A stretch of 58,382 nucleotides of DNA, taken from positions 1 to 58,382 of the forward strand of contig CAJJCP010000002.1 in assembly GCA_905182715.1 (NCBI GenBank), read 5' to 3'. Within the stretch, counting starts at the first letter, position 1; every line of letters begins with the position of its first letter. Below the pieces are notes generated by a model. That model made no database searches. It worked only from the letters and a program-made list of their open reading frames with translations, and had not been told where the DNA came from. Made by a program: the position numbers and the translations under genes. Shown here one piece after another: positions 1-58,382 of the stretch. This DNA comes from an uncultured Candidatus Poseidoniales archaeon (GTDB lineage Archaea; Thermoplasmatota; Poseidoniia; Poseidoniales; Poseidoniaceae).

Positions 1-319
1 CTAATCGGCCAGGCTCTAGGCAAGCGATTCGCGTCCCAGTCGCTTCAACTCTTGATGTCACGCTTTGCCAATGGGTAACAAGTTGCGCCAATTGTTCAGC
101 GACTTCAACAACATGTTCGCTTTCCGCTTCGAGAGATTCAAGTAAGACTTCCAGTTCTTCGGTAAGGTCGTGAGCCTCGTCGCTCATCGCTTGAAGTTCT
201 GCCAACCATCGGGTTACTTTCGGCAAGTTCTCTCTAGCGTCTTCAAGAGACACAATTCTTGCACCTCTCGGCAGAGTTCGCAATGCGACATCTTCATCCG
301 CCAATGAACCTACATCCAT
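1..319 (-). CDS. DUF2203-like coiled-coil protein, 3' end missing
   Basis: The minus frame starting at ATG 319 is open to the left edge of the window, so the C-terminus lies outside. The visible 106 residues begin MDVGSLADEDVA and contain IVSLEDARENLPKVTRWLAE, followed by a long acidic helical stretch and then RVEATGTRIACLEPGRL. A leading 'xSLEEAxxxLP' helix, a coiled coil and a terminal 'xxxGxxIxxxxxGLID' strand are the layout of the DUF2203 family, whose role is unknown. A GTG at 361 would add 14 residues; I prefer the ATG. The identification rests on my recall of the family pattern only, and the gene is partial. Confidence 0.6.
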   Translation of the reverse strand, partial: MDVGSLADEDVALRTLPRGARIVSLEDARENLPKVTRWLAELQAMSDEAHDLTEELEVLLESLEAESEHVVEVAEQLAQLVTHWQSVTSRVEATGTRIACLEPGRL

Positions 320-455
320 TGGACGTCCTGAAAAGAAGGGGAGATCTGAGTGCTCTTTCACATGCGTTCCTTTACTTGAAGGACCATCAAGTCATCGGAA
401 GAGAACGATGATTTTAGGTGTTTTTGAGCGGTTTGAGAAAAATCGGCGACTTGTC

Positions 456-737
456 TCACGCAGAAGGCGAAGGGGTTTGAAGCATCGGGGCAATTTTTTT
501 TGCAAAACGTAGAAACAAAGCAGAACCAATTCCCAGCCACATCATTATTTCAACAATTAATACTGCATAATACAGTGGTCCTAATTCCTTGAGAAGAGCG
601 ATTGCATCGTACGGCACGCCGTAAAACGCCAGATAGGCTGCCTGTGAAAGAAGACTCGAAGAGAACCAAACAACCACAGCTAGCCAAAAAAAGGCGCCTC
701 GTGTCCATTCTCCTTGCTGTTTCAATGTTTTTCCCAT
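456..737 (-). CDS. small two-helix membrane protein
   Basis: A 93-residue protein starting MGKTLKQQGEWTRG. Two hydrophobic segments are visible, at about residues 15-37 (FFWLAVVVWFSSSLL) and 55-78 (LYYAVLIVEIMMWLGIGSAL), separated by a short loop, with a basic patch (RFAKK) after the second. That predicts a small inner-membrane protein with both termini probably on the same side. No family is recognised. It sits between the DUF2203-like gene and the 254-residue membrane protein, all on the minus strand. The N-terminal positive charge and the hydrophobicity pattern argue that it is real; the opposite strand has nothing comparable. Confidence 0.55.
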   Translation of the reverse strand: MGKTLKQQGEWTRGAFFWLAVVVWFSSSLLSQAAYLAFYGVPYDAIALLKELGPLYYAVLIVEIMMWLGIGSALFLRFAKKIAPMLQTPSPSA

Positions 738-846
738 GATAATATATTGTCTTTATAGCACTTAAGTCCTTTGCCCCTATGTATCTAAATAGAAAGGTAA
801 TAGGTCGGAATCTTCCGAATTAGGAGTAAATCGTTCTGGAAAAGAG

Positions 847-1609
847 TCATTCTTGCTCCGAAAGAGTTAGAGGTGGAAGACGGAGTGCATCCGAAGAATC
901 GATTTTCTTCAGTGCCTCATGAATCGCTTGAATCCATTCAACTGCAACTGCTTCTTCTCCACCCACTGCAAGAAGTGATTCAAACCACTCTTCTGCCGTT
1001 TCTCGGTCTTCAATGAACAAATGAATCCTATGAAGTGCAAGATAAGCCATTGGATTCAAGTGTTCCTCCTCAGCATCCCATCCCTTTTCAAAACAGGCAA
1101 TTGCTCCTTTATCGCCACTAATTTGTCCACGTTGTAGAGCGACCATTCCGGCTTGACTCCAGGCGAGAGGTAAGCGACCAATCAAAAGGCCACGAAACAC
1201 CAACCATGTCTGTCCGCCTCCGAGCATGACCAGAGAGAAAAAGCCTGCCCACTGTTCAAATTGATTCAGACTACTCCACGTTTGAATCATCAATCCGCCG
1301 ACACCCACGCAGAAGAAAAAGCCTGAGAATGGAGCAATGAGCACTTCTCTGCGAGTGCGGATTAGATGGTGGATTCCGGCAAGCAGGCCGAACGAACCAA
1401 GGCCGGTGAGTATGACAAGATGCCCCGTCACGGTGACAGGGAGCGGGCGCCATTTGCCCCACGGCGATCAACGAAGTGAGAACCAAGACGAACTGCCCGA
1501 ATCTTCGGGAGGGGCGGGGGAAGGGTTGGCTTTTCGAACCAATGCACAACAGAAGGCCGATGATTGCTTCGAAACCAATCAAAATCCACTCCAAAGTGCC
1601 TCGTTTCAA
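847..1609 (-). CDS. membrane protein with TPR-like C-terminus, one frameshift
   Basis: Two overlapping frames make one protein. The N-terminal part (from ATG 1609) reads MKRGTLEWILIGFEAIIGLL, then a second hydrophobic segment FVLVLTSLIAVGQMAP; near position 1445 the coding frame shifts by one base and continues as VTVTGHLVILTGLGSFGLLAG in the frame ending at 847. The joined protein is about 254 residues with five or so membrane segments up to about residue 155, followed by a soluble helical tail (AIACFEKGWDAEEEHLNPM, then LALHRIHLFIEDRETAEEWF) resembling a tetratricopeptide pair. Function unknown. It lies 58 bases after the rlmH stop and is probably co-transcribed. The GTG at 1431 is therefore likely an artefactual start. 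Confidence 0.6.
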
Positions 1610-1667
1610 ATGCTAACATGGCCGCCCTCTGTATCGCTCGACAAAACGGCACTTTTTGACCCTTTGC

Positions 1668-2120
1668 TCAGGCCTTGTGATAAGCAGCTTCCACGCAGAA
1701 TCTCTGTTGCACGATACAATTGCTCGACCAAAAGGACGCTCGCTAAGCTCGTGCGGGTAGGTCATTTTCGAAAGAGACAGGCGTTGGGCATGTGGTCGGC
1801 ATGCTTCCGGCAGGCCACCCTTGTGCCGGCCCAATCGCCAAGATGGGTTTCGTCCCCTGCGATAGTTCCATGCTTGCACACGGCTTGAGAACTCGAGACC
1901 GAGTCCAGCGTTTCACCGCCTTCATCCAAATAAATGACAGTTCCCTTTTGCGGTACTCTGGAGACAGACATAGTTGGCATACGCTTCTGCGCTCATTTGA
2001 TCCGAGTGATATTCAATACGAACCCCGCGTGATGCAATCACGCTTCGAATACATCTCGATGAGTTCACGGTTTGCTTTCTCCTTTGGAACCCCATGAAGG
2101 TGAACCGTCACTCTGGCCAT
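1668..2120 (-). pseudogene. rlmH: 23S rRNA (pseudouridine1915-N3)-methyltransferase RlmH, frame-broken
   Basis: Pieces of RlmH appear in order across all three minus frames: MARVTVHLHGVPKEKANREL from ATG 2120, then VRIEYHSDQMSAEAYANYV, then KGTVIYLDEGGETLDSV, then LAIGPAQGWP, then LSLSKMTYPHEL, then VLLVEQLYRATEIL and AAYHKA followed by TGA at 1668-1670. RlmH is a SPOUT methyltransferase; the LDEGG segment, the IGG/IGPA-G loop and the terminal YHK are its family landmarks. The total length of about 151 residues is normal. At least five frame changes occur in 450 bases (near 2045, 1945, 1850, 1815, 1735 and 1695). Because the residues themselves are intact, sequence error is more likely than a dying gene, but as given no full product can be made. 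Confidence 0.75.
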
Positions 2121-2208
2121 GGTTTTGCCAAGATCCGCCCTTCTTCATGAAGCCCTCATACACATGCGTACAAAATGTCTTAGGGAAGGGCCAGTGTTTG
2201 AAGACCAT

Positions 2209-2544
2209 GGGTTGGTGGCCGTTTGGACGTAAAGCGAAAACCAACCGAAGGCCCATCAACGATCCCTTGTACTGAAGGATAACCGAATTTTAATCTCCGA
2301 ATTAAGAGATGTATGCGAATTGAATTTCGATAACCCTGCCGAAGCTCGGAGAGAAATTCGAAGGATGCAGGTCGAATGGAGCGATGCAGCCCGAGATGGT
2401 ATTTTGAGCGATATTAATCGAAGTGGATTGGATGCTCGTGCTTTTCGTTTGCTTACATGTGAGGACACTGAATGGGTGATTTGGCTTGACAATCTTGAAT
2501 TTTGGAAGCCGGGATGGAAGCCAGAGACTGATGACGAGGATTGA
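2209..2544 (+). CDS. small acidic protein of unknown function, probable frameshift
   Basis: The C-terminal frame (continuous from 2233 to 2544) reads ILISELRDVCELNFDNPAEA and ends in GWKPETDDED. It lacks an ATG; only a TTG at 2320 is available. In the neighbouring frame an ATG at 2209 gives MGWWPFGRKAKTNRRPINDP, a typical protein start, and a one-base shift near 2270 would join the two into a protein of about 111 residues. The product would be soluble and mostly helical with an acidic tail. No family recognised. It is divergent from rlmH, with 88 bases between the starts. Uncertain points are the start and the join; the C-terminal half is well supported. Confidence 0.5.
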
Positions 2545-2570
2545 AAAAGGGGCGGCAACCCCCTAACACC

Positions 2571-3264
2571 ATGGGTCAAACGCCTACGCTGCATGTACTC
2601 TACACCTGTCCTTTTTGCTGGAAGGTACGGGGATTGATTGAGTATCTCAAACTCGACGTTAACTATGTAAGTGTCAATGGGATGAAAATTAAGAAAGAAG
2701 TCAACTTTGTTGAAGATTGGGGTAAAGTACCTGTATTCACGGATGAAAAGGGTGAACATCATGTTGATTCAACTCCGCTTCTAAAACACATTGATTCGGC
2801 ATACAACAACGGGAAGTTAGCCGCCATTGGCGATGCTGAACGTCAACTGGAATGGCTCGAATGGTCAGATACAAAAATGTCCAAAGCAACGATTCCAATT
2901 CTCTATGGCACTATCGGTTCGGCATTGAAAACAACTCTAAAGATTTCCAAGATTGAGAAATTTGGCTTCTTCTCGAGGCGATTGTATGCATGGGCTGGTT
3001 TCCCAATCATGTGGGGCATAATAGCTCGTAAAAGAGTCAAAAACGATGGGCGCAAACCAAAGCAGCTCTGGCATGACCTCTTGACTGAATTCACTGAAGC
3101 CCACAACGCTCAACCATACTTTGGTGGAGAGACTCCTGATCTCGTAGATTTCTCGGTATTTGGCTACATGCGTTCTATCTCTCCCATTCCCTCAATTCTC
3201 ATTGCTTGAAGATCACGCCAACGGCATGGCATGGTACCGTCGCATGGAAGCAAGTATACAATGA
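2571..3264 (+). CDS. glutaredoxin/GST-like protein, prostaglandin E synthase 2 type, frameshift near 3' end
   Basis: The N-terminus LHVLYTCPFCWKVRGLIEYL is a glutaredoxin/GST N-domain with a CPFC redox motif, followed by WGKVPVFTDEKGEHHVDST, the cis-proline and glutathione-site region. The rest (IARKRVKNDGRKPKQLW, PYFGGETPDLVDFSVFGYM) matches the helical C-domain of the membrane-associated PGES2 family. In this family the thiol pair binds glutathione or heme in eukaryotes; the archaeal role is unknown, perhaps thiol-disulfide chemistry. A one-base shift near 3185 restores FPQFSLLEDHANGMAWYRRM and a stop at 3262-3264. The start is the ATG at 2571; an upstream TTG (2541) overlapping the previous stop is less likely. 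Confidence 0.75.
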
Positions 3265-3273
3265 GGTGAGAAG

Positions 3274-4122
3274 TTGTCAATTCAATATCGAGGTATTGAA
3301 TTCACTCCCTGTTCAAGCAGGTAGCGTTTTTCTTGGAACTGAAAAAGGAGGATGGATGTATGGTAGCCAGCGACCTCGCCACGAAGTTCAATGTCCTGAA
3401 TTTTATGTGATGAAATCTGTTTTATCACAGAGCCAATTACAAACACTGCTCGAACTTAATGACGATGAAATCATATTGAGCGGAGATCGTCTCGAAGAGA
3501 TTTGTACTGTACTATCAAAGGGTTTCAAACCTGAAGAGCACGGACTTGATTCTGCTACATCATGGGAGATGCGCTGTCCAAGTGAAGGCGAGTGGCGGCA
3601 TGCTCATGACCAAGTTGAATTAGAATTAGAAGCAAAGAAGATCGAAATATTGGCCGATGGTGTTTCGGATAATTATCGAGGTGCAATGATGGATGGGCGC
3701 CCTCGACCCTTTACGGGAATTGGGCCAATGGCAAAACACCGAACTGCTATCGAAACTCACCCCAATCAAAAAGGGTCACTGCGCTTTCAAGTGCTCCAAT
3801 GGACCGTGAATTAAGGGAGATGGTCGCACGCCTCGTCGTCACACCAGTTCGTGAAGATGAAGAAATTCGAGTCCCTCTTAATGCTGATTTTTCTGCTAAC
3901 ATTCGCGGGGAATTATTCTGGACTTTTCTGCTTGGCGTCATTCCATCTTTTGCGATTCCTATCGCAAGAGGCATGGGCGGATATGCGACCAGTGGCTGGG
4001 CGAACTTGTTGTTTGGTGGCTTATGTGCAGGTTTTGTGACCGGGGCTTTTTGGCGACCCCGTAGGCCTACCGTTTCCTTCGATGAAGTGAAGAACTCAAC
4101 CGTCAACGTTCGGCGTGACTAG
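3274..4122 (+). CDS. formylglycine-generating-enzyme-like domain with C-terminal membrane segments, frameshifts
   Basis: Residues such as PVQAGSVFLGTEKGGWMYGS, QRPRHEVQCPEFYVMKSVLS and SWEMRCPSEGEWRHA follow the SUMF1/FGE-sulfatase fold order (PAGSFxMG...RPxHxVxxxxFxI...RLPTExEWExA). The protein is shorter than true formylglycine-generating enzymes and the CRGGSW-type active-site region is absent, so it is probably a ligand-binding or structural relative. Breaks occur at a CCC run near 3315 and near 3790. After the second break the frame 3799-4122 continues with MVARLVVTPVREDEEIRVPL and two membrane helices (WTFLLGVIPSFAIPIARG, LLFGGLCAGFVTGAF). The start TTG 3274 is a guess; the end overlaps the convergent malic enzyme gene. 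Confidence 0.55.
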
Positions 4123-6419
4123 TGTTTCCCAATAGGAATCTTGACGGATTGCATCTGCTGCACAAATTGCTGCCATATTGACGATGTGTCGGACTCCATC
4201 CTGTCGTGCAACCAATTGAACAGGTTTGATCCATACCTTCCAAAATTGGACCAGTCATCTCTGCATCTCCAAGTTCTTCAAGCAGTTTGTATGCAATATT
4301 AGCAGCGGCGAGATTCGGCAACACCAGGACATTCGCTGGCCCTTTGAAATCCATAAATGGGTACTCGCTTTGGACAGCACCATTGAGCGCAGTATCTGCT
4401 TGCATAGGTCCATCTATCGCCAATGAAGGGTCCAGTTCGCGTGCAAATTCAATAGCGTCTTCAATTCGCTCGGAGCGTTGAGCTCGGCTTGAACCAAAAT
4501 TGGAAAAAGACAGCATTGCAACTTTCGGAGCAACACCAAAACGTCGGGCAACTTTCGCAGTTTGAACGGCGATCTCAGCGAGTGTCCGACTGTCAGGATA
4601 AACATTCACTGTTGCATCGGCCAAGAAGATGGTACGGCCTTTGACATTCATCATGTAGCAACCGACGACACAATGTGCTTTTTCATCAGCACCAATGAGC
4701 TCAAGTGTTGGACGAAGGACATCGTCATAATTTCGGCTGACTCCACCGACAAAACCATCTGCATCTCCATTGATGACCATTTGGCTGGCGAAATATGGAC
4801 GGGATTTGAGCAAGCGGTGCGCATCGGCATACGTCATACCTTTCCGGCCTCGTGTTTGCATCATACTTTCAGCAAAAATACCCTTGCGCCGCTTATCTTT
4901 ACGAGGGTCAAAGGCTTCGTACTCAAAGTGTAATCCGAGTTCTTCGATCATGGTTTCAATACGCTTGACAGGTCCCAAGAGAATCGGGTAGCAAATCTTC
5001 TGGTCAACCAATTGTGCCGCAGCCCGTAAAACCTTCTCATTATCGCCCTCGGGGAATACAATTCGCTTTCCTTTTCCTCGAACTTGATTGATGACATGCC
5101 GCATGATGGAGTAGGAAAGTCCGAGGCGGGCTTCCAACTCTTCACGGTAGTCTACAATTGAAAAGTCCTCGGGCTTAACGGCGGCTACACCTTCTTCGAC
5201 TGCGGCTTGGGCGACTGCTGATGCTTCCCAAATCAGAACTCTTCGATCGAAGGGTTTTGGGATAATGTAGTCGGGGCCATATTGCATTGTAGCGCCGTCA
5301 TAAGCTGCTGAGATATAATCTGGAACCGGTTCTTTCGCAAGTTCTGCAAGTGCATAAGTCGCTGCCATTTTCATACCTTGGGTAATATCGCGAGCACGAA
5401 CATCCAGCGCACCGCGGAAAATGTAAGGGAATCCAAGTACATTGTTGACTTGGTTCGAGTAATCTGAACGGCCTGTTGCGATAATAGCGTCACTGCGAAC
5501 TTCCAAAATCTTCTCAGGAGTGATTTCCGGCGTTGGATTCGCAAGCGCGAAGATGATTGGTTTGTCGGCCATGGTAGCGATCATTTCTTTGGTCACAAGT
5601 CCGCCTCGTGAGAGGCCAAGCATGACATCAGCACCCTGTAGAGCATCGGCTAAGTCTCCTGCTTCTCGGTCGTGTGCAAACGGTGCTTTGTATTCATTCA
5701 ATTCACCAGCTTCAAGACGGGCTTTGGTGACAATACCTTTACTATCGACCATTGAGATGTTTTGACGGGTCACGCCAATAGCGACGTAGTGGTTTGCACA
5801 TGCTATGGCACTCGCACCTGCTCCAATCACCACGACTTTGATAGAATCAAGACTTTTTTCTTGTAATTCAACAGCATTCAGTAAAGCTGCGGCTGAGATA
5901 ATCGCCGTGCCATGTTGATCATCGTGCATGACGGGTATGTCTGTTGCTTCCGCAATACGACGTTCAATTTCAAAACATTCTGGTGCTTTGATATCTTCAA
6001 GGTTAATTCCTCCAAAGGTTTTGGAAATATTAACGACTGTCTCAATAAAGGATTCAGGGTCTTCGGTATCGACTTCAATATCAAAAACATCGATATCTGC
6101 AAACGTCTTCAACAAGAGGCCTTTCCCTTCCATCACCGGTTTGCTCGCAAGTGCTCCGATAGTTACCCAGTCCAAGTACAGCAGTCCCGTTTGAGATGAC
6201 TGCAACTAAGTTTCCTTTCGAAGTATAGCGGTAGGCGTCTTCAGGGCGTTCTGCAATATCGAGACAAGGATAGGCAACACCTGGTGAATATGCAAGGCTG
6301 AGTTCGTGGGCTGTTGAGTGTGGTTTGGTTGGTACAACCTTGATTTTACCACGCGGTTCTGCTTCGTGGTATTCCAGCGCCTCTTTCCGAAGTAGGCGCT
6401 CCTTTTTATCGAGATTCAT
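4095..6419 (-). CDS. maeB: NADP-dependent malic enzyme with C-terminal phosphotransacetylase-like domain (MaeB type), frameshifts
   Basis: Oxidative decarboxylation of malate to pyruvate with NAD(P). The N-domain begins [20 protein letters not shown] (ATG 6419) and contains [20 protein letters not shown] and the metal-site segment [10 protein letters not shown]; the Rossmann domain holds [17 protein letters not shown] and [10 protein letters not shown]. From about residue 430 the protein changes to a phosphate-acetyltransferase-like domain ([27 protein letters not shown]). A one-base shift near 6166 joins [13 protein letters not shown] to [14 protein letters not shown], and another near 4228 restores [16 protein letters not shown] and a stop at 4095. 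The full length of about 770 residues equals the bacterial MaeB family. The PTA-like domain in MaeB is regulatory (acetyl-CoA responsive), not known to be catalytic. Known to be common in bacteria, suggesting past transfer. Confidence 0.9.
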
Positions 6420-6590
6420 AGTTGGACCTTATCAAACGAAGCAGGTCTTAGGTTTGAGTGTTGCGTGAAAACGGTGGCTGGGAAGTCTACCTGCCAACTT
6501 GTATTCGATTTTCGGAGAACACATTCCATAATGAGTTGAGAGGGTAAAATGGGTTCAGAAGAATGAGGATAAAGGACAAGAAAAGGCAGA

Positions 6591-6600
6591 TTTAATGATA
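6591..6600 (+). promoter_or_regulatory. possible TATA element for the giant surface-protein gene
   Basis: TTTAATGATA lies 57 bases before the ATG at 6657 in the 237-base space between the divergent malic enzyme and surface-protein genes. Archaeal TATA boxes are centred about 25 bases before the transcription start, giving a leader of about 30 bases. The match to TTTAWATA is imperfect, so this is tentative. Confidence 0.3.
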
Positions 6601-6656
6601 TTTTTCCACACGACCGAGGGGCGCGTTCAAATACCCTAAAACTCCGATTGGGATTG

Positions 6657-8372
6657 ATGAACATGAAGGCGAACACTGCGGCCCTACCCCGCGACGCTCA
6701 AAGAGCACTTCTCTTGGTCGTGTTAATGCTGCTCTCATCGGCTGCACCTTTGCTCACGATCTCTGGCGTTTCTGCTCATGAAACCTCCATTTCTACTGTT
6801 TGGCCTCAAGAAGGCAGCAACGATACTGGGTGGGTTCAACTCGACGCAGTTGGAGCGAATCCGGATACGGGTGGGCAAGCAAGTGCGTCATGGACCTTAG
6901 AGTTCGCCCCAGGTGCAGACCTGTCCAACGTTTCCTTCCAAGTCCGAGTCGACGGGAGTGATGGTTTGATGATTGAAGAACCCATGCTTGTCGCAAGTGA
7001 CATTGGTGTCAATCTGCTTGACTGGCGAGGTCTCGGGATGCTTGGCTCTCAAGACAGTTTCACCGGCCCCAATCCTTACTCTGGGCGTCTAAGTCCGAAC
7101 AGCGATTCGGGTGCGACCTGGACGCTTCCTTCCGATGCCGAAATTACAGAACTGGTCATTGAGGCACTCTCACCAGTCGACCCTATGGTGGCACTCGCTC
7201 CATTGGAACTCGTGATTGCCGCATCAGCGATTCATCCTGATGATGGACGCATGTATCTTGCAATCGAAGACGCTCTTTTAGCATTGGATTATTCAAACGA
7301 CCCTCTTGTTATCGATGTGATTGAATTTGAGTCTCCTCTTCACGATTTAGAAATAGACATGACCAATGATCTACTTCATGTTCTTACTGAAAATGGATTT
7401 TATGCCTTTTCTCTTGATGACACGAGTGAACAAACGCCTCTCTCTTGGCCGTCGCAGGCACCCTATGACACATTCATGATTGCATCCAATGGATATGTCT
7501 ACGCAGCCAACCAAGACGGTATAGCTCAATGGGACGGCGTGAGTTGGTCGTTCCCAATGACCAAAACAACACAAGGCGTAGCATTGGACATGCTTGAAAT
7601 CAACAATATTCTCTACATTTCTTTTGATGACGAGGGCGTTGTACGGTGGGACCTCAATTCTGGCAGCGCCTTATCGACTTGGTCGACTGCCAACAGCCTC
7701 CACTCCGATGAGATTACTGAAATGATCGTATCTGGAAATCAGTTGCTTCTTGCTTCACCAACCAATGGATTGGCACGGTACGATTGGAGTTCAGGATTTT
7801 GGCTCTCGACTTGGAACGATGGCAATTGGTTAACGAGTAATACCATCAATGGAATGGCTCGCTCTGGCTCTGATTTGTTCATCCTAAGTGGTGATACTCT
7901 ACATGAATACGACACGACCGTCGGTGTCTTTTCAAGCACACAAGCGATTTCTACGTTTGGATTAACTGGAGATGGTCAAGACCTCGTTGTATGGCCTACG
8001 ATTGGCTCACGTGCCCCATCAAGCGAGATTCTGTTGCTTGGTAACGGATTTGGTTCGTTTGCTGAATTGACGCCAGGCTCAACACCACTTCAAACTGGAA
8101 CTGTGCTGATTGGAAGTGGTCCAACTTCATCCAGTATGCAAGACGCTACTGAATTGAATGGTGTTGTCTTTATTGCCGCAGATGATTGGATGAATCGTTT
8201 CGATACCCAAGCATCTCGCTGGCTCCAACCTGTCTATCTTGGTACGACGGTCAATCATTTGATGAACGATGGCTCACATGTATTCATCGCTTCAGAAAGT
8301 GGAATGCATCAAATGCACAACAACGGCACGTCTTCTGCAAACATGGGACACTTCGAACACGGAATTGACTGA
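6657..8372 (+). CDS. giant secreted beta-propeller/Fn3 surface protein, N-terminal segment
   Basis: First part of one polypeptide of about 2760 residues that runs to 14947 and is interrupted by two frameshifts. ATG 6657 (or 6663) gives MNMKANTAALPRDAQRALLL, a basic start followed by a hydrophobic signal sequence (VVLMLLSSAAPLLTISGVSA), so the protein is exported. After a beta-rich region come propeller blades with the recurring pattern RYDWSSGFWLSTW. The frame ends at 8372; between about 8355 and 8372 coding moves to the next frame without loss of sense (NMGHFEH then TDDEIIRVDSDG). Function is unknown; surface sensing, adhesion or polymer binding would suit the architecture. Divergent from the malic enzyme gene. 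Confidence 0.8.
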   Translation: MNMKANTAALPRDAQRALLLVVLMLLSSAAPLLTISGVSAHETSISTVWPQEGSNDTGWVQLDAVGANPDTGGQASASWTLEFAPGADLSNVSFQVRVDGSDGLMIEEPMLVASDIGVNLLDWRGLGMLGSQDSFTGPNPYSGRLSPNSDSGATWTLPSDAEITELVIEALSPVDPMVALAPLELVIAASAIHPDDGRMYLAIEDALLALDYSNDPLVIDVIEFESPLHDLEIDMTNDLLHVLTENGFYAFSLDDTSEQTPLSWPSQAPYDTFMIASNGYVYAANQDGIAQWDGVSWSFPMTKTTQGVALDMLEINNILYISFDDEGVVRWDLNSGSALSTWSTANSLHSDEITEMIVSGNQLLLASPTNGLARYDWSSGFWLSTWNDGNWLTSNTINGMARSGSDLFILSGDTLHEYDTTVGVFSSTQAISTFGLTGDGQDLVVWPTIGSRAPSSEILLLGNGFGSFAELTPGSTPLQTGTVLIGSGPTSSSMQDATELNGVVFIAADDWMNRFDTQASRWLQPVYLGTTVNHLMNDGSHVFIASESGMHQMHNNGTSSANMGHFEHGID

Positions 8373-11300
8373 TGATGAGATTATTCGAGTTGATTCCGAC
8401 GGGTCAACTGCTGTTGGGATTACTGGCCAGGGCCAAATGGTCTTAGTTGACTTGACGGGAGTGAATTCGACGGTTGCGCCTCAATACGATGCTGCTGCTG
8501 TGGACCTTGCATTGTTTAGCAATACGATACTTCTGGCAACTGATGGCGATGGTGTTCTTCGCTATGACTTGTCAAACAGTTCATGGCTAACCCCATGGAT
8601 TTCTACCGGTGTAAACGGTGCAAATAATGTCCCGGTAGCCGTTACTGGAGACATACTTTACTTTGGAATCCCCGGATACGGTGTCGCTCGCAAAGACCTC
8701 TCCACAGGTGAATTATTGATCCCATTAACCGAGGCAGGAAATAACGGTCAAGGCTCATCAACTGAAGTGCTTCCAAACGATAATATCTATGCGTTAGAAG
8801 CAGATGGAAGCAATCTCTACATTGGAACAAGTGGAGGAGCAATCGAGTGGGACGGGTCAAGTTCTACATCATTCCAAACCGGCAGTTCGTGGGACACTCG
8901 CCCTCAACAATACTTTGATTTCACTGTGTCAGGAGGCACTGTTTACGCTGCAACAAATATTGGAGTCTGTGCATGGTCAACGGGTCAAATTTCTTCTACA
9001 AACCCCGATTGCCTAAATGTCTTTGATGGTATGCCAAATTGGGCTACCTACTCTGTTGAAGCAGATGGGTATGGCTACATCTTTGGAGGCACTACCTCTG
9101 GAGTTGGCATCATCACTGCATCTCCTTACGAAGTCATAGGTGAATGGGAAGCGGGCGAGCAAACCCAAAATGCACCGGTTGAAGTCATTGATGATATTGC
9201 CTATATCGGCCTCGATGGCATTGGTGTAGCTCGCTATGACATACCAAATAATGCGTGGCTTACTTTGTGGACAGAAGACAATGTATTGGATGGCGGAAAC
9301 GAAGAAGTGACTGGATTGGTTGCTGACGTTACTCCCGGCCAAATTTGGATTTCAGGCGATGATGGTTTCCAACTCCTCAACACTACAACAGGGGCTGAAG
9401 TCTACGATATTGAATCGGGTTCAAGCCTCTTTGGCGACGGTGCAGGTACAACCGGTCCTGCATACGACCTCATTGTTGATAACGGAATTATGTATTACCA
9501 TACAGGAGAGGCTGATGTGTACCGTCTGGACATTGTGAACTATAGCAGGCTCAGTTACCTCGAAGCAGGTGCACAAGTGGATGAAAACAACGGTGACACC
9601 TTTGGCATGAATCTTGTCGATGGTAAAATCATGGTGAGTATTGCATCGAGTCAGTGGTGGAACACAGATGGATCAGGAGGGATTGCTCAATGGGATATTG
9701 CAAGCGGTTCATGGGACCAAAGTATTCTACCAATTGGACAGGTTGACCGCGTCACTGCATACGAATCTTCAACCGGTAATATGTGGGTCTCTTGGGGCGA
9801 AAGTAACCTCGAACTCATCGCATCAAATGGAACAACCATGGGTACTTGGGACGCTGATGACTTCAACTTCCCAATCCGAGAAATTCTCGAATTCAATGGT
9901 GAAGTTTTGTTCGCCACCGAAGACGGCGTTGCTCGTTACAACGAAACGAGCGATCAATGGCTCACAATGTGGGAAGAAGGGAATGGACTCCCGAACAATG
10001 CTGGTTCTCAAATCTATGAGTTGTGGACCGACGGTACAAATTTGGTCGTAGGTGGCGGAGACGTTAGCAACTTTGGCCAATTCCAAGGTGGCCATGTATC
10101 CCACTGGGACGGAACGGCTTGGAATGAGTACACGATGGGCCAAAGTGGAACGCCAGGTGGTTATCCACTTTCGATGGCTGAATGCGGCGGCTTACTTCAC
10201 GTTGGAATCTATGCCAACAACGGCGGTGTAGCCCGCTTCGACATGGCCAACGACACCTTCGTCGGCTCATTCACACGGGCCGACTTCGGCAACAGCCAAG
10301 TTTCAGGCGTAGCCTGCGATACAACCGATACGCTGTACGTCGCATTTTACGAAGACGAAGCTGACATCAAGAAATACGGATATTCAACGGGTGCATGGCT
10401 CACGCCGATTACTACTACCACCAATAATCTTCCAAGCGACCGCGTTTGGTGGGATGCGATCGACTATGCAAACGGCCAACTTGTTCTCGGGCACGGAATT
10501 GGCCTGAGTGGCGATAACATCATCGGTGGCGGTTACACCATTATCGCCACATCTGGGAACTCAAACGCTCAAGCTAACATCAACGGTGCTGGCTCTTCAG
10601 TCACTTCATTCCAATGGGTCAACAATCAATGGTTGATGGGACAAGCTGGTGGCTCCTCTGGATTCAGTAAGGTCGAAACATTGAGTGCGCTCGGCCAGAA
10701 CACCGTTGCAACCCTCCCTGGCCTTGTGAGTGGGCAAGTGACCACAATGACTGGCAACTCGACTCACCTCTGGGTTACAACCGCCGGTACCAGTCAAGGA
10801 TTTGGCCAATCCAGTGGAGCTGGAATGCTTCAAGGAGAACGCCAAACAGACGGGTCCATTCTTTGGCAAGATGGATGGATAATGGCTGCAAACAGTAAAG
10901 CGCAAGATGCTGAACTTATCGGCACCGACCTGTACATCTCTTCAACCCCTACTGGCTTGTATAAACTCGATACATTGACTGGAATCGTCTCCCGCCTCAA
11001 CGGTGGATTACACAATAATCTTGATGGAATGGTACTCGATGGAACAACGTTGATTCTCGGATTGATGGGTAGCGGCGGCTCAGCACCTGGAGTTCAATTA
11101 TACGACCTCCAAACCGGCTTCGGAAATGGTAAATTGCTTGGAGGATTGCCATCAAATGCAATCAATGGTTTCGCTGCAACAACGGATGTTCTCTACATTG
11201 CAACCAATGGCGGCATAGGACGCTGGAATTATGCAGCCTCCGATTGGATGAATCCACTCACAACCTCAGACGGACTTCCTACCAATGTTGTTGAAGATGT

Positions 11301-11700
11301 TCTTGTTGAAGGAAACTATCTCTGGATGACCACAACTGCTGGTTTAGTTCGAATGAACCTTACAACCAATGCAACGTCACTCTACACCTCTGCCTCTGGA
11401 CTCATGGGGACTTCAACCATGTCACTTACATCTTATACACCTACGGGTGGCGAAACAACACTGTTCGTTGGGCATGATGGCGCTGGTAGCGAACGCCCTG
11501 CTGTAACGACCATCGGATTGAGTTCTGGCACAATCACTGGCCATGAGTTCGACCAATTGCCTTCGAATAATATCGATGCATTAGCAAGCGATTACTGGGG
11601 CGTTCACATTGCCACAGATATTGGCCCAATGACGCATTGGAACAGCACCTCTTCGTTCTTTGAAAACGGAATCCCGTCCTTCCAAGTCTTTGGTTGGCCT
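7600..11700 (+). repeat. internal propeller repeats in the giant surface protein
   Basis: Recurring blade units of roughly 45-60 residues share a core of the type A-R-Y-D-x6-W-L-T-x-W preceded by a strand ending in GV or GI. Examples start near 7630 (VRWDLNSG), 8560 (LRYDLSNS), 9230 (ARYDIPNN), 9925 (ARYNETSD), 10370 (KKYGYSTG) and 11215 (GRWNYAAS). The repeats are diverged in DNA, so they are protein-level repeats rather than recent duplications. Confidence 0.6.
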
Positions 11701-13755
11701 GTACAAAAAATGGTCAGTGATGGAGACCATCTTCTGGTGTTTGGTGGAAACGGTGTTTCGATTGTTGAAGCTCGGACAAATTCGCATCAAAACCTCAAGA
11801 TGATTTCAATGCCACTTCTTACTGGTGGAACCATTTCTCCAGATTATATATGGCTCACAACAGATGGCGAAGGATTGTATGGATACGAAAATAATCCTCA
11901 ATATACCGAAATTGACCGCGTATCCATTCGATATGCAGACCCGTTGAATGTGGGCTTCAATTTAGCATCGAAAGACATCACTGACATGACCCACCCTGGA
12001 ATGAGTATTACGCTTGCAGACCTCAATTCCACTGTGGTTCTCGACTCGACACAAGGGGTTGCGGGAACCAATGGCATCATGTTCCAAACTGTGCCTTTGG
12101 CATTTACCTCTCCAGTGAACAATGCGGCAACGTGGGCTCAATCAAAGAGCCTCAAATACAATGCAACCATTGAACTCAACAATAATCCAGATTTTGAAAC
12201 GACAATGCAACTCGCTGTGGATAACGGTATTATTGTCAATGGAACACAATACATGCGAATGACATTGCGCTCTCCTTCAAACGGATCGATTCATGTCCGG
12301 CTCATCTATGACTATGTCCGTACTGAAACACCGATTTCCATGACCGATATCATCGATCGTCCTGATGATGGCGGTGGTGCATTGTTGGCCAATTGGAGTC
12401 TTGTGCATGATGATAACTTTGCACGATATCTCGTCTACGTCAATGACGGGCCTGTTTGGACAGTTGATGGTGGTATACTCACTGCAGATGACCTCGCAGG
12501 ACGCACGATTGACAAAGCAGTCTCCTTGCACAGCCGTCTTTCCAGTGAAGTAACTACTGCCAACGGAGTCCCCTTGACTGATGGTGAGCAATACTACGCA
12601 GTCGTTGTGGTTGAATACGATGATGGGCATTTAGGAACGCCTTCTCCAATTATGGGACCTGCTTCTCCATCCAATGAGGTTCCACTCTCGCCATTATGGG
12701 CAAATGCTGGACCTCATGACGGCGGAGCTGACGGCGATCTAGAAGTGGAATGGGCTCGATGTACCTCGAGTGATTTAGTAGGTACGATGATTTATGCTTC
12801 AACCAGTTCAATGACTGATGTACTCGGACTGACTCCTGAATCTGAAGTCATGAAGACGGAAGGAAACACAACTGTGCTCTCACTCGATGCTGGTCAACCC
12901 TACTGGCTTGCCCTTACATGCGTTGATGAATCTGGTCAAGAGGATGTGATGAATCCAACAATCATTGGACCTGTTGTACCAACAGGTGGATTAAACGACA
13001 ATACTGCACCTCCAAAGATGGTGAATGTAGCTGCTATAGACACACCGGAGGATGATGGTGGGAGAATTACCGTTTCATGGGATGTGAACCCCGCGGAAGA
13101 CTGCACGTTCTATGCTGTATTTATTCGAGTGTCATCGGGTGATTTTGATGGCGAGACTATTCCATCTGCTTCTGTTGAAAGCAGTGAATATACTCAAGCA
13201 AAAATTATTGATGACTGCTCTGAAACTTCAACGACTGTTACGAGTATCGACGGTGTTGCACTGCAAGATGGACAAGCGTACTATGTTGGCGTTGTTGCTT
13301 ACGATGATTGGTTGAATGCAAATCTTGCTGACGTTGATTTGGTACAAGTTACTCCTCTACGCAACATTCCTGGAGGCAGTACAACTCCTGACCGAGTTGG
13401 TACAGTCAATGCCTTTGACCACCCTGATGATGACGGAACTGCAATTGATGTCATCTGGTCGATCTCTGATGCTGATGACTTCTCACACTACATCGTATGG
13501 GCTGCTGACCAGCCAATCTCTGACCTTTCAATTGCATGGGCTGCGTTTGGTGATGATGAAGGAAAGTGTGCTTGTTTGAAGATTAACAAACAGTGGATTG
13601 ATGAAGATTACAACCCGATTGAATTATCGATTTCGACCGCTCTCTATGGCGGCGACTCAATCATTGATGCTACCCCACAAATCATCAAGCCGGATGTTGA
13701 ACTTATTCGTCGTCGTAACTGTGCACGACCTTGCTGGAAATGTCTATCTCACTGA
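8269..13755 (+). CDS. giant secreted beta-propeller/Fn3 surface protein, central segment
   Basis: Continuation of the protein that begins at 6657; the true join is near 8365, so residues before ELTDDEIIRVDSDG are out of frame. It contains many propeller blades: LRYDLSNSSWLTPW, ARYDIPNNAWLTLWTEDN, ARYNETSDQWLTMWEEGN, and GLPTNVVEDVLVEGNYLWM, which matches the Reg_prop consensus (GLPxNxVxxIxxDxxGxLWxGT). From about 12340 it changes to Fn3-like modules opened by a D-x-P-D-D-G signature. Reg_prop blades occur in hybrid two-component sensors, but there is no kinase here. Coding leaves this frame near 13705, where ELIRRR is replaced by ELFVVVTVHDLAGNVYLTD in the next frame. Confidence 0.85.
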   Translation: MAHMYSSLQKVECIKCTTTARLLQTWDTSNTELTDDEIIRVDSDGSTAVGITGQGQMVLVDLTGVNSTVAPQYDAAAVDLALFSNTILLATDGDGVLRYDLSNSSWLTPWISTGVNGANNVPVAVTGDILYFGIPGYGVARKDLSTGELLIPLTEAGNNGQGSSTEVLPNDNIYALEADGSNLYIGTSGGAIEWDGSSSTSFQTGSSWDTRPQQYFDFTVSGGTVYAATNIGVCAWSTGQISSTNPDCLNVFDGMPNWATYSVEADGYGYIFGGTTSGVGIITASPYEVIGEWEAGEQTQNAPVEVIDDIAYIGLDGIGVARYDIPNNAWLTLWTEDNVLDGGNEEVTGLVADVTPGQIWISGDDGFQLLNTTTGAEVYDIESGSSLFGDGAGTTGPAYDLIVDNGIMYYHTGEADVYRLDIVNYSRLSYLEAGAQVDENNGDTFGMNLVDGKIMVSIASSQWWNTDGSGGIAQWDIASGSWDQSILPIGQVDRVTAYESSTGNMWVSWGESNLELIASNGTTMGTWDADDFNFPIREILEFNGEVLFATEDGVARYNETSDQWLTMWEEGNGLPNNAGSQIYELWTDGTNLVVGGGDVSNFGQFQGGHVSHWDGTAWNEYTMGQSGTPGGYPLSMAECGGLLHVGIYANNGGVARFDMANDTFVGSFTRADFGNSQVSGVACDTTDTLYVAFYEDEADIKKYGYSTGAWLTPITTTTNNLPSDRVWWDAIDYANGQLVLGHGIGLSGDNIIGGGYTIIATSGNSNAQANINGAGSSVTSFQWVNNQWLMGQAGGSSGFSKVETLSALGQNTVATLPGLVSGQVTTMTGNSTHLWVTTAGTSQGFGQSSGAGMLQGERQTDGSILWQDGWIMAANSKAQDAELIGTDLYISSTPTGLYKLDTLTGIVSRLNGGLHNNLDGMVLDGTTLILGLMGSGGSAPGVQLYDLQTGFGNGKLLGGLPSNAINGFAATTDVLYIATNGGIGRWNYAASDWMNPLTTSDGLPTNVVEDVLVEGNYLWMTTTAGLVRMNLTTNATSLYTSASGLMGTSTMSLTSYTPTGGETTLFVGHDGAGSERPAVTTIGLSSGTITGHEFDQLPSNNIDALASDYWGVHIATDIGPMTHWNSTSSFFENGIPSFQVFGWPVQKMVSDGDHLLVFGGNGVSIVEARTNSHQNLKMISMPLLTGGTISPDYIWLTTDGEGLYGYENNPQYTEIDRVSIRYADPLNVGFNLASKDITDMTHPGMSITLADLNSTVVLDSTQGVAGTNGIMFQTVPLAFTSPVNNAATWAQSKSLKYNATIELNNNPDFETTMQLAVDNGIIVNGTQYMRMTLRSPSNGSIHVRLIYDYVRTETPISMTDIIDRPDDGGGALLANWSLVHDDNFARYLVYVNDGPVWTVDGGILTADDLAGRTIDKAVSLHSRLSSEVTTANGVPLTDGEQYYAVVVVEYDDGHLGTPSPIMGPASPSNEVPLSPLWANAGPHDGGADGDLEVEWARCTSSDLVGTMIYASTSSMTDVLGLTPESEVMKTEGNTTVLSLDAGQPYWLALTCVDESGQEDVMNPTIIGPVVPTGGLNDNTAPPKMVNVAAIDTPEDDGGRITVSWDVNPAEDCTFYAVFIRVSSGDFDGETIPSASVESSEYTQAKIIDDCSETSTTVTSIDGVALQDGQAYYVGVVAYDDWLNANLADVDLVQVTPLRNIPGGSTTPDRVGTVNAFDHPDDDGTAIDVIWSISDADDFSHYIVWAADQPISDLSIAWAAFGDDEGKCACLKINKQWIDEDYNPIELSISTALYGGDSIIDATPQIIKPDVELIRRRNCARPCWKCLSH

Positions 13756-14470
13756 CTTACCGCAAGCCACTGTAATTCCAATTAACAACTTGCAAGATGT
13801 TACCGCACCAGCACCACTGGAAACACTCGAACTGTATGACCGTCCGAACGATGACGGAAGTGCACTGCTTCTCGACTTTGAATTAAGTAACGAAAGTGAT
13901 GTGGCGAGTTATGAAGTCTATGCCGCAACCTGGTCTTTTGATGCCGTGGGAATGGGAAGTACAGGACCTGCAACGCCGGTTGCTGTTCTTTCACGGCTTC
14001 CTGAACTACCGCTCACTATCGAAATTGTTGCCGGAGATACTCCCGTAATTGCTGGTCAAGAAATCTGGGCTGTTGTGGTCGTACGAGATACCGCCGGTAA
14101 TGCTCAAGAAATTAATTTGGCAAGTGTTTCAGCACAATCGGTTGATGATGGAGTCGATGACTTGGGTGGATACCTCAGCGAAATTGAAGATGTTGTGCTG
14201 TCCTGGAATTCGGAAAAGAATATTTTGGTAGAATGGACGCATTCCACCGACTCGAGTGTCCGTGGCTATCGCGTTTACATTTCAAACTCTGACTTTTCCA
14301 CAAACTCAGAAGCTGACTTTGTTGCTGAAGTGAAGGCGTCGAATTCATTCCTTATCACTCCCAATAATTACGATCCGTTGGTGAATACATCCGCTTGGTA
14401 TATCGCAGTAACACCATTCGATGACCTCTTTGAAAGAGAAGAAGTGGACGCAATGATGCTCGATGTCTTT
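12340..14470 (+). repeat. six tandem Fn3-like modules in the giant surface protein
   Basis: Modules of about 110-120 residues begin with a D-x-P-x-D-D/G-G motif and a strand ending in W: DRPDDGGGALLANW (12355), GPHDGGADGDLEVEW (12710), DTPEDDGGRITVSW (13045), DHPDDDGTAIDVIW (13420), DRPNDDGSALLLDF (13838), and a weaker one at SWNSEKNILVEW (14200). Each continues with a Y-x-V/I-Y/F strand and ends near a GQxYYAVVV-type strand, the usual Fn3 G-strand pattern. Confidence 0.6.
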
Positions 14471-14947
14471 GGAAAGGATACTTCGAATTCGGATGGCGGA
14501 GAAGAATCGACGAATGAAAATGAGTTTTCATCTCTCCTTACCACACCAAACCTATTGGCAGCTGGACTGTTGATTATTGCGCTTCTTTTGCTGGTTGCTA
14601 TTGTTCGCTCACGTGGAGGACAGCGTAGCCGAGACCAAACACTCGAATTGCAAGAAGCAACATGGGGAATTCAAGACGATGGCTGGGGTGATGTCGGCGT
14701 CCCTGCTCCACCTCCAATGGCAAGCAAGGCAGTACCGGCTGTTGATTCAAATCAAGGCAGTAATGTCAATGCAGCAGCACAACCGATTGGCAATCAGGAC
14801 CTTTACGGCCGGCCTGCATACCAACCTGCACAGCCAGTCATGCAACCTGCTCAAAATAATGCATTATTGAACGACCTTGCTGGACCAACGTCGCCACAAC
14901 TTCCTCAAGCGAGCATTGATACATCATTCTTGGATGACTTGCTTTGA
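13598..14947 (+). CDS. giant secreted beta-propeller/Fn3 surface protein, C-terminal segment with membrane anchor
   Basis: True coding in this frame starts near 13705 with LFVVVTVHDLAGNVYLTD. Two further Fn3-like modules follow (YDRPNDDGSALLLDFELS and VVLSWNSEKNILVEWTHS). A single membrane helix (LLAAGLLIIALLLLVAIV, about 14545-14605) followed by RSRGGQRSRD anchors the protein with most of its mass outside. The cytoplasmic tail of about 110 residues is rich in Pro, Gln, Ala and Asn (VPAPPPMASKAV, QPAQPVMQPAQNN) and ends in SFLDDLL; it is probably disordered. The stop is 10 bases before pabC. Confidence 0.8.
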   Translation: MMKITTRLNYRFRPLSMAATQSLMLPHKSSSRMLNLFVVVTVHDLAGNVYLTDLPQATVIPINNLQDVTAPAPLETLELYDRPNDDGSALLLDFELSNESDVASYEVYAATWSFDAVGMGSTGPATPVAVLSRLPELPLTIEIVAGDTPVIAGQEIWAVVVVRDTAGNAQEINLASVSAQSVDDGVDDLGGYLSEIEDVVLSWNSEKNILVEWTHSTDSSVRGYRVYISNSDFSTNSEADFVAEVKASNSFLITPNNYDPLVNTSAWYIAVTPFDDLFEREEVDAMMLDVFGKDTSNSDGGEESTNENEFSSLLTTPNLLAAGLLIIALLLLVAIVRSRGGQRSRDQTLELQEATWGIQDDGWGDVGVPAPPPMASKAVPAVDSNQGSNVNAAAQPIGNQDLYGRPAYQPAQPVMQPAQNNALLNDLAGPTSPQLPQASIDTSFLDDLL

Positions 14948-14956
14948 GGCGTATCG

Positions 14957-15749
14957 ATGAGTGTGGGCAATTCCGGCAATCCTCGTGACGCGGTCTTTAC
15001 CACTGCGTTGTGGGACGGTGCCTTTGCTCTTAGCCGATTGGGGACTCCATGTGCAACGGCTGGCATGAGCACGCCGGGCAGTTTGCGCCTTCATTTGCCT
15101 CTCGATTATGACTCAACAACTGGTCTCGATCTTTTTGTGAGAAAGAACAAGTTACAGCAAGGGCCCTCTCTTGAACCTTCAATGCTTGGTTCGAATCGAA
15201 TGCTTACGTACGGGAAAGATGGTCATCGAAGCTCGTACGATTTCTTTTCGCAACGAAGAGATAGATGCAATCACTCTACCCGCTCCTCGTTGGTCTTCAA
15301 AGGTAAATGGAACAAAGCACGGAGATTGGAAACCCTATCGAGAGGCACATGAAAGCGCTGAAAAGCGTGGGGCAGACCTCGCATTCCTCATACATGATTA
15401 CGCCATCGTCGATGGCGATAGAGCGATGCCTGTTGTTCTCGATGATGATGGAACTGCATGGGTTGCAGCGGAGGAGGAAGGAGGGGTTACCAGCATCACC
15501 CTCAATATTCTGAGAGAAGGGTTGGAAGCTGCTGGGATTCCTGTACATTTTGGCCGATTAAACGAACGTTTGGTGGCTCGTGCTGCGGAAGTCATTGCAA
15601 TTGGAAGTGGGATTGGAGCATGCCGAGTGCTTTCACTCGATGACGAAATGCTTGGCGAAGGCGTTACGCTTACAAAACGGTGTCAAGCGCTTTTAGATAT
15701 GCATTACCAAGACGAAGCAACATGGTTTGATGTGAGGTCGGCCCTATGA
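14957..15749 (+). CDS. pabC: PLP class IV aminotransferase-fold enzyme, probable 4-amino-4-deoxychorismate lyase (PabC), frameshift
   Basis: The N-terminal part (ATG 14957, GAGG 10 bases upstream) reads RDAVFTTALWDGAFALSRLG, the D-G-x-F start of class IV enzymes. Near 15170 the frame changes to LVRIECLRTGKMVIEARTIS. The candidate Schiff-base lysine is in NGTKHGDW; GADLAFLIHD, the glutamate-bearing AAEEEGGVTSITLN and AEVIAIGSGIGACRVLSLDD follow. PabC releases 4-aminobenzoate and pyruvate from aminodeoxychorismate. Substrate is inferred from the gene that follows: the stop overlaps the pabB start by four bases (ATGA). A branched-chain aminotransferase or D-amino acid transaminase is the alternative. 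The region 15080-15170 may hold a second frame break. Confidence 0.75.
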
Positions 15750-17185
15750 GTCAACGTTTTCTTTCCTTCCACGCCCATTTGCGTGAGATTGGATTGCTCG
15801 GAGAAAAAGCCGTTCACTTTGGTGGACCTGATGATGTACTGCTCTATTCTGGTGGACCTCAATCTCACTTGTCCCAATATTCAATGCTCTGCGGTCCATC
15901 TCGAAAACGCGTTTTGGTACGACAACCAAGTCATACAAATATCCCACCTGCCCAACAACACAGTCCGTTGAAAGGAGAAGTACAATTGGTAAAAGAAAAG
16001 ACTCCATTCGTTGCTCAAGTAGAAGAATGGAAGCATGGATGTTGGTATCACTTAACCTCAATTTTTGCTAAGAGTCTACCAGAACTATTGGAGAAATTAC
16101 ACACACATACTCCAAAACAAGTCTTCGAAACCCCGCCCGATTTATCTTTACCTCAACGACCGTTTTGGTCTGGCGCCTTAGCCTATGACATGGTTCAATG
16201 GACACGCCCCCTTCAACTTCAGCATGTGCCGGATGAAGGCGAATTACTGGTGATCTTGTGGCTTGTTGAACGAATGGTGGTTCATGAAAAGTCAACTGAT
16301 TCAATTCAATGCCATGCCATCAAAGGCGATCAATGGTGTCAAGAAGTATCTCAATATGTAGAACACGATTCGGTCTTAGAAGCATTGACTGAGCCCTCAG
16401 CCTCGATCGAAACAAGTTCGATGACCGACGACCAGCATGAACAAGCGATTGAAGCGATACGTGGTAGCATTCGAAAAGGACAAATGTATCAAGTCAATGT
16501 AGGTCGATGGTGGAGTGGAAGAATCCGTGAGCACCCCCGACGAATATTCCAACGATTGAATGAGGCAAATCCTGCTCCATTCTCTGGCTACCTCGAAGCA
16601 CCTGACTTGGGTTTTTCCTTAGTGTGCTCATCGCCAGAATCCTTACTCAAATGCGATGGCAAATCAATATTCACCTCTCCAATAAAAGGCACACGGCCTC
16701 GAGGCTCTCACCCTGAACAAGAGATTGAACTGCGTAATGAAATGGTTCTTGATGAAAAAGAACGTTCAGAACATCGAATGTTAGTCGACCTCATGCGTAA
16801 TGATCTTTCAGCAGTATCAAAAGTTGGAAGTGTTCAAGTTGAGCGATTCGATGTTGAAGCGTATGCACAGGTACAACACCTTGTATCTCAGGTTTCAGGC
16901 GTATTGGATGAAGATTCAAATGGGCTTGATGCCTTGCAGGCCGTCTTCCCAGGCGGTAGCATCACCGGCTGTCCACGGACCGTAGTTTGTGCAGCAATCG
17001 ATGAATTAGAACAACGCCCACGCTCTTTTTGGACCGGGTCCATTGGCTGGGTCGATATCACTTCAGGTGCCTGTTCCTGGAACATACTGATTCGAACGTT
17101 AATTGCTCGAAAGCAACGTGGACAATGGCATGGAAGTGTTGCTGCAGGCGGCGGGATTACAATCGGCTCAGATCCCAAAAACTGA
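15746..17185 (+). CDS. pabB: aminodeoxychorismate synthase component I (PabB), N-terminal part of a PabB-PabA fusion
   Basis: Converts chorismate and ammonia to 4-amino-4-deoxychorismate. The chorismate-binding core is intact: QMYQVNVGRWWSG, SPESLLKCDGKSIFTSPIKG, NEMVLDEKERSEHRMLVDLM, FPGGSITGCPR and GGGITIGSDP. The PIKGT motif (about residue 311) has the lysine characteristic of PabB; anthranilate synthase TrpE has PIAGT. The frame stops at 17185 after SDPKN only because the five-A run at 17177-17181 holds one extra A; with four A the sequence reads SDPKTEVEEAKWKAA and runs into the glutaminase domain. So the natural product is very probably one protein of about 746 residues ending at 17984. 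Confidence 0.92.
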   Translation: MSQRFLSFHAHLREIGLLGEKAVHFGGPDDVLLYSGGPQSHLSQYSMLCGPSRKRVLVRQPSHTNIPPAQQHSPLKGEVQLVKEKTPFVAQVEEWKHGCWYHLTSIFAKSLPELLEKLHTHTPKQVFETPPDLSLPQRPFWSGALAYDMVQWTRPLQLQHVPDEGELLVILWLVERMVVHEKSTDSIQCHAIKGDQWCQEVSQYVEHDSVLEALTEPSASIETSSMTDDQHEQAIEAIRGSIRKGQMYQVNVGRWWSGRIREHPRRIFQRLNEANPAPFSGYLEAPDLGFSLVCSSPESLLKCDGKSIFTSPIKGTRPRGSHPEQEIELRNEMVLDEKERSEHRMLVDLMRNDLSAVSKVGSVQVERFDVEAYAQVQHLVSQVSGVLDEDSNGLDALQAVFPGGSITGCPRTVVCAAIDELEQRPRSFWTGSIGWVDITSGACSWNILIRTLIARKQRGQWHGSVAAGGGITIGSDPKN

Positions 17186-17984
17186 AGTTGAAGAAGCAAA
17201 ATGGAAAGCGGCTGCTCTTCGGAAGGCATGCGGATGGATTGATGGAGAACTCGCGCAGTTACCTATTGGTGAACTCGCAATACATCAACTGGAAGTTGAG
17301 GCGGCTCCAATCGCCTCGAGCGTAGGAAAGGTTCGATTCATTGACGAGAAGACACAAGCCGAAGGTTGCGTTTTGTTGATTGACAACCTCGATTCATTTA
17401 CTCTCAATATTGCACATGCAATCGCTGGTTTGGGGCGAGAGGTGCTGATTTACAAAGCAAGAGATGGGGATACAGAAATGGATTGGAATGATGAGACGTG
17501 TGTTGAATTCGTACGTCGCTTCCAACCAACTCACATTGTACTTGGGCCAGGGCCTGGAGAGCCCACAGACTCTCCACTCACAATGAGTTTAGCTCATTCG
17601 GCCCTCTCTGGAAAAGTTACGGCTCCACTTCTAGGGATTTGTCTCGGCCACCAAGCGCTTGGAATGGCTGCTGGGATGGAGTTGGTACAATCCCCGAATG
17701 GGCCAGTTCATGGTGCGCCACGAGCATGTTTGCACAACCAAACGGGAGTTTTCTCGACCTTGAAATCTCCCGCGACGTTCACCCGCTACAATTCCCTGTC
17801 TCTTGCTTCAATGGAAAATGGAACATTCCTCGAAACTGCACATGAAGCAGACACACAAATGGTCATGGGAATTCGACATCCAAATGTGCCCATACATGGT
17901 ATTCAGTTCCACCCAGAGTCTGTTGGTTCGAAAGAAGGGCTCGAATTGCTCAAGAATTTCCTCGCTCTCGAAGCGGATGATTGA
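17103..17984 (+). CDS. pabA: aminodeoxychorismate synthase glutaminase component (PabA), C-terminal part of the fusion
   Basis: Class I glutamine amidotransferase supplying ammonia to PabB. True coding in this frame starts at about 17180 (TEVEEAKWKAAALRKACGWI, the last helix of PabB), passes a linker of about 55 residues, then VLLIDNLDSFTLNIAHAIAG opens the glutaminase domain. The catalytic triad is visible: nucleophile Cys in LLGICLGHQALG (about 17640), and His and Glu in GIQFHPESVGS (about 17905). The oxyanion segment is LGPGPGEP. No start codon with a ribosome site lies near the domain boundary, which supports fusion. Could serve anthranilate synthase too, but the PabB partner and pabC upstream point to 4-aminobenzoate. 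Confidence 0.9.
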   Translation: MLESNVDNGMEVLLQAAGLQSAQIPKTEVEEAKWKAAALRKACGWIDGELAQLPIGELAIHQLEVEAAPIASSVGKVRFIDEKTQAEGCVLLIDNLDSFTLNIAHAIAGLGREVLIYKARDGDTEMDWNDETCVEFVRRFQPTHIVLGPGPGEPTDSPLTMSLAHSALSGKVTAPLLGICLGHQALGMAAGMELVQSPNGPVHGAPRACLHNQTGVFSTLKSPATFTRYNSLSLASMENGTFLETAHEADTQMVMGIRHPNVPIHGIQFHPESVGSKEGLELLKNFLALEADD

Positions 17985-18021
17985 AGAATCGTGCGCGAGT
18001 GGCGAGAGTTGAGGGAGTAGT

Positions 18022-18408
18022 ATGCCGACTTGCCGACATTGTTCAAGCACCTATTCCCGAGAGCAGTTCATTCATGGAAATGGACCAAAGGCACAAGTCT
18101 GTGTTCGATGCGGTATAGAGAAAGGTTTGGTCACCAAAGAAGAAGCGGCCAACATGTACGATGATTCTCTCAGCAGTGCTCGATTACAAATTATGGCCCG
18201 CCGGTACAGCGTATTCATGTATATCCCTCTCTTGTGGACACTCTGGATTTTGGTCTTGAGTGATGTCAGTCCTTGGGGATGGTATTTCCTCGGTCTACTG
18301 ATCATTTTGACATTGCTTGCACCGGTTTGGTTCATTTATCGCGGTGGTCAATATTCAGGCGACATGGCTCGGCTGACACCTGCCTACGATCGCCCCGAAG
18401 GCCACTGA
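18022..18408 (+). CDS. zinc-ribbon membrane protein
   Basis: A 128-residue protein beginning MPTCRHCSSTYSREQFIHGN with a second pair in QVCVRCGIEKG: two CxxC knuckles about 24 residues apart, a likely zinc ribbon. Two membrane helices follow (VFMYIPLLWTLWILVLSDV and WGWYFLGLLIILTLLAPVW) and a short tail of about 25 residues. GAGGGAG lies just before the ATG. Function unknown; small zinc-ribbon plus two-helix proteins often tether partners at the membrane, but nothing here shows the partner. It ends one base before the convergent ychF gene. Confidence 0.75.
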   Translation: MPTCRHCSSTYSREQFIHGNGPKAQVCVRCGIEKGLVTKEEAANMYDDSLSSARLQIMARRYSVFMYIPLLWTLWILVLSDVSPWGWYFLGLLIILTLLAPVWFIYRGGQYSGDMARLTPAYDRPEGH

Positions 18409-19694
18409 TTACGATTTAGCGTGGATTTTGAGGACGTCGCCGTCACTCATCTCGTGTTCTGCTCCTACAACACGACGGGTTCTACCATCAACGCCTCGAA
18501 TAAAGCCATCACCAAGGTCACTGTGAACTTTGTAAGCCAATAATTTCGCTTGAATCCCAGAAGGAACTACAAAAGCATCAGGAAGAACCTTCCCATCGCC
18601 ATCTGTCCAATGTGATTCATCCTGAACAGGATAGACAACGATGTGGTCGAGTTCGTCAAACAAGACGGTGTCGAGAAGCGTCGATACACCTGTGCCATTG
18701 TGTGTTGAAAGACGCTCAAGCATGTGATTCAAGGCTTTGATTTGTGGCTCGGTAAGAGCATCTTTATTGGTGAACTGAAAACTCTTTTCGCCGGGAACAT
18801 ACGAAATCAAATTCGCAGATTCTGCGCGGCGAAGAGCCAATTCCATATCGGCCATACAGGGCATGAGGGTACCATTTGCCGTCATGCCTTGAAGAACTTC
18901 AACTGGGGCAATGTCGAACTTATTTGCCGCTATATGAATTGGAAACAGTGCAGTTCGAACATGGACTGCAAGTGATGTAATGGTCTGTTGGTCCCAATCC
19001 CAAGGGACTTCCAAGAACATCGTGCTCATTTTTGAATGCATCAAAGGAGATTGCAATTGATTGTGAAGTTGCTCCGAGCCCTGTTAATTGTTCGTGAATA
19101 TAACCAACTAAGCCTTTCTCTCCTTCTGCTTGAACCCGACGAACGCCACGTGTCCAACCGTCATTCAACAGTCCTGCAATCCAAGCATCTAATTCTCGTC
19201 CTAGAAATTCTATCTCTTCCTCTATACGTTGTTGTGCAATTTCTTTACTTTGGTTTGCACCTTGTGGATTTCCTTCTAGGTCTGTTGTTCCTGCTGCATC
19301 AATAACTTGGATCAATGCATCACAATTGGCTAAATCGGCGAGGAAAGCATTCCCTCTACCTTTCCCTTCACTCGCCCCTGGAACAAGTCCAGCGATATCA
19401 ACTAAAAAGCAAGGTACAAGACGGCGGTGGGCGACACAGGAGCCTGTTCTTGGCTCGCATAAGCTTCCCTGACGAGGGTCGTCCTCAGAGACGGGTTCAA
19501 TTCGCCCTTCTGCCTCTAACCGTCTGGCGAATATCCTTGCAAGGGCAATCGATACGTGCCGCTACAAAAGCGACGCCCACGTTCGGTTCAATGGTACAAA
19601 AGGGGTAATTGGCAATATCCACTTTTGCTAAAGTAGCTGCACTAAAAAAGGTCGATTTGCCAACATTCGGTTTGCCGACCAATCCAATTTTCAC
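18409..19694 (-). CDS. ychF: archaeal YchF-like GTP-binding protein with TGS domain, frameshifts
   Basis: Obg/YchF-family translation-associated P-loop protein. G1 is [12 protein letters not shown] (residues 4-15), G3 is [17 protein letters not shown], and G4 is AANKFD, so GTP rather than ATP specificity is expected. A coiled-coil insertion ([20 protein letters not shown]) separates G3 from G4. The C-terminal TGS domain is complete ([20 protein letters not shown] ... [13 protein letters not shown]). The protein is split in three pieces by frame changes near 19545 and 18960; the sense is continuous across both. About 425 residues in total. The start ATG 19694 is 7 bases after the stop region of nothing else; the gene follows the EF-hand membrane protein by 24 bases and is probably in its operon. 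Confidence 0.85.
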
Positions 19695-19718
19695 AGTGAT
19701 CCCGCCATATGAGCGCGT

Positions 19719-21686
19719 TCACTCTTCTTCTGATTCGAGAATCTCAGTTCGAATCTTAGCCAGCATAATGTCGAGCTCTGGGAGATTGAGAAGGCCGTCA
19801 CCATCAAGGTCAACTGCAGCAACTAATCGGGGCATTTCCCAAGGAGGGAGGTTCGCAATGTTTGCCTTTACCAATGCTTTTTGGAATTCAAAGCCATTAA
19901 TATCACCAGAGCCATCCAAATCGATGGCGCTAAAGAATTCGAAAATAGATTGTTTGGTTTGCTTGAGGTATTGAGCTAGCATAACAAGTTCCTCAGGGAT
20001 TGGGAATTCTGTAACTTCATCATTGTGGAGTTGAGCAGACACTTGAACAATTGAAGAGCCGCCTTCGTCTTCTTGGACAGCACCGATGTGGAGCGTTGTA
20101 TCAACGCCAACGCCTCGGGCAAGCAAGGTACGAATGGTTGTTGAACCATCGACCAAGGTGTAGGAATCAATGTCGCTCTGTACAGACATGTCGGAGTACG
20201 AAGCATTGTTTGGACGCCCGGTGTGAATCATCGACAAAGCAGCAATGATACTGCCCAATGTCACCAGGTAGAACATAGCTGCTGAAACTAAGAAGAATCC
20301 TTCTGTTGAAGCAACTGCATCCTCAATACCCGAGTTTGTGACTGCATAAGCAGTGAAGTCGCCCATGAGTGCTGCAATGGTTGAAGCAACACCGCCAACC
20401 AAAGTGAACCAAACTGCCAGTTGAGCGTTCTTAGCCTTAGCCAATTTCTTTCCAGCAATCAACGGGTAGGATGTAAAAATGGCTGCAAGCATCATCAAAC
20501 TACCAACAGTGGAAATGAATCCTGTGTCAACAGTTTGTGCCATTGAACCAAGTTTATCCATTCCAACAAAGGTATCCATACCAGTGAAGAAACCTCCGAT
20601 TGCATAGATTGGAAGAATGAGCATGGCCGCTGTAGCCGCAAAAGCACCAGGGTTCTTGACAATTTTCTCGGGGCTCGAAGCAGCGGTTGCAACCATATTG
20701 AACGAACCAGCAAGCAAAGGAAGAAGTCCGATTGTCATGAGGATTGCACCGATGTTTTGTAAAAATTCTCCACCGTCTGCTGCTGAAACGAAGAACGGAG
20801 GAATGGTCACAAAGAGGAACAGCATGCTCACTTTTAGCATCGACTCTGACCACACTGGTTTTCCAGCAGTAAATGGAATGACGTGGTGAGCAACTGCAAA
20901 AATCAAGGCCAGAGGGACCCAGCCGGTAAAGACTCGTTCTGCCATCCAGACGGTTTGTGTCGATTCGATAAGACCTCCAAAGAAAATCAAGAGCATTGCC
21001 ATAATTTTCGCAACCAAAGCAAGCACCAAGAACCATGTTGTTGGTGAGAGATCGTCATGCTCTCGGTCACCTATCGTAATGAACACGTTGATGAGAAGAG
21101 CAATGTGAAGAAGTGAGCCTGCAAGATACATCGAAAGGCGTTGTATGTTTTCAAGAACACTTGCTTCATTGGCGATATCGATGAGGGAAAAGATTGCCGG
21201 GAGAAGGAGCGTTACGATGGTTGAGACCGTGAGCAAAACTGCGACCATTGATGCACTGGCTTCACTTGCCAATCGGCCTCTCGAAGCTCGAGAGATTGCA
21301 ACCAATGCTGCACCAACCAAAAGATAATTCAATGCAGTTGAGAAGAAGATTGCAGTGTAATCTGTGAGCATAGAACCGTCGTCATAACTCCAACCAATAC
21401 TGGAAAGTGAGTTCAGTGCGGTTGGGTCGTAGCGGTGCCAGATGCCGAGAAACATGCCAAGACATGCCATGAAGAACCAAGCCATACCAAATCGGAGCCA
21501 TGTTTTGGTACCGCTCCCGGGCTTGTCGTTGAAGAGATCAATCAATCCGGCTGGGGCTTTGTTTAACAAAAACATTCCAACTTGGCGAAGCGAACTGGAC
21601 ATTCCGCCAATTCCTTTCACCATCGAGTTCGATACAAGAGCAAGAGTGGCGACCATAAGGCCTGCTGCGATAAATACTGTTTCCAT
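19719..21686 (-). CDS. 13-helix membrane protein with C-terminal EF-hand pair, distant heme-copper-oxidase-like
   Basis: The 655-residue product has about 13 membrane helices up to residue 480. The segment AVAHHVIPFTAGKPVWSESM (about residues 265-284) and the following helices recall the cbb3/NorB branch of heme-copper oxidase subunit I, but the usual heme-ligand histidines of helices 2 and 10 are not where expected, so catalytic oxidase function is doubtful. The cytosolic or external tail carries two canonical EF hands, DLDGSGDINGFE (about 589) and DLDGDGLLNLPE (about 626), a rare fusion for this fold and a sign of calcium binding. AAGGAGGTG stands 10 bases before the ATG, the strongest ribosome site in the window. 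Follows a small two-helix protein by 13 bases. Confidence 0.6.
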   Translation of the reverse strand: METVFIAAGLMVATLALVSNSMVKGIGGMSSSLRQVGMFLLNKAPAGLIDLFNDKPGSGTKTWLRFGMAWFFMACLGMFLGIWHRYDPTALNSLSSIGWSYDDGSMLTDYTAIFFSTALNYLLVGAALVAISRASRGRLASEASASMVAVLLTVSTIVTLLLPAIFSLIDIANEASVLENIQRLSMYLAGSLLHIALLINVFITIGDREHDDLSPTTWFLVLALVAKIMAMLLIFFGGLIESTQTVWMAERVFTGWVPLALIFAVAHHVIPFTAGKPVWSESMLKVSMLFLFVTIPPFFVSAADGGEFLQNIGAILMTIGLLPLLAGSFNMVATAASSPEKIVKNPGAFAATAAMLILPIYAIGGFFTGMDTFVGMDKLGSMAQTVDTGFISTVGSLMMLAAIFTSYPLIAGKKLAKAKNAQLAVWFTLVGGVASTIAALMGDFTAYAVTNSGIEDAVASTEGFFLVSAAMFYLVTLGSIIAALSMIHTGRPNNASYSDMSVQSDIDSYTLVDGSTTIRTLLARGVGVDTTLHIGAVQEDEGGSSIVQVSAQLHNDEVTEFPIPEELVMLAQYLKQTKQSIFEFFSAIDLDGSGDINGFEFQKALVKANIANLPPWEMPRLVAAVDLDGDGLLNLPELDIMLAKIRTEILESEEE

Positions 21687-21699
21687 ACATCACACCTCC

Positions 21700-21972
21700 T
21701 TAGTCTACGATGACCTCGCTGAGAAGCGAAGCGACAATCGCTCCAATTCCAACCAAGATTCCAATGAGATAATACCAAATTCCGCTGCCACCAAGATTTC
21801 CAATCAAAGGAACAAGTTCACCGAGCAGAGGAAGGTTATCCCAACCAAATACATTTGAGAAGAGCGCAAGTATGCCGAGAAGTCCAACCGAGAAAAGAGT
21901 CAGAAATACCCGACTGCTCGACGGTTCGCCTGTTCCAACAGTCACATCTGGTAGAGTTGTTGTATTTGTCAT
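21700..21972 (-). CDS. small membrane protein, probable partner of the EF-hand membrane protein
   Basis: A 90-residue protein with a polar N-terminus (MTNTTTLPDVTVGTGEPSSS) and two hydrophobic helices, VFLTLFSVGLLGILALFSNV and IWYYLIGILVGIGAIVASLL. It lies directly upstream of the 13-helix protein and is surely co-transcribed; a small accessory subunit of the same complex is the natural reading. Ribosome site AAGGGTGA precedes the ATG. A perfect 19-base palindrome sits 16 bases upstream of the start. No family recognised. Confidence 0.7.
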   Translation of the reverse strand: MTNTTTLPDVTVGTGEPSSSRVFLTLFSVGLLGILALFSNVFGWDNLPLLGELVPLIGNLGGSGIWYYLIGILVGIGAIVASLLSEVIVD

Positions 21973-21988
21973 CGGTCTTCACCCTTAC

Positions 21989-22007
21989 ATGACCCCATAG
22001 GGGTCAT
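21989..22007. promoter_or_regulatory. perfect 8+3+8 palindrome in the leader of the membrane-protein operon
   Basis: ATGACCCC-ATA-GGGGTCAT is an exact inverted repeat with a three-base spacer, ending 17 bases before the ATG at 21972. A TATA-like element (AATCTTTATC on the minus strand, 22029-22038) is centred about 25 bases before the outer edge of the palindrome, so the transcript would begin with it. It could be an operator at the start site or an RNA hairpin in the leader. Confidence 0.6.
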
Positions 22008-22028
22008 TCCGCCCACTCGTAATGCGGT

Positions 22029-22038
22029 GATAAAGATT
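22029..22038 (-). promoter_or_regulatory. possible TATA element for the 21972-19719 operon
   Basis: Minus-strand AATCTTTATC contains TTTATC, a partial match to TTTAWATA. Its spacing predicts a start at about 22007, the outer edge of the palindrome at 21989-22007. Confidence 0.35.
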
Positions 22039-22079
22039 CACTCCGCTCAAACAAGATTTTATCGATTGAAAACCTTGGT

Positions 22080-23246
22080 TCAAGGTGAGCGAAGACGGTC
22101 GAGAAGATTTCCTCTGCGGTGTTTTGAGATTCCTAACGGAACTGGGAGTGCTTGTTCCAAAAGTATCTCCTCATTCCATGATTGTTCACACGAACAAGAC
22201 AGTCCTTTGAACTCTTCAAGTTCACCAGAGACCGCATATCTCTCAATGGCAGCGACAACAACAGAATCACAAGCGCCACAATTGTGCGCGCCTCGAACTC
22301 TTCCGCCTGCTGTCGGGTGAATTATGAGGCGGCAAACTTGGTCCTTGTCGCCATTCTTTCCACCATTCGGATGAATAGTTGGATGGACTCGACGAATCAG
22401 TTCAACCAAAGACCAAAGCCAAGGAGGGCGATATTCATTATTCCTGTGAAGGCGGTCGATGATGGTCCCTCGCTGAATATTCATTGGATTGACGGAGATT
22501 TCGTCGCTACGTTGTGCAACATCTTCGATCCATTTAACGCCATGATTCAAAGCATCAGCTTCACTCATGAATGGCGGTTTAAACATCAAATAGGTCTTCA
22601 CTCGAATATCAAACTTTTTCAAATTTTCAACAGCACGGTCCCAGGATTTGGTGGTAAAGCCCTTGTTCACGTGAAACCGGAGGACTTCGTCATCATAGGC
22701 TTCAAGCCCGACTGCTACTGCAAAACTTTGATTCAATTGTGAAGCCCAAGCCAGTTTTTCTTCTGTCAATTGCTCACAGCGACTTTCTACAATCAATTCT
22801 TTGCCAAGGTCATGGCAATCTCTCAAAACAGTTTCTTGGAACTCGACTGGAATCTCTCGGTCTTCAAGTAGGGAACCACTCGTGTATACTTTGACCATGC
22901 CATGGTCTTTGAAATCTTTGAATTTCTCCTTTGCATAAGCCCATTGTGCATGAAGGTCATCGTTGGTGACGTCATCGCGTGTATCGTTGAAATAACCGCA
23001 GAAGGTACAACCACTCGACCACCACCAATGGCACCCCTTCGTACGTAGAATTACGGTTACGGCGCTACATGGCGTGCCGTCAGCGAGTGTTTCAGGCGTG
23101 TAGTAAACAGTCGCAGGTTCACTCGCATCCCATGATTGTTTACGGGCAAGAGCCCAGGGGGTATTTGCTGGCGCCTTGACCAAGTCGTGGATACGGGCGC
23201 CTTTGTTGCCCTCTCCAACTAACGTCAATGATTTTGGCCCCGACAT
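22080..23246 (-). CDS. raSEA: archaeosine biosynthesis radical SAM protein RaSEA
   Basis: Radical S-adenosylmethionine enzyme of archaeal tRNA G15 modification: it works with ArcS to convert the lysine adduct of preQ0 into archaeosine. The protein of 388 residues has TVILRTKGCHWWWSSGCTFC at about residues 63-83, whose three cysteines (C-x7-C-x2-C) are the spacing of this family rather than the common CxxxCxxC. FKDHGMVKVYTSGSLLEDRE and ELIVESRCEQLTEEKLAW are typical barrel strands. A second cysteine group near the C-terminus (HNCGACDSVVV ... LSCSCEQSW) may bind zinc or another cluster. No arcS or tgt gene is within the window. Start ATG 23246 is well placed after a 63-base gap from the next gene. 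Confidence 0.85.
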   Translation of the reverse strand: MSGPKSLTLVGEGNKGARIHDLVKAPANTPWALARKQSWDASEPATVYYTPETLADGTPCSAVTVILRTKGCHWWWSSGCTFCGYFNDTRDDVTNDDLHAQWAYAKEKFKDFKDHGMVKVYTSGSLLEDREIPVEFQETVLRDCHDLGKELIVESRCEQLTEEKLAWASQLNQSFAVAVGLEAYDDEVLRFHVNKGFTTKSWDRAVENLKKFDIRVKTYLMFKPPFMSEADALNHGVKWIEDVAQRSDEISVNPMNIQRGTIIDRLHRNNEYRPPWLWSLVELIRRVHPTIHPNGGKNGDKDQVCRLIIHPTAGGRVRGAHNCGACDSVVVAAIERYAVSGELEEFKGLSCSCEQSWNEEILLEQALPVPLGISKHRRGNLLDRLRSP

Positions 23247-23309
23247 CGTGTTCCCCTATGGGAAGTGGCTCGGCTTTGGTGTTTCAATCCACCGCCCAAC
23301 AAAATCGGC

Positions 23310-24161
23310 TTAATTGCTCACTGGAATGAACAGTATCGAGGAACCTGCTTGGACAAACTCCCCTTTAGGATATGAGGGGTTTTGTTCTTCTGCAGAACAC
23401 ACATTCGGTGAAAAAAGCGATGCTGGAGCACGAAGGTCAACTCGAGAACCGAGACGAATCATGCCGTAACGTTGCCCTCGACGGACTTCAGTATCAATTT
23501 CAAGCCACGGCACAATGGTCCGTGCAAGTGCGCCAGAAATTTGCGTCACTTCCACAAAGACATCCTTATCGTTTTTGAACACACATCGGACTCTTTCATT
23601 ATATTGACTTTCTTTTTTGTATGCTGCAACAAAAGGTCCGCGACGAAGACCTTTACCAGTTCTGTGCTCCATACGAAGCAAGGTTCCAGCAAACGGAGCT
23701 CGGTTCACGTGGACGTCCAGTGGCGACATGAAGACGGCGATTCGGAAGACATCGCTCTCGGACTCTTGGCCTTTAGCAACCGCTTCAAAACGCTGTTCGG
23801 TTTCGAATAGCAATGGATTTGAGGTAGGTTCGGGGAACCAATCACCAGTCAAAGGATCTGATTCACATGCCCCGGACTCAAGTTCCTCCTTCGATGGCCT
23901 TCGTCCAATTGCTCGTTCACGGCGAACAAACATCACGTGTCCATCAGCAGGACTGACTAAGACGCCTTCATCACGAGGAATTGGGCGGTCAGGATCTCGC
24001 CAAAAATTTGCGAAAAAGGCAGAAAGCATGAAACAAAAAATTCCGAAAAACGGAATCAATCCATACAATGGATCAACTGTTGTTCCGATTATTAAGGCGC
24101 TACCGCCCATCAAAATTGGAATGATCACTGGAGCGTGACCACCATGGGCCAAACCTGCCAT
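23310..24161 (-). CDS. asd: archaetidylserine decarboxylase (phosphatidylserine decarboxylase-related)
   Basis: Pyruvoyl-dependent decarboxylase making archaetidylethanolamine from archaetidylserine. The 283-residue protein starts with two membrane helices (VIIPILMGGSALIIG, LIPFFGIFCFMLSAFFANFW) followed at once by RDPDRPIPRDEGVLVSPADG, then FMSPLDVHVNRAPFAGTL. The cleavage/pyruvoyl site is in RYGMIRLGSRVDL, where the serine after glycine (about residue 233) would become the pyruvoyl group, as in the short class of the family. The gene overlaps in transcription unit with the coiled-coil gene upstream, whose corrected stop is 12 bases before this ATG. Confidence 0.88.
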   Translation of the reverse strand: MAGLAHGGHAPVIIPILMGGSALIIGTTVDPLYGLIPFFGIFCFMLSAFFANFWRDPDRPIPRDEGVLVSPADGHVMFVRRERAIGRRPSKEELESGACESDPLTGDWFPEPTSNPLLFETEQRFEAVAKGQESESDVFRIAVFMSPLDVHVNRAPFAGTLLRMEHRTGKGLRRGPFVAAYKKESQYNERVRCVFKNDKDVFVEVTQISGALARTIVPWLEIDTEVRRGQRYGMIRLGSRVDLRAPASLFSPNVCSAEEQNPSYPKGEFVQAGSSILFIPVSN

Positions 24162-24172
24162 TGAAAATCACC

Positions 24173-24945
24173 TCACTCTGCCCAAGGGTCTTGACCGTCT
24201 GCCCAAGTTGATGCGGCGGTTGTTTCAGGAGCTGCTTGCTCTTCAACAACTTCTTCTGTTACTTCTTCAACAACTTCTTCATCTTAACTTCTTCGACAAC
24301 TTCTGTTGCTTCTTCAGTCACTGGAGTTGAGTCTGTACCTTCAGAGGTAGAAATTTCTTCAGCCTCTTCAATGGTCATTTCAGCAGCACGTGAATCGACA
24401 AGTTCGTCAATACGTTCAGTGAAAGCACGAGCCATATGCTGAGACTTGCGTTCAGCTTCAATAGCGCTCTCGATCATTTCATAACGAACCTTGATGGCTT
24501 TGTTGAGATCTTCAAAAATACGCATGTGGTCGACATACCAATCGTCGCGAGTTTTCATTTCTTTAACGGCAAGACGGAGGTCGTTATCAAGTTCCTCTGC
24601 AATCCCGTAAACTCTACCGAGACGGTCCTTTTCACGGGTGTACTTTTCTTCCATCTTTTCGAGTTCTGGTTCGAGACGTTCGACGGTTTTACTCGACTTT
24701 GCAGCACGAAGTTCGAGTTCTCGGACACGGTAATCTTTCTCGTCGAGAAGACTTCGTAGTGAATCTTTTTCAACTGCACCTTCAATGATTTCTTTTTCAA
24801 GAACTTCAATCGTTGCAAGCGATGCGTCTAAGTCTCGTTGTGCGCCTTGGAATGCTTCGTAGAGAACTTCGATTTTGACTTCTAAATCTTCAACAGTTTG
24901 TGTTGGTTCAGTGGCGGCTGGGGGGATGGTTCCTTCTTCAGACAT
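24173..24945 (-). CDS. acidic coiled-coil protein, frameshift near 3' end
   Basis: ATG 24945 (GGGTGAG upstream) opens MSEEGTIPPAATEPTQTVED and a coiled coil of about 150 residues (VKIEVLYEAFQGAQRDLDAS, LEPELEKMEEKYTREKDRLG). A longer start at 25053 would overlap the upstream gene and is not needed. The raw frame ends in a basic run at 24259, but a one-base shift near 24285 restores an acidic repeat (EEVVEEVTEEVVEEQ) and the ending STWADGQDPWAE, with TGA at 24173. The tandem GTTGTTGAAGAA codons make this a slippage-prone stretch. Role unknown; probably a cytosolic structural protein co-transcribed with asd. Confidence 0.65.
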
Positions 24946-25049
24946 TGTCTCACCCGGAGGCAAGCCTCCATGAACAGCCATTCGCCTCCACCCTATCAAG
25001 CCGACGCTTGAAAGCGTTGATAATGAGGCTCCATCATGGCCGTTTTCTA

Positions 25050-26014
25050 TCAACGGTATGAATTGGTAAGTGCAACGAGTTCTCTGGCAATGCTCACTTC
25101 GCCCATAGAATGCCCAGCATCAGGCACGAGGATAAGGATGCTGTTCGGCATTGATTTGTGTAATTCCCAAGCACTACGTGCTGGGCAGACAACATCGTAA
25201 CGGCCTTGAACAATTGTCGTTGGTATGTGCTGAATTGTGTCAACATGGTTGAGGATATGAGCCTCTTCAAGGAAAATAGCATTGATGAAATAGTGACATT
25301 CGATACGCGCAAACGCAACTGCAAAATCAAGATCTTCTGCTTTTTCAAGATACGAATCGTCTGGGAAAAGCCGGCTTGTGGCCATTTCCCATCGCGTCCA
25401 TTCCTTTGCAGCAGCACGACGGATGTATTCACATCGTCACTGGTTAAGCGAAGGTGATAGGCTTTGATGAGGTCTCCCTGTTCTTGTTTTGGAATATGCT
25501 CTCTGTAGGACTCGAACGCATCTGGGAAAATATGACTTGCACCATCTTGATAGAACCATTGTAATTCACTTTTACGACACATGAAAATACCTCGAAGCAT
25601 CAAACTGAGAGCGCGTTGAGGATGCTCTTGTGCATAGACCAAAGCAAGTGTTGAACCCCATGAGCCACCAAAAACATGCCATTTTTCAATTTCAAATAAC
25701 TGGCGGAGTTGTTCGATATCACTGACCGAGGCCTGCGTATTATTTTCAATTAATTCGGCATATGGAGTTGATTTTCCGCATCCACGTTGGTCAAATTGAA
25801 TGATATTGTAGGTTTTAGGATCAAAGTATTGCCGATACGCAGGCTGTCCACCGCCACCTGGCCCACCATGAATCACAATAACTGGGATGCCGTCTGGATT
25901 TCCACTTTTCTCCCATGCAATGGTATGTATTTCCGAAACGCTCAACATACCTGAATCATACGGTTCAATTGGTGAATAAAGGACGTCCTCAAGGGTCGTA
26001 GTAACATCGAGCAT
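25050..26014 (-). CDS. pip: proline iminopeptidase, frameshift in the middle
   Basis: Alpha/beta hydrolase (peptidase family S33) removing N-terminal proline. PVIVIHGGPGGGGQPAYRQY is the HGGPG oxyanion segment, FDQRGCGKSTPYAELIENNT follows, and the nucleophile is in WHVFGGSWGSTLALVYAQEH (Ser about residue 115). A frame change near 25390 links RNGRDGKWP to MATSRLFPDDSYLEKAEDLD; the Asp and His of the triad are then in QGRYDVVCPARSAWELH and VPDAGHSMGE. About 320 residues, normal for the family. Fits a peptide-consuming heterotroph. Confidence 0.88.
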
Positions 26015-26091
26015 AAACCTTCCAAAGGTCGGTTATGCATGTTCCTTTCGCAATGAACATCTTCATGGAATGCTTCGGCCCGGTTAGAAAT

Positions 26092-26709
26092 ATGAGCCGA
26101 CGAGATGCAACTGAAGTGTTCAGTGAATGGGCCGAAAAAGGCAAGGATGGAGGAATGGAAAAAGGGCACGCTCGTTCTGTTCATGCTATGCTTGAATTGG
26201 CTGGACTGCCTCGAGATGCACAGTATTCAGCAATCGATGTTGGTTGTGGAAATGGATGGGTCTGTCGAAGAATCGCACAAGATTCAATGTGTACACATGT
26301 CGTTGGAGTCGATGGTTCGGAACGTATGATTGAAAAGGCTCACACCATTGACGGCCAAGGTGAATATCATCTCGCCATGCTTCCAAATTGGACGCCTCAA
26401 CAATCGTTCGATTTGATTCATACTATGGAATTCCTTTACTACTTACACGACCCTCAAACGATGTTGAAAATGTTCCATGATGAATGGCTAAACAGTGGCG
26501 GAATGCTTGTCGCTGGCGTTGACCATTATCTCGAAAATGAAGACAGTTTAACTTGGCCAGATGCTTTGAATGTGCACATGACGACGCTCAGTATTGAACA
26601 ATGGAAAACGGCAATGTTGGACGCAGGGTTTGTCGGTGTTGAAATCCATCAAGTTGGTCAAAAAGAAGGGTTCATCGGAACTCTCGTGTTACTGGGCACG
26701 AAAAAGTAG
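26092..26709 (+). CDS. SAM-dependent methyltransferase, class I
   Basis: Motif I is YSAIDVGCGNGWVCRRIA, followed by the acidic end of strand 2 (VVGVDGSERMIEKAH) and FDLIHTMEFLYYLHDPQTML as motif post-II. The substrate cannot be told; the closest feel is the ubiquinone/menaquinone-type and small-molecule methyltransferases. I chose ATG 26092 (MSRRDATEVFSEWAEKGKDG), because an ATG at 26035 would add an unrelated leader of 19 residues and would leave only 20 bases to the divergent pip gene for a promoter. It converges on the addA-like gene, with one base between stops. Confidence 0.75.
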   Translation: MSRRDATEVFSEWAEKGKDGGMEKGHARSVHAMLELAGLPRDAQYSAIDVGCGNGWVCRRIAQDSMCTHVVGVDGSERMIEKAHTIDGQGEYHLAMLPNWTPQQSFDLIHTMEFLYYLHDPQTMLKMFHDEWLNSGGMLVAGVDHYLENEDSLTWPDALNVHMTTLSIEQWKTAMLDAGFVGVEIHQVGQKEGFIGTLVLLGTKK

Positions 26710-26710
26710 G

Positions 26711-29700
26711 CTACTCTTCGATGGAAAGAGGGCCAAGTTCGGCCCCTTCAGGGCCACAAAGGCGTATATCCCCTCTTGAGAACGGACATTGTGAGCAGAT
26801 GTGGGCCGATTCAGCAGGCAAACGTGCAGGTTCGTTCATTACATCTGGAGTTGCAGCAAGTTGAGCCATCCAATTGAGGTGTTCAGAAAGAGTCTGCTTT
26901 GCATCCTCAAATTCTTCTACAGTTAATTGCACCATGCGCCCAGAAGCACCGATAAGCAAGGACGGGGGGAGCACACGACGGCGTTCATGTTCTGGCTTTT
27001 GTAGCTCGATGGCTTCCAATGCCAATGAATACAATGTCAGTTGCAAGCGGTGTTCGTCTAACAGTGCTCTTTCAGCATATGATGCAGGGTAAGGTGAAAG
27101 GTGATCGCCTTTGAATTTTTGAAGGGAACTGCCAGCGTTTGGGTTGTCTGGATTAAATTGGTCTCTACACCCTTTCGTTTTCAAATCAACAACTTGTAGG
27201 CATGCTTTCCCATCTGTGTCACGCAAAGCCAATACTAAATCAGCACGACCGTCAAAAACCACATCGACATGGTCGACCAGGGCTTGTTGCCGTGGTCCTT
27301 CGATAGAGAAGGTGGTACGAATTACCCCGTCAAAGGCCACCTTATGGCTAAAATAAAACGGTAATTCTGTCCTCAAACCTTCAACTGTAAAGCCGAAATG
27401 GCTTTCTCCATCGGCAAATCGACCGAGAAGGCCCTTACGAACCAATGTCCCCAGATGTGCTAACCGATCAAAGGTGGCTTGGTGCATTTTAGAATCTGAA
27501 TTCCCTTCCCCGATGCCCTCTTCTGCAAGCACCCGTTGGAGAGTTGCTTCATCATCGAGAAGATCTTTCCCTTCATAGGTCCAAGCGGAAGGAAGCGCTA
27601 ATGTTGGTGGAGAATTGAGTTGTGCAGGATTCCGCAAACCAATCTCGACCAAACGGTGCATCAGAGTCCCGAAAACAGTTGCGATTGGGAAAAGTGATGC
27701 GGTTTTTTCATCTGACTTCGATTTTGAAAATCGTGAAAGTGGTTCGGGATTCCATCCTCTTACTTCTGACAACCAATGGCGGCGGGGACAAGCAAAGCTC
27801 GTATCCAATCCATGCGCCGTCATTCGCATGATATCACTCACTTGAGTAGAACCGACAGGAAGAGGTGTTTGTGGCTTGTTTTTACCGAGTTCCGCCTCGA
27901 GACTACGCCATTTTTGTAATGGTGTTTGGACATCTAAGTTGGGGAAACAATCCGGTGAATGATAAATGTGAATTGATTCAATTGCATCGCCACCGAGGCA
28001 CGAATTCTCGACTAATGCCCTCGGGTTTAACGAAAGGGTCGTTTTCTCATAACGCCGAAGTGGTTGGTCGAACGCATCATTTGATAGAAGCCACGGTGAA
28101 TCCTGTTGCTCGTTTGAGTGGGAAAGACTGCGTAAACCATCGAGCCACATCGCACCCATAGTTTTCATCGATGGTTTGCTCTTAAATTCAAGGCGATGGG
28201 TCTCAGAGTTCACTTCGGCTGTATCACTTGGCGATCCAACGACAATCAATCGATCCTTTACTCGAGTTAATGCGACATAAAACTCTCGACGGCGTTCGGC
28301 TTGGCGTTGAGCATGGTCTATACGTTTTGCAAACTCCCAAAGTCCATCATCGGGTCGTTCGCGAGAAGTCCATGGATTGATTCGGCCTGCGACAACTTGA
28401 GGCGTGACTAATACGTTATTTCGGACGGCGAGCGATGCATCGGATTTGCCTGCATGGAAGATTCCTGCAACAACGACGACCGGCGCTTGAAGTCCTTTAG
28501 CGCCGTGGATGGTCATGATTTGAATCGCACCACCAGATGGCGTTGTAATCGCTGAAGGGCCTTTGTTTCCAAGGCCACTCAAGGCTTTCATTCGATTGAA
28601 AATAGCCGATGCTTCATGACCTAATTCATTTCCAATAGAGGCTGCAAGAACACACCACGCTTCTGCATTTTGTCGAGAAGTATCATCTGGGTAGGCGACA
28701 AGTAAATCTGAATGGTCAAGTACAGTATCGAATACATCATGAATCGCCCCTTGTTGAACCAAGCGCTCTACGTGTTCGACAAATCGCTTCACAGACTTAT
28801 TTGGAGCATGTTGTTGAAGTTTATTCCACCATGAATGCTCCTCCTGGCAGGTAAGTAATGCATGGGCTTGGGCATCATTAAAACCCAGTATTGGAGAGCG
28901 GGCAAGCGATAAAGCAGCGTGTCGGGAGTTCGGGAAAGCAATCAATTCCAAGCAAGCGAGGAGTGGCGCAACCACAGGCCGTTGAAGCAATGCACCTTGA
29001 CGATCTGCCATGACCGGGATGCCTCGAGATTGCAGTCTCTGAATCAAATCCGGCATGTGTTTTCTGGAGTGAACTAAAATGATGATATCTTCGGGTCGAA
29101 CATTTGAGGAATCGTTTGGAAGTTCAGCATAGGTGCCTGAATCTGAATCCCACACTTGTGTTGCTCTTTTTTGGATAAGAGCTTGTAAACGGGCAGCTAT
29201 TAATTCATTTTCAAGATGCGAGCGTTTTGCTTTCGGGTCAGCAAAGGTATCAATTCGCTTTTCCAAATCAAAACTCGGAGGTTCAACTCCGACTTGTAGA
29301 GGGACGAGCCATTCCAGTGTACCCGAATTCTCAGAGTTACGGGCTGGTCGGAGTTGTTGTGGTTCTGCATGCCAATCCCCTGGTAAGACGTAGTGCCGTG
29401 GGTCGAATACATCGTCAAACATCCCATTCATCGTTCGCATTAAATTATGCAGTGAACGGTGATTTGAGGTAAGGTCAATATGCCCGAGTATACGTCGCTC
29501 TCTACGGACATCATCAACTGGATGACGGACATCCTCGTCGTCTTCAAAAGCGACACTCACATGCTCCCATAGTTTAGATTTCACAGATGCACCTTCAATG
29601 CTCGAACCTTTGATGAATGATTCACCAGCGCCAACAGGTCGAGGGTCTCGGCCCTCTCCTTCACTTCGTAAGTGACTCAACCGAGGTTCGCCTTGTTCCA

Positions 29701-31663
29701 AAAGATTGGCTTGTTTAATCGCAGCGACCGTTCGTCGCATGACTGTAACCTCTGCTTGACGGAACCGATAGATGCTTTGCTTCATATCCCCGACAATACA
29801 AACCGTTGGATCCCAAGGCCCAAGCGGGCGTATCGGGTCATCAGATTCGAGTCTACGATGCCCCCAGAGTCGGGCGAGAAGACGGAAATGAGCAGGGTTC
29901 GTATCTTGATATTCATCAATGATGAAAGCACGATATTGCCGTCGAATTGTTTGAAGTGTGAAGAAACGGCGTTGTAAATCTTCGAAACAAGATTGGTCTT
30001 GTCCTGCAAGACGCATCGCTCGTGAAATATGCTGGTCCGACCAAGGTTCATCTCCCAGATGGTCTAAGGCTTCAACGACTGGTGAAGGATAGACGTGGCG
30101 GACGATATCTGGGCATCGAGCGAGCAATAAGTCTGCAACGAGTTTTTGGATATCATCATAATCATGTACGCCTTCATGGGCTTTTTGAAGCGTCAAAATA
30201 TCTTGACAGCCACGGTGAACAAGTAACAAGTCGTTCAGAACATTGGTTTGTAATTCGTGGGAAATACGTAGACGCCCTTCGGGAGCGAGGTCACTGAATG
30301 TCGTCTCGACCTCTTGATGGCGAAGTTCACAATCTGCGGGCATATGTGGTAATTGTGAAATCGGATCGAGTAAGAACGCACTTTTTCCTAAGAGGCAAAC
30401 TAAACGCCCGAGGCGACTGTTGAGTTCTGCGTTGAGGTTTGATGCGAGTCGTAATGCCTCCATTTCCACGGCATCTTTGTCGGTTTTCGAAACGACTTTC
30501 GTGGCAGTTTTACCGAGCAAACCGGGGTGCCATCCAGCACAATAACGGGCTTGGGGCAGTCCACCCTTTGGGAAATAGTTCGGTTCATCCTCTTCTAATT
30601 GGTTCGTGGTCGTACCGGCAAAAGCGACTTGCCAAACCCATTGTAAACAGGCACTTGGCTCAATTGGTAGGGGCTCCCGGACCAAAGCGGTCAAGTGATT
30701 AAAACGGGTGAGAGTTGAATTGATTGCAGTTTCACAAGCCAAAACATAGTGAGTTGAATGAGCAAGATATGCATCAACCCACTGTGACAGAATATGTTGA
30801 AGGCCTTGAGCAAAACCGACGACTTCTTCACGTACTGGTTCCAAAAACATGTCCATTAGTACTTCATGGGGTAATGGGCCCACTCCTGACCAAGTTGAGC
30901 CAAGCAGTTGAGCACGGGCAAGCATTGCCCGATATGCTTCTTCAACAAACAACGATTTCCCCAGCATCCCACTAAGGACAACTGCTGAGTGCTCTTGGCC
31001 GCCGAGAAGCACTGCTAAACGGTCACGTGCTTCAATAAACGCCCCAATATTTCCGCGCACACCGGCCTCATGCGCGTCATTAATTGTACGGATTCGCCAT
31101 GCAGAATGGAGCGTTTCTTGAACGAGAAGCGGAGATCTGTCCTCGGAGATCTGTTCACGACTTGGATGAACTGCAACTAAATCCAAATGTGGAGATACCA
31201 ATTGAGAAAGGAACGCGTCAATCGTTGAGATTGGCGCTTCGTCGAGAGCGGACATCAGAGTCTCAATATCTCCTTCTCGTAGTCGAGGGTCGAATATTCC
31301 TTCATCGTCACCTGTTTTTATTGGTGAAGCTCGACTTTGCCCAACACGATATCGGATACGTGCTTTCAATTCTGCTGCTGCTTTTTTGGTAAAAGTGATG
31401 GCGACGACTTCGCTGGGCAGCAAGCCTTTCCAATCATTTGGTGAAGTTCGTTGACGAGGGGGGGCTCGTAAAAAACCGCTACTCTTGGCTGATTCGCGAG
31501 GACCGTGTGGAAGAAGTTGAGTTGCGCGTTGTTCTGATGAGAGAAGATGTTGAACATAACGTTCAGCCATGACCGTTGTTTTGCCAGTTCCTGCTCCTGC
31601 ATCCAAAGCAATGTGTTTGTCAAGGTCGAGACCGAGGCGTTGACTTCGATTAAAACGAATCAT
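26711..31663 (-). CDS. addA: AddA-like UvrD-family helicase with C-terminal PD-(D/E)XK nuclease and cysteine cluster
   Basis: SF1A helicase of 1650 residues. Walker A ALDAGAGTGKTTVMAERY (about 20-37), motif Ia VVAITFTKKAAAELKARI, motif II FIIDEYQDTNPAHF (about 584), motif III GDMKQSIYRFRQAEV (627), motif V IQIMTIHGAKGLQAP (1051) and motif VI EFYVALTRVKDRLIVVG (1129) are all intact. The nuclease has GRADLVLALRD and VVDLKTKG (about 1494). Unlike bacterial AddA, the nuclease is framed by cysteines: FACPRRHW (about 1291) and ICSQCPFSRGDIRLC (about 1624), the Fe-S arrangement of AddB and Cas4. Expected role: resection of double-strand breaks. Start overlaps the addB-like stop by four bases. Confidence 0.85.
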   Translation of the reverse strand: MIRFNRSQRLGLDLDKHIALDAGAGTGKTTVMAERYVQHLLSSEQRATQLLPHGPRESAKSSGFLRAPPRQRTSPNDWKGLLPSEVVAITFTKKAAAELKARIRYRVGQSRASPIKTGDDEGIFDPRLREGDIETLMSALDEAPISTIDAFLSQLVSPHLDLVAVHPSREQISEDRSPLLVQETLHSAWRIRTINDAHEAGVRGNIGAFIEARDRLAVLLGGQEHSAVVLSGMLGKSLFVEEAYRAMLARAQLLGSTWSGVGPLPHEVLMDMFLEPVREEVVGFAQGLQHILSQWVDAYLAHSTHYVLACETAINSTLTRFNHLTALVREPLPIEPSACLQWVWQVAFAGTTTNQLEEDEPNYFPKGGLPQARYCAGWHPGLLGKTATKVVSKTDKDAVEMEALRLASNLNAELNSRLGRLVCLLGKSAFLLDPISQLPHMPADCELRHQEVETTFSDLAPEGRLRISHELQTNVLNDLLLVHRGCQDILTLQKAHEGVHDYDDIQKLVADLLLARCPDIVRHVYPSPVVEALDHLGDEPWSDQHISRAMRLAGQDQSCFEDLQRRFFTLQTIRRQYRAFIIDEYQDTNPAHFRLLARLWGHRRLESDDPIRPLGPWDPTVCIVGDMKQSIYRFRQAEVTVMRRTVAAIKQANLLEQGEPRLSHLRSEGEGRDPRPVGAGESFIKGSSIEGASVKSKLWEHVSVAFEDDEDVRHPVDDVRRERRILGHIDLTSNHRSLHNLMRTMNGMFDDVFDPRHYVLPGDWHAEPQQLRPARNSENSGTLEWLVPLQVGVEPPSFDLEKRIDTFADPKAKRSHLENELIAARLQALIQKRATQVWDSDSGTYAELPNDSSNVRPEDIIILVHSRKHMPDLIQRLQSRGIPVMADRQGALLQRPVVAPLLACLELIAFPNSRHAALSLARSPILGFNDAQAHALLTCQEEHSWWNKLQQHAPNKSVKRFVEHVERLVQQGAIHDVFDTVLDHSDLLVAYPDDTSRQNAEAWCVLAASIGNELGHEASAIFNRMKALSGLGNKGPSAITTPSGGAIQIMTIHGAKGLQAPVVVVAGIFHAGKSDASLAVRNNVLVTPQVVAGRINPWTSRERPDDGLWEFAKRIDHAQRQAERRREFYVALTRVKDRLIVVGSPSDTAEVNSETHRLEFKSKPSMKTMGAMWLDGLRSLSHSNEQQDSPWLLSNDAFDQPLRRYEKTTLSLNPRALVENSCLGGDAIESIHIYHSPDCFPNLDVQTPLQKWRSLEAELGKNKPQTPLPVGSTQVSDIMRMTAHGLDTSFACPRRHWLSEVRGWNPEPLSRFSKSKSDEKTASLFPIATVFGTLMHRLVEIGLRNPAQLNSPPTLALPSAWTYEGKDLLDDEATLQRVLAEEGIGEGNSDSKMHQATFDRLAHLGTLVRKGLLGRFADGESHFGFTVEGLRTELPFYFSHKVAFDGVIRTTFSIEGPRQQALVDHVDVVFDGRADLVLALRDTDGKACLQVVDLKTKGCRDQFNPDNPNAGSSLQKFKGDHLSPYPASYAERALLDEHRLQLTLYSLALEAIELQKPEHERRRVLPPSLLIGASGRMVQLTVEEFEDAKQTLSEHLNWMAQLAATPDVMNEPARLPAESAHICSQCPFSRGDIRLCGPEGAELGPLSIEE

Positions 31664-34600
31664 TGCTCGTCACCTCCTAGAGACGCTGATGGGCAAATTT
31701 GCCGCACTGTACAATAGGAGCAATGAGCACCAGGAGTTGCATTGACGTGACCTTGGCGTGCTGTTTGAATCGCTCTACCGGCTGTCCGGATACGTTCAGA
31801 AATCCAAGCTCGGAAACCGTTTTGAGATGGATATTCACTTCCTGGTTTGCGATGGTGTGTTTGGGCATATGATGTTCGCTCTCCAAGTTCACTTTCACCG
31901 ACATATTGGAGAATGGAGGCATCGAGTTCTACATAATGCGTGGTTGATTCGCCAATTTCAGTCACCCCAATACCGACGACACGGTCCCCTGGGTGGCTCT
32001 GTTCCCAAGCCCGCGCATAAAGTCCAAGTTGAACTTCATCAAACATACCTTTACGGTGGCGGTTGCCTTTGTTTTTTGGTTTCGGTCCATTCACTGTTTT
32101 CAAATCACGAATGATGACGAAACGGTTGACGGGGTGTGGCTCTCTCAATTCAAGAGGGAGTATCGTTGAAATCGGAGTATTGGAAAGTACGCCATCAGCG
32201 ATTGCTTGTTCATGTTGTTGTTTGCTAAGTACAAGAGCATCAACTCGGTCGATTCGTCCGGATAAATTGATTTGAATTGGTTTTCCTTCGTCATCGAAAC
32301 CATCTATTTTCACATGCCCGGACTTTCCTTCATTCAACATCCATTCACAGGCTAGAGGGGCCGAAGAGGTCAAATCAAGATCTGCCGAAATCATCCGCCC
32401 TAAACGGCCACTGGGTTCTATTTCAATCTCTCCCTCAAGGTGCATTCGCCACTGATTCGGAGTGACTCCAAGCATTTCTCTACAGCGATGGACGGCCACT
32501 GCATCATTTCGTGCTAACCAAGGAACTTCGTTTTCAAGATACGAGAGTACACTGCTCCAGAGTTCTGGAACTGTTTTCATTGGACCTTGATGCAGGGGGA
32601 GGGGGTGTTCAACGGCTTCAGCTGCTGTGATTACACCATGGGCGTTGAGCATGGCTGCTTCTGCATCGTGAATCATGGTGCCCCGGGCACGGGCATCGAC
32701 ATCTTCACTTTGTACATCTTCAGGTTCTGCTTTCAATCGTTTATTCATCCATGCCATCCGTGGGCATTTAAGCCAAGATTGAAGACGGCTTTGCGACCAA
32801 GCATCCCGTTTCATACCTGTTGATTCGAAACCAATTGTGGCATTCAAAACTGAACTTTGGAAATTAAGGGCGGGGAGAGGGCGGGGGTCAATGGCTGGCC
32901 CTTTGGAATTAGCATTTCGTTTGAGGCCAAGGTGTGGCCAATGTGGTTGTAGACTCGATCCGACTTTTATTTGAGAACTTGATGGTTGTAATACAAGTCC
33001 ATCAACACTTAGCAGGTGTTCTCGATTCTCCCAAGTGAAATATTCCCCGTTTGCTAAGTCTTTCATCACGGGTTGTCGTAGGCTACGGTCCATTTGGATG
33101 GGGAGTTCGTGCGCCATTGCCAAGGCGGTTTGAGAGAGGACTGCGCCAACAGGATCGCTGCCATCAAGCAATTCGAGTCCGAGTCGTTGACGGATGTCTC
33201 TGCCGCGATGTCCGGCGCGTTCGGCAATTGCCTTTCCTTCAATCATAGTCATGGTAAATGGACGCGGCGTGAGCCAAACAAGGCCACCACCATGTTCGTC
33301 CTTTGTCCAGTGCCAACTCCTATGAAGTCGACCTGCTTGATGTTCAGATTCTTGAACAAAGGAGGGCGCTGGTTGGAAAGTTGCGAGTGAACCCTCATGC
33401 CGTGTTTCCGTCAACCATTCAGATAACGGAGCACTAGGTCCGCCACCTTCTTCAGCACTTGTATCAAAGAAAACCACTTCTTGTGCAGCATTAAGCAGAT
33501 GGCGGAGATGGTGACGACCTTGACGAATGGCAAGATCGGAATTGAATAATCCAAGATGGATTTGAGCGGGTGCATCAAGCCATGGTACCTTTGGAGTCTT
33601 CATCGACCATGAATTAACATCTAATCCTACTAAGAGAATCAAATCTGCTTCAACACCTTGGGCTTGTTCGGGAGTAAGAACTTGAATCGCCTTTCCACGA
33701 GATCGAGAACGGGGTAAGGAGGTATGTGCAAGGAGATGGTCGAAATATTCAACGAACTGCGATCCATCTTCTGGAACTGAATAGCCCGCCTTATCAAGCA
33801 ATTTTCGCGTCGATTCGTGAGACTCTCTTACCAGTTGTAATCCGGCGAGTGAACGGTCGTGTTTTGCTGTCCGATTGGAGAGTTCAATCCAATCGATTCG
33901 ACCGTAAATCGTATCGAGCCATTCAACCCCTGACTTCGGTCGTGGGGGGAGAGGAAGAGGTTGTTCTGTTGAACAACCTAGAGGGCGCTTATCAATTTTA
34001 GAAAGGGTTTCTTGGTCTACCAGCGGCGCCCATGTTTCTGCAACACAATGTAACCACCACTGTGTTTCTTCAAGAGCTTGTCGCGCTTTGTTTTTGTTTT
34101 CCCCAAGTTGAGGAGTTGCTTGGGCTAATGTACCAAGCCATCTCAAAAGTGAACCTTGCCCCCCTCGAACGTGAAAAGAACGGGCGATTTTTTCAAGAAT
34201 ATCGGAATGAGGGCGAGGGGTCCATGATGGTTCGCTTGGGTGACTGAGGCTCTCAATTGCACCGTTGATGAGAGGGAGGCTTTGATGCTCATACAATCCC
34301 CGAAGATGTTCGAGTGACCACGCGTCCATGCCGATTCCAAGCTTCATGGCTCGGGCTAGACCAGCAACTGCAGATATTTCTCCGAGTGCTTTCTGCTCGA
34401 TACCACATTGGTATCCGAGGGAGTCAAGACGAGAATGCCATTGACTCTGATTGGAATCTGCAGCGCCGTCGATGATGAGGACACGCCCGCTGGAATTGAG
34501 CCCATATGAGTGTAACAATTCGATAGCAGCATCCATAGAATGCGCTCTTCGCTCGAGAGTAATACGATGAAGTGAAGTGTTTCTCTCATCACCTCGTTTT

Positions 34601-35418
34601 GAACGCCAATGGACCTCGGCTGGCGGCGTCCAAACTTCGTGTTCTGGAACCCAAGTAGGAAGGGTCGTCTGCGTCACATAGTCCCATTCAGCATCGAAAA
34701 GGTAGGCACCATGATATCCAAGGCGGAAAGAACCTGCAGCACAAAGTTGGTGAAGAGGGCGTACTTTGGAAAGTACGTTGAAAAAACTACGTTCGATTTC
34801 CGAGTAATCAGGTGCTGTATCCAAGACTACAATCCCGCTCACATCACTCAGCGTAAATGGAACTTCAGAACTTGTTTCAAGGGCTATCATGAGGCGACTG
34901 AATGCGTGATGCGGGTGAGTGCCGCCTAATTTCTTTTCAAGAGTACGGAGAAGCGAGTCAAATTCTTTAGCACCAGGGTCACCCTCCCATGACCAAGGAT
35001 TGTTGAGTTGATGCAGCGTTCGATGCAGGGCAAGAATACGTTCGGTTTGGTAGGGTGACCACTTCCTCCCCTCAATGGCTGAAAACAACAGAGGCAATTC
35101 CCCATTTTCAGCAGCCTGTTTGGTATGGGCATGGATCACAGAAAACAACCCTGCATCATTTCCAAATAATGGCGGTAAACCAAGATCGAGCGTCAATAAT
35201 TGAAGTAAACGTATAACGGTCAAATGGTGAGTCGTATCTACAGGCGAATTGCTATCAGCAAGTTTGAGCAGGGTTTGATTCCGACTTGCTTCATTTGGAT
35301 GAAGAACCAGGAGGTTTTCAGCAGTACCGTTCTCAAGAGCGGAAAAGAACCAAGAGGGAATATTATCGCCAGTTTCAATCGCTTCGAGCGTAAGTGATGC
35401 AACGTTTCCCTCCTTCAT
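31660..35418 (-). CDS. addB: AddB-like inactivated helicase with PD-(D/E)XK nuclease and Fe-S cysteines
   Basis: Protein of 1252 residues. The N-terminal two thirds have the size and weak helicase fold pattern of AddB/RexB (VLTPEQAQGVEADLILLVGL resembles motif V), but no Walker A loop is visible near the N-terminus, so ATP hydrolysis is unlikely. The nuclease begins SRLQSWLKCPRMAWMNKRLK (Cys about 883), with RARGTMIHDAEAAML, INLSGRIDRVDALV, FVIIRDLKTVNG (about 1105) and VQLGLYARAWEQ; it ends in HCSYCTVRQICPSA (C-x2-C-x5-C, about 1234). One upstream plus three downstream cysteines is the AddB/Cas4 4Fe-4S signature. Translationally coupled to the addA-like gene. Confidence 0.8.
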   Translation of the reverse strand: MKEGNVASLTLEAIETGDNIPSWFFSALENGTAENLLVLHPNEASRNQTLLKLADSNSPVDTTHHLTVIRLLQLLTLDLGLPPLFGNDAGLFSVIHAHTKQAAENGELPLLFSAIEGRKWSPYQTERILALHRTLHQLNNPWSWEGDPGAKEFDSLLRTLEKKLGGTHPHHAFSRLMIALETSSEVPFTLSDVSGIVVLDTAPDYSEIERSFFNVLSKVRPLHQLCAAGSFRLGYHGAYLFDAEWDYVTQTTLPTWVPEHEVWTPPAEVHWRSKRGDERNTSLHRITLERRAHSMDAAIELLHSYGLNSSGRVLIIDGAADSNQSQWHSRLDSLGYQCGIEQKALGEISAVAGLARAMKLGIGMDAWSLEHLRGLYEHQSLPLINGAIESLSHPSEPSWTPRPHSDILEKIARSFHVRGGQGSLLRWLGTLAQATPQLGENKNKARQALEETQWWLHCVAETWAPLVDQETLSKIDKRPLGCSTEQPLPLPPRPKSGVEWLDTIYGRIDWIELSNRTAKHDRSLAGLQLVRESHESTRKLLDKAGYSVPEDGSQFVEYFDHLLAHTSLPRSRSRGKAIQVLTPEQAQGVEADLILLVGLDVNSWSMKTPKVPWLDAPAQIHLGLFNSDLAIRQGRHHLRHLLNAAQEVVFFDTSAEEGGGPSAPLSEWLTETRHEGSLATFQPAPSFVQESEHQAGRLHRSWHWTKDEHGGGLVWLTPRPFTMTMIEGKAIAERAGHRGRDIRQRLGLELLDGSDPVGAVLSQTALAMAHELPIQMDRSLRQPVMKDLANGEYFTWENREHLLSVDGLVLQPSSSQIKVGSSLQPHWPHLGLKRNANSKGPAIDPRPLPALNFQSSVLNATIGFESTGMKRDAWSQSRLQSWLKCPRMAWMNKRLKAEPEDVQSEDVDARARGTMIHDAEAAMLNAHGVITAAEAVEHPLPLHQGPMKTVPELWSSVLSYLENEVPWLARNDAVAVHRCREMLGVTPNQWRMHLEGEIEIEPSGRLGRMISADLDLTSSAPLACEWMLNEGKSGHVKIDGFDDEGKPIQINLSGRIDRVDALVLSKQQHEQAIADGVLSNTPISTILPLELREPHPVNRFVIIRDLKTVNGPKPKNKGNRHRKGMFDEVQLGLYARAWEQSHPGDRVVGIGVTEIGESTTHYVELDASILQYVGESELGERTSYAQTHHRKPGSEYPSQNGFRAWISERIRTAGRAIQTARQGHVNATPGAHCSYCTVRQICPSASLGGDEQ

Positions 35419-35776
35419 CTTCGTCGCCTCAACGCCACTACACTCGCCGACTGTTCTTGAAGCCTCTCGGTGATTCTACAGGAAAGAACTCCTTCCGGTT
35501 CATATACAGTTGAGTTGATTGAGAGAACGAAATACGCGCTTTGTATTACTTTTTTTATATACTGTTGAAACGAATAGTAAGTGTTGTGGCTCAACATGAA
35601 GCAATCATGTTTGGGCAAAAAGACTCATGATGACCGAAATCTTCAAATAGGATGTGATGTCTACTGGGTATGTTGGCAAGAAAAGAACGCCAGAACTGGC
35701 TTTTTGGGAGTTTTCCCGAAGCCAGGACTGCCCCGAACTTGCCCTCAACAACAAAACAAGAAAGGAGACTATTAAG
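35419..35776. other. intergenic region with divergent promoters and long tfb leader
   Basis: 358 bases separate the addB-like start (minus, 35418) from the TFB-like start (plus, 35777). A strong TATA sequence at 35554-35561 serves the plus side. Small open frames exist on both strands (plus 35581-35775, minus 35415-35618), but none has a family resemblance or codon pattern that I trust. No RNA gene is recognised. Confidence 0.6.
35554..35561 (+). promoter_or_regulatory. TATA box upstream of the TFB-like gene
   Basis: TTTATATA, an exact match to the archaeal consensus, preceded by a T/A-rich run. A start about 24 bases downstream (near 35585) would give a leader of roughly 190 bases before the ATG at 35777, unusually long for an archaeon. 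Confidence 0.6.
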
Positions 35777-36982
35777 ATGAACGATGATAAGAATATGATG
35801 AAGCAAGAACTAACACAGTGTGACGAATGTTGCAGTAAGGACCTCAAGTGCGTCCCAGAGAAGGGTGAAACATGGTGCCTAGAGTGTGGTCTTGTCCACA
35901 AGGACCAACTTATCGAAGCAAACGATAACGGAGCTGCCCTGTTTGGAGAAGGTGCACACTACCAAGCTGTTCGAAACGATAAGGACATCAACCGACGACT
36001 TGGTGGAACTGGACCGAAGATGCGTTATGATTCCCGTAGCGTGAAAGACAAGAAAAAGTACTATTTCCTCGAGAAAATCGACCGAAGCACTGTTCGTAAC
36101 CCTCACCCGTTTGCTCAACGCGTCAAAAACAACATTGAGAGTTTGTACGGGCGCCACGCTTTGCACATCCTCGATTTCCTCGTCGAGATGTCTTGCCGAC
36201 CGTTGACTGGTGAGCAAGAAGTGATTCGACAGAAGCAGGGGAAGGCAATGTCCAAGAGTTTGGGTATGCCAAAGCAATCAATTTGCCGTAAGAAGAAAGG
36301 TATCAAGGGCTCTTCTGATGAACAGAATGCTGTTATCATCGCGGCTGCTATCGTTGAGCTCGCTGGAGATTTAGGCATCATGCCCAAGTTTGACCGACGT
36401 GCAACTATGGAACAAGCAGGCATCGTTCCAAAGCAAATCATGAGTGCCCGCATCAGTATTCTTCGTCATTGGAAGGCTCGCGTTACGATGGGTTGGGCTG
36501 CAATGCCACCTCGTAAAAATGCAAACGATAAGCGAGAGGATGCGATCGTCCAGGCCTTGGAACATACTTTCGAAATGCTTGGCGACCATCATAACCAAGA
36601 AGATTACGAGCGCGTTCTGTATGAAACTGAAGCACGAATTGCTCTTCTCAAAGAGGGCACCGGTGAAGCCCTCACAATTAACATTGAAGAGCGCATGTTA
36701 GTATCCGTTTGTGCGTATGCTAGCCTCACTACATTTGGACTTCAATCCGGTGCTGCGGACCTCATTGCAGACGTGTTTGGTTTAACCAGCAGTGGTATTC
36801 GTTCTCGCTATGAGGCACTGGTCGCTAATTCTGCATCAGGTGACTTCCAAGACAACGGTGCTTTTGACATGAGTCAAACCTGTCAAGAATTGTTGAATGA
36901 GTCGCACAAGCAGAATGCTTTGATAGCCAAGTTCCGACTCGGAAGACTATGCGGAAAGCGTTCTTTCTTATCGGAATCTTAA
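35777..36982 (+). CDS. tfb: divergent transcription initiation factor B (TFB) homologue
   Basis: The N-terminus has a TFIIB-type zinc ribbon, CDEC (residues 15-18) and WCLECGLV (34-37), then a basic linker (RRLGGTGPKMRYDSRSVKDK) where TFB has its reader and linker, and a helical core of two cyclin-like repeats (ADQ-free but with VIIAAAIVELAGDLGIM and LVSVCAYASLTTFGLQSGAA). TFB binds TBP-TATA and recruits RNA polymerase. The core is poorly conserved, so it may be an alternative rather than the general factor. Start: AAAGGAG nine bases before ATG 35777; an in-frame ATG at 35657 would add 40 residues before the ribbon and lacks such a site. The end overlaps the thioredoxin gene by 34 bases. Confidence 0.75.
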   Translation: MNDDKNMMKQELTQCDECCSKDLKCVPEKGETWCLECGLVHKDQLIEANDNGAALFGEGAHYQAVRNDKDINRRLGGTGPKMRYDSRSVKDKKKYYFLEKIDRSTVRNPHPFAQRVKNNIESLYGRHALHILDFLVEMSCRPLTGEQEVIRQKQGKAMSKSLGMPKQSICRKKKGIKGSSDEQNAVIIAAAIVELAGDLGIMPKFDRRATMEQAGIVPKQIMSARISILRHWKARVTMGWAAMPPRKNANDKREDAIVQALEHTFEMLGDHHNQEDYERVLYETEARIALLKEGTGEALTINIEERMLVSVCAYASLTTFGLQSGAADLIADVFGLTSSGIRSRYEALVANSASGDFQDNGAFDMSQTCQELLNESHKQNALIAKFRLGRLCGKRSFLSES

Positions 36983-37887
36983 TCCTCACAGCAATTGGAC
37001 CAACCTTGAGTGTTGCTGCGCCAGCTACAACGACTGGTGTTGGCATACTTTTTGGCGGCCAATCGTTCGAGGCAAATCAATCAGGGTCATCGACTGTTAA
37101 TTTCAGCGAGATGCCTTCGATCGTGGAAGTCTACACCGCTACATGGTGTTCAAATTGTGTCGATGTTGAGCATGCGCTCGATAACATCGAAAACGAGACT
37201 GGGCTACAACAGTATCACACACACCGAGCCATTAACGAAGTACAGGACCCACTCGGCACCATTGAAATCGACCAACGGTTCCATGACCGCTATGGCGTAA
37301 GGGCCCCACCTGTTGTCGTGTTTAACGGCTCTGTCATTAAACCAGGAAGCGTGACTGATGCTGATTCTTTAGAAAGTGAATTTACTTCACTCGCTCAACA
37401 AAGCATGGAGATTACAGGCACTTCGACGTTCACTTGGAATACAACGAGCAACTCCACAGGAACTGCTGCATGGTCTATTGAACCTCAGGATTTGGCATTT
37501 ATCAACCAACTCGACGGGTATGATAGCCAAAGTTCCCTTTTCGCCTATGCCTGGATTGTTGAGCAATCGGCCTTCTTTGAAGAAGGGTCAAACGGGCTTG
37601 GAGACTACCCTCATGTTGTAAGAGGGATTATTGAACTGGGTGAAATCAACATGACTTCGAATGACCTTTCAGGAAGTGCAAATATTACCCTCCCTCCTGC
37701 ATACGATGGTAATGATCTATCGATTCATCTGATCTATCAATTCAACGTACCTGCTGAAGTTGAGGAACCTGAAGTAGAAAGCCCACCACTGAAAGAGAGC
37801 CCAGAAGAGGGTTTGCCTGCTGCTTCACTCATCACCAGCCTTTGTATTATTTTTGCAGCAGCTCTGACACGTAGAGAACGAATCTAA
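36949..37887 (+). CDS. secreted thioredoxin-like protein with C-terminal membrane anchor
   Basis: MRKAFFLIGILILTAIGPTL is a signal sequence. The thioredoxin fold follows: SIVEVYTATWCSNCVDVEHA has a CSNC redox pair (about residues 68-71) and YGVRAPPVVVFNGSVIKPG has the cis-proline. The rest, about residues 145-270, is beta-rich and unknown. The C-terminus has a Pro/Glu-rich stalk (VEEPEVESPPLKESPEEG), a hydrophobic helix (LPAASLITSLCIIFAAAL) and TRRERI, a three-part tail like PGF-CTERM/archaeosortase substrates, although the PGF motif itself is not present. Likely an extracytoplasmic disulfide or reductase protein. Overlaps tfb by 34 bases and the convergent downstream gene by four. Confidence 0.75.
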   Translation: MRKAFFLIGILILTAIGPTLSVAAPATTTGVGILFGGQSFEANQSGSSTVNFSEMPSIVEVYTATWCSNCVDVEHALDNIENETGLQQYHTHRAINEVQDPLGTIEIDQRFHDRYGVRAPPVVVFNGSVIKPGSVTDADSLESEFTSLAQQSMEITGTSTFTWNTTSNSTGTAAWSIEPQDLAFINQLDGYDSQSSLFAYAWIVEQSAFFEEGSNGLGDYPHVVRGIIELGEINMTSNDLSGSANITLPPAYDGNDLSIHLIYQFNVPAEVEEPEVESPPLKESPEEGLPAASLITSLCIIFAAALTRRERI

Positions 37888-40253
37888 GGCGCATACTCGT
37901 CAGGACCGTTACGGTCATTCTGGTCTCGTAAGTCTTGCTCTAATTCCCATCGAAATTCAGGTAGTTCCCGAGGAGTTTCACATACGGCCTGATAGTGCCA
38001 CCACCATGGTGGCGCGCCACGGACTCCGAGGGTTTGTTGTGCCGTATTGAGCAGAGCGGTGAGACGGCGACGTGCATGTGGGCGAGGATGGTCTCTTCTC
38101 GTAAAGACGATTGAACCACCGTTTCGGCCTTGTTCGACAAAACCCAACATGGCGGAAAACCTTCGCACCATTCTACGTTCTTGTGCGTTTCGAATCGTTA
38201 CTGCGAGGTGGCAGTTTTCAAACGTGAGTGCGCCGAGATCGAGTACCCCCATCTGAAAGGTTGAACCAATCGGATGGTGCATGAGCGCATCCCATATCCG
38301 TGGGAAAACTTCGCAATATCGACGTTCACCGTTTCGTATATCTCCAAGAGGAAGGGCATTTTCATCACGGTCCAAATTACGAAAGTTCAACCACTGATCT
38401 CGACCTTGGTGATGATGGAGGAAATGGTGAAGACCCCGTCCAGGATGTTCTTCGGCGATTTCTGCAAAGGAATTGTGCCAGAATTCAATAAATTGTGGAT
38501 GAGGAAGGACGGCATCGGCCGCCAGAGCGTGTTCAATCAACAACTGTGTTCGGTATGTCTGGACTGAAGCGTCTGCTTCGATTTGCCATCTCCTCCGATT
38601 GTATGCAAGGTTCCTTCGGAACAAGTTTCTCATGTTTTGGTTGCCTTGATACTCAATGTCGCGTTCACGTACTGCCGGTTTGGGTAACCAGTCTATCCCA
38701 GTAATGCCATGAAGTGAGTGCTTTGCAACAATATCTTTCAACTTTTGAAGGGCTTTACTGTTGAAAAAGCGGAGATGTTTATCGGTGATTTTTGATGGAA
38801 AACCCAACGGCGAATAGTGTGACACGTGCTGGAGCAGACTACCAATTTCTGCCGATGTGTTGACGTCATCAAGCAGGGCAAGGAGAACAGAAACAATCGT
38901 ATCGCCTAGAGGTACGGTCGAGTGAAAGGCGCCATCATGGATACAGATCGGGTGTGTTTGACGAGACTCGAGTGAATCAATTGATTCGATGATAAATGGG
39001 GCACTATGCGCCCCCCGGCCAACTCGGACTTCGTAGAAATGCCCAAGTCTACCAATCACCAAGATACGTTCATCATGGATGAAAACACGGTCAGCGTTTC
39101 CATCAATTACTTCTCGCAGAAATTGTATCGAGCGCCGTAAGGGTTTGGCTATTTCTTGACTTTCGATGTTCTGACTGGTCCAATTGTACTGTAAAGCATA
39201 GAGTAATTCTCCCGCATTCGAGGTAACCGGTGAAAAAGCACTAGACAGTAAGAAGGCCCAAATCTCTGGTTTATCTGGAATCGGAGTTTTTCTCGTAGCA
39301 TCGTTTTTGCTGCGAACCATAAACTTGAATCGCTTCTCTACGATTGAAAATGGCCAAGCCCGGTTCGAATTGAATTGGGACGGAGCTCGATATCCTGGCC
39401 AGCGTTTCATCCAAGGGAATTCATTCAATTCCGCGAGACCTTTTGGATGATGCTTGAAGGCTTCAACGATGTTTTGGTCAAATTTTTCCCGCTCCGACAT
39501 CCCTAGTTGCACTCGAATATCGCGAGCCCAAACACCCACTGGATTCAGGGAATAATGTTCAGGAGGAGTGAGATGTTCTTCGGCCATCCATTCAATCCAA
39601 GTGAACAAAACCGAAGCACCTGGCTTCTGAAGCGGAGCCCTAAATCGCCGACGGCGTAGAACTCGAGGGGGGATTCGCTGCGGATTGAAAGATTCGATGT
39701 TGGTCGTGTTTAATGACCCAAATGCGACAAATAATTTCGTCAAATCCCAACCTGTACGGGCCGACTTCGAGCAAAGCACATTGAGGAGCGATATCATAGG
39801 TACTTCTGCGGGCATGGTTCTGCCGTTGACAAGTAAGCGCCCCCCGATGAAGGAGATTCGAACACCATCATGGAGTACAAACCCCCCATGGAGATAAAGA
39901 CGTTGCAGAGTCTCAAGGCGAATACCATCGGAAACTCGTTGAATAATTTCATCTAATTCTTCACTACTGCAAGGCGCTGCCAAGACAGGGTCAAGCGTTT
40001 CATCCTCTAATCGCGCCCACTGAACATCCTCGAGATGATTCGAGTTTTTTCGTAGATTACTCCAGCGTTGTTGTGATGTTTTATTCGACCTACCGATGAG
40101 TTCTTGCGCTTGGTCATGAAGAGAGAGATCAATTTGATGCGTCCACTTCTGACCTTTTTTACTCACGATTAATGAGGAACAAAGGCGACATGGGCTGACT
40201 GAAGATTGACGCTCACATACCGAACATACGATGTTGTGATTCTGCCCCCGCAT
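37884..40253 (-). CDS. large zinc-finger protein of unknown function
   Basis: About 789 residues with no recognised family. The start is NIVCSVCERQSSVSPCRLCS, two CxxC pairs making a small zinc finger. A long arginine- and tryptophan-rich soluble protein follows, with basic stretches (PPRVLRRRRFRAPLQKPGAS, RNLFRRNLAYNRRRWQIEAD) and a C-terminal GAPPWWWHYQAV. No signal sequence or membrane helix. Charge and zinc finger suggest nucleic-acid binding; this is inference. A frame extension to 40289 exists, but a TATA box lies inside it at 40275-40282, which places the transcription start almost exactly at ATG 40253, so I take that start (leaderless). Confidence 0.7.
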   Translation of the reverse strand: MRGQNHNIVCSVCERQSSVSPCRLCSSLIVSKKGQKWTHQIDLSLHDQAQELIGRSNKTSQQRWSNLRKNSNHLEDVQWARLEDETLDPVLAAPCSSEELDEIIQRVSDGIRLETLQRLYLHGGFVLHDGVRISFIGGRLLVNGRTMPAEVPMISLLNVLCSKSARTGWDLTKLFVAFGSLNTTNIESFNPQRIPPRVLRRRRFRAPLQKPGASVLFTWIEWMAEEHLTPPEHYSLNPVGVWARDIRVQLGMSEREKFDQNIVEAFKHHPKGLAELNEFPWMKRWPGYRAPSQFNSNRAWPFSIVEKRFKFMVRSKNDATRKTPIPDKPEIWAFLLSSAFSPVTSNAGELLYALQYNWTSQNIESQEIAKPLRRSIQFLREVIDGNADRVFIHDERILVIGRLGHFYEVRVGRGAHSAPFIIESIDSLESRQTHPICIHDGAFHSTVPLGDTIVSVLLALLDDVNTSAEIGSLLQHVSHYSPLGFPSKITDKHLRFFNSKALQKLKDIVAKHSLHGITGIDWLPKPAVRERDIEYQGNQNMRNLFRRNLAYNRRRWQIEADASVQTYRTQLLIEHALAADAVLPHPQFIEFWHNSFAEIAEEHPGRGLHHFLHHHQGRDQWLNFRNLDRDENALPLGDIRNGERRYCEVFPRIWDALMHHPIGSTFQMGVLDLGALTFENCHLAVTIRNAQERRMVRRFSAMLGFVEQGRNGGSIVFTRRDHPRPHARRRLTALLNTAQQTLGVRGAPPWWWHYQAVCETPRELPEFRWELEQDLRDQNDRNGPDEYAP

Positions 40254-40274
40254 ACAGAGATTGATATTCAACGA

Positions 40275-40282
40275 TATATAAT
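40275..40282 (-). promoter_or_regulatory. TATA box for the zinc-finger protein gene
   Basis: Minus-strand ATTATATA, centred 25 bases before ATG 40253, directly after the stop of the threonine aldolase gene. It implies separate, leaderless transcription of the 789-residue protein despite the tight spacing. Confidence 0.5.
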
Positions 40283-40285
40283 ATC

Positions 40286-41326
40286 TCAAAAAGCAGCAAA
40301 TGTATCTAATATCCTCTGAATGTCTTCATCAGTGATATGTAAATGGACAACAATCCGGCAAGCATGAGGCTGGATATCCATGACATCGATTCCTGATGCT
40401 TGCAGTTGCTCCATCACTTGAGTTGCAGGTACCTTTGATTGGAAGTAGACCATGTTTGTTTCTACAGTATGCATTTCCACCTCAAATCCCTCAATTTGGT
40501 TAATTGCTTCCGCCAATACTCTCGTTCTTCGATGATCTTCTTCGAGACGGGTAATATTATTGTCAAGTGCGTACAAGCATGCTGCAGCAAGGATTCCTGC
40601 TTGTCGCATACCGCCACCGAACATTTTCCTCCACCGGTGAGCACGGGCAATAAAGGCTGTAGAACCTACAAGAACGGAACCGACTGGCGCCCCTAACCCT
40701 TTTGAAAAACAAATCGAAATTGAATCATAATCGCGGACCATACGGGCGACTGGAGTGTTTGTAGCGATAGCGGCATTGAAGATTCTGGCACCGTCCATGT
40801 GAGTAGCACAGTCGTTTTCCTTGGCAAGGGCTGCGATTGCATCGAGAGTCTCTTGCGGATAGCAAGCACCTCCACCCCTGTTTGAAGTATTTTCAACACA
40901 AACGAGTGACCCGTCTGGATAGTGGGAAAGAGAGCCCGCTTGTTTCCGAATTGCTTGCTCAACATCTTCAACTCGCATTAATCCACCATGGACGTCCACT
41001 AAAGCGATGGATGCGCCACATAATGCAGCATAGCCGCCTCCTTCATAGAGATAGATATGGCTATTTTTTGCCGTGATTATTTCGTCACCAGGGGACGTGT
41101 GGGCTCGAAGCGCTATAGCATTCGACATCGTACCTGAAGGAACGAACAGACCTGCCTCTTTACCACATAAAGCAGCAAGCTGTTGTTCTAATTGTGTGAC
41201 CGTCGGGTCATCACCAAGAACATCGTCACCAACAACGGCTCGGTTCATCGCTTCACGCATCGGCGGTGTCGGTTGAGTTACCGTATCAGAACGAAGGTCA
41301 ACGCGGTCAGAAGGATAGTCACGCAT
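40286..41326 (-). CDS. ltaE: low-specificity L-threonine aldolase
   Basis: PLP fold-type I enzyme splitting L-threonine and L-allo-threonine into glycine and acetaldehyde. VDLRSDTVTQPTPPMREAMN is the family start, GDDVLGDDPTVTQLE follows, LFVPSGTMSNAIALRAH binds the cofactor phosphate, and the Schiff-base lysine is in SICFSKGLGAPVGSVLVG (about residue 208). Length 346 is normal. The ATG at 41326 starts MRDYPSDRVDLRSD. The stop is followed at once by the promoter of the zinc-finger protein. Confidence 0.92.
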   Translation of the reverse strand: MRDYPSDRVDLRSDTVTQPTPPMREAMNRAVVGDDVLGDDPTVTQLEQQLAALCGKEAGLFVPSGTMSNAIALRAHTSPGDEIITAKNSHIYLYEGGGYAALCGASIALVDVHGGLMRVEDVEQAIRKQAGSLSHYPDGSLVCVENTSNRGGGACYPQETLDAIAALAKENDCATHMDGARIFNAAIATNTPVARMVRDYDSISICFSKGLGAPVGSVLVGSTAFIARAHRWRKMFGGGMRQAGILAAACLYALDNNITRLEEDHRRTRVLAEAINQIEGFEVEMHTVETNMVYFQSKVPATQVMEQLQASGIDVMDIQPHACRIVVHLHITDEDIQRILDTFAAF

Positions 41327-41370
41327 AGCACTCGCAGAGCGACTCTCTTCATCAATTCGATGGAGTGGCT

Positions 41371-41787
41371 TTAGAGCAATTTCAATTCACCAGTAATCGC
41401 TTCTAAGGTTGCTTCGATTTCTGGGCCAAGGGCCAATACAGTAAGTGAGCCACTTGGAATTTGAGTATGTCCAGCATCATGGACCAAGGTGGTCAAGATT
41501 CCTGCTGCTTTTGCTTTTTTTTCAAGTTCGAGAAGATGCTCCGCATCTCTTCCTTTAAGGCACACTTTCTTTTGACCAGTCGTGAACCATTGTTCGAGAT
41601 TAATTGGCTTTTCAACACCTGCTTTCATCGTTGCCATGACTGCTCCATGGCCGACTTGGGCAGCAATCTTTCCTTTTCCCATCTTCAAACTTTGATTCAC
41701 AACACAGACCATTTTGCATGGTTCGCTTATTCGTTCTCCAGCGAGTGGAGGAGCGGTGATTCGATGTAAGAAAGAACGGATTCCCAT
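41371..41787 (-). CDS. pth2: peptidyl-tRNA hydrolase, Pth2 family (copy 1)
   Basis: Releases tRNA from peptidyl-tRNA that has dropped off ribosomes. Canonical Pth2 landmarks: NQSLKMGKGKIAAQVGHGAV, KKVCLKGRDAEHLLELEKKA, VHDAGHTQIPSGSLTVLALG and the family ending GELKLL. It has an N-terminal extension of about 25 residues before KMVCVVNQ. Overlap or near contact with the second copy upstream (8 bases between them) makes an operon. Confidence 0.9.
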   Translation of the reverse strand: MGIRSFLHRITAPPLAGERISEPCKMVCVVNQSLKMGKGKIAAQVGHGAVMATMKAGVEKPINLEQWFTTGQKKVCLKGRDAEHLLELEKKAKAAGILTTLVHDAGHTQIPSGSLTVLALGPEIEATLEAITGELKLL

Positions 41788-41795
41788 ATGACCAC

Positions 41796-42170
41796 CTAGT
41801 ACGGTTTCAATTCTGATACAAGTGCATCAATAGCTCGGCGAGGAGCAGGTCCGATACCCAGTACTGTGATAGTCCCTGGTGGAACTTCAGTATGGCCAGC
41901 GTCTTTCACTACATACGTGACAAGGCCAGCTGCTTGGGCTTGTCCTGCCAGACGTTGTAAGGTTGCCAAATCATCAACCCGCAAGCAAATCTTTCGAGCA
42001 CCTGCATTTCTCCATCGTTCAACAAGACGTGCATGTGTTTTACGAGCATTCAGGGTGCAAGAAACAGCAGCGTGAGAACATTGAACGGCGAGTTTACCTG
42101 CTGACATTTTCAAATCATGCCGTGCGATGAAAACCATCGATGGTTCATCAACCGTCGATACCATGGCCAT
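41796..42170 (-). CDS. pth2: peptidyl-tRNA hydrolase, Pth2 family (copy 2)
   Basis: Second Pth2 in tandem, about 124 residues: MVFIARHDLKMSAGKLAVQC, KICLRVDDLATLQRLAGQAQ, VVKDAGHTEVPPGTITVLGI and a terminal SELKPY. Key residues (Lys, His and Asp of the DAGHT segment) are kept in both copies, so both are probably active. The two differ at most other positions, so the duplication is old. The start overlaps the ECF transporter gene by 23 bases; ATG 42170 or 42164. Confidence 0.88.
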   Translation of the reverse strand: MAMVSTVDEPSMVFIARHDLKMSAGKLAVQCSHAAVSCTLNARKTHARLVERWRNAGARKICLRVDDLATLQRLAGQAQAAGLVTYVVKDAGHTEVPPGTITVLGIGPAPRRAIDALVSELKPY

Positions 42171-42819
42171 TCACCACCGTAAATTCGATTTCCTCGAGAC
42201 TTGGATCTTCTTCAAGAAGTCGGGTAAACCAGCCACCCATCCAAACGACAAAGGTCAAATTTCCAATCATGTGAAGGAAATCAAACGGCAAGCCATGCCC
42301 GAGATACACCATGAATTCAGTAAAACCGATGGTGCCATCGAGAATAGAGAAGGAGACGATAAAATCAAACCAAAATGCAGCGAATATTGACGCCATACAT
42401 GCTCGGCCGAGATTGATGCCAGTCGAGGTTACAAGCGACAACCTGGACCCTGCAATTGCAATACTTGCCCATCCTGCTGCTTGAAATACAGTCCACCAGC
42501 CATCGCCCATGAAGATATTAGAAATCATAGCGACAAGGACTGCAAATGCAGCACCGCGACGAGCGCCTAATTGTGCACCTACCAAAAGAGCTGCAACTGT
42601 AACAGGTTGAACATTCGGTAATGGTTGCATGACAACTCGAATGAAAGAGACTGAAAGAACTAAACTCAGCATGAACAATGAATCGAAAATTGGCCGCTTG
42701 GTCGGCTTGGCCAATAACCAAAAGGCACAGCCAAGCAAAACAACATCCAGGAACACACTCGTGAGAGGTGAGAGAGTGGGGCCGTGTACGCCCATTGCTT
42801 GGAACATGTTTCGACCCAA
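42148..42819 (-). CDS. ECF-type transporter substrate-binding (S) component
   Basis: Integral membrane protein of 223 residues with about six helices. VQPVTVAALLVGAQLGARRG and AAFAVLVAMISNIFMGDGWW, then FQAAGWASIAIAG, have the small-residue AxxxA-type pattern and Gly-rich loops of S components that bind vitamins and pair with an ECF energising module. The A, A' and T components are not in the window. The product just upstream is a secreted protein with a DUF4430-like (transcobalamin-like) end, so a corrinoid is my best guess for the substrate. C-terminus overlaps the Pth2 start. Confidence 0.7.
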   Translation of the reverse strand: MGRNMFQAMGVHGPTLSPLTSVFLDVVLLGCAFWLLAKPTKRPIFDSLFMLSLVLSVSFIRVVMQPLPNVQPVTVAALLVGAQLGARRGAAFAVLVAMISNIFMGDGWWTVFQAAGWASIAIAGSRLSLVTSTGINLGRACMASIFAAFWFDFIVSFSILDGTIGFTEFMVYLGHGLPFDFLHMIGNLTFVVWMGGWFTRLLEEDPSLEEIEFTVVNGHGIDG

Positions 42820-42848
42820 GAGGGTGGATGATTTGAGGCTTACCTAAG

Positions 42849-44543
42849 TTATACAGGAGTCCAACGGACTATTGAAGTGGGGTGGACCGTTGATTGGTCG
42901 ACTGAGATGATGCCTTTTGCGCCATCGACTGAGAATTCCCAACCTTCTCCTTCGATGCCATTAATTGAATCAATATACCAACCCAGTTCTGTTGATTCAC
43001 CGGAAAGTTCGAAATCTAATTCTTCACAAGCTACTCGCGTCAATGACAAAACATCAGCATGGCCGACGAAGCCTCCAAACGAATGCTCTTCGCCATCCAT
43101 CTCAAAGATGACAATTTGTGTACCCAGCCACGCGTCAGGCCACTGTTCGTTCCATTCCTCAGGCGATGATTGTTCTGGAAATTGTTCGTCAAAGGATTTT
43201 GACCATTGCGAGGATAAATCGGGGATTATAAGCACGACAATGACCAAAACAAACAAACTCGAAGTTCGTAAAAACCATTCACGTTTACCGTTTAACAGAA
43301 GAGCACTCGAGGAACCCAATAAGATAAACATCCCAAAGATAAGCACTTGTGCGCCCCAATCGATTTCGGCATCGATAGTCGGTGGTGTAGTACTCTCTTC
43401 AAGGCCACTGTAAACTCGTAGAACTGCTTGATCATTTCCGAATGCAGTATACGCCATCACTCCGTCTGAAAATTGAGCAGGTGCAGCAGTACCATAGCCG
43501 TATAGACCTGTTTCAATGGATGAATACGTCAAGTTATCTTGCCCGTCAAAAGTAAAAAATCCCCAATGAGAATCAGGAAGGTTCGAGGGTGCAAAAATCT
43601 GACCATTGTCAAACCAACGGATTTCGCCATTGGTATGGAAGGCAATCTCATCGAGAACAATACATACACTTGAACAATGAAGTATCCGCATATGAGAAGA
43701 ATCTCCTGTTACGATATATTCACCTTGGCGAACCGGGATTGCCGGAGAGGGGCCCGCGGGGATTTGCTGGGTAAGTACAGCGTCTGTTGAGTCGAAGATT
43801 GCTATCGTACTGCCAGTATCTGACTGTGCATGAATGAGTATACCTGCATCGGTAAACAAAGGAGCATGGCGTATTTTGCCGAGTTGAAGAGCGTAAGATG
43901 TTGCGACACCTGTTCGATTAACGTGCCAAAGTTGGCCGGCTTCATCACCGATGAAATATCCTGTTTCACCAACAGCAACTCCATTCCTCCAACCTAATCC
44001 TGTTTCAGACCACCATTGTTGTTGGCCGTCAGCAAGGCAGTATTGGCCAATCCCTTGCCGTGTTGGAATCATAACAAACTCCTCATCCAGTGCGAATTGC
44101 CCAGTGACTCCCCATCCGGCAACTTCGGATTGAGTCGACCAGAGCAGTTCACCATCAGAAGGGTTGAGAGCCTCAACAAGACCGTTGGTCCATCCAACCA
44201 AAACCATCTCAGGCCATGAGCCACATTCACCTTGACCTGCTTGAACATGCAGAAGTGGAGACATGTCATTATTGGTTGAAGCGGGGTTCACACGATCCCA
44301 AATTTTAGTGCCAGACAGGTCAAAAGCCGTCACTGAAGGTTCAGCATGACCGGAAGTTCGAACCAGAAGTGTTTCTCCAATAAACAAAGGAGATGTTGAT
44401 ATGTATCCCGATTCAAAATCATACTCCCATGAGAAGGAATGCGTCTCGTCCCAAGATGTTACAGGGGCTTGAGCAAGGATTACTGGTACAAGGAAAAGGC
44501 TGGCAAACAGCAACGCCATCAAGCGTCGAAACACGATAATCAC
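42849..44543 (-). CDS. secreted PQQ-like beta-propeller protein with DUF4430-like C-terminal domain
   Basis: MIIVFRRLMALLFASLFLVP is a signal sequence. Residues about 40-380 are propeller blades (VTAFDLSGTKIWDRVNP, VEALNPSDGELLWSTQSEV, IGQYCLADGQQQWWSETG) of the PQQ/outer-membrane-assembly type. A helix pair follows (VLIFGMFILLGSSSALLLNG, SSLFVLVIVVLIIPDL), then a domain ending ELGWYIDSINGIEGEGWEFS and SIVRWTPV, the pattern of the DUF4430/transcobalamin C-terminal-like family (YVxSINGxxxxxGWxYxVNG). Possible surface capture of a cobalamin-like ligand for the ECF S component downstream, 29 bases away. The DUF4430 reading is by pattern only. Confidence 0.65.
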   Translation of the reverse strand: MIIVFRRLMALLFASLFLVPVILAQAPVTSWDETHSFSWEYDFESGYISTSPLFIGETLLVRTSGHAEPSVTAFDLSGTKIWDRVNPASTNNDMSPLLHVQAGQGECGSWPEMVLVGWTNGLVEALNPSDGELLWSTQSEVAGWGVTGQFALDEEFVMIPTRQGIGQYCLADGQQQWWSETGLGWRNGVAVGETGYFIGDEAGQLWHVNRTGVATSYALQLGKIRHAPLFTDAGILIHAQSDTGSTIAIFDSTDAVLTQQIPAGPSPAIPVRQGEYIVTGDSSHMRILHCSSVCIVLDEIAFHTNGEIRWFDNGQIFAPSNLPDSHWGFFTFDGQDNLTYSSIETGLYGYGTAAPAQFSDGVMAYTAFGNDQAVLRVYSGLEESTTPPTIDAEIDWGAQVLIFGMFILLGSSSALLLNGKREWFLRTSSLFVLVIVVLIIPDLSSQWSKSFDEQFPEQSSPEEWNEQWPDAWLGTQIVIFEMDGEEHSFGGFVGHADVLSLTRVACEELDFELSGESTELGWYIDSINGIEGEGWEFSVDGAKGIISVDQSTVHPTSIVRWTPV

Positions 44544-46615
44544 TCCGAGATTTTCTGGATCGCTTGTCGCAGAAGAGCGCTGACGACTTTACCATCAGCG
44601 GCACCAACTGCCTGCATAACGACGCCCATCAAAGGACCCATAGCTGCCATACCACGCTCTTTGACAAAGTCTGCCCGTTCAGCAACGATGCCTTCGATGA
44701 CCGCCCCTAAATCTCCTTCATCTGCGGGTTTGAAGCCATGCGCTTCACCGTACGCAGCGATTTGTTCGTTGGTTGGATTCAAATCTTTGAAATGTTCAAT
44801 AATTTCATTCATTGACTCTCGAGTAATGAGACCTGCTTCCTTAACTGCCATAACGTTCGCACAGAGTTCTGGACTTGCAGCGTCGTTTTCCATGAGTACA
44901 CTTGCCCAGCCTTTGTGTGGTAATTGAGAAGCATATTCGACGAATAGATCATCTAACTCTCTTGCCAATAATTGACTGGCTTGGTCATCAGAAATGTCGT
45001 ATCCAGAAATTCGCTCTTGACGTTCACTGTCCGTCATCGGCAGAGAGTCAAGTGTTTCTTGCCATCGTTCCTTGCTGAGGATGAAAACAGGTACATCGGT
45101 CTCAGGGTACATGCGGGCACCGCCAGGCAAGGGGCGCATGGGAGTGGTTGTACCGTCTTCGGGTGCACCTTTCTTAACCACTACATTTCGAACCTCTTGT
45201 GCGATTCGGTGCCATGCCATGCGCGCTCTGGACAGCACGCTTTCAAGTGCCAATTCAGCCTGCCATTGCGGGGCTAAGCACAGAATGAAGCCATCGCTTG
45301 GCTCAAGTGAGAGTTGTGTTCGAACGGCATCCACATGTTCCAGTTCAATCCCGTATGCAGGTAATTCATCAGAATGGAAGACGCCCTTAACGCCTGCAAG
45401 TTTTGCTGCTCCTGCTAATTCTCGACCAAGACGAGGCATTTGAGCCCCTTCTTTATCCGAAGATTTGCTACCAAACTTTCCAGCAAGGCCGGGGAGTGGC
45501 AGTGCTAGCATGGTGAAACCTTGTTTCAACCCCGTTTGAACCATTTTTGATTCACATGAAGTGAAACATCCACTCACATCGGTCAAGACCAGAGGAAGAT
45601 ACCCCTCGACGGCTTGTGCAACTTCGCTTTCGATACTTGCATCATCACTTCGACGGTCTGGAGGAAGTGGAGACAGGGAAAGATGAGCGCGCAACTCATT
45701 CGCTAGCCGGTAGAAATGTAATTGACGAGCCATTTCAAGGCGAATGATTCGAGGAATCCAAGATAAATCTTGACAGCCTTTGATTTCAACACGGTCGCCG
45801 CAAGCCAAAGAAACGTTGAGATCTTGACGAATGCTACCAAGTCCTCTGCGCACTTGACGAGTTTGACGCAAGCATCTTCCGAGTGCCATCGAAGTTTCTT
45901 TTGCATGTTCTGGTGTCTGAACATCAGGTGCTGTAGCGATCTCAATCAACGGCAAACCTAAACGGTCTAAATTGTAGATGACTTGTTCCCCGTTACCTGT
46001 TGAGATTGTATCAAGTTTACGCGCACTGTCTTCTTCCAAGCACAGGACGTCAACGCCTACTGGCCCAGTTTCAGTTTGAAGAACACCATCGGTTGAAACT
46101 AAAGAAGTGCGTTGAAACCCACTGGTATTCGAACCATCGACGACGGTCTTTCTCATCGTTTGAAGCAGAGAGACCGGCTTTGCCTCAAGCAGTGCTGAGA
46201 CTGTTAAAGCAATCGAAACTGCGTCTTTATCGAGTGGAAGAGGTGGTTGTTCATCCAGTTCGATTAAACCCGCGTTTGGAGATTGAACATACACAAAAGA
46301 ACGATTGCGGAGGGATTCAAATCGAGCCGCAATATCGATTGCTCCACCTTCGCCTCGAGCCGCTCTCAAGCGGCGCTGGTAACGGTTCCACTGTTCAGGA
46401 ACAGTATCAATAGTCACGTCGTAAAGAACACCGGGTTGACGAGAATGGAGTTTACCTGTGGCGAGTTGTTGGTGAACTTCAATGCCGCACATGAAGCCCA
46501 ATTGTGACGGGTCAAGTGCAGTGGCATCATCGACATCGCCGATTGGCTCAGTGCGAATTGGGTCGGCCATATTATGGCGGAGTCGTTCATCCTTCAAGAC
46601 TACAACCCTTGACAT
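44540..46615 (-). CDS. gatE: glutamyl-tRNA(Gln) amidotransferase subunit E
   Basis: Archaea-specific GatDE amidotransferase subunit turning Glu-tRNA(Gln) into Gln-tRNA(Gln). LGFMCGIEVHQQLATGKLHS and EQWNRYQRRLRAARGEGGAI are the start of the GatB/E cradle domain, KTVVDGSNTSGFQRTSLVST and LGSIRQDLNVSLACGDRVEI follow, and a GAD insert covers about residues 290-420. The C-terminal YqeY-like tail (LGAVIEGIVAERADFVKERG) binds tRNA. 691 residues, typical. ATG 46615 follows the mcm stop with no gap (TGA-ATG); a second ATG at 46570 (MADPIRTEPI) is equally possible. gatD is not in the window. Confidence 0.93.
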   Translation of the reverse strand: MSRVVVLKDERLRHNMADPIRTEPIGDVDDATALDPSQLGFMCGIEVHQQLATGKLHSRQPGVLYDVTIDTVPEQWNRYQRRLRAARGEGGAIDIAARFESLRNRSFVYVQSPNAGLIELDEQPPLPLDKDAVSIALTVSALLEAKPVSLLQTMRKTVVDGSNTSGFQRTSLVSTDGVLQTETGPVGVDVLCLEEDSARKLDTISTGNGEQVIYNLDRLGLPLIEIATAPDVQTPEHAKETSMALGRCLRQTRQVRRGLGSIRQDLNVSLACGDRVEIKGCQDLSWIPRIIRLEMARQLHFYRLANELRAHLSLSPLPPDRRSDDASIESEVAQAVEGYLPLVLTDVSGCFTSCESKMVQTGLKQGFTMLALPLPGLAGKFGSKSSDKEGAQMPRLGRELAGAAKLAGVKGVFHSDELPAYGIELEHVDAVRTQLSLEPSDGFILCLAPQWQAELALESVLSRARMAWHRIAQEVRNVVVKKGAPEDGTTTPMRPLPGGARMYPETDVPVFILSKERWQETLDSLPMTDSERQERISGYDISDDQASQLLARELDDLFVEYASQLPHKGWASVLMENDAASPELCANVMAVKEAGLITRESMNEIIEHFKDLNPTNEQIAAYGEAHGFKPADEGDLGAVIEGIVAERADFVKERGMAAMGPLMGVVMQAVGAADGKVVSALLRQAIQKISE

Positions 46616-48736
46616 TCAAGCAATTTGCAAAGTATCGTAACCCGATGGTCGAAGCATTCGTCCATGTTGACAGAGTTTGTCGATGACATCTTCAGCAGTT
46701 GCTCGGTCGATGTCGTATCGTTCTGCTTCGTTGAAGACTTCAAGCAATTGAGCAATTCCGCCACCGTTTGCTGACAAGGAAGCGACAATTTCCATAATGG
46801 TTTTCTCTCGGTTACGAACGGTCCCTTTCTTACCGGTGACAAGCGTTGTTTCATCGAAATTTCCACCCATGAGGTCTTCCCGCCAAAGACGAGTCATTCG
46901 AACTGCCCTTTCCGCATCTTCAAGAGTAGCGACTTGGGATAAACGGATACGAGCGCTGGCTTCTGCTAAACGAGCTAAAGCCTCAAGAGAACGGGCTGTA
47001 ATAGCAACGCTGTCGTTCGAATCTCCGATTTGTTTTCGAGTATCAACGTAAAAATTGACGATAGCATCACGCGCAGTTTGCTCGAGATGTGGATGAACGG
47101 TTCGTTTCGAATAGGCAATGTATTTTCGAATCAGATCGCGAGAAAGGACTTCTCCGTGTTCGGCATTCGCTTCCACACCTGAACGAGTTGTTGTTTTGGT
47201 AGGGTCCGGTGCACTGCCTTCATTGACCAAGAGTTCGCTTACGCCCTGTAAACGATTACTGATAATATGGTGAGCAATCTTTGCATCTTTTTCCAGTTCC
47301 GGAGAGTCGGTTAACAGCCAAATGATATCGAATCGAGAAACCAAAGGTGGAGCGAGGTTGATTTGAGCAGTGAACGGAACTTCGGACACTGGCTCGAAAC
47401 GGCCGTTCTTCGGGTTAGCAGCAGCCAAAACAGCACACCGAGTACGTAGGCTGGCGTTGATTCCGGCTTTGGATATCGAAATTTTCTGCTGTTCCATGGC
47501 TTCGTGCATACTCGAACGATCGCCTTCATTCATTTTGTCGAATTCGTCAATAGCGGCCAATCCAAGGTCGGCAAGAACCAATGCTCCAGCCTCCAAAGTC
47601 CATCGCCCATCTGCAGCAGGGTCCTGAACAGCAGCTGCCGTCAAACCTGCAGCAGATGCTGATTGTCCCGAAGTAAATCGGCCACGCGGTGATATTTTAG
47701 ACATGTAATTGAGCAATTGTGATTTCGCTACTCCGGGGTCACCCATGAGTAAAATGTGGATGTCACCACGATTCCGAGTTCCATCAGAATTGAGTCGGGC
47801 AACACCGCCAAACAGTTGTAACGCTAACGACTGTTTAACAGAATTCATTCCAAAAATAGAAGGAGCGATGCTGTTGGTGAAAAGTTCAAAGATATCCGGG
47901 CGGCGTGCTAATTCCTTAATTTCTAATTCTTCATCCTCGGTGATGACAATTTCTTCGAGAGGAATGTTTTGTCGTTCGAGTGAATGAATGCGAAGGAAGA
48001 TGTCGAACACGGGAGTGTCTTTTCCGCCTTTCCTTTGTGAACGGATGAACAAAACTCCGTTGGCTTTGACACGGTCTCCAGGATTGAGTTTACCTGCCAA
48101 ATCATGCTCCGCAATACAGGTAATGCGTTCTGGCTGAATTCCACCTTTCATTTGCTCAGGCAATTCTTGCAATTCCATAAATTGTGAATTGATAAGGATT
48201 GAATCTTTCTGATTCAACTCGAAACGGGTTTGGCGTTTTGCTCTGCCACATCCCCCATCCAATTGTTGGCATTCAATCGGCTCAATCAGTTCTTGCTCAT
48301 TGGGTTGATTGATGACCATTGAATGGCCGCACGCAACACATTCAAAGGTCGCTGCGTAAATTCGAGGACGAACTCCAGAAATTTTAGTCGTGACTGCATC
48401 GATTGCGAGCATAATTCCGATATCATCGGCTCTCAATTGAGAGACGGTCCGAACTTGGTCAACAGGAAGGTGGATGATTCGAACAAAGGGGTACATCGTC
48501 GTGTGGCCTGCATCCATTAGAAATTGGCGTAGGGCTTGGTTTGATGCATGGAAATGGAGTTCTGGGTGCTGGACGATATCGTGTGCGAATTCGTGGTCAA
48601 AACCTTCAATCACGCGATATGAAACTTCAAGCGATTGCTCATCAGGCCACATTTGGGCGAGATTGTGTACCGACTCTGCAAAGTGGTCTTGGATCAAAGA
48701 AGTCCAGCGTGCAGGAAGGTCGAATTCTTGAAGCAT
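46616..48736 (-). CDS. mcm: replicative DNA helicase MCM
   Basis: Hexameric 3'-5' helicase of the replication fork. The N-domain carries a zinc motif (FECVACGHSM ... CQQLDGGC); the AAA+ core has LLMGDPGVAKSQLLNYMSKI (Walker A, about 332), LADLGLAAIDEFDKMNEGDR (Walker B), CAVLAAANPKNGRFEP (sensor 1) and LVSRFDIIWLLTDSPELEKD (arginine finger), followed by a C-terminal winged helix (SANGGGIAQLLEVFNEAERY). ATG 48736 with AGGTGA upstream is preferred over GTG 48745. Immediately coupled to gatE. Confidence 0.95.
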   Translation of the reverse strand: MLQEFDLPARWTSLIQDHFAESVHNLAQMWPDEQSLEVSYRVIEGFDHEFAHDIVQHPELHFHASNQALRQFLMDAGHTTMYPFVRIIHLPVDQVRTVSQLRADDIGIMLAIDAVTTKISGVRPRIYAATFECVACGHSMVINQPNEQELIEPIECQQLDGGCGRAKRQTRFELNQKDSILINSQFMELQELPEQMKGGIQPERITCIAEHDLAGKLNPGDRVKANGVLFIRSQRKGGKDTPVFDIFLRIHSLERQNIPLEEIVITEDEELEIKELARRPDIFELFTNSIAPSIFGMNSVKQSLALQLFGGVARLNSDGTRNRGDIHILLMGDPGVAKSQLLNYMSKISPRGRFTSGQSASAAGLTAAAVQDPAADGRWTLEAGALVLADLGLAAIDEFDKMNEGDRSSMHEAMEQQKISISKAGINASLRTRCAVLAAANPKNGRFEPVSEVPFTAQINLAPPLVSRFDIIWLLTDSPELEKDAKIAHHIISNRLQGVSELLVNEGSAPDPTKTTTRSGVEANAEHGEVLSRDLIRKYIAYSKRTVHPHLEQTARDAIVNFYVDTRKQIGDSNDSVAITARSLEALARLAEASARIRLSQVATLEDAERAVRMTRLWREDLMGGNFDETTLVTGKKGTVRNREKTIMEIVASLSANGGGIAQLLEVFNEAERYDIDRATAEDVIDKLCQHGRMLRPSGYDTLQIA

Positions 48737-48793
48737 TTTGGTCACCTATGAATCGCGGGATTGGGTCCCGACTTCCTAACATTATTGCCAACC

Positions 48794-48800
48794 GTATTTA
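48794..48800 (-). promoter_or_regulatory. possible TATA element for the mcm-gatE operon
   Basis: Minus-strand TAAATAC lies 58 bases before ATG 48736, in the 208-base space between mcm and the divergent esterase gene. The match is partial. Confidence 0.3.
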
Positions 48801-48944
48801 GCCATAGCCTCGCGAAAACCCTACCCCCTTATTTCCACTGGAGAAGAAGTGGTATGACGGCCATCGTTTACACTGGAAATTCATGTCCACTGCCAAAGGG
48901 CCACAACCGCAGATAAGATGAGGAAGGAGACCGTCGCTTGAGCC

Positions 48945-49967
48945 ATGCCGAAGCATGCGTTTGCCCCTACCAATGGTCGTTTTCAACGTTGGGTGATTGA
49001 CTCTTCACTTTTAGAAAACAGATTAGGAGACCCGACTGAGCGAGAAATCCTTACACACATTTCACCTGAAGGAATCGAGATGATGGAACAAGGAAAAGCA
49101 CTACCGGTCTTGATTTATTTGGCTCCATTTACATCCTCTGGCCCAGCTCGAGCAGGTTGGAAGGCGTTCGGCGAAACATTGCCACAACGACAAGAGCGAT
49201 TGGTAAAATCTGGGAAGATGGAACCTGTAATCTTGGTAATGCCTGATACCTTCACCTCACTTGGTGGAAATCAATTCGTCGATTCACCCGTTCTTGGTCA
49301 ATGGTCAACATGGCTCGCTGAAGTTCTGAAACCTGCGATTGAATCGCGTTATTTGACCAATGGAAATTTCGGTTTAATTGGAAAATCTTCGGGAGGATAT
49401 GGGGCTTTGATGAACGTCATGCTTCAACCGGGTGCATGGGATGCAATCGCTTGTCACTCAGGTGATGTTGGTTTTGAAACCATGTTCTTGCCTACTTTTG
49501 CAGAGACATTGACGCATGTACAGCGGTTTGGTGGCGTTGCTGGCTATGTCCAACATATTCGCAATGCTGCTTCGCTTTCAGGCCCTGATTTTCATTCCTT
49601 GATGATCTGTGCAATGGCTGCCTCCTATGATCCGCAACCACCGACTGAAGACAATCCTCTCGGCATTCAATTACCACTTGATGAAAAGACGGCAGTTGTT
49701 GAAGAAGAAGCATGGTCGCGTTGGATGAACTTTGACCCACTCACTCTGATTGAATCCAAACACCATGCTCTTGCTCAATTGAAGTGTTTATTCATCGACT
49801 GTGGCAGCAGAGATCAATACCACATTCAATATGGAAGTCGACGATTTATTGAGCGTTTAGTTGCACTTGAAATCCCTCACCAATGGGAAGAATTTGATGG
49901 AACGCATTCTGGAATTGACTATCGATTGGACGCTAGTTTTGCCAAATTATCGAACGTCTTATCATAA
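48945..49967 (+). CDS. esterase-family alpha/beta hydrolase
   Basis: 340-residue esterase D/S-formylglutathione hydrolase-like protein (PF00756 type). ALPVLIYLAPFTSSGPARAG and VILVMPDTFTSLGGNQFVDS lead to the nucleophile GLIGKSSGGYGALMNVML (Ser about 149), with Asp in FIDCGSRDQYHIQ and His in FDGTHSGIDYR. No signal sequence, so cytosolic. Substrate unknown. The ATG 48945 begins MPKHAFAPTNGRFQ. It runs in the same direction as purM, 55 bases ahead of it. Confidence 0.85.
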   Translation: MPKHAFAPTNGRFQRWVIDSSLLENRLGDPTEREILTHISPEGIEMMEQGKALPVLIYLAPFTSSGPARAGWKAFGETLPQRQERLVKSGKMEPVILVMPDTFTSLGGNQFVDSPVLGQWSTWLAEVLKPAIESRYLTNGNFGLIGKSSGGYGALMNVMLQPGAWDAIACHSGDVGFETMFLPTFAETLTHVQRFGGVAGYVQHIRNAASLSGPDFHSLMICAMAASYDPQPPTEDNPLGIQLPLDEKTAVVEEEAWSRWMNFDPLTLIESKHHALAQLKCLFIDCGSRDQYHIQYGSRRFIERLVALEIPHQWEEFDGTHSGIDYRLDASFAKLSNVLS

Positions 49968-50022
49968 TTTCAACACATTACCGAGGCGGTGAGTTCTTCA
50001 AACGCCTTCTTTTGAAGGTGGT

Positions 50023-51147
50023 ATGGCCGAACCCATGGACTATGCGAGTGCTGGTGTCGATATTGACCTTGAAGGGGCCGCTGTCGCCTCTCTTATCGCC
50101 TCACTGAGCGCATCCAGCCGCCCTGCTGGAACTCCGGGAGCACCTGTCGACCTACCGGGTGGTTTTGGTGGATTAATCGAATTCGGCGATTCTCTACTCG
50201 CTCTTGCTACCGATGGGGTTGGAAGTAAATTACAAATCGCATCTTTACTCAAACAATGGGGTGGTGTTGGAATTGATTGTATGGCCATGAACGTCAATGA
50301 TTTACTGTGCGTTGGTGCTGAACCAATTGCTTTCGTTGATTATGTGGCTGTGCCAAAACCCGACCCTGAAATTCATGCGGCTCTTGGAGCATCGCTTGCT
50401 GAGGCTTGCCGATTGGCAAGAGTGACTTTAGCTGGCGGAGAAACTGCATCTTTGCCCGGTATCGTAACAGAACTTGACCTTTCAGGAACTGCGCTTGGTT
50501 ATGTCAAGAAAGGCAATGCAATCACTGGTGAACATTTGGAATCTGGAGATGTACTCATCGGCCTTCCTTCATCGGGTGTGCATTCGAATGGCTATTCTTT
50601 GGTTCGGCGAGTTATGGAACATGCTGGACATCAATATACCGATGATGCACCGTTCACTGTTGCCAGTATTGGCCGCAGCGTCATGCATTTCGAAGGAAAT
50701 GATGATTCTCAATTTACCCTTGGGGAAGTGTTCCTGAATCCAACACGGATTTATTGCGACCCAATTGTTGACCTTTTGAAGCATGCGGAAACCACTGAAT
50801 CTGAGTTCGCACTTTCCGATATCCGTGCTATCTGTCACGTTACAGGTGGTGGCCTCTCGAATCTTCTCCGACTCCATGGTTCTCTCGGCTGGCATATTGG
50901 TTCACCTTTAGCCCCACACCCAGAATTTGAGTGGTTACAAGAAGTCGGTGGCGTCGAGACTCGTGAAATGTATCGAACTTTCAACATGGGCACTGGAATG
51001 ATTCTTGCCGTATCAAAGCGACACGCTGAGGCAATCTGTGCTTGGTTGAACGAACGTATGATCGGCACACAAGTCATCGGTCATGTTCATGACCAAGGTC
51101 ACAAAGTCACCCACGCCATTGAAGGCGTAGAATTCTCACACTACTGA
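50023..51147 (+). CDS. purM: phosphoribosylformylglycinamidine cyclo-ligase
   Basis: Fifth step of purine synthesis, ATP-dependent closure to aminoimidazole ribotide. MDYASAGVDIDLEGAAVASL, LLALATDGVGSKLQIASLLK, GIDCMAMNVNDLLCVGAEPI, TLAGGETASLPGIV and SSGVHSNGYSLVRRVMEHAG are diagnostic, as is ICHVTGGGLSNLLRL. 374 residues, slightly longer than usual. Start ATG 50023. A stem of seven base pairs directly overlaps the stop codon (51145-51162). Confidence 0.95.
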   Translation: MAEPMDYASAGVDIDLEGAAVASLIASLSASSRPAGTPGAPVDLPGGFGGLIEFGDSLLALATDGVGSKLQIASLLKQWGGVGIDCMAMNVNDLLCVGAEPIAFVDYVAVPKPDPEIHAALGASLAEACRLARVTLAGGETASLPGIVTELDLSGTALGYVKKGNAITGEHLESGDVLIGLPSSGVHSNGYSLVRRVMEHAGHQYTDDAPFTVASIGRSVMHFEGNDDSQFTLGEVFLNPTRIYCDPIVDLLKHAETTESEFALSDIRAICHVTGGGLSNLLRLHGSLGWHIGSPLAPHPEFEWLQEVGGVETREMYRTFNMGTGMILAVSKRHAEAICAWLNERMIGTQVIGHVHDQGHKVTHAIEGVEFSHY

Positions 51148-51162
51148 GTGCTTCTGCACTCA
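51145..51162 (+). terminator. hairpin at the purM stop codon
   Basis: TGAGTGC-TTCT-GCACTCA is a perfect 7-bp stem with a tetraloop that includes the stop codon. No T run follows, so this is not a classical intrinsic terminator; it may limit 3' decay or mark the transcript end. Confidence 0.35.
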
Positions 51163-51289
51163 AGTATGGCAGAACCAATTCAGTGGGCACGTTACGACAA
51201 GATCACAATGTCACCGCGTCAATGAAGACGTCGATTCGTCAAAACCTTGAGCGCTCCCGCACTCAGTTCATCGTAAGATGAAGTGGGTT

Positions 51290-52540
51290 TCACTCGTCTT
51301 TTCGGGTTGCCATCAACAAACAGACAATTGCACCGATGTAAAGAAGCGGTGCTAAGTAATCTGTTGGGACGTCGAAGTTTGTCCAGTAGGTGAGCGACTC
51401 TTGGTTGGTCGTAACCTTTGATGCAAGGTCTTCAGCATCTGAGTCACCAATAACGGAACTTGATTCGATCGAGAACACTGCTTGCAAATTGGATGCATTT
51501 GGTGCGGTGTGTTGATCGGTAATTGGGCGCATGTCCAACCAGAAGGTGGATTCAGAAGAACCTGCGATAATTGCACCACTGAGTTCTTCAGACTGTAGAG
51601 TTACTTCACTACCAAAGTAAACAGGTAGAGCACCAGGCATTGCATCAAGCAAGGTACCGGTGTCCAAGAGTTTGGCTTGGATCGGGCGCGTCAATGGGTC
51701 GAGAGATGCTGAACAGTCATCAACAGCGATGTCCTTCAAAGTTGAAGTTCCATCGCATGTGATTGCGGCAGTTGCATATCCAGAAAGATCGACCATGTCG
51801 CCATCCATTGTGAGGAAGCCACCGGTGGTTCCAATTCGGGATTCTGCAGTGATAAGGCCAAATGTAGCGGCCATCTTGACATCATCCTTCCATGCGAAGT
51901 ATTCACTTCCGTCAACAGCCATCATCTCACCTTTATCGCACGAAGAGACTTCTCCGGTACAGATGGTGTAATCCGTTCCTGTGTCACTGACAATACCGCC
52001 AGAGCCGTAGTAGGTTGAATTGGATTCAAGGCTGGTCCATCCAACAGTCATGTCCATTGGATTCCCTGATGCAAGGAAGGCGACAACCGGGTCGTGCCAT
52101 CCGAGCAACCAGTTATTGAATTCTTGAGTGAGGTAGGGGGTTGTACCGAATGAACTCATCAAGAACCCTGGGACAAATGATGCAAAGATCGGAGAAGAGA
52201 CAAAGAAACTCAATGCATCTGCTGCATTCGCATCAATTCCATACAGTGCACCGATGGTTGCGTTGTTCCAAGGCATTGGTTCACCAGCTCCCATTGTAGT
52301 GAAGTTGATTGGAGGCGTCATTCCACTCAATTCACCGTACATGAACAGGGTCGCTCCAGTCGAGGTTGTCAATCCAAGGACTGGATGGTAAAGGATGTGT
52401 GCTGATTGTTCTGGAGTGAGTGAAATGTGCTGTGGCATCGGAATGCCCAGGGATAACACCATCTCCCCAATTACCGCCCATGTTGAGGGAGTTCGTGAGG
52501 TATCCACCGTTGAGAGTATCTGCCGAACCAAAGGTGGCAT
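51290..52540 (-). CDS. large ectodomain membrane protein, C-terminal part (CD36-like candidate)
   Basis: C-terminal part of the protein that starts at 53984. True coding in this frame starts near 52460 with IPMPQHISLTPEQSAHILYH. The extracellular part has four cysteines (TICTGEVSSC, TCDGTSTLKDIAVDDC) and ends in one membrane helix (TDYLAPLLYIGAIVCLLMAT) and RKDE. With the N-terminal helix this gives a two-anchor topology with a large outside domain of about 850 residues. The break falls in the stretch around GGTGTTATCCCTGGGCATTC. Confidence 0.6.
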   Translation of the reverse strand: MPPLVRQILSTVDTSRTPSTWAVIGEMVLSLGIPMPQHISLTPEQSAHILYHPVLGLTTSTGATLFMYGELSGMTPPINFTTMGAGEPMPWNNATIGALYGIDANAADALSFFVSSPIFASFVPGFLMSSFGTTPYLTQEFNNWLLGWHDPVVAFLASGNPMDMTVGWTSLESNSTYYGSGGIVSDTGTDYTICTGEVSSCDKGEMMAVDGSEYFAWKDDVKMAATFGLITAESRIGTTGGFLTMDGDMVDLSGYATAAITCDGTSTLKDIAVDDCSASLDPLTRPIQAKLLDTGTLLDAMPGALPVYFGSEVTLQSEELSGAIIAGSSESTFWLDMRPITDQHTAPNASNLQAVFSIESSSVIGDSDAEDLASKVTTNQESLTYWTNFDVPTDYLAPLLYIGAIVCLLMATRKDE

Positions 52541-53984
52541 TAACGAAGAGGGATGCAGTCATATCCCCAGTTCCGCCTTTCAAAACCATAGGCAAACTCT
52601 TGGCATCAGTTAGCCAAGCGCCAGCCCACATTGCTATTGCTCCATATTGAGTTGCATCAAGGCCGAATGTGGTCATTGCCGAAACTGCATCCATTTGCAT
52701 GAACGTTGCAAGTCCGAATGCAGTGCCTTCAACATTTGATGCAAGAAGACCTGTTGGTGTCTCTGTATCTTGTCCTGCGAAGAGGAGGTTCATTGCAACC
52801 GTGTTGTCGATCGTAATACCGAGGTTTGCAAATCGTGCTGAAGCATTCACAGAGGTTGCAGGTGTAGCATACCAAGTTGAATCGCCGCCTCCGTTGGTTA
52901 GGAAAGTTCCACCAACTCCGTAGCAAACTGCATGGTCTCGAGCGATTGTTGCGTTAAAATCTGGATTTGTTGCATCTGCCATTGCCACGTATCCCCAAAT
53001 GGTTGCACGTTGCATTGTGCCGACATTGGCAAATCCATTGGCTGCGTCAGCCATTATGTCTGCATAAGTAGCGGTAGCAAATGTGGAACAATGTCCTGCA
53101 AGGAGTAAAACACCAAGTCCTTCTCCTCCAGTCAATGCTGCGGATTCACCTGTTGGCATCATTGCTGTAGTCATAGCCATCGGCAACATACCTGTAAAAT
53201 CTGCTAATTGTCCGCTCATGGCTTGGGAATAAGTGATTGTTTCGTTATTGCCTGTCATGTTGTTCATCCCTGAACCATTGATTGCTGCGAAATATGCATC
53301 AAATCCACTAAACACGGCTCCTGGGGCCATTGCATCTGCAGTTGTTTGATTATATCCAGCCGCAACCAGTTGTGCTGATGCTCCAGCCATTTGTGCTGAA
53401 ATTGTAGAAGCGGTTGCAATACCTGCTTGCATGTTTTCAAGATCATTACCTAACATTCCTGCTGAGAAGCCAACTTTGGTCAATTCCATGATTCCATCAA
53501 TAGCAAGTCCGGTTGCTCCAATAACTTGAGGAGTGAAACCGATGTTGAGTTGTGTGATTTGAACGTCACAAGGAACAACAGTGTCAACAGAGCACGCATA
53601 GGATGTGTTCTCATGATAGGTGACTGTTCCAGCGGTTGAATTGTGAGAAGTAAAGGTTCGGTCAGAAGTGATGGTGTAGGTGACCGGTCCAATCTTTTCA
53701 TGAGTTGGGGCACTACCGTTTGCAACTTCTGCTGCATTGGTTACCGTCCATCCATAGAAGTCTCGGTCAGTTGTCGAGGTCACCCAGTCTTCTTCAAATT
53801 CTGTACAATCATCGTCGGAACAAATGTTATCCAATGGTGTGGTCTTTGTTGCTTCAATTACTGCGTCTTCTACGCCACCTGTAGAGAGCACGGAAAGCCC
53901 ACCGCTCAGAAGTAAGCATACAAGTCCTGCAGCAAGCATCGTTTTTGTCGTCATCATTGACATAAAGTATGAACCGATTCTCAT
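52332..53984 (-). CDS. large ectodomain membrane protein, N-terminal part (CD36-like candidate)
   Basis: MRIGSYFMSMMTTKTMLAAG begins a membrane helix (LAAGLVCLLLSGGLSVLS), probably an uncleaved anchor. Then FYGWTVTNAAEVANGSAPTH followed by EKIGPVTYTITSDRTFTSHN and GTVTYHENTSYACSVDTV follows the start of the CD36/SR-B family (FYFWNVTNPEEV...GPYVYRE...VSY..N..). The rest is low-complexity, rich in Ala, Gly, Met, Asn and Thr, typical of secreted archaeal proteins. The total is about 897 residues, larger than CD36 (470). Function unknown; CD36 proteins bind lipids and particles. The raw frame ends out of sense after VIPGHSDATA; coding continues in the frame ending at 51290. Confidence 0.6.
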   Translation of the reverse strand: MRIGSYFMSMMTTKTMLAAGLVCLLLSGGLSVLSTGGVEDAVIEATKTTPLDNICSDDDCTEFEEDWVTSTTDRDFYGWTVTNAAEVANGSAPTHEKIGPVTYTITSDRTFTSHNSTAGTVTYHENTSYACSVDTVVPCDVQITQLNIGFTPQVIGATGLAIDGIMELTKVGFSAGMLGNDLENMQAGIATASTISAQMAGASAQLVAAGYNQTTADAMAPGAVFSGFDAYFAAINGSGMNNMTGNNETITYSQAMSGQLADFTGMLPMAMTTAMMPTGESAALTGGEGLGVLLLAGHCSTFATATYADIMADAANGFANVGTMQRATIWGYVAMADATNPDFNATIARDHAVCYGVGGTFLTNGGGDSTWYATPATSVNASARFANLGITIDNTVAMNLLFAGQDTETPTGLLASNVEGTAFGLATFMQMDAVSAMTTFGLDATQYGAIAMWAGAWLTDAKSLPMVLKGGTGDMTASLFVNATFGSADTLNGGYLTNSLNMGGNWGDGVIPGHSDATAHFTHSRTISTHPLPSSPWIDNLDWSDPVHVR

Positions 53985-54097
53985 AGCACATAACAGTTGG
54001 TGTAGTTTACAACACTAAAGAGCAAGAATGGAACCATTTGGAGAGCGCCGTACAAAACAAGCGGTGTGGTCTTGAATGAGCAGTTCAACCCCCGTGC

Positions 54098-55462
54098 ATG
54101 GCCGAAGGCACAAACGGGGACTCTGGCACCAAAGGTTGGCCGGGCCAAATATGGCTTGAAGGCCGAACTTTGGTACACTTGTTGGCTGAACAAACTCGTC
54201 CAACACATATGCCAAGGGGTCCAGCAAAAAGGACTGGCCCCGGTTTTCTCAATCCAGCTATGGCTCCAGCCCGAACCCGTAGTATCCTGTTACTCAACGA
54301 CGCACTTGAGCATGATTGGTTAGTACGTCCCGACCAAACAATTCGTGTGTTGGATGCATTATGTGCCACTGGGGTTCGGATACGCCGTTGGCGAAATGAA
54401 ATCCCAGCACATGCTCAGCAACGCTTGAGAATCACGGCCAATGATTTAGATCAGTTTGCTTTGGACTGGGCCAAAATATCACATTCGACACACCCGCCAG
54501 TTCAAAACATTGAACATGAGCCTGAAGATGACCGGTACGGAAAGAATTCAGAGCAAGATTTTGTCAATGGATTGGATTTTCGAAACATTGATGCACGCAT
54601 TGCAATGATGGAAAACGGATACCAATGGATTGACCTCGACCCTTTTGGCTCACCGGTTCAATTTCTTGACGCTGCTCTCCAAGGATTGTCCAGGAATGGC
54701 GTTTTGGAAATCACAGCAACAGATACTGCGGCTCTCACCGGCTCATCAGCATCAAGTCAAGCTCGACGATACGGAGCCAAGGGTATCGTCGATGTCTATG
54801 CGCATGACGATGCTGTACGCCTGCTTCTTGCAACCGTTGCTACCAGCGCTGCTCGCTTGGATAAATCCATTACGCCGTTGATGGCCCTCTTTGATGGCCA
54901 CCATGTTCGGATTTCTTGTTTAGTCAAAACAAGTCGGGAAAAGGCGAGTAAAATTGGGGACATGATCGGATGGAGAGTTCGAGAAGAGGATGTACCGTAC
55001 AGATTTGTTCGACATCCAACTCCAGAACAAGTCAAGCGTGCAAGTGGCCCGTTATGGGTTGGCCCTTTGTGGGACAAAGATGTTGCAAGTCGTATGACTG
55101 AAGAAAAGGTGCTTGAACTGTGCCAAGCTTCACCGGAAGAAATTGAAGGAATGAAAACGGCAGGGCTCGAATGGAGTGCCGATGATGTTGAATATTCAAC
55201 TCGAGAACTAAGGCGGAGTGTACGGTATATTTCTGAAGCAGCTGACCTCATGAGCCGTGAACATTTGCTGCTGAATCTGGATTCATTGCCCCGTTGGGCT
55301 GGTATAGGCGGGGCCCCTAAACTTGAGAAATTAATTGCAAGTATTCTCGAAGAAGGCTACTGTGCTGCACGATTACCAGATTTAGAACCGTTACTGGTTA
55401 CAGATGCGCCGTTCGAAACAGTACTGCAGCATGTGCGAAAGAATTCACCTTTAACCGAATGA
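54098..55462 (+). CDS. trm1: tRNA (guanine26-N2/N2)-dimethyltransferase Trm1
   Basis: Dimethylates G26 of tRNA. PGFLNPAMAPARTRSILLLN is the family signature, IRVLDALCATGVRIRRWRNE is the SAM site, YQWIDLDPFGSPVQFLDAAL holds the DPFG catalytic motif and LEITATDTAALTGSSASSQ follows. 454 residues, usual for the archaeal form. Start ATG 54098 (MAEGTNGDSGTKGW). The end overlaps the convergent PAC2 gene by 12 bases. Confidence 0.92.
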   Translation: MAEGTNGDSGTKGWPGQIWLEGRTLVHLLAEQTRPTHMPRGPAKRTGPGFLNPAMAPARTRSILLLNDALEHDWLVRPDQTIRVLDALCATGVRIRRWRNEIPAHAQQRLRITANDLDQFALDWAKISHSTHPPVQNIEHEPEDDRYGKNSEQDFVNGLDFRNIDARIAMMENGYQWIDLDPFGSPVQFLDAALQGLSRNGVLEITATDTAALTGSSASSQARRYGAKGIVDVYAHDDAVRLLLATVATSAARLDKSITPLMALFDGHHVRISCLVKTSREKASKIGDMIGWRVREEDVPYRFVRHPTPEQVKRASGPLWVGPLWDKDVASRMTEEKVLELCQASPEEIEGMKTAGLEWSADDVEYSTRELRRSVRYISEAADLMSREHLLLNLDSLPRWAGIGGAPKLEKLIASILEEGYCAARLPDLEPLLVTDAPFETVLQHVRKNSPLTE

Positions 55463-56221
55463 AGGGTCGGTATCTTGGTCTGCTGAAAACGTTTGAGTTT
55501 CAGGCCCCGGCAAGAGTGTCTGGGTGTTTTCAATGACTTCTCGAACACTGTCTTCAATATCTTGAGCATTTTCAAGCAATTCACTGAGAGGGATTTCAAT
55601 ACCTGTCAACTCGGCAACGGCTTCAACCGCTAAAGCAGCGGCTCGTGCATCGGGGTACATTGGACTGGCCTCTGCCAGTAAAGCGGTAACATCAATTCCA
55701 AGACGGTCGCCTTCTCCAAGAAGAAACCCGGTAATGCCGGCAACAATGCCCTGCTGAATTGGTTCTATGCCAGCGCGATGAAGACGTTCACGTGCCAATT
55801 GCGACGAGCCTACACCGAACAAATCACCAGAGGAGGCCTCCTTACTCGATTGAACCAGACCATCGATAATGATGAGGCGATCAAAACCGCCACGAGTGAA
55901 CCATTCCAATACAGTTGATGCAAACATGATGTCTTGTTCATCTTTGAATTGTATTTCTGAGGTAAATACGCCAATTCCATCACCTTGATAAACGCGAACT
56001 GGATGTTTTGGTACTTCGTTATGAATCAAGGCAACAGCTGGAAACGTCGAGTTCAGCACAGTTCCGAGTTGCTTGAGTTTGAGTGTTTGAATGATGTGTG
56101 ATGCTGCAATGACGCCGACCATGCCTGCAGTGGTAAATCCTGCAACAGCAACTCCTCCTGTTGTACGAGGGTCCGCACCGTCTTGGAGAACAAGCGCGTA
56201 TCCTTTGAATTCGTGTTCCAT
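55451..56221 (-). CDS. PAC2-family proteasome assembly chaperone
   Basis: 256-residue PAC2 (PbaB-like) protein that assists archaeal 20S proteasome alpha-ring assembly. GGVAVAGFTTAGMVGVIAAS and RVYQGDGIGVFTSEIQFKDE, then FDRLIIIDGLVQSSKEASSG and GIVAGITGFLLGEGDRLGID, follow the family order (GFxxxGxVG, ... G.tGLLL.ea). Acidic, disordered C-terminus. ATG 56221. No proteasome subunit gene is within the window. Confidence 0.85.
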   Translation of the reverse strand: MEHEFKGYALVLQDGADPRTTGGVAVAGFTTAGMVGVIAASHIIQTLKLKQLGTVLNSTFPAVALIHNEVPKHPVRVYQGDGIGVFTSEIQFKDEQDIMFASTVLEWFTRGGFDRLIIIDGLVQSSKEASSGDLFGVGSSQLARERLHRAGIEPIQQGIVAGITGFLLGEGDRLGIDVTALLAEASPMYPDARAAALAVEAVAELTGIEIPLSELLENAQDIEDSVREVIENTQTLLPGPETQTFSADQDTDPSFG

Positions 56222-56276
56222 GCAATGCCCCCTTGATTGAGCGTGATGCCAGTCAATGAAAAGTCATGCGGTAGGG

Positions 56277-58382
56277 TTAATCTTCCCAGACAGCCCAATC
56301 TTCCCAACCGTCTTCACGGTACCACCAAACGCCTTCTTCGTCTTCCCACCATTCAGTTCCTTCTTCATCAACGGTGATTCCATCGCCTTCTGACGCTGAT
56401 TCTTCTGTTTCCACTTCTGCTTCAACTTCTTCAATCTCTTCTTCATGGGTGTCGAATTCTTCAATTTCACCACGGCCATCGACTTCATCAAACAGTGAAG
56501 AGCGGCGTTCTTCTGGAGGTTCTTCGTCCGAAATCTGACCACCTTCCGATTTGATTTCATCTAAACTGCGATTTGGTTTAGTAATTGGAGCGGGGGTGCT
56601 GTCGTCTTCGAATTCTTGTTCATCATCAAATTGTTCAGACCAATCGTCTTCATCTGTTCGAGTTCGTAGTAAGACAAAGGCGGCACCTAAGCCGCCAAGA
56701 ACCAGTACCGCAATGATTCCACCAATCAGTGCGCCAGAACCACCCTTGGTTTCTGTAGGATCGGTGTCAATTGGCTCATCCACTTCCAGTTGGGCTGCAA
56801 GCGTCCATTGGATTTCACCCTCGGTTGTGGAGGAAGGCGTCGTCATTGCAGAGCAGCGGTCTGTGCCGTCATCCATGCAAGTGAGTGTGAACACATAACC
56901 GACTCCTTGTAGACCTGGGAACAATCCATCGGATGGACCGTTTCGTATTGGAGTAAACGTGACTTCGAGCGTTTCATTGGCGTTCATTGTAAGGATTGGT
57001 CCCGGCCCGGTCAAAGAAGGGTGCTCAAAAGAAAGTGGCGGAGGTGTAGCCGGAATGACTGCCCAGCTAAAGCCAATTTGAACCTCAAAGGGATTTGGGT
57101 TGGTTAGCGTACATGTAATCGGGGCATCAGTCGAGTTCTCTTCCCAAGCATAGGTAGCAGCTTCACAAGAAACGGTGACTGTAAGCGTCACATCAGGAAA
57201 CGCTGGCTGATTGGTTTCGTTACCCGTTTCATTACCAGTTTCATTACCCGTACCATCACTCAAAGGATTGTGGAAAGTAAAACTAAAAGTCGCTGGAGTT
57301 GCTGAAAACCATAGTTGATTGGCCGAAGGCGAAAAGGTCAGTTCATCGCCTGATGAAGCGTTTCCATCAAGTGTGATTTTACCGCCTTTGATTTCGATTG
57401 TTCCAGCGTCAGTAATATCACCTGTTGCATTGGATAATTGCCAATCATATACCACGTTTGCAAGGAGTGTGTTTTGCGACGGAAGTTCTGGAGTGACTGA
57501 TGCCAGAATAGAGAAGTGATGGTTCTCATCGAGTTCAACTGATTCCGAAGAGTGAGTGACTGTTGCGCGTAAAACACCCATCCCATTCAAGGTCGCCGTA
57601 CTCATCACTGCTGGCTGGATTGTATCATTTCCAGATGTTCCAGCGTATTCAGCTACGAGTGAAACTGTGCCAACAAATTTTTCGGAAAAGGTGTTTGATA
57701 AATCGGTCAAATCTTCGACTTCTACTGCCGACCAAACTCCATTTTCATCAGTAGTGCCGGTGATTATGTGGTCATAGTCGGAGGCGATAAAATGGAGTGT
57801 CAAATCTTGAGACGGAATACCTACTCCTTCACTTGAAAGAGTAAGATTTAGATTCAAAGAATCCAATGCACTCAATTCAAACCAACTTGCGTTCGAAAAG
57901 CCACTCGAAGATATTTCAAAGGTAAGTTCAGTCGAACGTAGAGAGTTGTTTTGTGGTTGAATTGGCCCAAAAGAGGAGAAGTTATTTGTGAAATTACCAT
58001 AGGAATCGTATGCAACCACAGCAATCCAGTAATTCGTTCGCTCAACCAAGGCATTTCCATTTCCATCCACAGTGATATTCGTTGTGATCTGATTGCTGAA
58101 TGGGGTGAAAGTCGAAACTGAAGTCAACGATTGAAGCGAGGTTATTACCTCGGTTTCAATGAACATTTTGTACTCCGAGATCAAGTCCTGTGAAGCATCC
58201 CATGTCACATCAAGCGAACCACCTGTATCGTTCACTGTATCGGTAACGACGAGGCCTTGAATTGGCATCGGAGGAGACGGGAACGGTATGGTGACAGAGA
58301 GGCGTGAAGAAAGATTACTTGTGACTCCATAGGAATGTAACGACCGCACGGCGTAATCGTAAGATTGGCCAGGGGAGACATC
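56277..58382 (-). CDS. secreted Fn3-type surface protein with membrane anchor, 5' end missing
   Basis: The frame is open to the right edge, so the N-terminus is outside. It begins in the end of an Fn3 module (SYDYAVRSLHSYGVTSNLSS), then a complete one opens with TDTVNDTGGSLDVTWDASQD and closes with TNYWIAVVAYDSYGNF, resembling the modules of the giant protein at 6.6-14.9 kb. Beta domains of about 200 residues each follow. A membrane helix (GALIGGIIAVLVLGGLGAAF, near 56680-56740) is followed by a very acidic cytosolic tail of about 125 residues (EEIEEVEAEVETEESASEGD) whose last 25 residues are rich in tryptophan (EWWEDEEGVWWYREDGWEDW). The tail style is unlike any family I know. Function: surface protein, perhaps coupled to the cytoplasm. 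Confidence 0.75.
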   Translation of the reverse strand, partial: DVSPGQSYDYAVRSLHSYGVTSNLSSRLSVTIPFPSPPMPIQGLVVTDTVNDTGGSLDVTWDASQDLISEYKMFIETEVITSLQSLTSVSTFTPFSNQITTNITVDGNGNALVERTNYWIAVVAYDSYGNFTNNFSSFGPIQPQNNSLRSTELTFEISSSGFSNASWFELSALDSLNLNLTLSSEGVGIPSQDLTLHFIASDYDHIITGTTDENGVWSAVEVEDLTDLSNTFSEKFVGTVSLVAEYAGTSGNDTIQPAVMSTATLNGMGVLRATVTHSSESVELDENHHFSILASVTPELPSQNTLLANVVYDWQLSNATGDITDAGTIEIKGGKITLDGNASSGDELTFSPSANQLWFSATPATFSFTFHNPLSDGTGNETGNETGNETNQPAFPDVTLTVTVSCEAATYAWEENSTDAPITCTLTNPNPFEVQIGFSWAVIPATPPPLSFEHPSLTGPGPILTMNANETLEVTFTPIRNGPSDGLFPGLQGVGYVFTLTCMDDGTDRCSAMTTPSSTTEGEIQWTLAAQLEVDEPIDTDPTETKGGSGALIGGIIAVLVLGGLGAAFVLLRTRTDEDDWSEQFDDEQEFEDDSTPAPITKPNRSLDEIKSEGGQISDEEPPEERRSSLFDEVDGRGEIEEFDTHEEEIEEVEAEVETEESASEGDGITVDEEGTEWWEDEEGVWWYREDGWEDWAVWED
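57214..57249 (-). repeat. 12-bp tandem repeat coding for GNET units
   Basis: Three head-to-tail units (plus strand GTTTCRTTACCM) encode Gly-Asn-Glu-Thr repeats in the surface protein, a flexible linker of N/E/T with possible N-glycosylation sequons between two beta domains. Length change by slippage is expected between strains. Confidence 0.7.

Follow-up and report, generated by a model that had tools for sequence, protein, structure and literature searches.

AdnAB of mycobacteria carries two nucleases, one per subunit, with a cluster known in AdnA only. AddAB of the Bacillus subtilis type combines overlapping genes in the order addB-addA with a single motor in AddA, an inactive AddB fold, one nuclease per subunit, and four cysteines in AddB. 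Its Fe-S cluster is described as required for DNA-end binding (PMC4176176). UvrD-Cas4 fusions, as presented in PMC5704561, are single proteins, often in defence contexts, in which a UvrD-like motor is joined to a nuclease of the Cas4-like four-cysteine family. Dna2 and bacterial Bad, as described, hold a motor and a nuclease with Fe-S in one chain. In a review (PMC7690668), Mre11/Rad50 are called universally conserved, and HerA-NurA is given as the archaeal resection machinery.

The AddB-AddA pair of Poseidoniales

The window, i.e., the whole stretch of 58,382 nucleotides that was analysed, comes from a genome of Poseidoniales (Marine Group II) and encodes a pair (Table 1) that shares all of the B. 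subtilis AddAB traits of gene overlap and order, motor, AddB fold, nucleases, and AddB cysteines. It differs in being very divergent, in the length of AddA (1650 aa), in the presence of a cysteine set in the AddA nuclease as well, and in its occurrence in an archaeal order. A preliminary description of the locus had proposed that this archaeon encodes a pair of the AddAB type, in which a complete UvrD-like AddA is coupled in translation to an ATPase-dead AddB, and the features described below agree with it on each of these points. AddB and AddA overlap by 1 or 4 bases in 39 of the 52 pairs from relatives (AddA starts inferred), and chance open reading frames are ruled out by the order-wide conservation.

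Table 1 Features of the AddB-AddA pair, with positions in the window
Feature	Position	Strand	Description
AddA	26711..31663	-	1650 aa; SF1 (UvrD-like) motor and C-terminal RecB-family nuclease; homologues in 55/59 relatives
AddA nuclease domain	26714..27820	-	PDDEXK_1 match starting at residue 1282; model of residues 1186-1650, pLDDT 90.2
AddA C-terminal C1623, C1626, C1636	26756..26797	-	CxxCx9C, not CxxCx5C
AddA upstream cysteine C1292 (FACPRRHW)	27788..27790	-	Cys in 80/87 homologues
AddA Walker A GAGTGKT	31579..31600	-	From sequence; pattern in 87/87 homologues
ATGA overlap	31660..31663	-	AddB stop TGA / AddA start ATG; translational coupling
AddB	31660..35418	-	1252 aa; helicase-like scaffold without Walker A and C-terminal RecB-family nuclease; fold as in AddB chains
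AddB nuclease domain	31663..32784	-	About residues 879-1252
AddB C-terminal C1233, C1236, C1242	31693..31722	-	CxxCx5C; all three in 78/82 homologues
AddB upstream cysteine C885 (KCPRMAW)	32764..32766	-	Cys in 82/82 homologues

AddA matches the Pfam families UvrD-helicase (1.8e-31), UvrD_C, and PDDEXK_1 (6.4e-12). Like the Walker A pattern, the DExQD motor motif and the nuclease active site (H, D, DxK, QxxxY) are kept in all 87 homologues. The fold neighbours of the AddA nuclease model are AddA, AdnA, Dna2, AddB, and a member of the Cas4 family. Searching PDB sequences with the profile of this domain gave no match. AddB matches PDDEXK_1 (6.2e-17) and no UvrD motor in Pfam. A Walker A motif near the N-terminus was found in just one of the 82 AddB homologues, and the catalytic residues of the nuclease are invariant in all of them. 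The top five PDB matches of the predicted AddB fold are all AddB chains. The PDB sequence search gave no match with AddB alone and one weak Cas4 match only with the AddB profile; tblastn of AddB against plasmids returned no match. A viral fold search yielded matches to PD-(D/E)XK, Cas4, and exonuclease proteins, none of particular relevance.

Against the NCBIfam equivalog models, AddA scores 166.7 (cut-off 707.65 bits) and AddB 30.5 (cut-off 486.5), both far below the cut-offs, so that the proteins are divergent relatives rather than equivalogs by that model. The pair resembles AdnAB in its two nucleases, one per subunit, and in the AddA nuclease model, which is similar to AdnA, but it has a cysteine set in both subunits; membership in AdnAB is rejected by the missing UvrD match and the near-absence of Walker A in AddB. 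RecBCD is likewise rejected, as the invariant AddB active site leaves no dead nuclease in the second subunit. With UvrD-Cas4 fusions, AddA shares the UvrD-like motor and the four-cysteine Cas4-like nuclease; these are not heterodimer partners of an AddB, whereas AddA occurs in an overlapping pair with AddB and is thus no stand-alone fusion. Dna2, a fold neighbour, and Bad resemble AddA in combining motor and nuclease, but in their descriptions have no AddB partner and another domain arrangement. Overall, the pair constitutes a divergent, dual-cluster variant of AddAB, with both clusters putative.

Cysteine sets of the two nucleases

Both the C...CxxCx5C set expected in AddB and the cysteines said to frame the AddA nuclease are present in the window (Table 1). 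Conservation among archaeal homologues was checked for AddA: the set, defined as the upstream cysteine and at least three C-terminal ones, occurs in 71 of the 87 distinct Poseidoniales C-termini; L023, whose tail contains masked residues, may be added to make 72. Thirteen AddA tails have an altered spacing and still contain three cysteines, a relocation that, with the conservation, is strong evidence for a metal site. By composition (cysteine makes up 0.87% of the AddA core), at least three cysteines are expected by chance in a 38-residue AddA tail with p about 0.004, and about 4e-5 if the upstream cysteine is considered too; the observed frequency of the set exceeds this. Profile alignment places C1292 of AddA on C885 of AddB (47 columns, E 7e-7).

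The full set is missing in 15 of 87 AddA and 4 of 82 AddB proteins, which suggests that the clusters are dispensable in places; some Poseidoniales have lost one or both sets, and genome G004 is an example of a pair with no such cysteines. The AddA tree requires at least six switches between set kept and set lost, and in the clade without the AddB set C1292 is gone too in three of five AddA proteins.

Distribution and genomic context

AddB was found in 118 of the 124 Poseidoniales genomes searched vs none of the 21 genomes from the class's third family (f3), and the distribution of AddAB in this globally abundant order is near-universal and apparently vertical. In a quickly built tree, Poseidoniales AddA proteins form one deep clade on a long stem, by which a recent bacterial transfer is rejected. 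The earlier statement that AddAB systems are bacterial is contradicted by the AddAB-like pairs that other Thermoplasmatota and plasmids of haloarchaea encode.

Apart from those of Poseidoniales, one archaeal AddA (L127) was seen to have the CxxCx9C spacing. The proposed absence of a cysteine set from bacterial AddA applies to the four classical AddA proteins inspected and fails for the AddA-like partners encoded on plasmids of Deinococcus (4) and cyanobacteria (4), which have CxxCx5C tails, as do the adjoining AddB proteins; the counterexample that the preliminary description had named, a bacterial AddA with the set, is thus partly supplied. These plasmid pairs share with the Poseidoniales pair the gene order and the cysteine sets in both subunits, but differ in the spacing of the AddA tail, in their shorter proteins, and in their separate branch of the AddA tree. 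Consequently, the two-cluster layout extends beyond this archaeon, and its uniqueness to archaea is rejected. The bacterial AddA sample consists of plasmid-borne copies (21 plasmid regions in all, L207-L227); L222 from Deinococcus deserti, where the AddA-like gene is annotated in three pieces, was left out, and in L220 no AddA-AddB pair was found among open reading frames of at least 500 aa. Some plasmid-borne relatives adjoin BREX genes or a Piwi-domain gene. In the window, a Pfam scan of genes on either side of the pair matched no defence family.

Mre11 matches occur in 3 of 124 Poseidoniales genomes, and no Rad50-like match is better than 5.5e-8 except in G126 (six candidates per genome scored). 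Canonical HerA was not found in most Poseidoniales, and RadA is present in 120 of 124. The profile for NurA has low sensitivity in this phylum, and the Rad50 zinc-hook profile, which detected 3 of 14 controls, is uninformative. As 18 of 21 f3 genomes have neither an AddB nor an Mre11 match, missing Mre11 alone is no sign of replacement by AddAB.

Proposed function and alternative explanations

Because neither Mre11 nor a convincing Rad50 nor a canonical HerA was found in most Poseidoniales, which nevertheless keep RadA, their main enzyme for end resection is probably AddAB. It seems likely overall that a divergent AddAB-type helicase-nuclease with metal-clamped nucleases is present throughout the order and probably acts as the main double-strand break resection machine for RadA. 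What the analysis shows is the structure of the genes, their domains, the conservation of catalytic residues and cysteines, the folds as predicted, and the distribution; the AddA-AddB heterodimer, the identity of its metal, the assignment of strands, and the role in resection are inferred, as follows. AddA would be the sole motor and bear one nuclease, and AddB would serve as a helicase-shaped scaffold without ATPase motifs, bearing the second. In each nuclease, the pre-core cysteine and three C-terminal cysteines may bind a metal cluster, with [4Fe-4S] as the likeliest type, which would staple both ends of the domain together and help to seat the broken DNA. AddA would unwind from the break and the two nucleases would cut the two strands, leaving a 3' tail for RadA.

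About as likely as not is a broader scenario, in which the whole order gave up Mre11-Rad50/HerA-NurA for a dual-cluster AddAB feeding RadA, and some lineages shed one or both clusters with their active sites kept. Poseidoniales look like an order-wide exception in combining an AddAB-type enzyme with archaeal RadA. If the scenario is true, they would provide a natural series in which the purpose of the cluster can be studied. With four-cysteine, relocated-cysteine, and no-cysteine versions of one enzyme in the same order, the role of Fe-S clusters in DNA enzymes, which is debated, would become directly testable.

It is unlikely that AddA uses its cysteines to bind zinc, or some metal other than that of AddB, as a purely structural staple, with AddB as the only iron-sulphur nuclease. 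A related four-cysteine nuclease (DUF3799) is reported to hold zinc, which can replace the cluster (PMC3466216), the tail spacings of AddA and AddB differ, and the AddA ligands shift position, as those of structural zinc sites may; however, the upstream CPR motif of AddA aligns with that of AddB, and the nearest folds besides AddA itself include several Fe-S-binding proteins. The clusters aside, a mainly defensive nuclease, degrading foreign DNA rather than acting as the main resection enzyme, appears quite improbable: the near-universal, apparently vertical distribution and the flanking genes in the window speak against it, although BREX or Piwi-domain genes beside some plasmid-borne relatives would suit such a role, as would the resemblance of AddA to GajB helicase models in PADLOC, which is a general trait of UvrD-like proteins. 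Very improbable, finally, is that the cysteine set of AddA is left over from a Cas4-like ancestor and is being lost without function. Its repeated changes on the AddA tree and the additional loss of C1292 in the clade without the AddB set could be so explained, but the set is kept in most lineages, and three cysteines at new spacings in 13 tails are unexpected under drift.

Gene pair and domain organization

The two genes of the Poseidoniales pair overlap in the window, an ATGA being common to both. An overlap of 1 or 4 bases recurs in 39 of 52 AddB-AddA pairs from the fetched loci, where the start of AddA was placed at the Met nearest upstream of Walker A. AddA matches the Pfam models UvrD-helicase, UvrD_C, and PDDEXK_1, while PDDEXK_1 is the sole Pfam model above its cut-off in AddB. 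The top NCBIfam models are AddA and AddB, yet their curated cut-offs are missed by far (166.7 vs 707.65 bits for AddA and 30.5 vs 486.5 for AddB); the pair is therefore divergent. All 87 AddA homologues keep Walker A and DExQD (57 in the exact DE[YF]QDT form), and a Walker A pattern occurs near the N-terminus of 1 of 82 AddB homologues. The split alpha/beta hydrolase gene listed in the table is either a frameshift or an assembly error.

Features in the window and in other fetched loci (L), with genomes (G) where relevant
Sequence	Feature	Positions	Strand	Remarks
Window	AddB	31660-35418	-	1252 aa; first gene of pair
Window	AddA	26711-31663	-	1650 aa; second gene of pair
Window	Alpha/beta hydrolase gene	25050-26014	-	Two frames, 25094-26014 and 25050-25385, each matching Pfam abhydrolase models
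Window	Gene adjoining addB	35654-36982	+	Opposite direction to addB; product has, near its N-terminus, a CxxCC...CxxC stretch resembling a zinc ribbon and recalling TFIIB; Pfam negative at E 0.001
L207	Plasmid-borne AddAB-like pair	2643-12244		Adjoins Piwi-domain gene
L226	Plasmid-borne AddAB-like pair	1-8774		Adjoins BREX-5 PglZ gene
L212	Plasmid-borne AddAB-like pair	1453-11683		Adjoins BREX genes
L235 (G126, Poseidoniales)	Divergent Rad50-like and Mre11-like pair	1135-4993		Adjoins topoisomerase VI subunit B
L192 (the window's own genome)	DndD-like ATPase	2906-4948
L193 (G043)	DndD-like ATPase, one of two copies	2170-4191
L194 (G043)	DndD-like ATPase, one of two copies	3062-5074

AddA matches were found in 55 of 59 near relatives and, within a phylum sample of 292 genomes, in 79 of 81 Poseidoniales (families f1 and f2). 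Of the 145 genomes searched in the class, 118 have an AddB match. All of these belong to f1 and f2, which together contribute 124 genomes; the 21 genomes of the third family, f3, which we take to be Marine Group III, gave none.

Conservation and loss of the cysteine sets

Conservation was assessed in 87 distinct AddA and 82 distinct AddB from Poseidoniales loci, after removal of C-terminally cut ORFs, those with low profile coverage, and those sharing the same final 400 residues. The nuclease catalytic residues are invariant (87/87 and 82/82). The pair with cysteines in both subunits, as put forward in the preliminary description, is real and conserved: C885 of AddB is present in 82/82 and its remaining three cysteines in 78/82, and 71 of 87 AddA contain C1292 with at least three tail cysteines. 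The L023 AddA, whose tail has masked residues, lies outside the 71 and was scored as standard in the tree-based count. The C1636 column holds Cys in just 60/87 AddA because the third ligand shifts position; 13 tails retain three cysteines at altered spacing, namely CxCx2C (6), Cx7CxxC (4), Cx5CxxC (2), and Cx6CC (1). On a FastTree phylogeny of AddA built without the nuclease domain, with long branches flagged, at least six changes separate kept from lost sets, and relocation among the keepers takes five. A ligand lost while a new one arises close by is the trace expected of a maintained metal site.

Fifteen AddA fall short of the full set. No cysteine of it is left in five; C1292 remains with one tail cysteine in another five and with two in three. 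The other two (L035 and L036) belong to a clade with altered AddB C-terminal cysteines. Five related genomes (G004, G006, G023, G135, and G158) keep C885 and have the AddB C-terminal cysteines replaced by Tyr/Ser/Tyr, Tyr/Gly/Tyr, or Tyr/Asn/Tyr. All four AddA cysteines are kept in G023 and G158, and C1292 is gone in G004, G006, and G135; thus G004 and G135 are without the full set in both subunits. Active sites are intact in the aligned members of this clade. Such pairs argue against a strict need for the clusters.

Predicted structures

The AlphaFold2 model of AddA residues 1186-1650 (80 rows) has a mean pLDDT of 90.2. Foldseek against the PDB ranked AddA (4cej_A), AdnA, Dna2, AddB, and a Cas4-family protein at the top among nine matches (E 1.2e-6 to 1.1e-4), with modest TM-scores by query (0.28-0.37). 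The AddB model (residues 53-1252, pLDDT 85.4) has B. subtilis AddB as every one of its five best PDB matches (E 3e-17 to 1.5e-15, TM 0.48-0.52). Profile comparison superposed CPRRHW of AddA on CPRMAW of AddB (E 7e-7) over 47 columns, which leave out the C-terminal cysteines. In both AlphaFold2 models the CPR motif lies between nuclease helices 1 and 2.

AddAB-like pairs outside Poseidoniales

In AdnAB, a cluster is known from AdnA only. AddAB systems had been described as bacterial, which does not hold: 14 loci examined in other Thermoplasmatota have an AddA-like gene adjoining an AddB-like gene with a Cys-rich tail, and five pairs lie on haloarchaeal plasmids. The C-terminal cysteines are absent from AddA in 11 of the 14 loci; in the others, AddA has an upstream Cys and CxxCx9C (L127), CxxCx5C in a protein read as two ORFs (L130), or an irregular set (L140). 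In the haloarchaeal pairs CxxCx5C is present in AddB and not in AddA, and a pattern search detected the AddB upstream Cys in 1/5. In two Thermus pairs, too, AddB alone has the set.

The supposed absence of the AddA cysteines from bacteria stands for four classical AddA (Paenibacillus, Monoglobus, S. meliloti, and Sphingomonas), which have no such set in the last 320 residues. It fails for eight pairs on bacterial plasmids, four of them from Deinococcus and four from cyanobacteria, with CxxCx5C in both subunits and an upstream Cys, by pattern, in 8/8 AddB and 7/8 AddA. The novelty is smaller than claimed because candidate two-cluster AddAB-like pairs occur in bacteria too. A quick 51-row tree groups the 21 Poseidoniales AddA together (SH-aLRT 100); their clade has a long stem and is separate from the other archaeal and bacterial pairs. 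The plasmid neighbours (Piwi-domain, BREX-5 PglZ, and BREX genes) suggest defence use of the family.

Among the open-access PMC papers found by literature search, no title or abstract opening reports AddAB in Poseidoniales, nor an AddA iron-sulphur cluster. The terms "DNA repair" and "double-strand" are absent from the main text of a Poseidoniales genome paper (PMC6461757), as is "AddAB" from two reviews (PMC7690668, PMC8708640). Other papers treat the AddB cluster (PMC3466216, PMC4176176) and describe UvrD-Cas4 fusions, which both bacteria and mesophilic archaea carry (PMC5704561).

Other break-repair genes

Of more interest than the dual cysteine layout is that Poseidoniales, as an order, appear to have replaced the resection set usual in archaea. 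Mre11 (a five-row profile), Rad50, and RadA were searched in the same 145 genomes as AddB. Mre11 matches occur in 3/124 Poseidoniales (G126, G136, and G151) and 3/21 f3 genomes. The Rad50 profile reached E 0.001 or better in 134/145; with six candidates scored per genome, the best Poseidoniales value is 5.5e-8, except in G126 (2.4e-13), where a 907-aa Rad50-like ORF adjoins a Mre11-like ORF. The Poseidoniales matches listed are mostly ORFs of ~1300 aa, and that of G000 is SMC by NCBIfam. On the same six-candidate scoring, strong Rad50 (E < 1e-100) occurs in three f3 genomes, with a G061 fragment at 3.6e-26. RadA at E 0.001 is present in 120/124 Poseidoniales and 21/21 f3 genomes, and above its cut-off in 137/145; absences of other genes are therefore not due to incompleteness alone.

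NurA gave matches in 0/21 Poseidoniales and 1/6 f3 genomes; it also gave 0/8 in other Thermoplasmatota with strong HerA matches, so the profile is a weak test. Weak DUF87 (HerA) matches, in ORFs of ~530-900 aa, occur in 12/12 f1 and 2/9 f2 genomes, one copy (G060, 837 aa) showing distant likeness to the HerA/VirB4 superfamily; these ORFs may have a HerA-like role.

On these results, with RadA kept, AddAB is the foremost candidate for the role of main resection enzyme in Poseidoniales. A simple swap of Mre11 for AddAB is counted against by the 18 of 21 f3 genomes with neither AddB nor Mre11 matches. Genus g23 of f3 (e.g., G063 and G065) has neither match, and many of its genomes are incomplete. 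DndD-like ATPases were also seen in two genomes, including the window's own (table).
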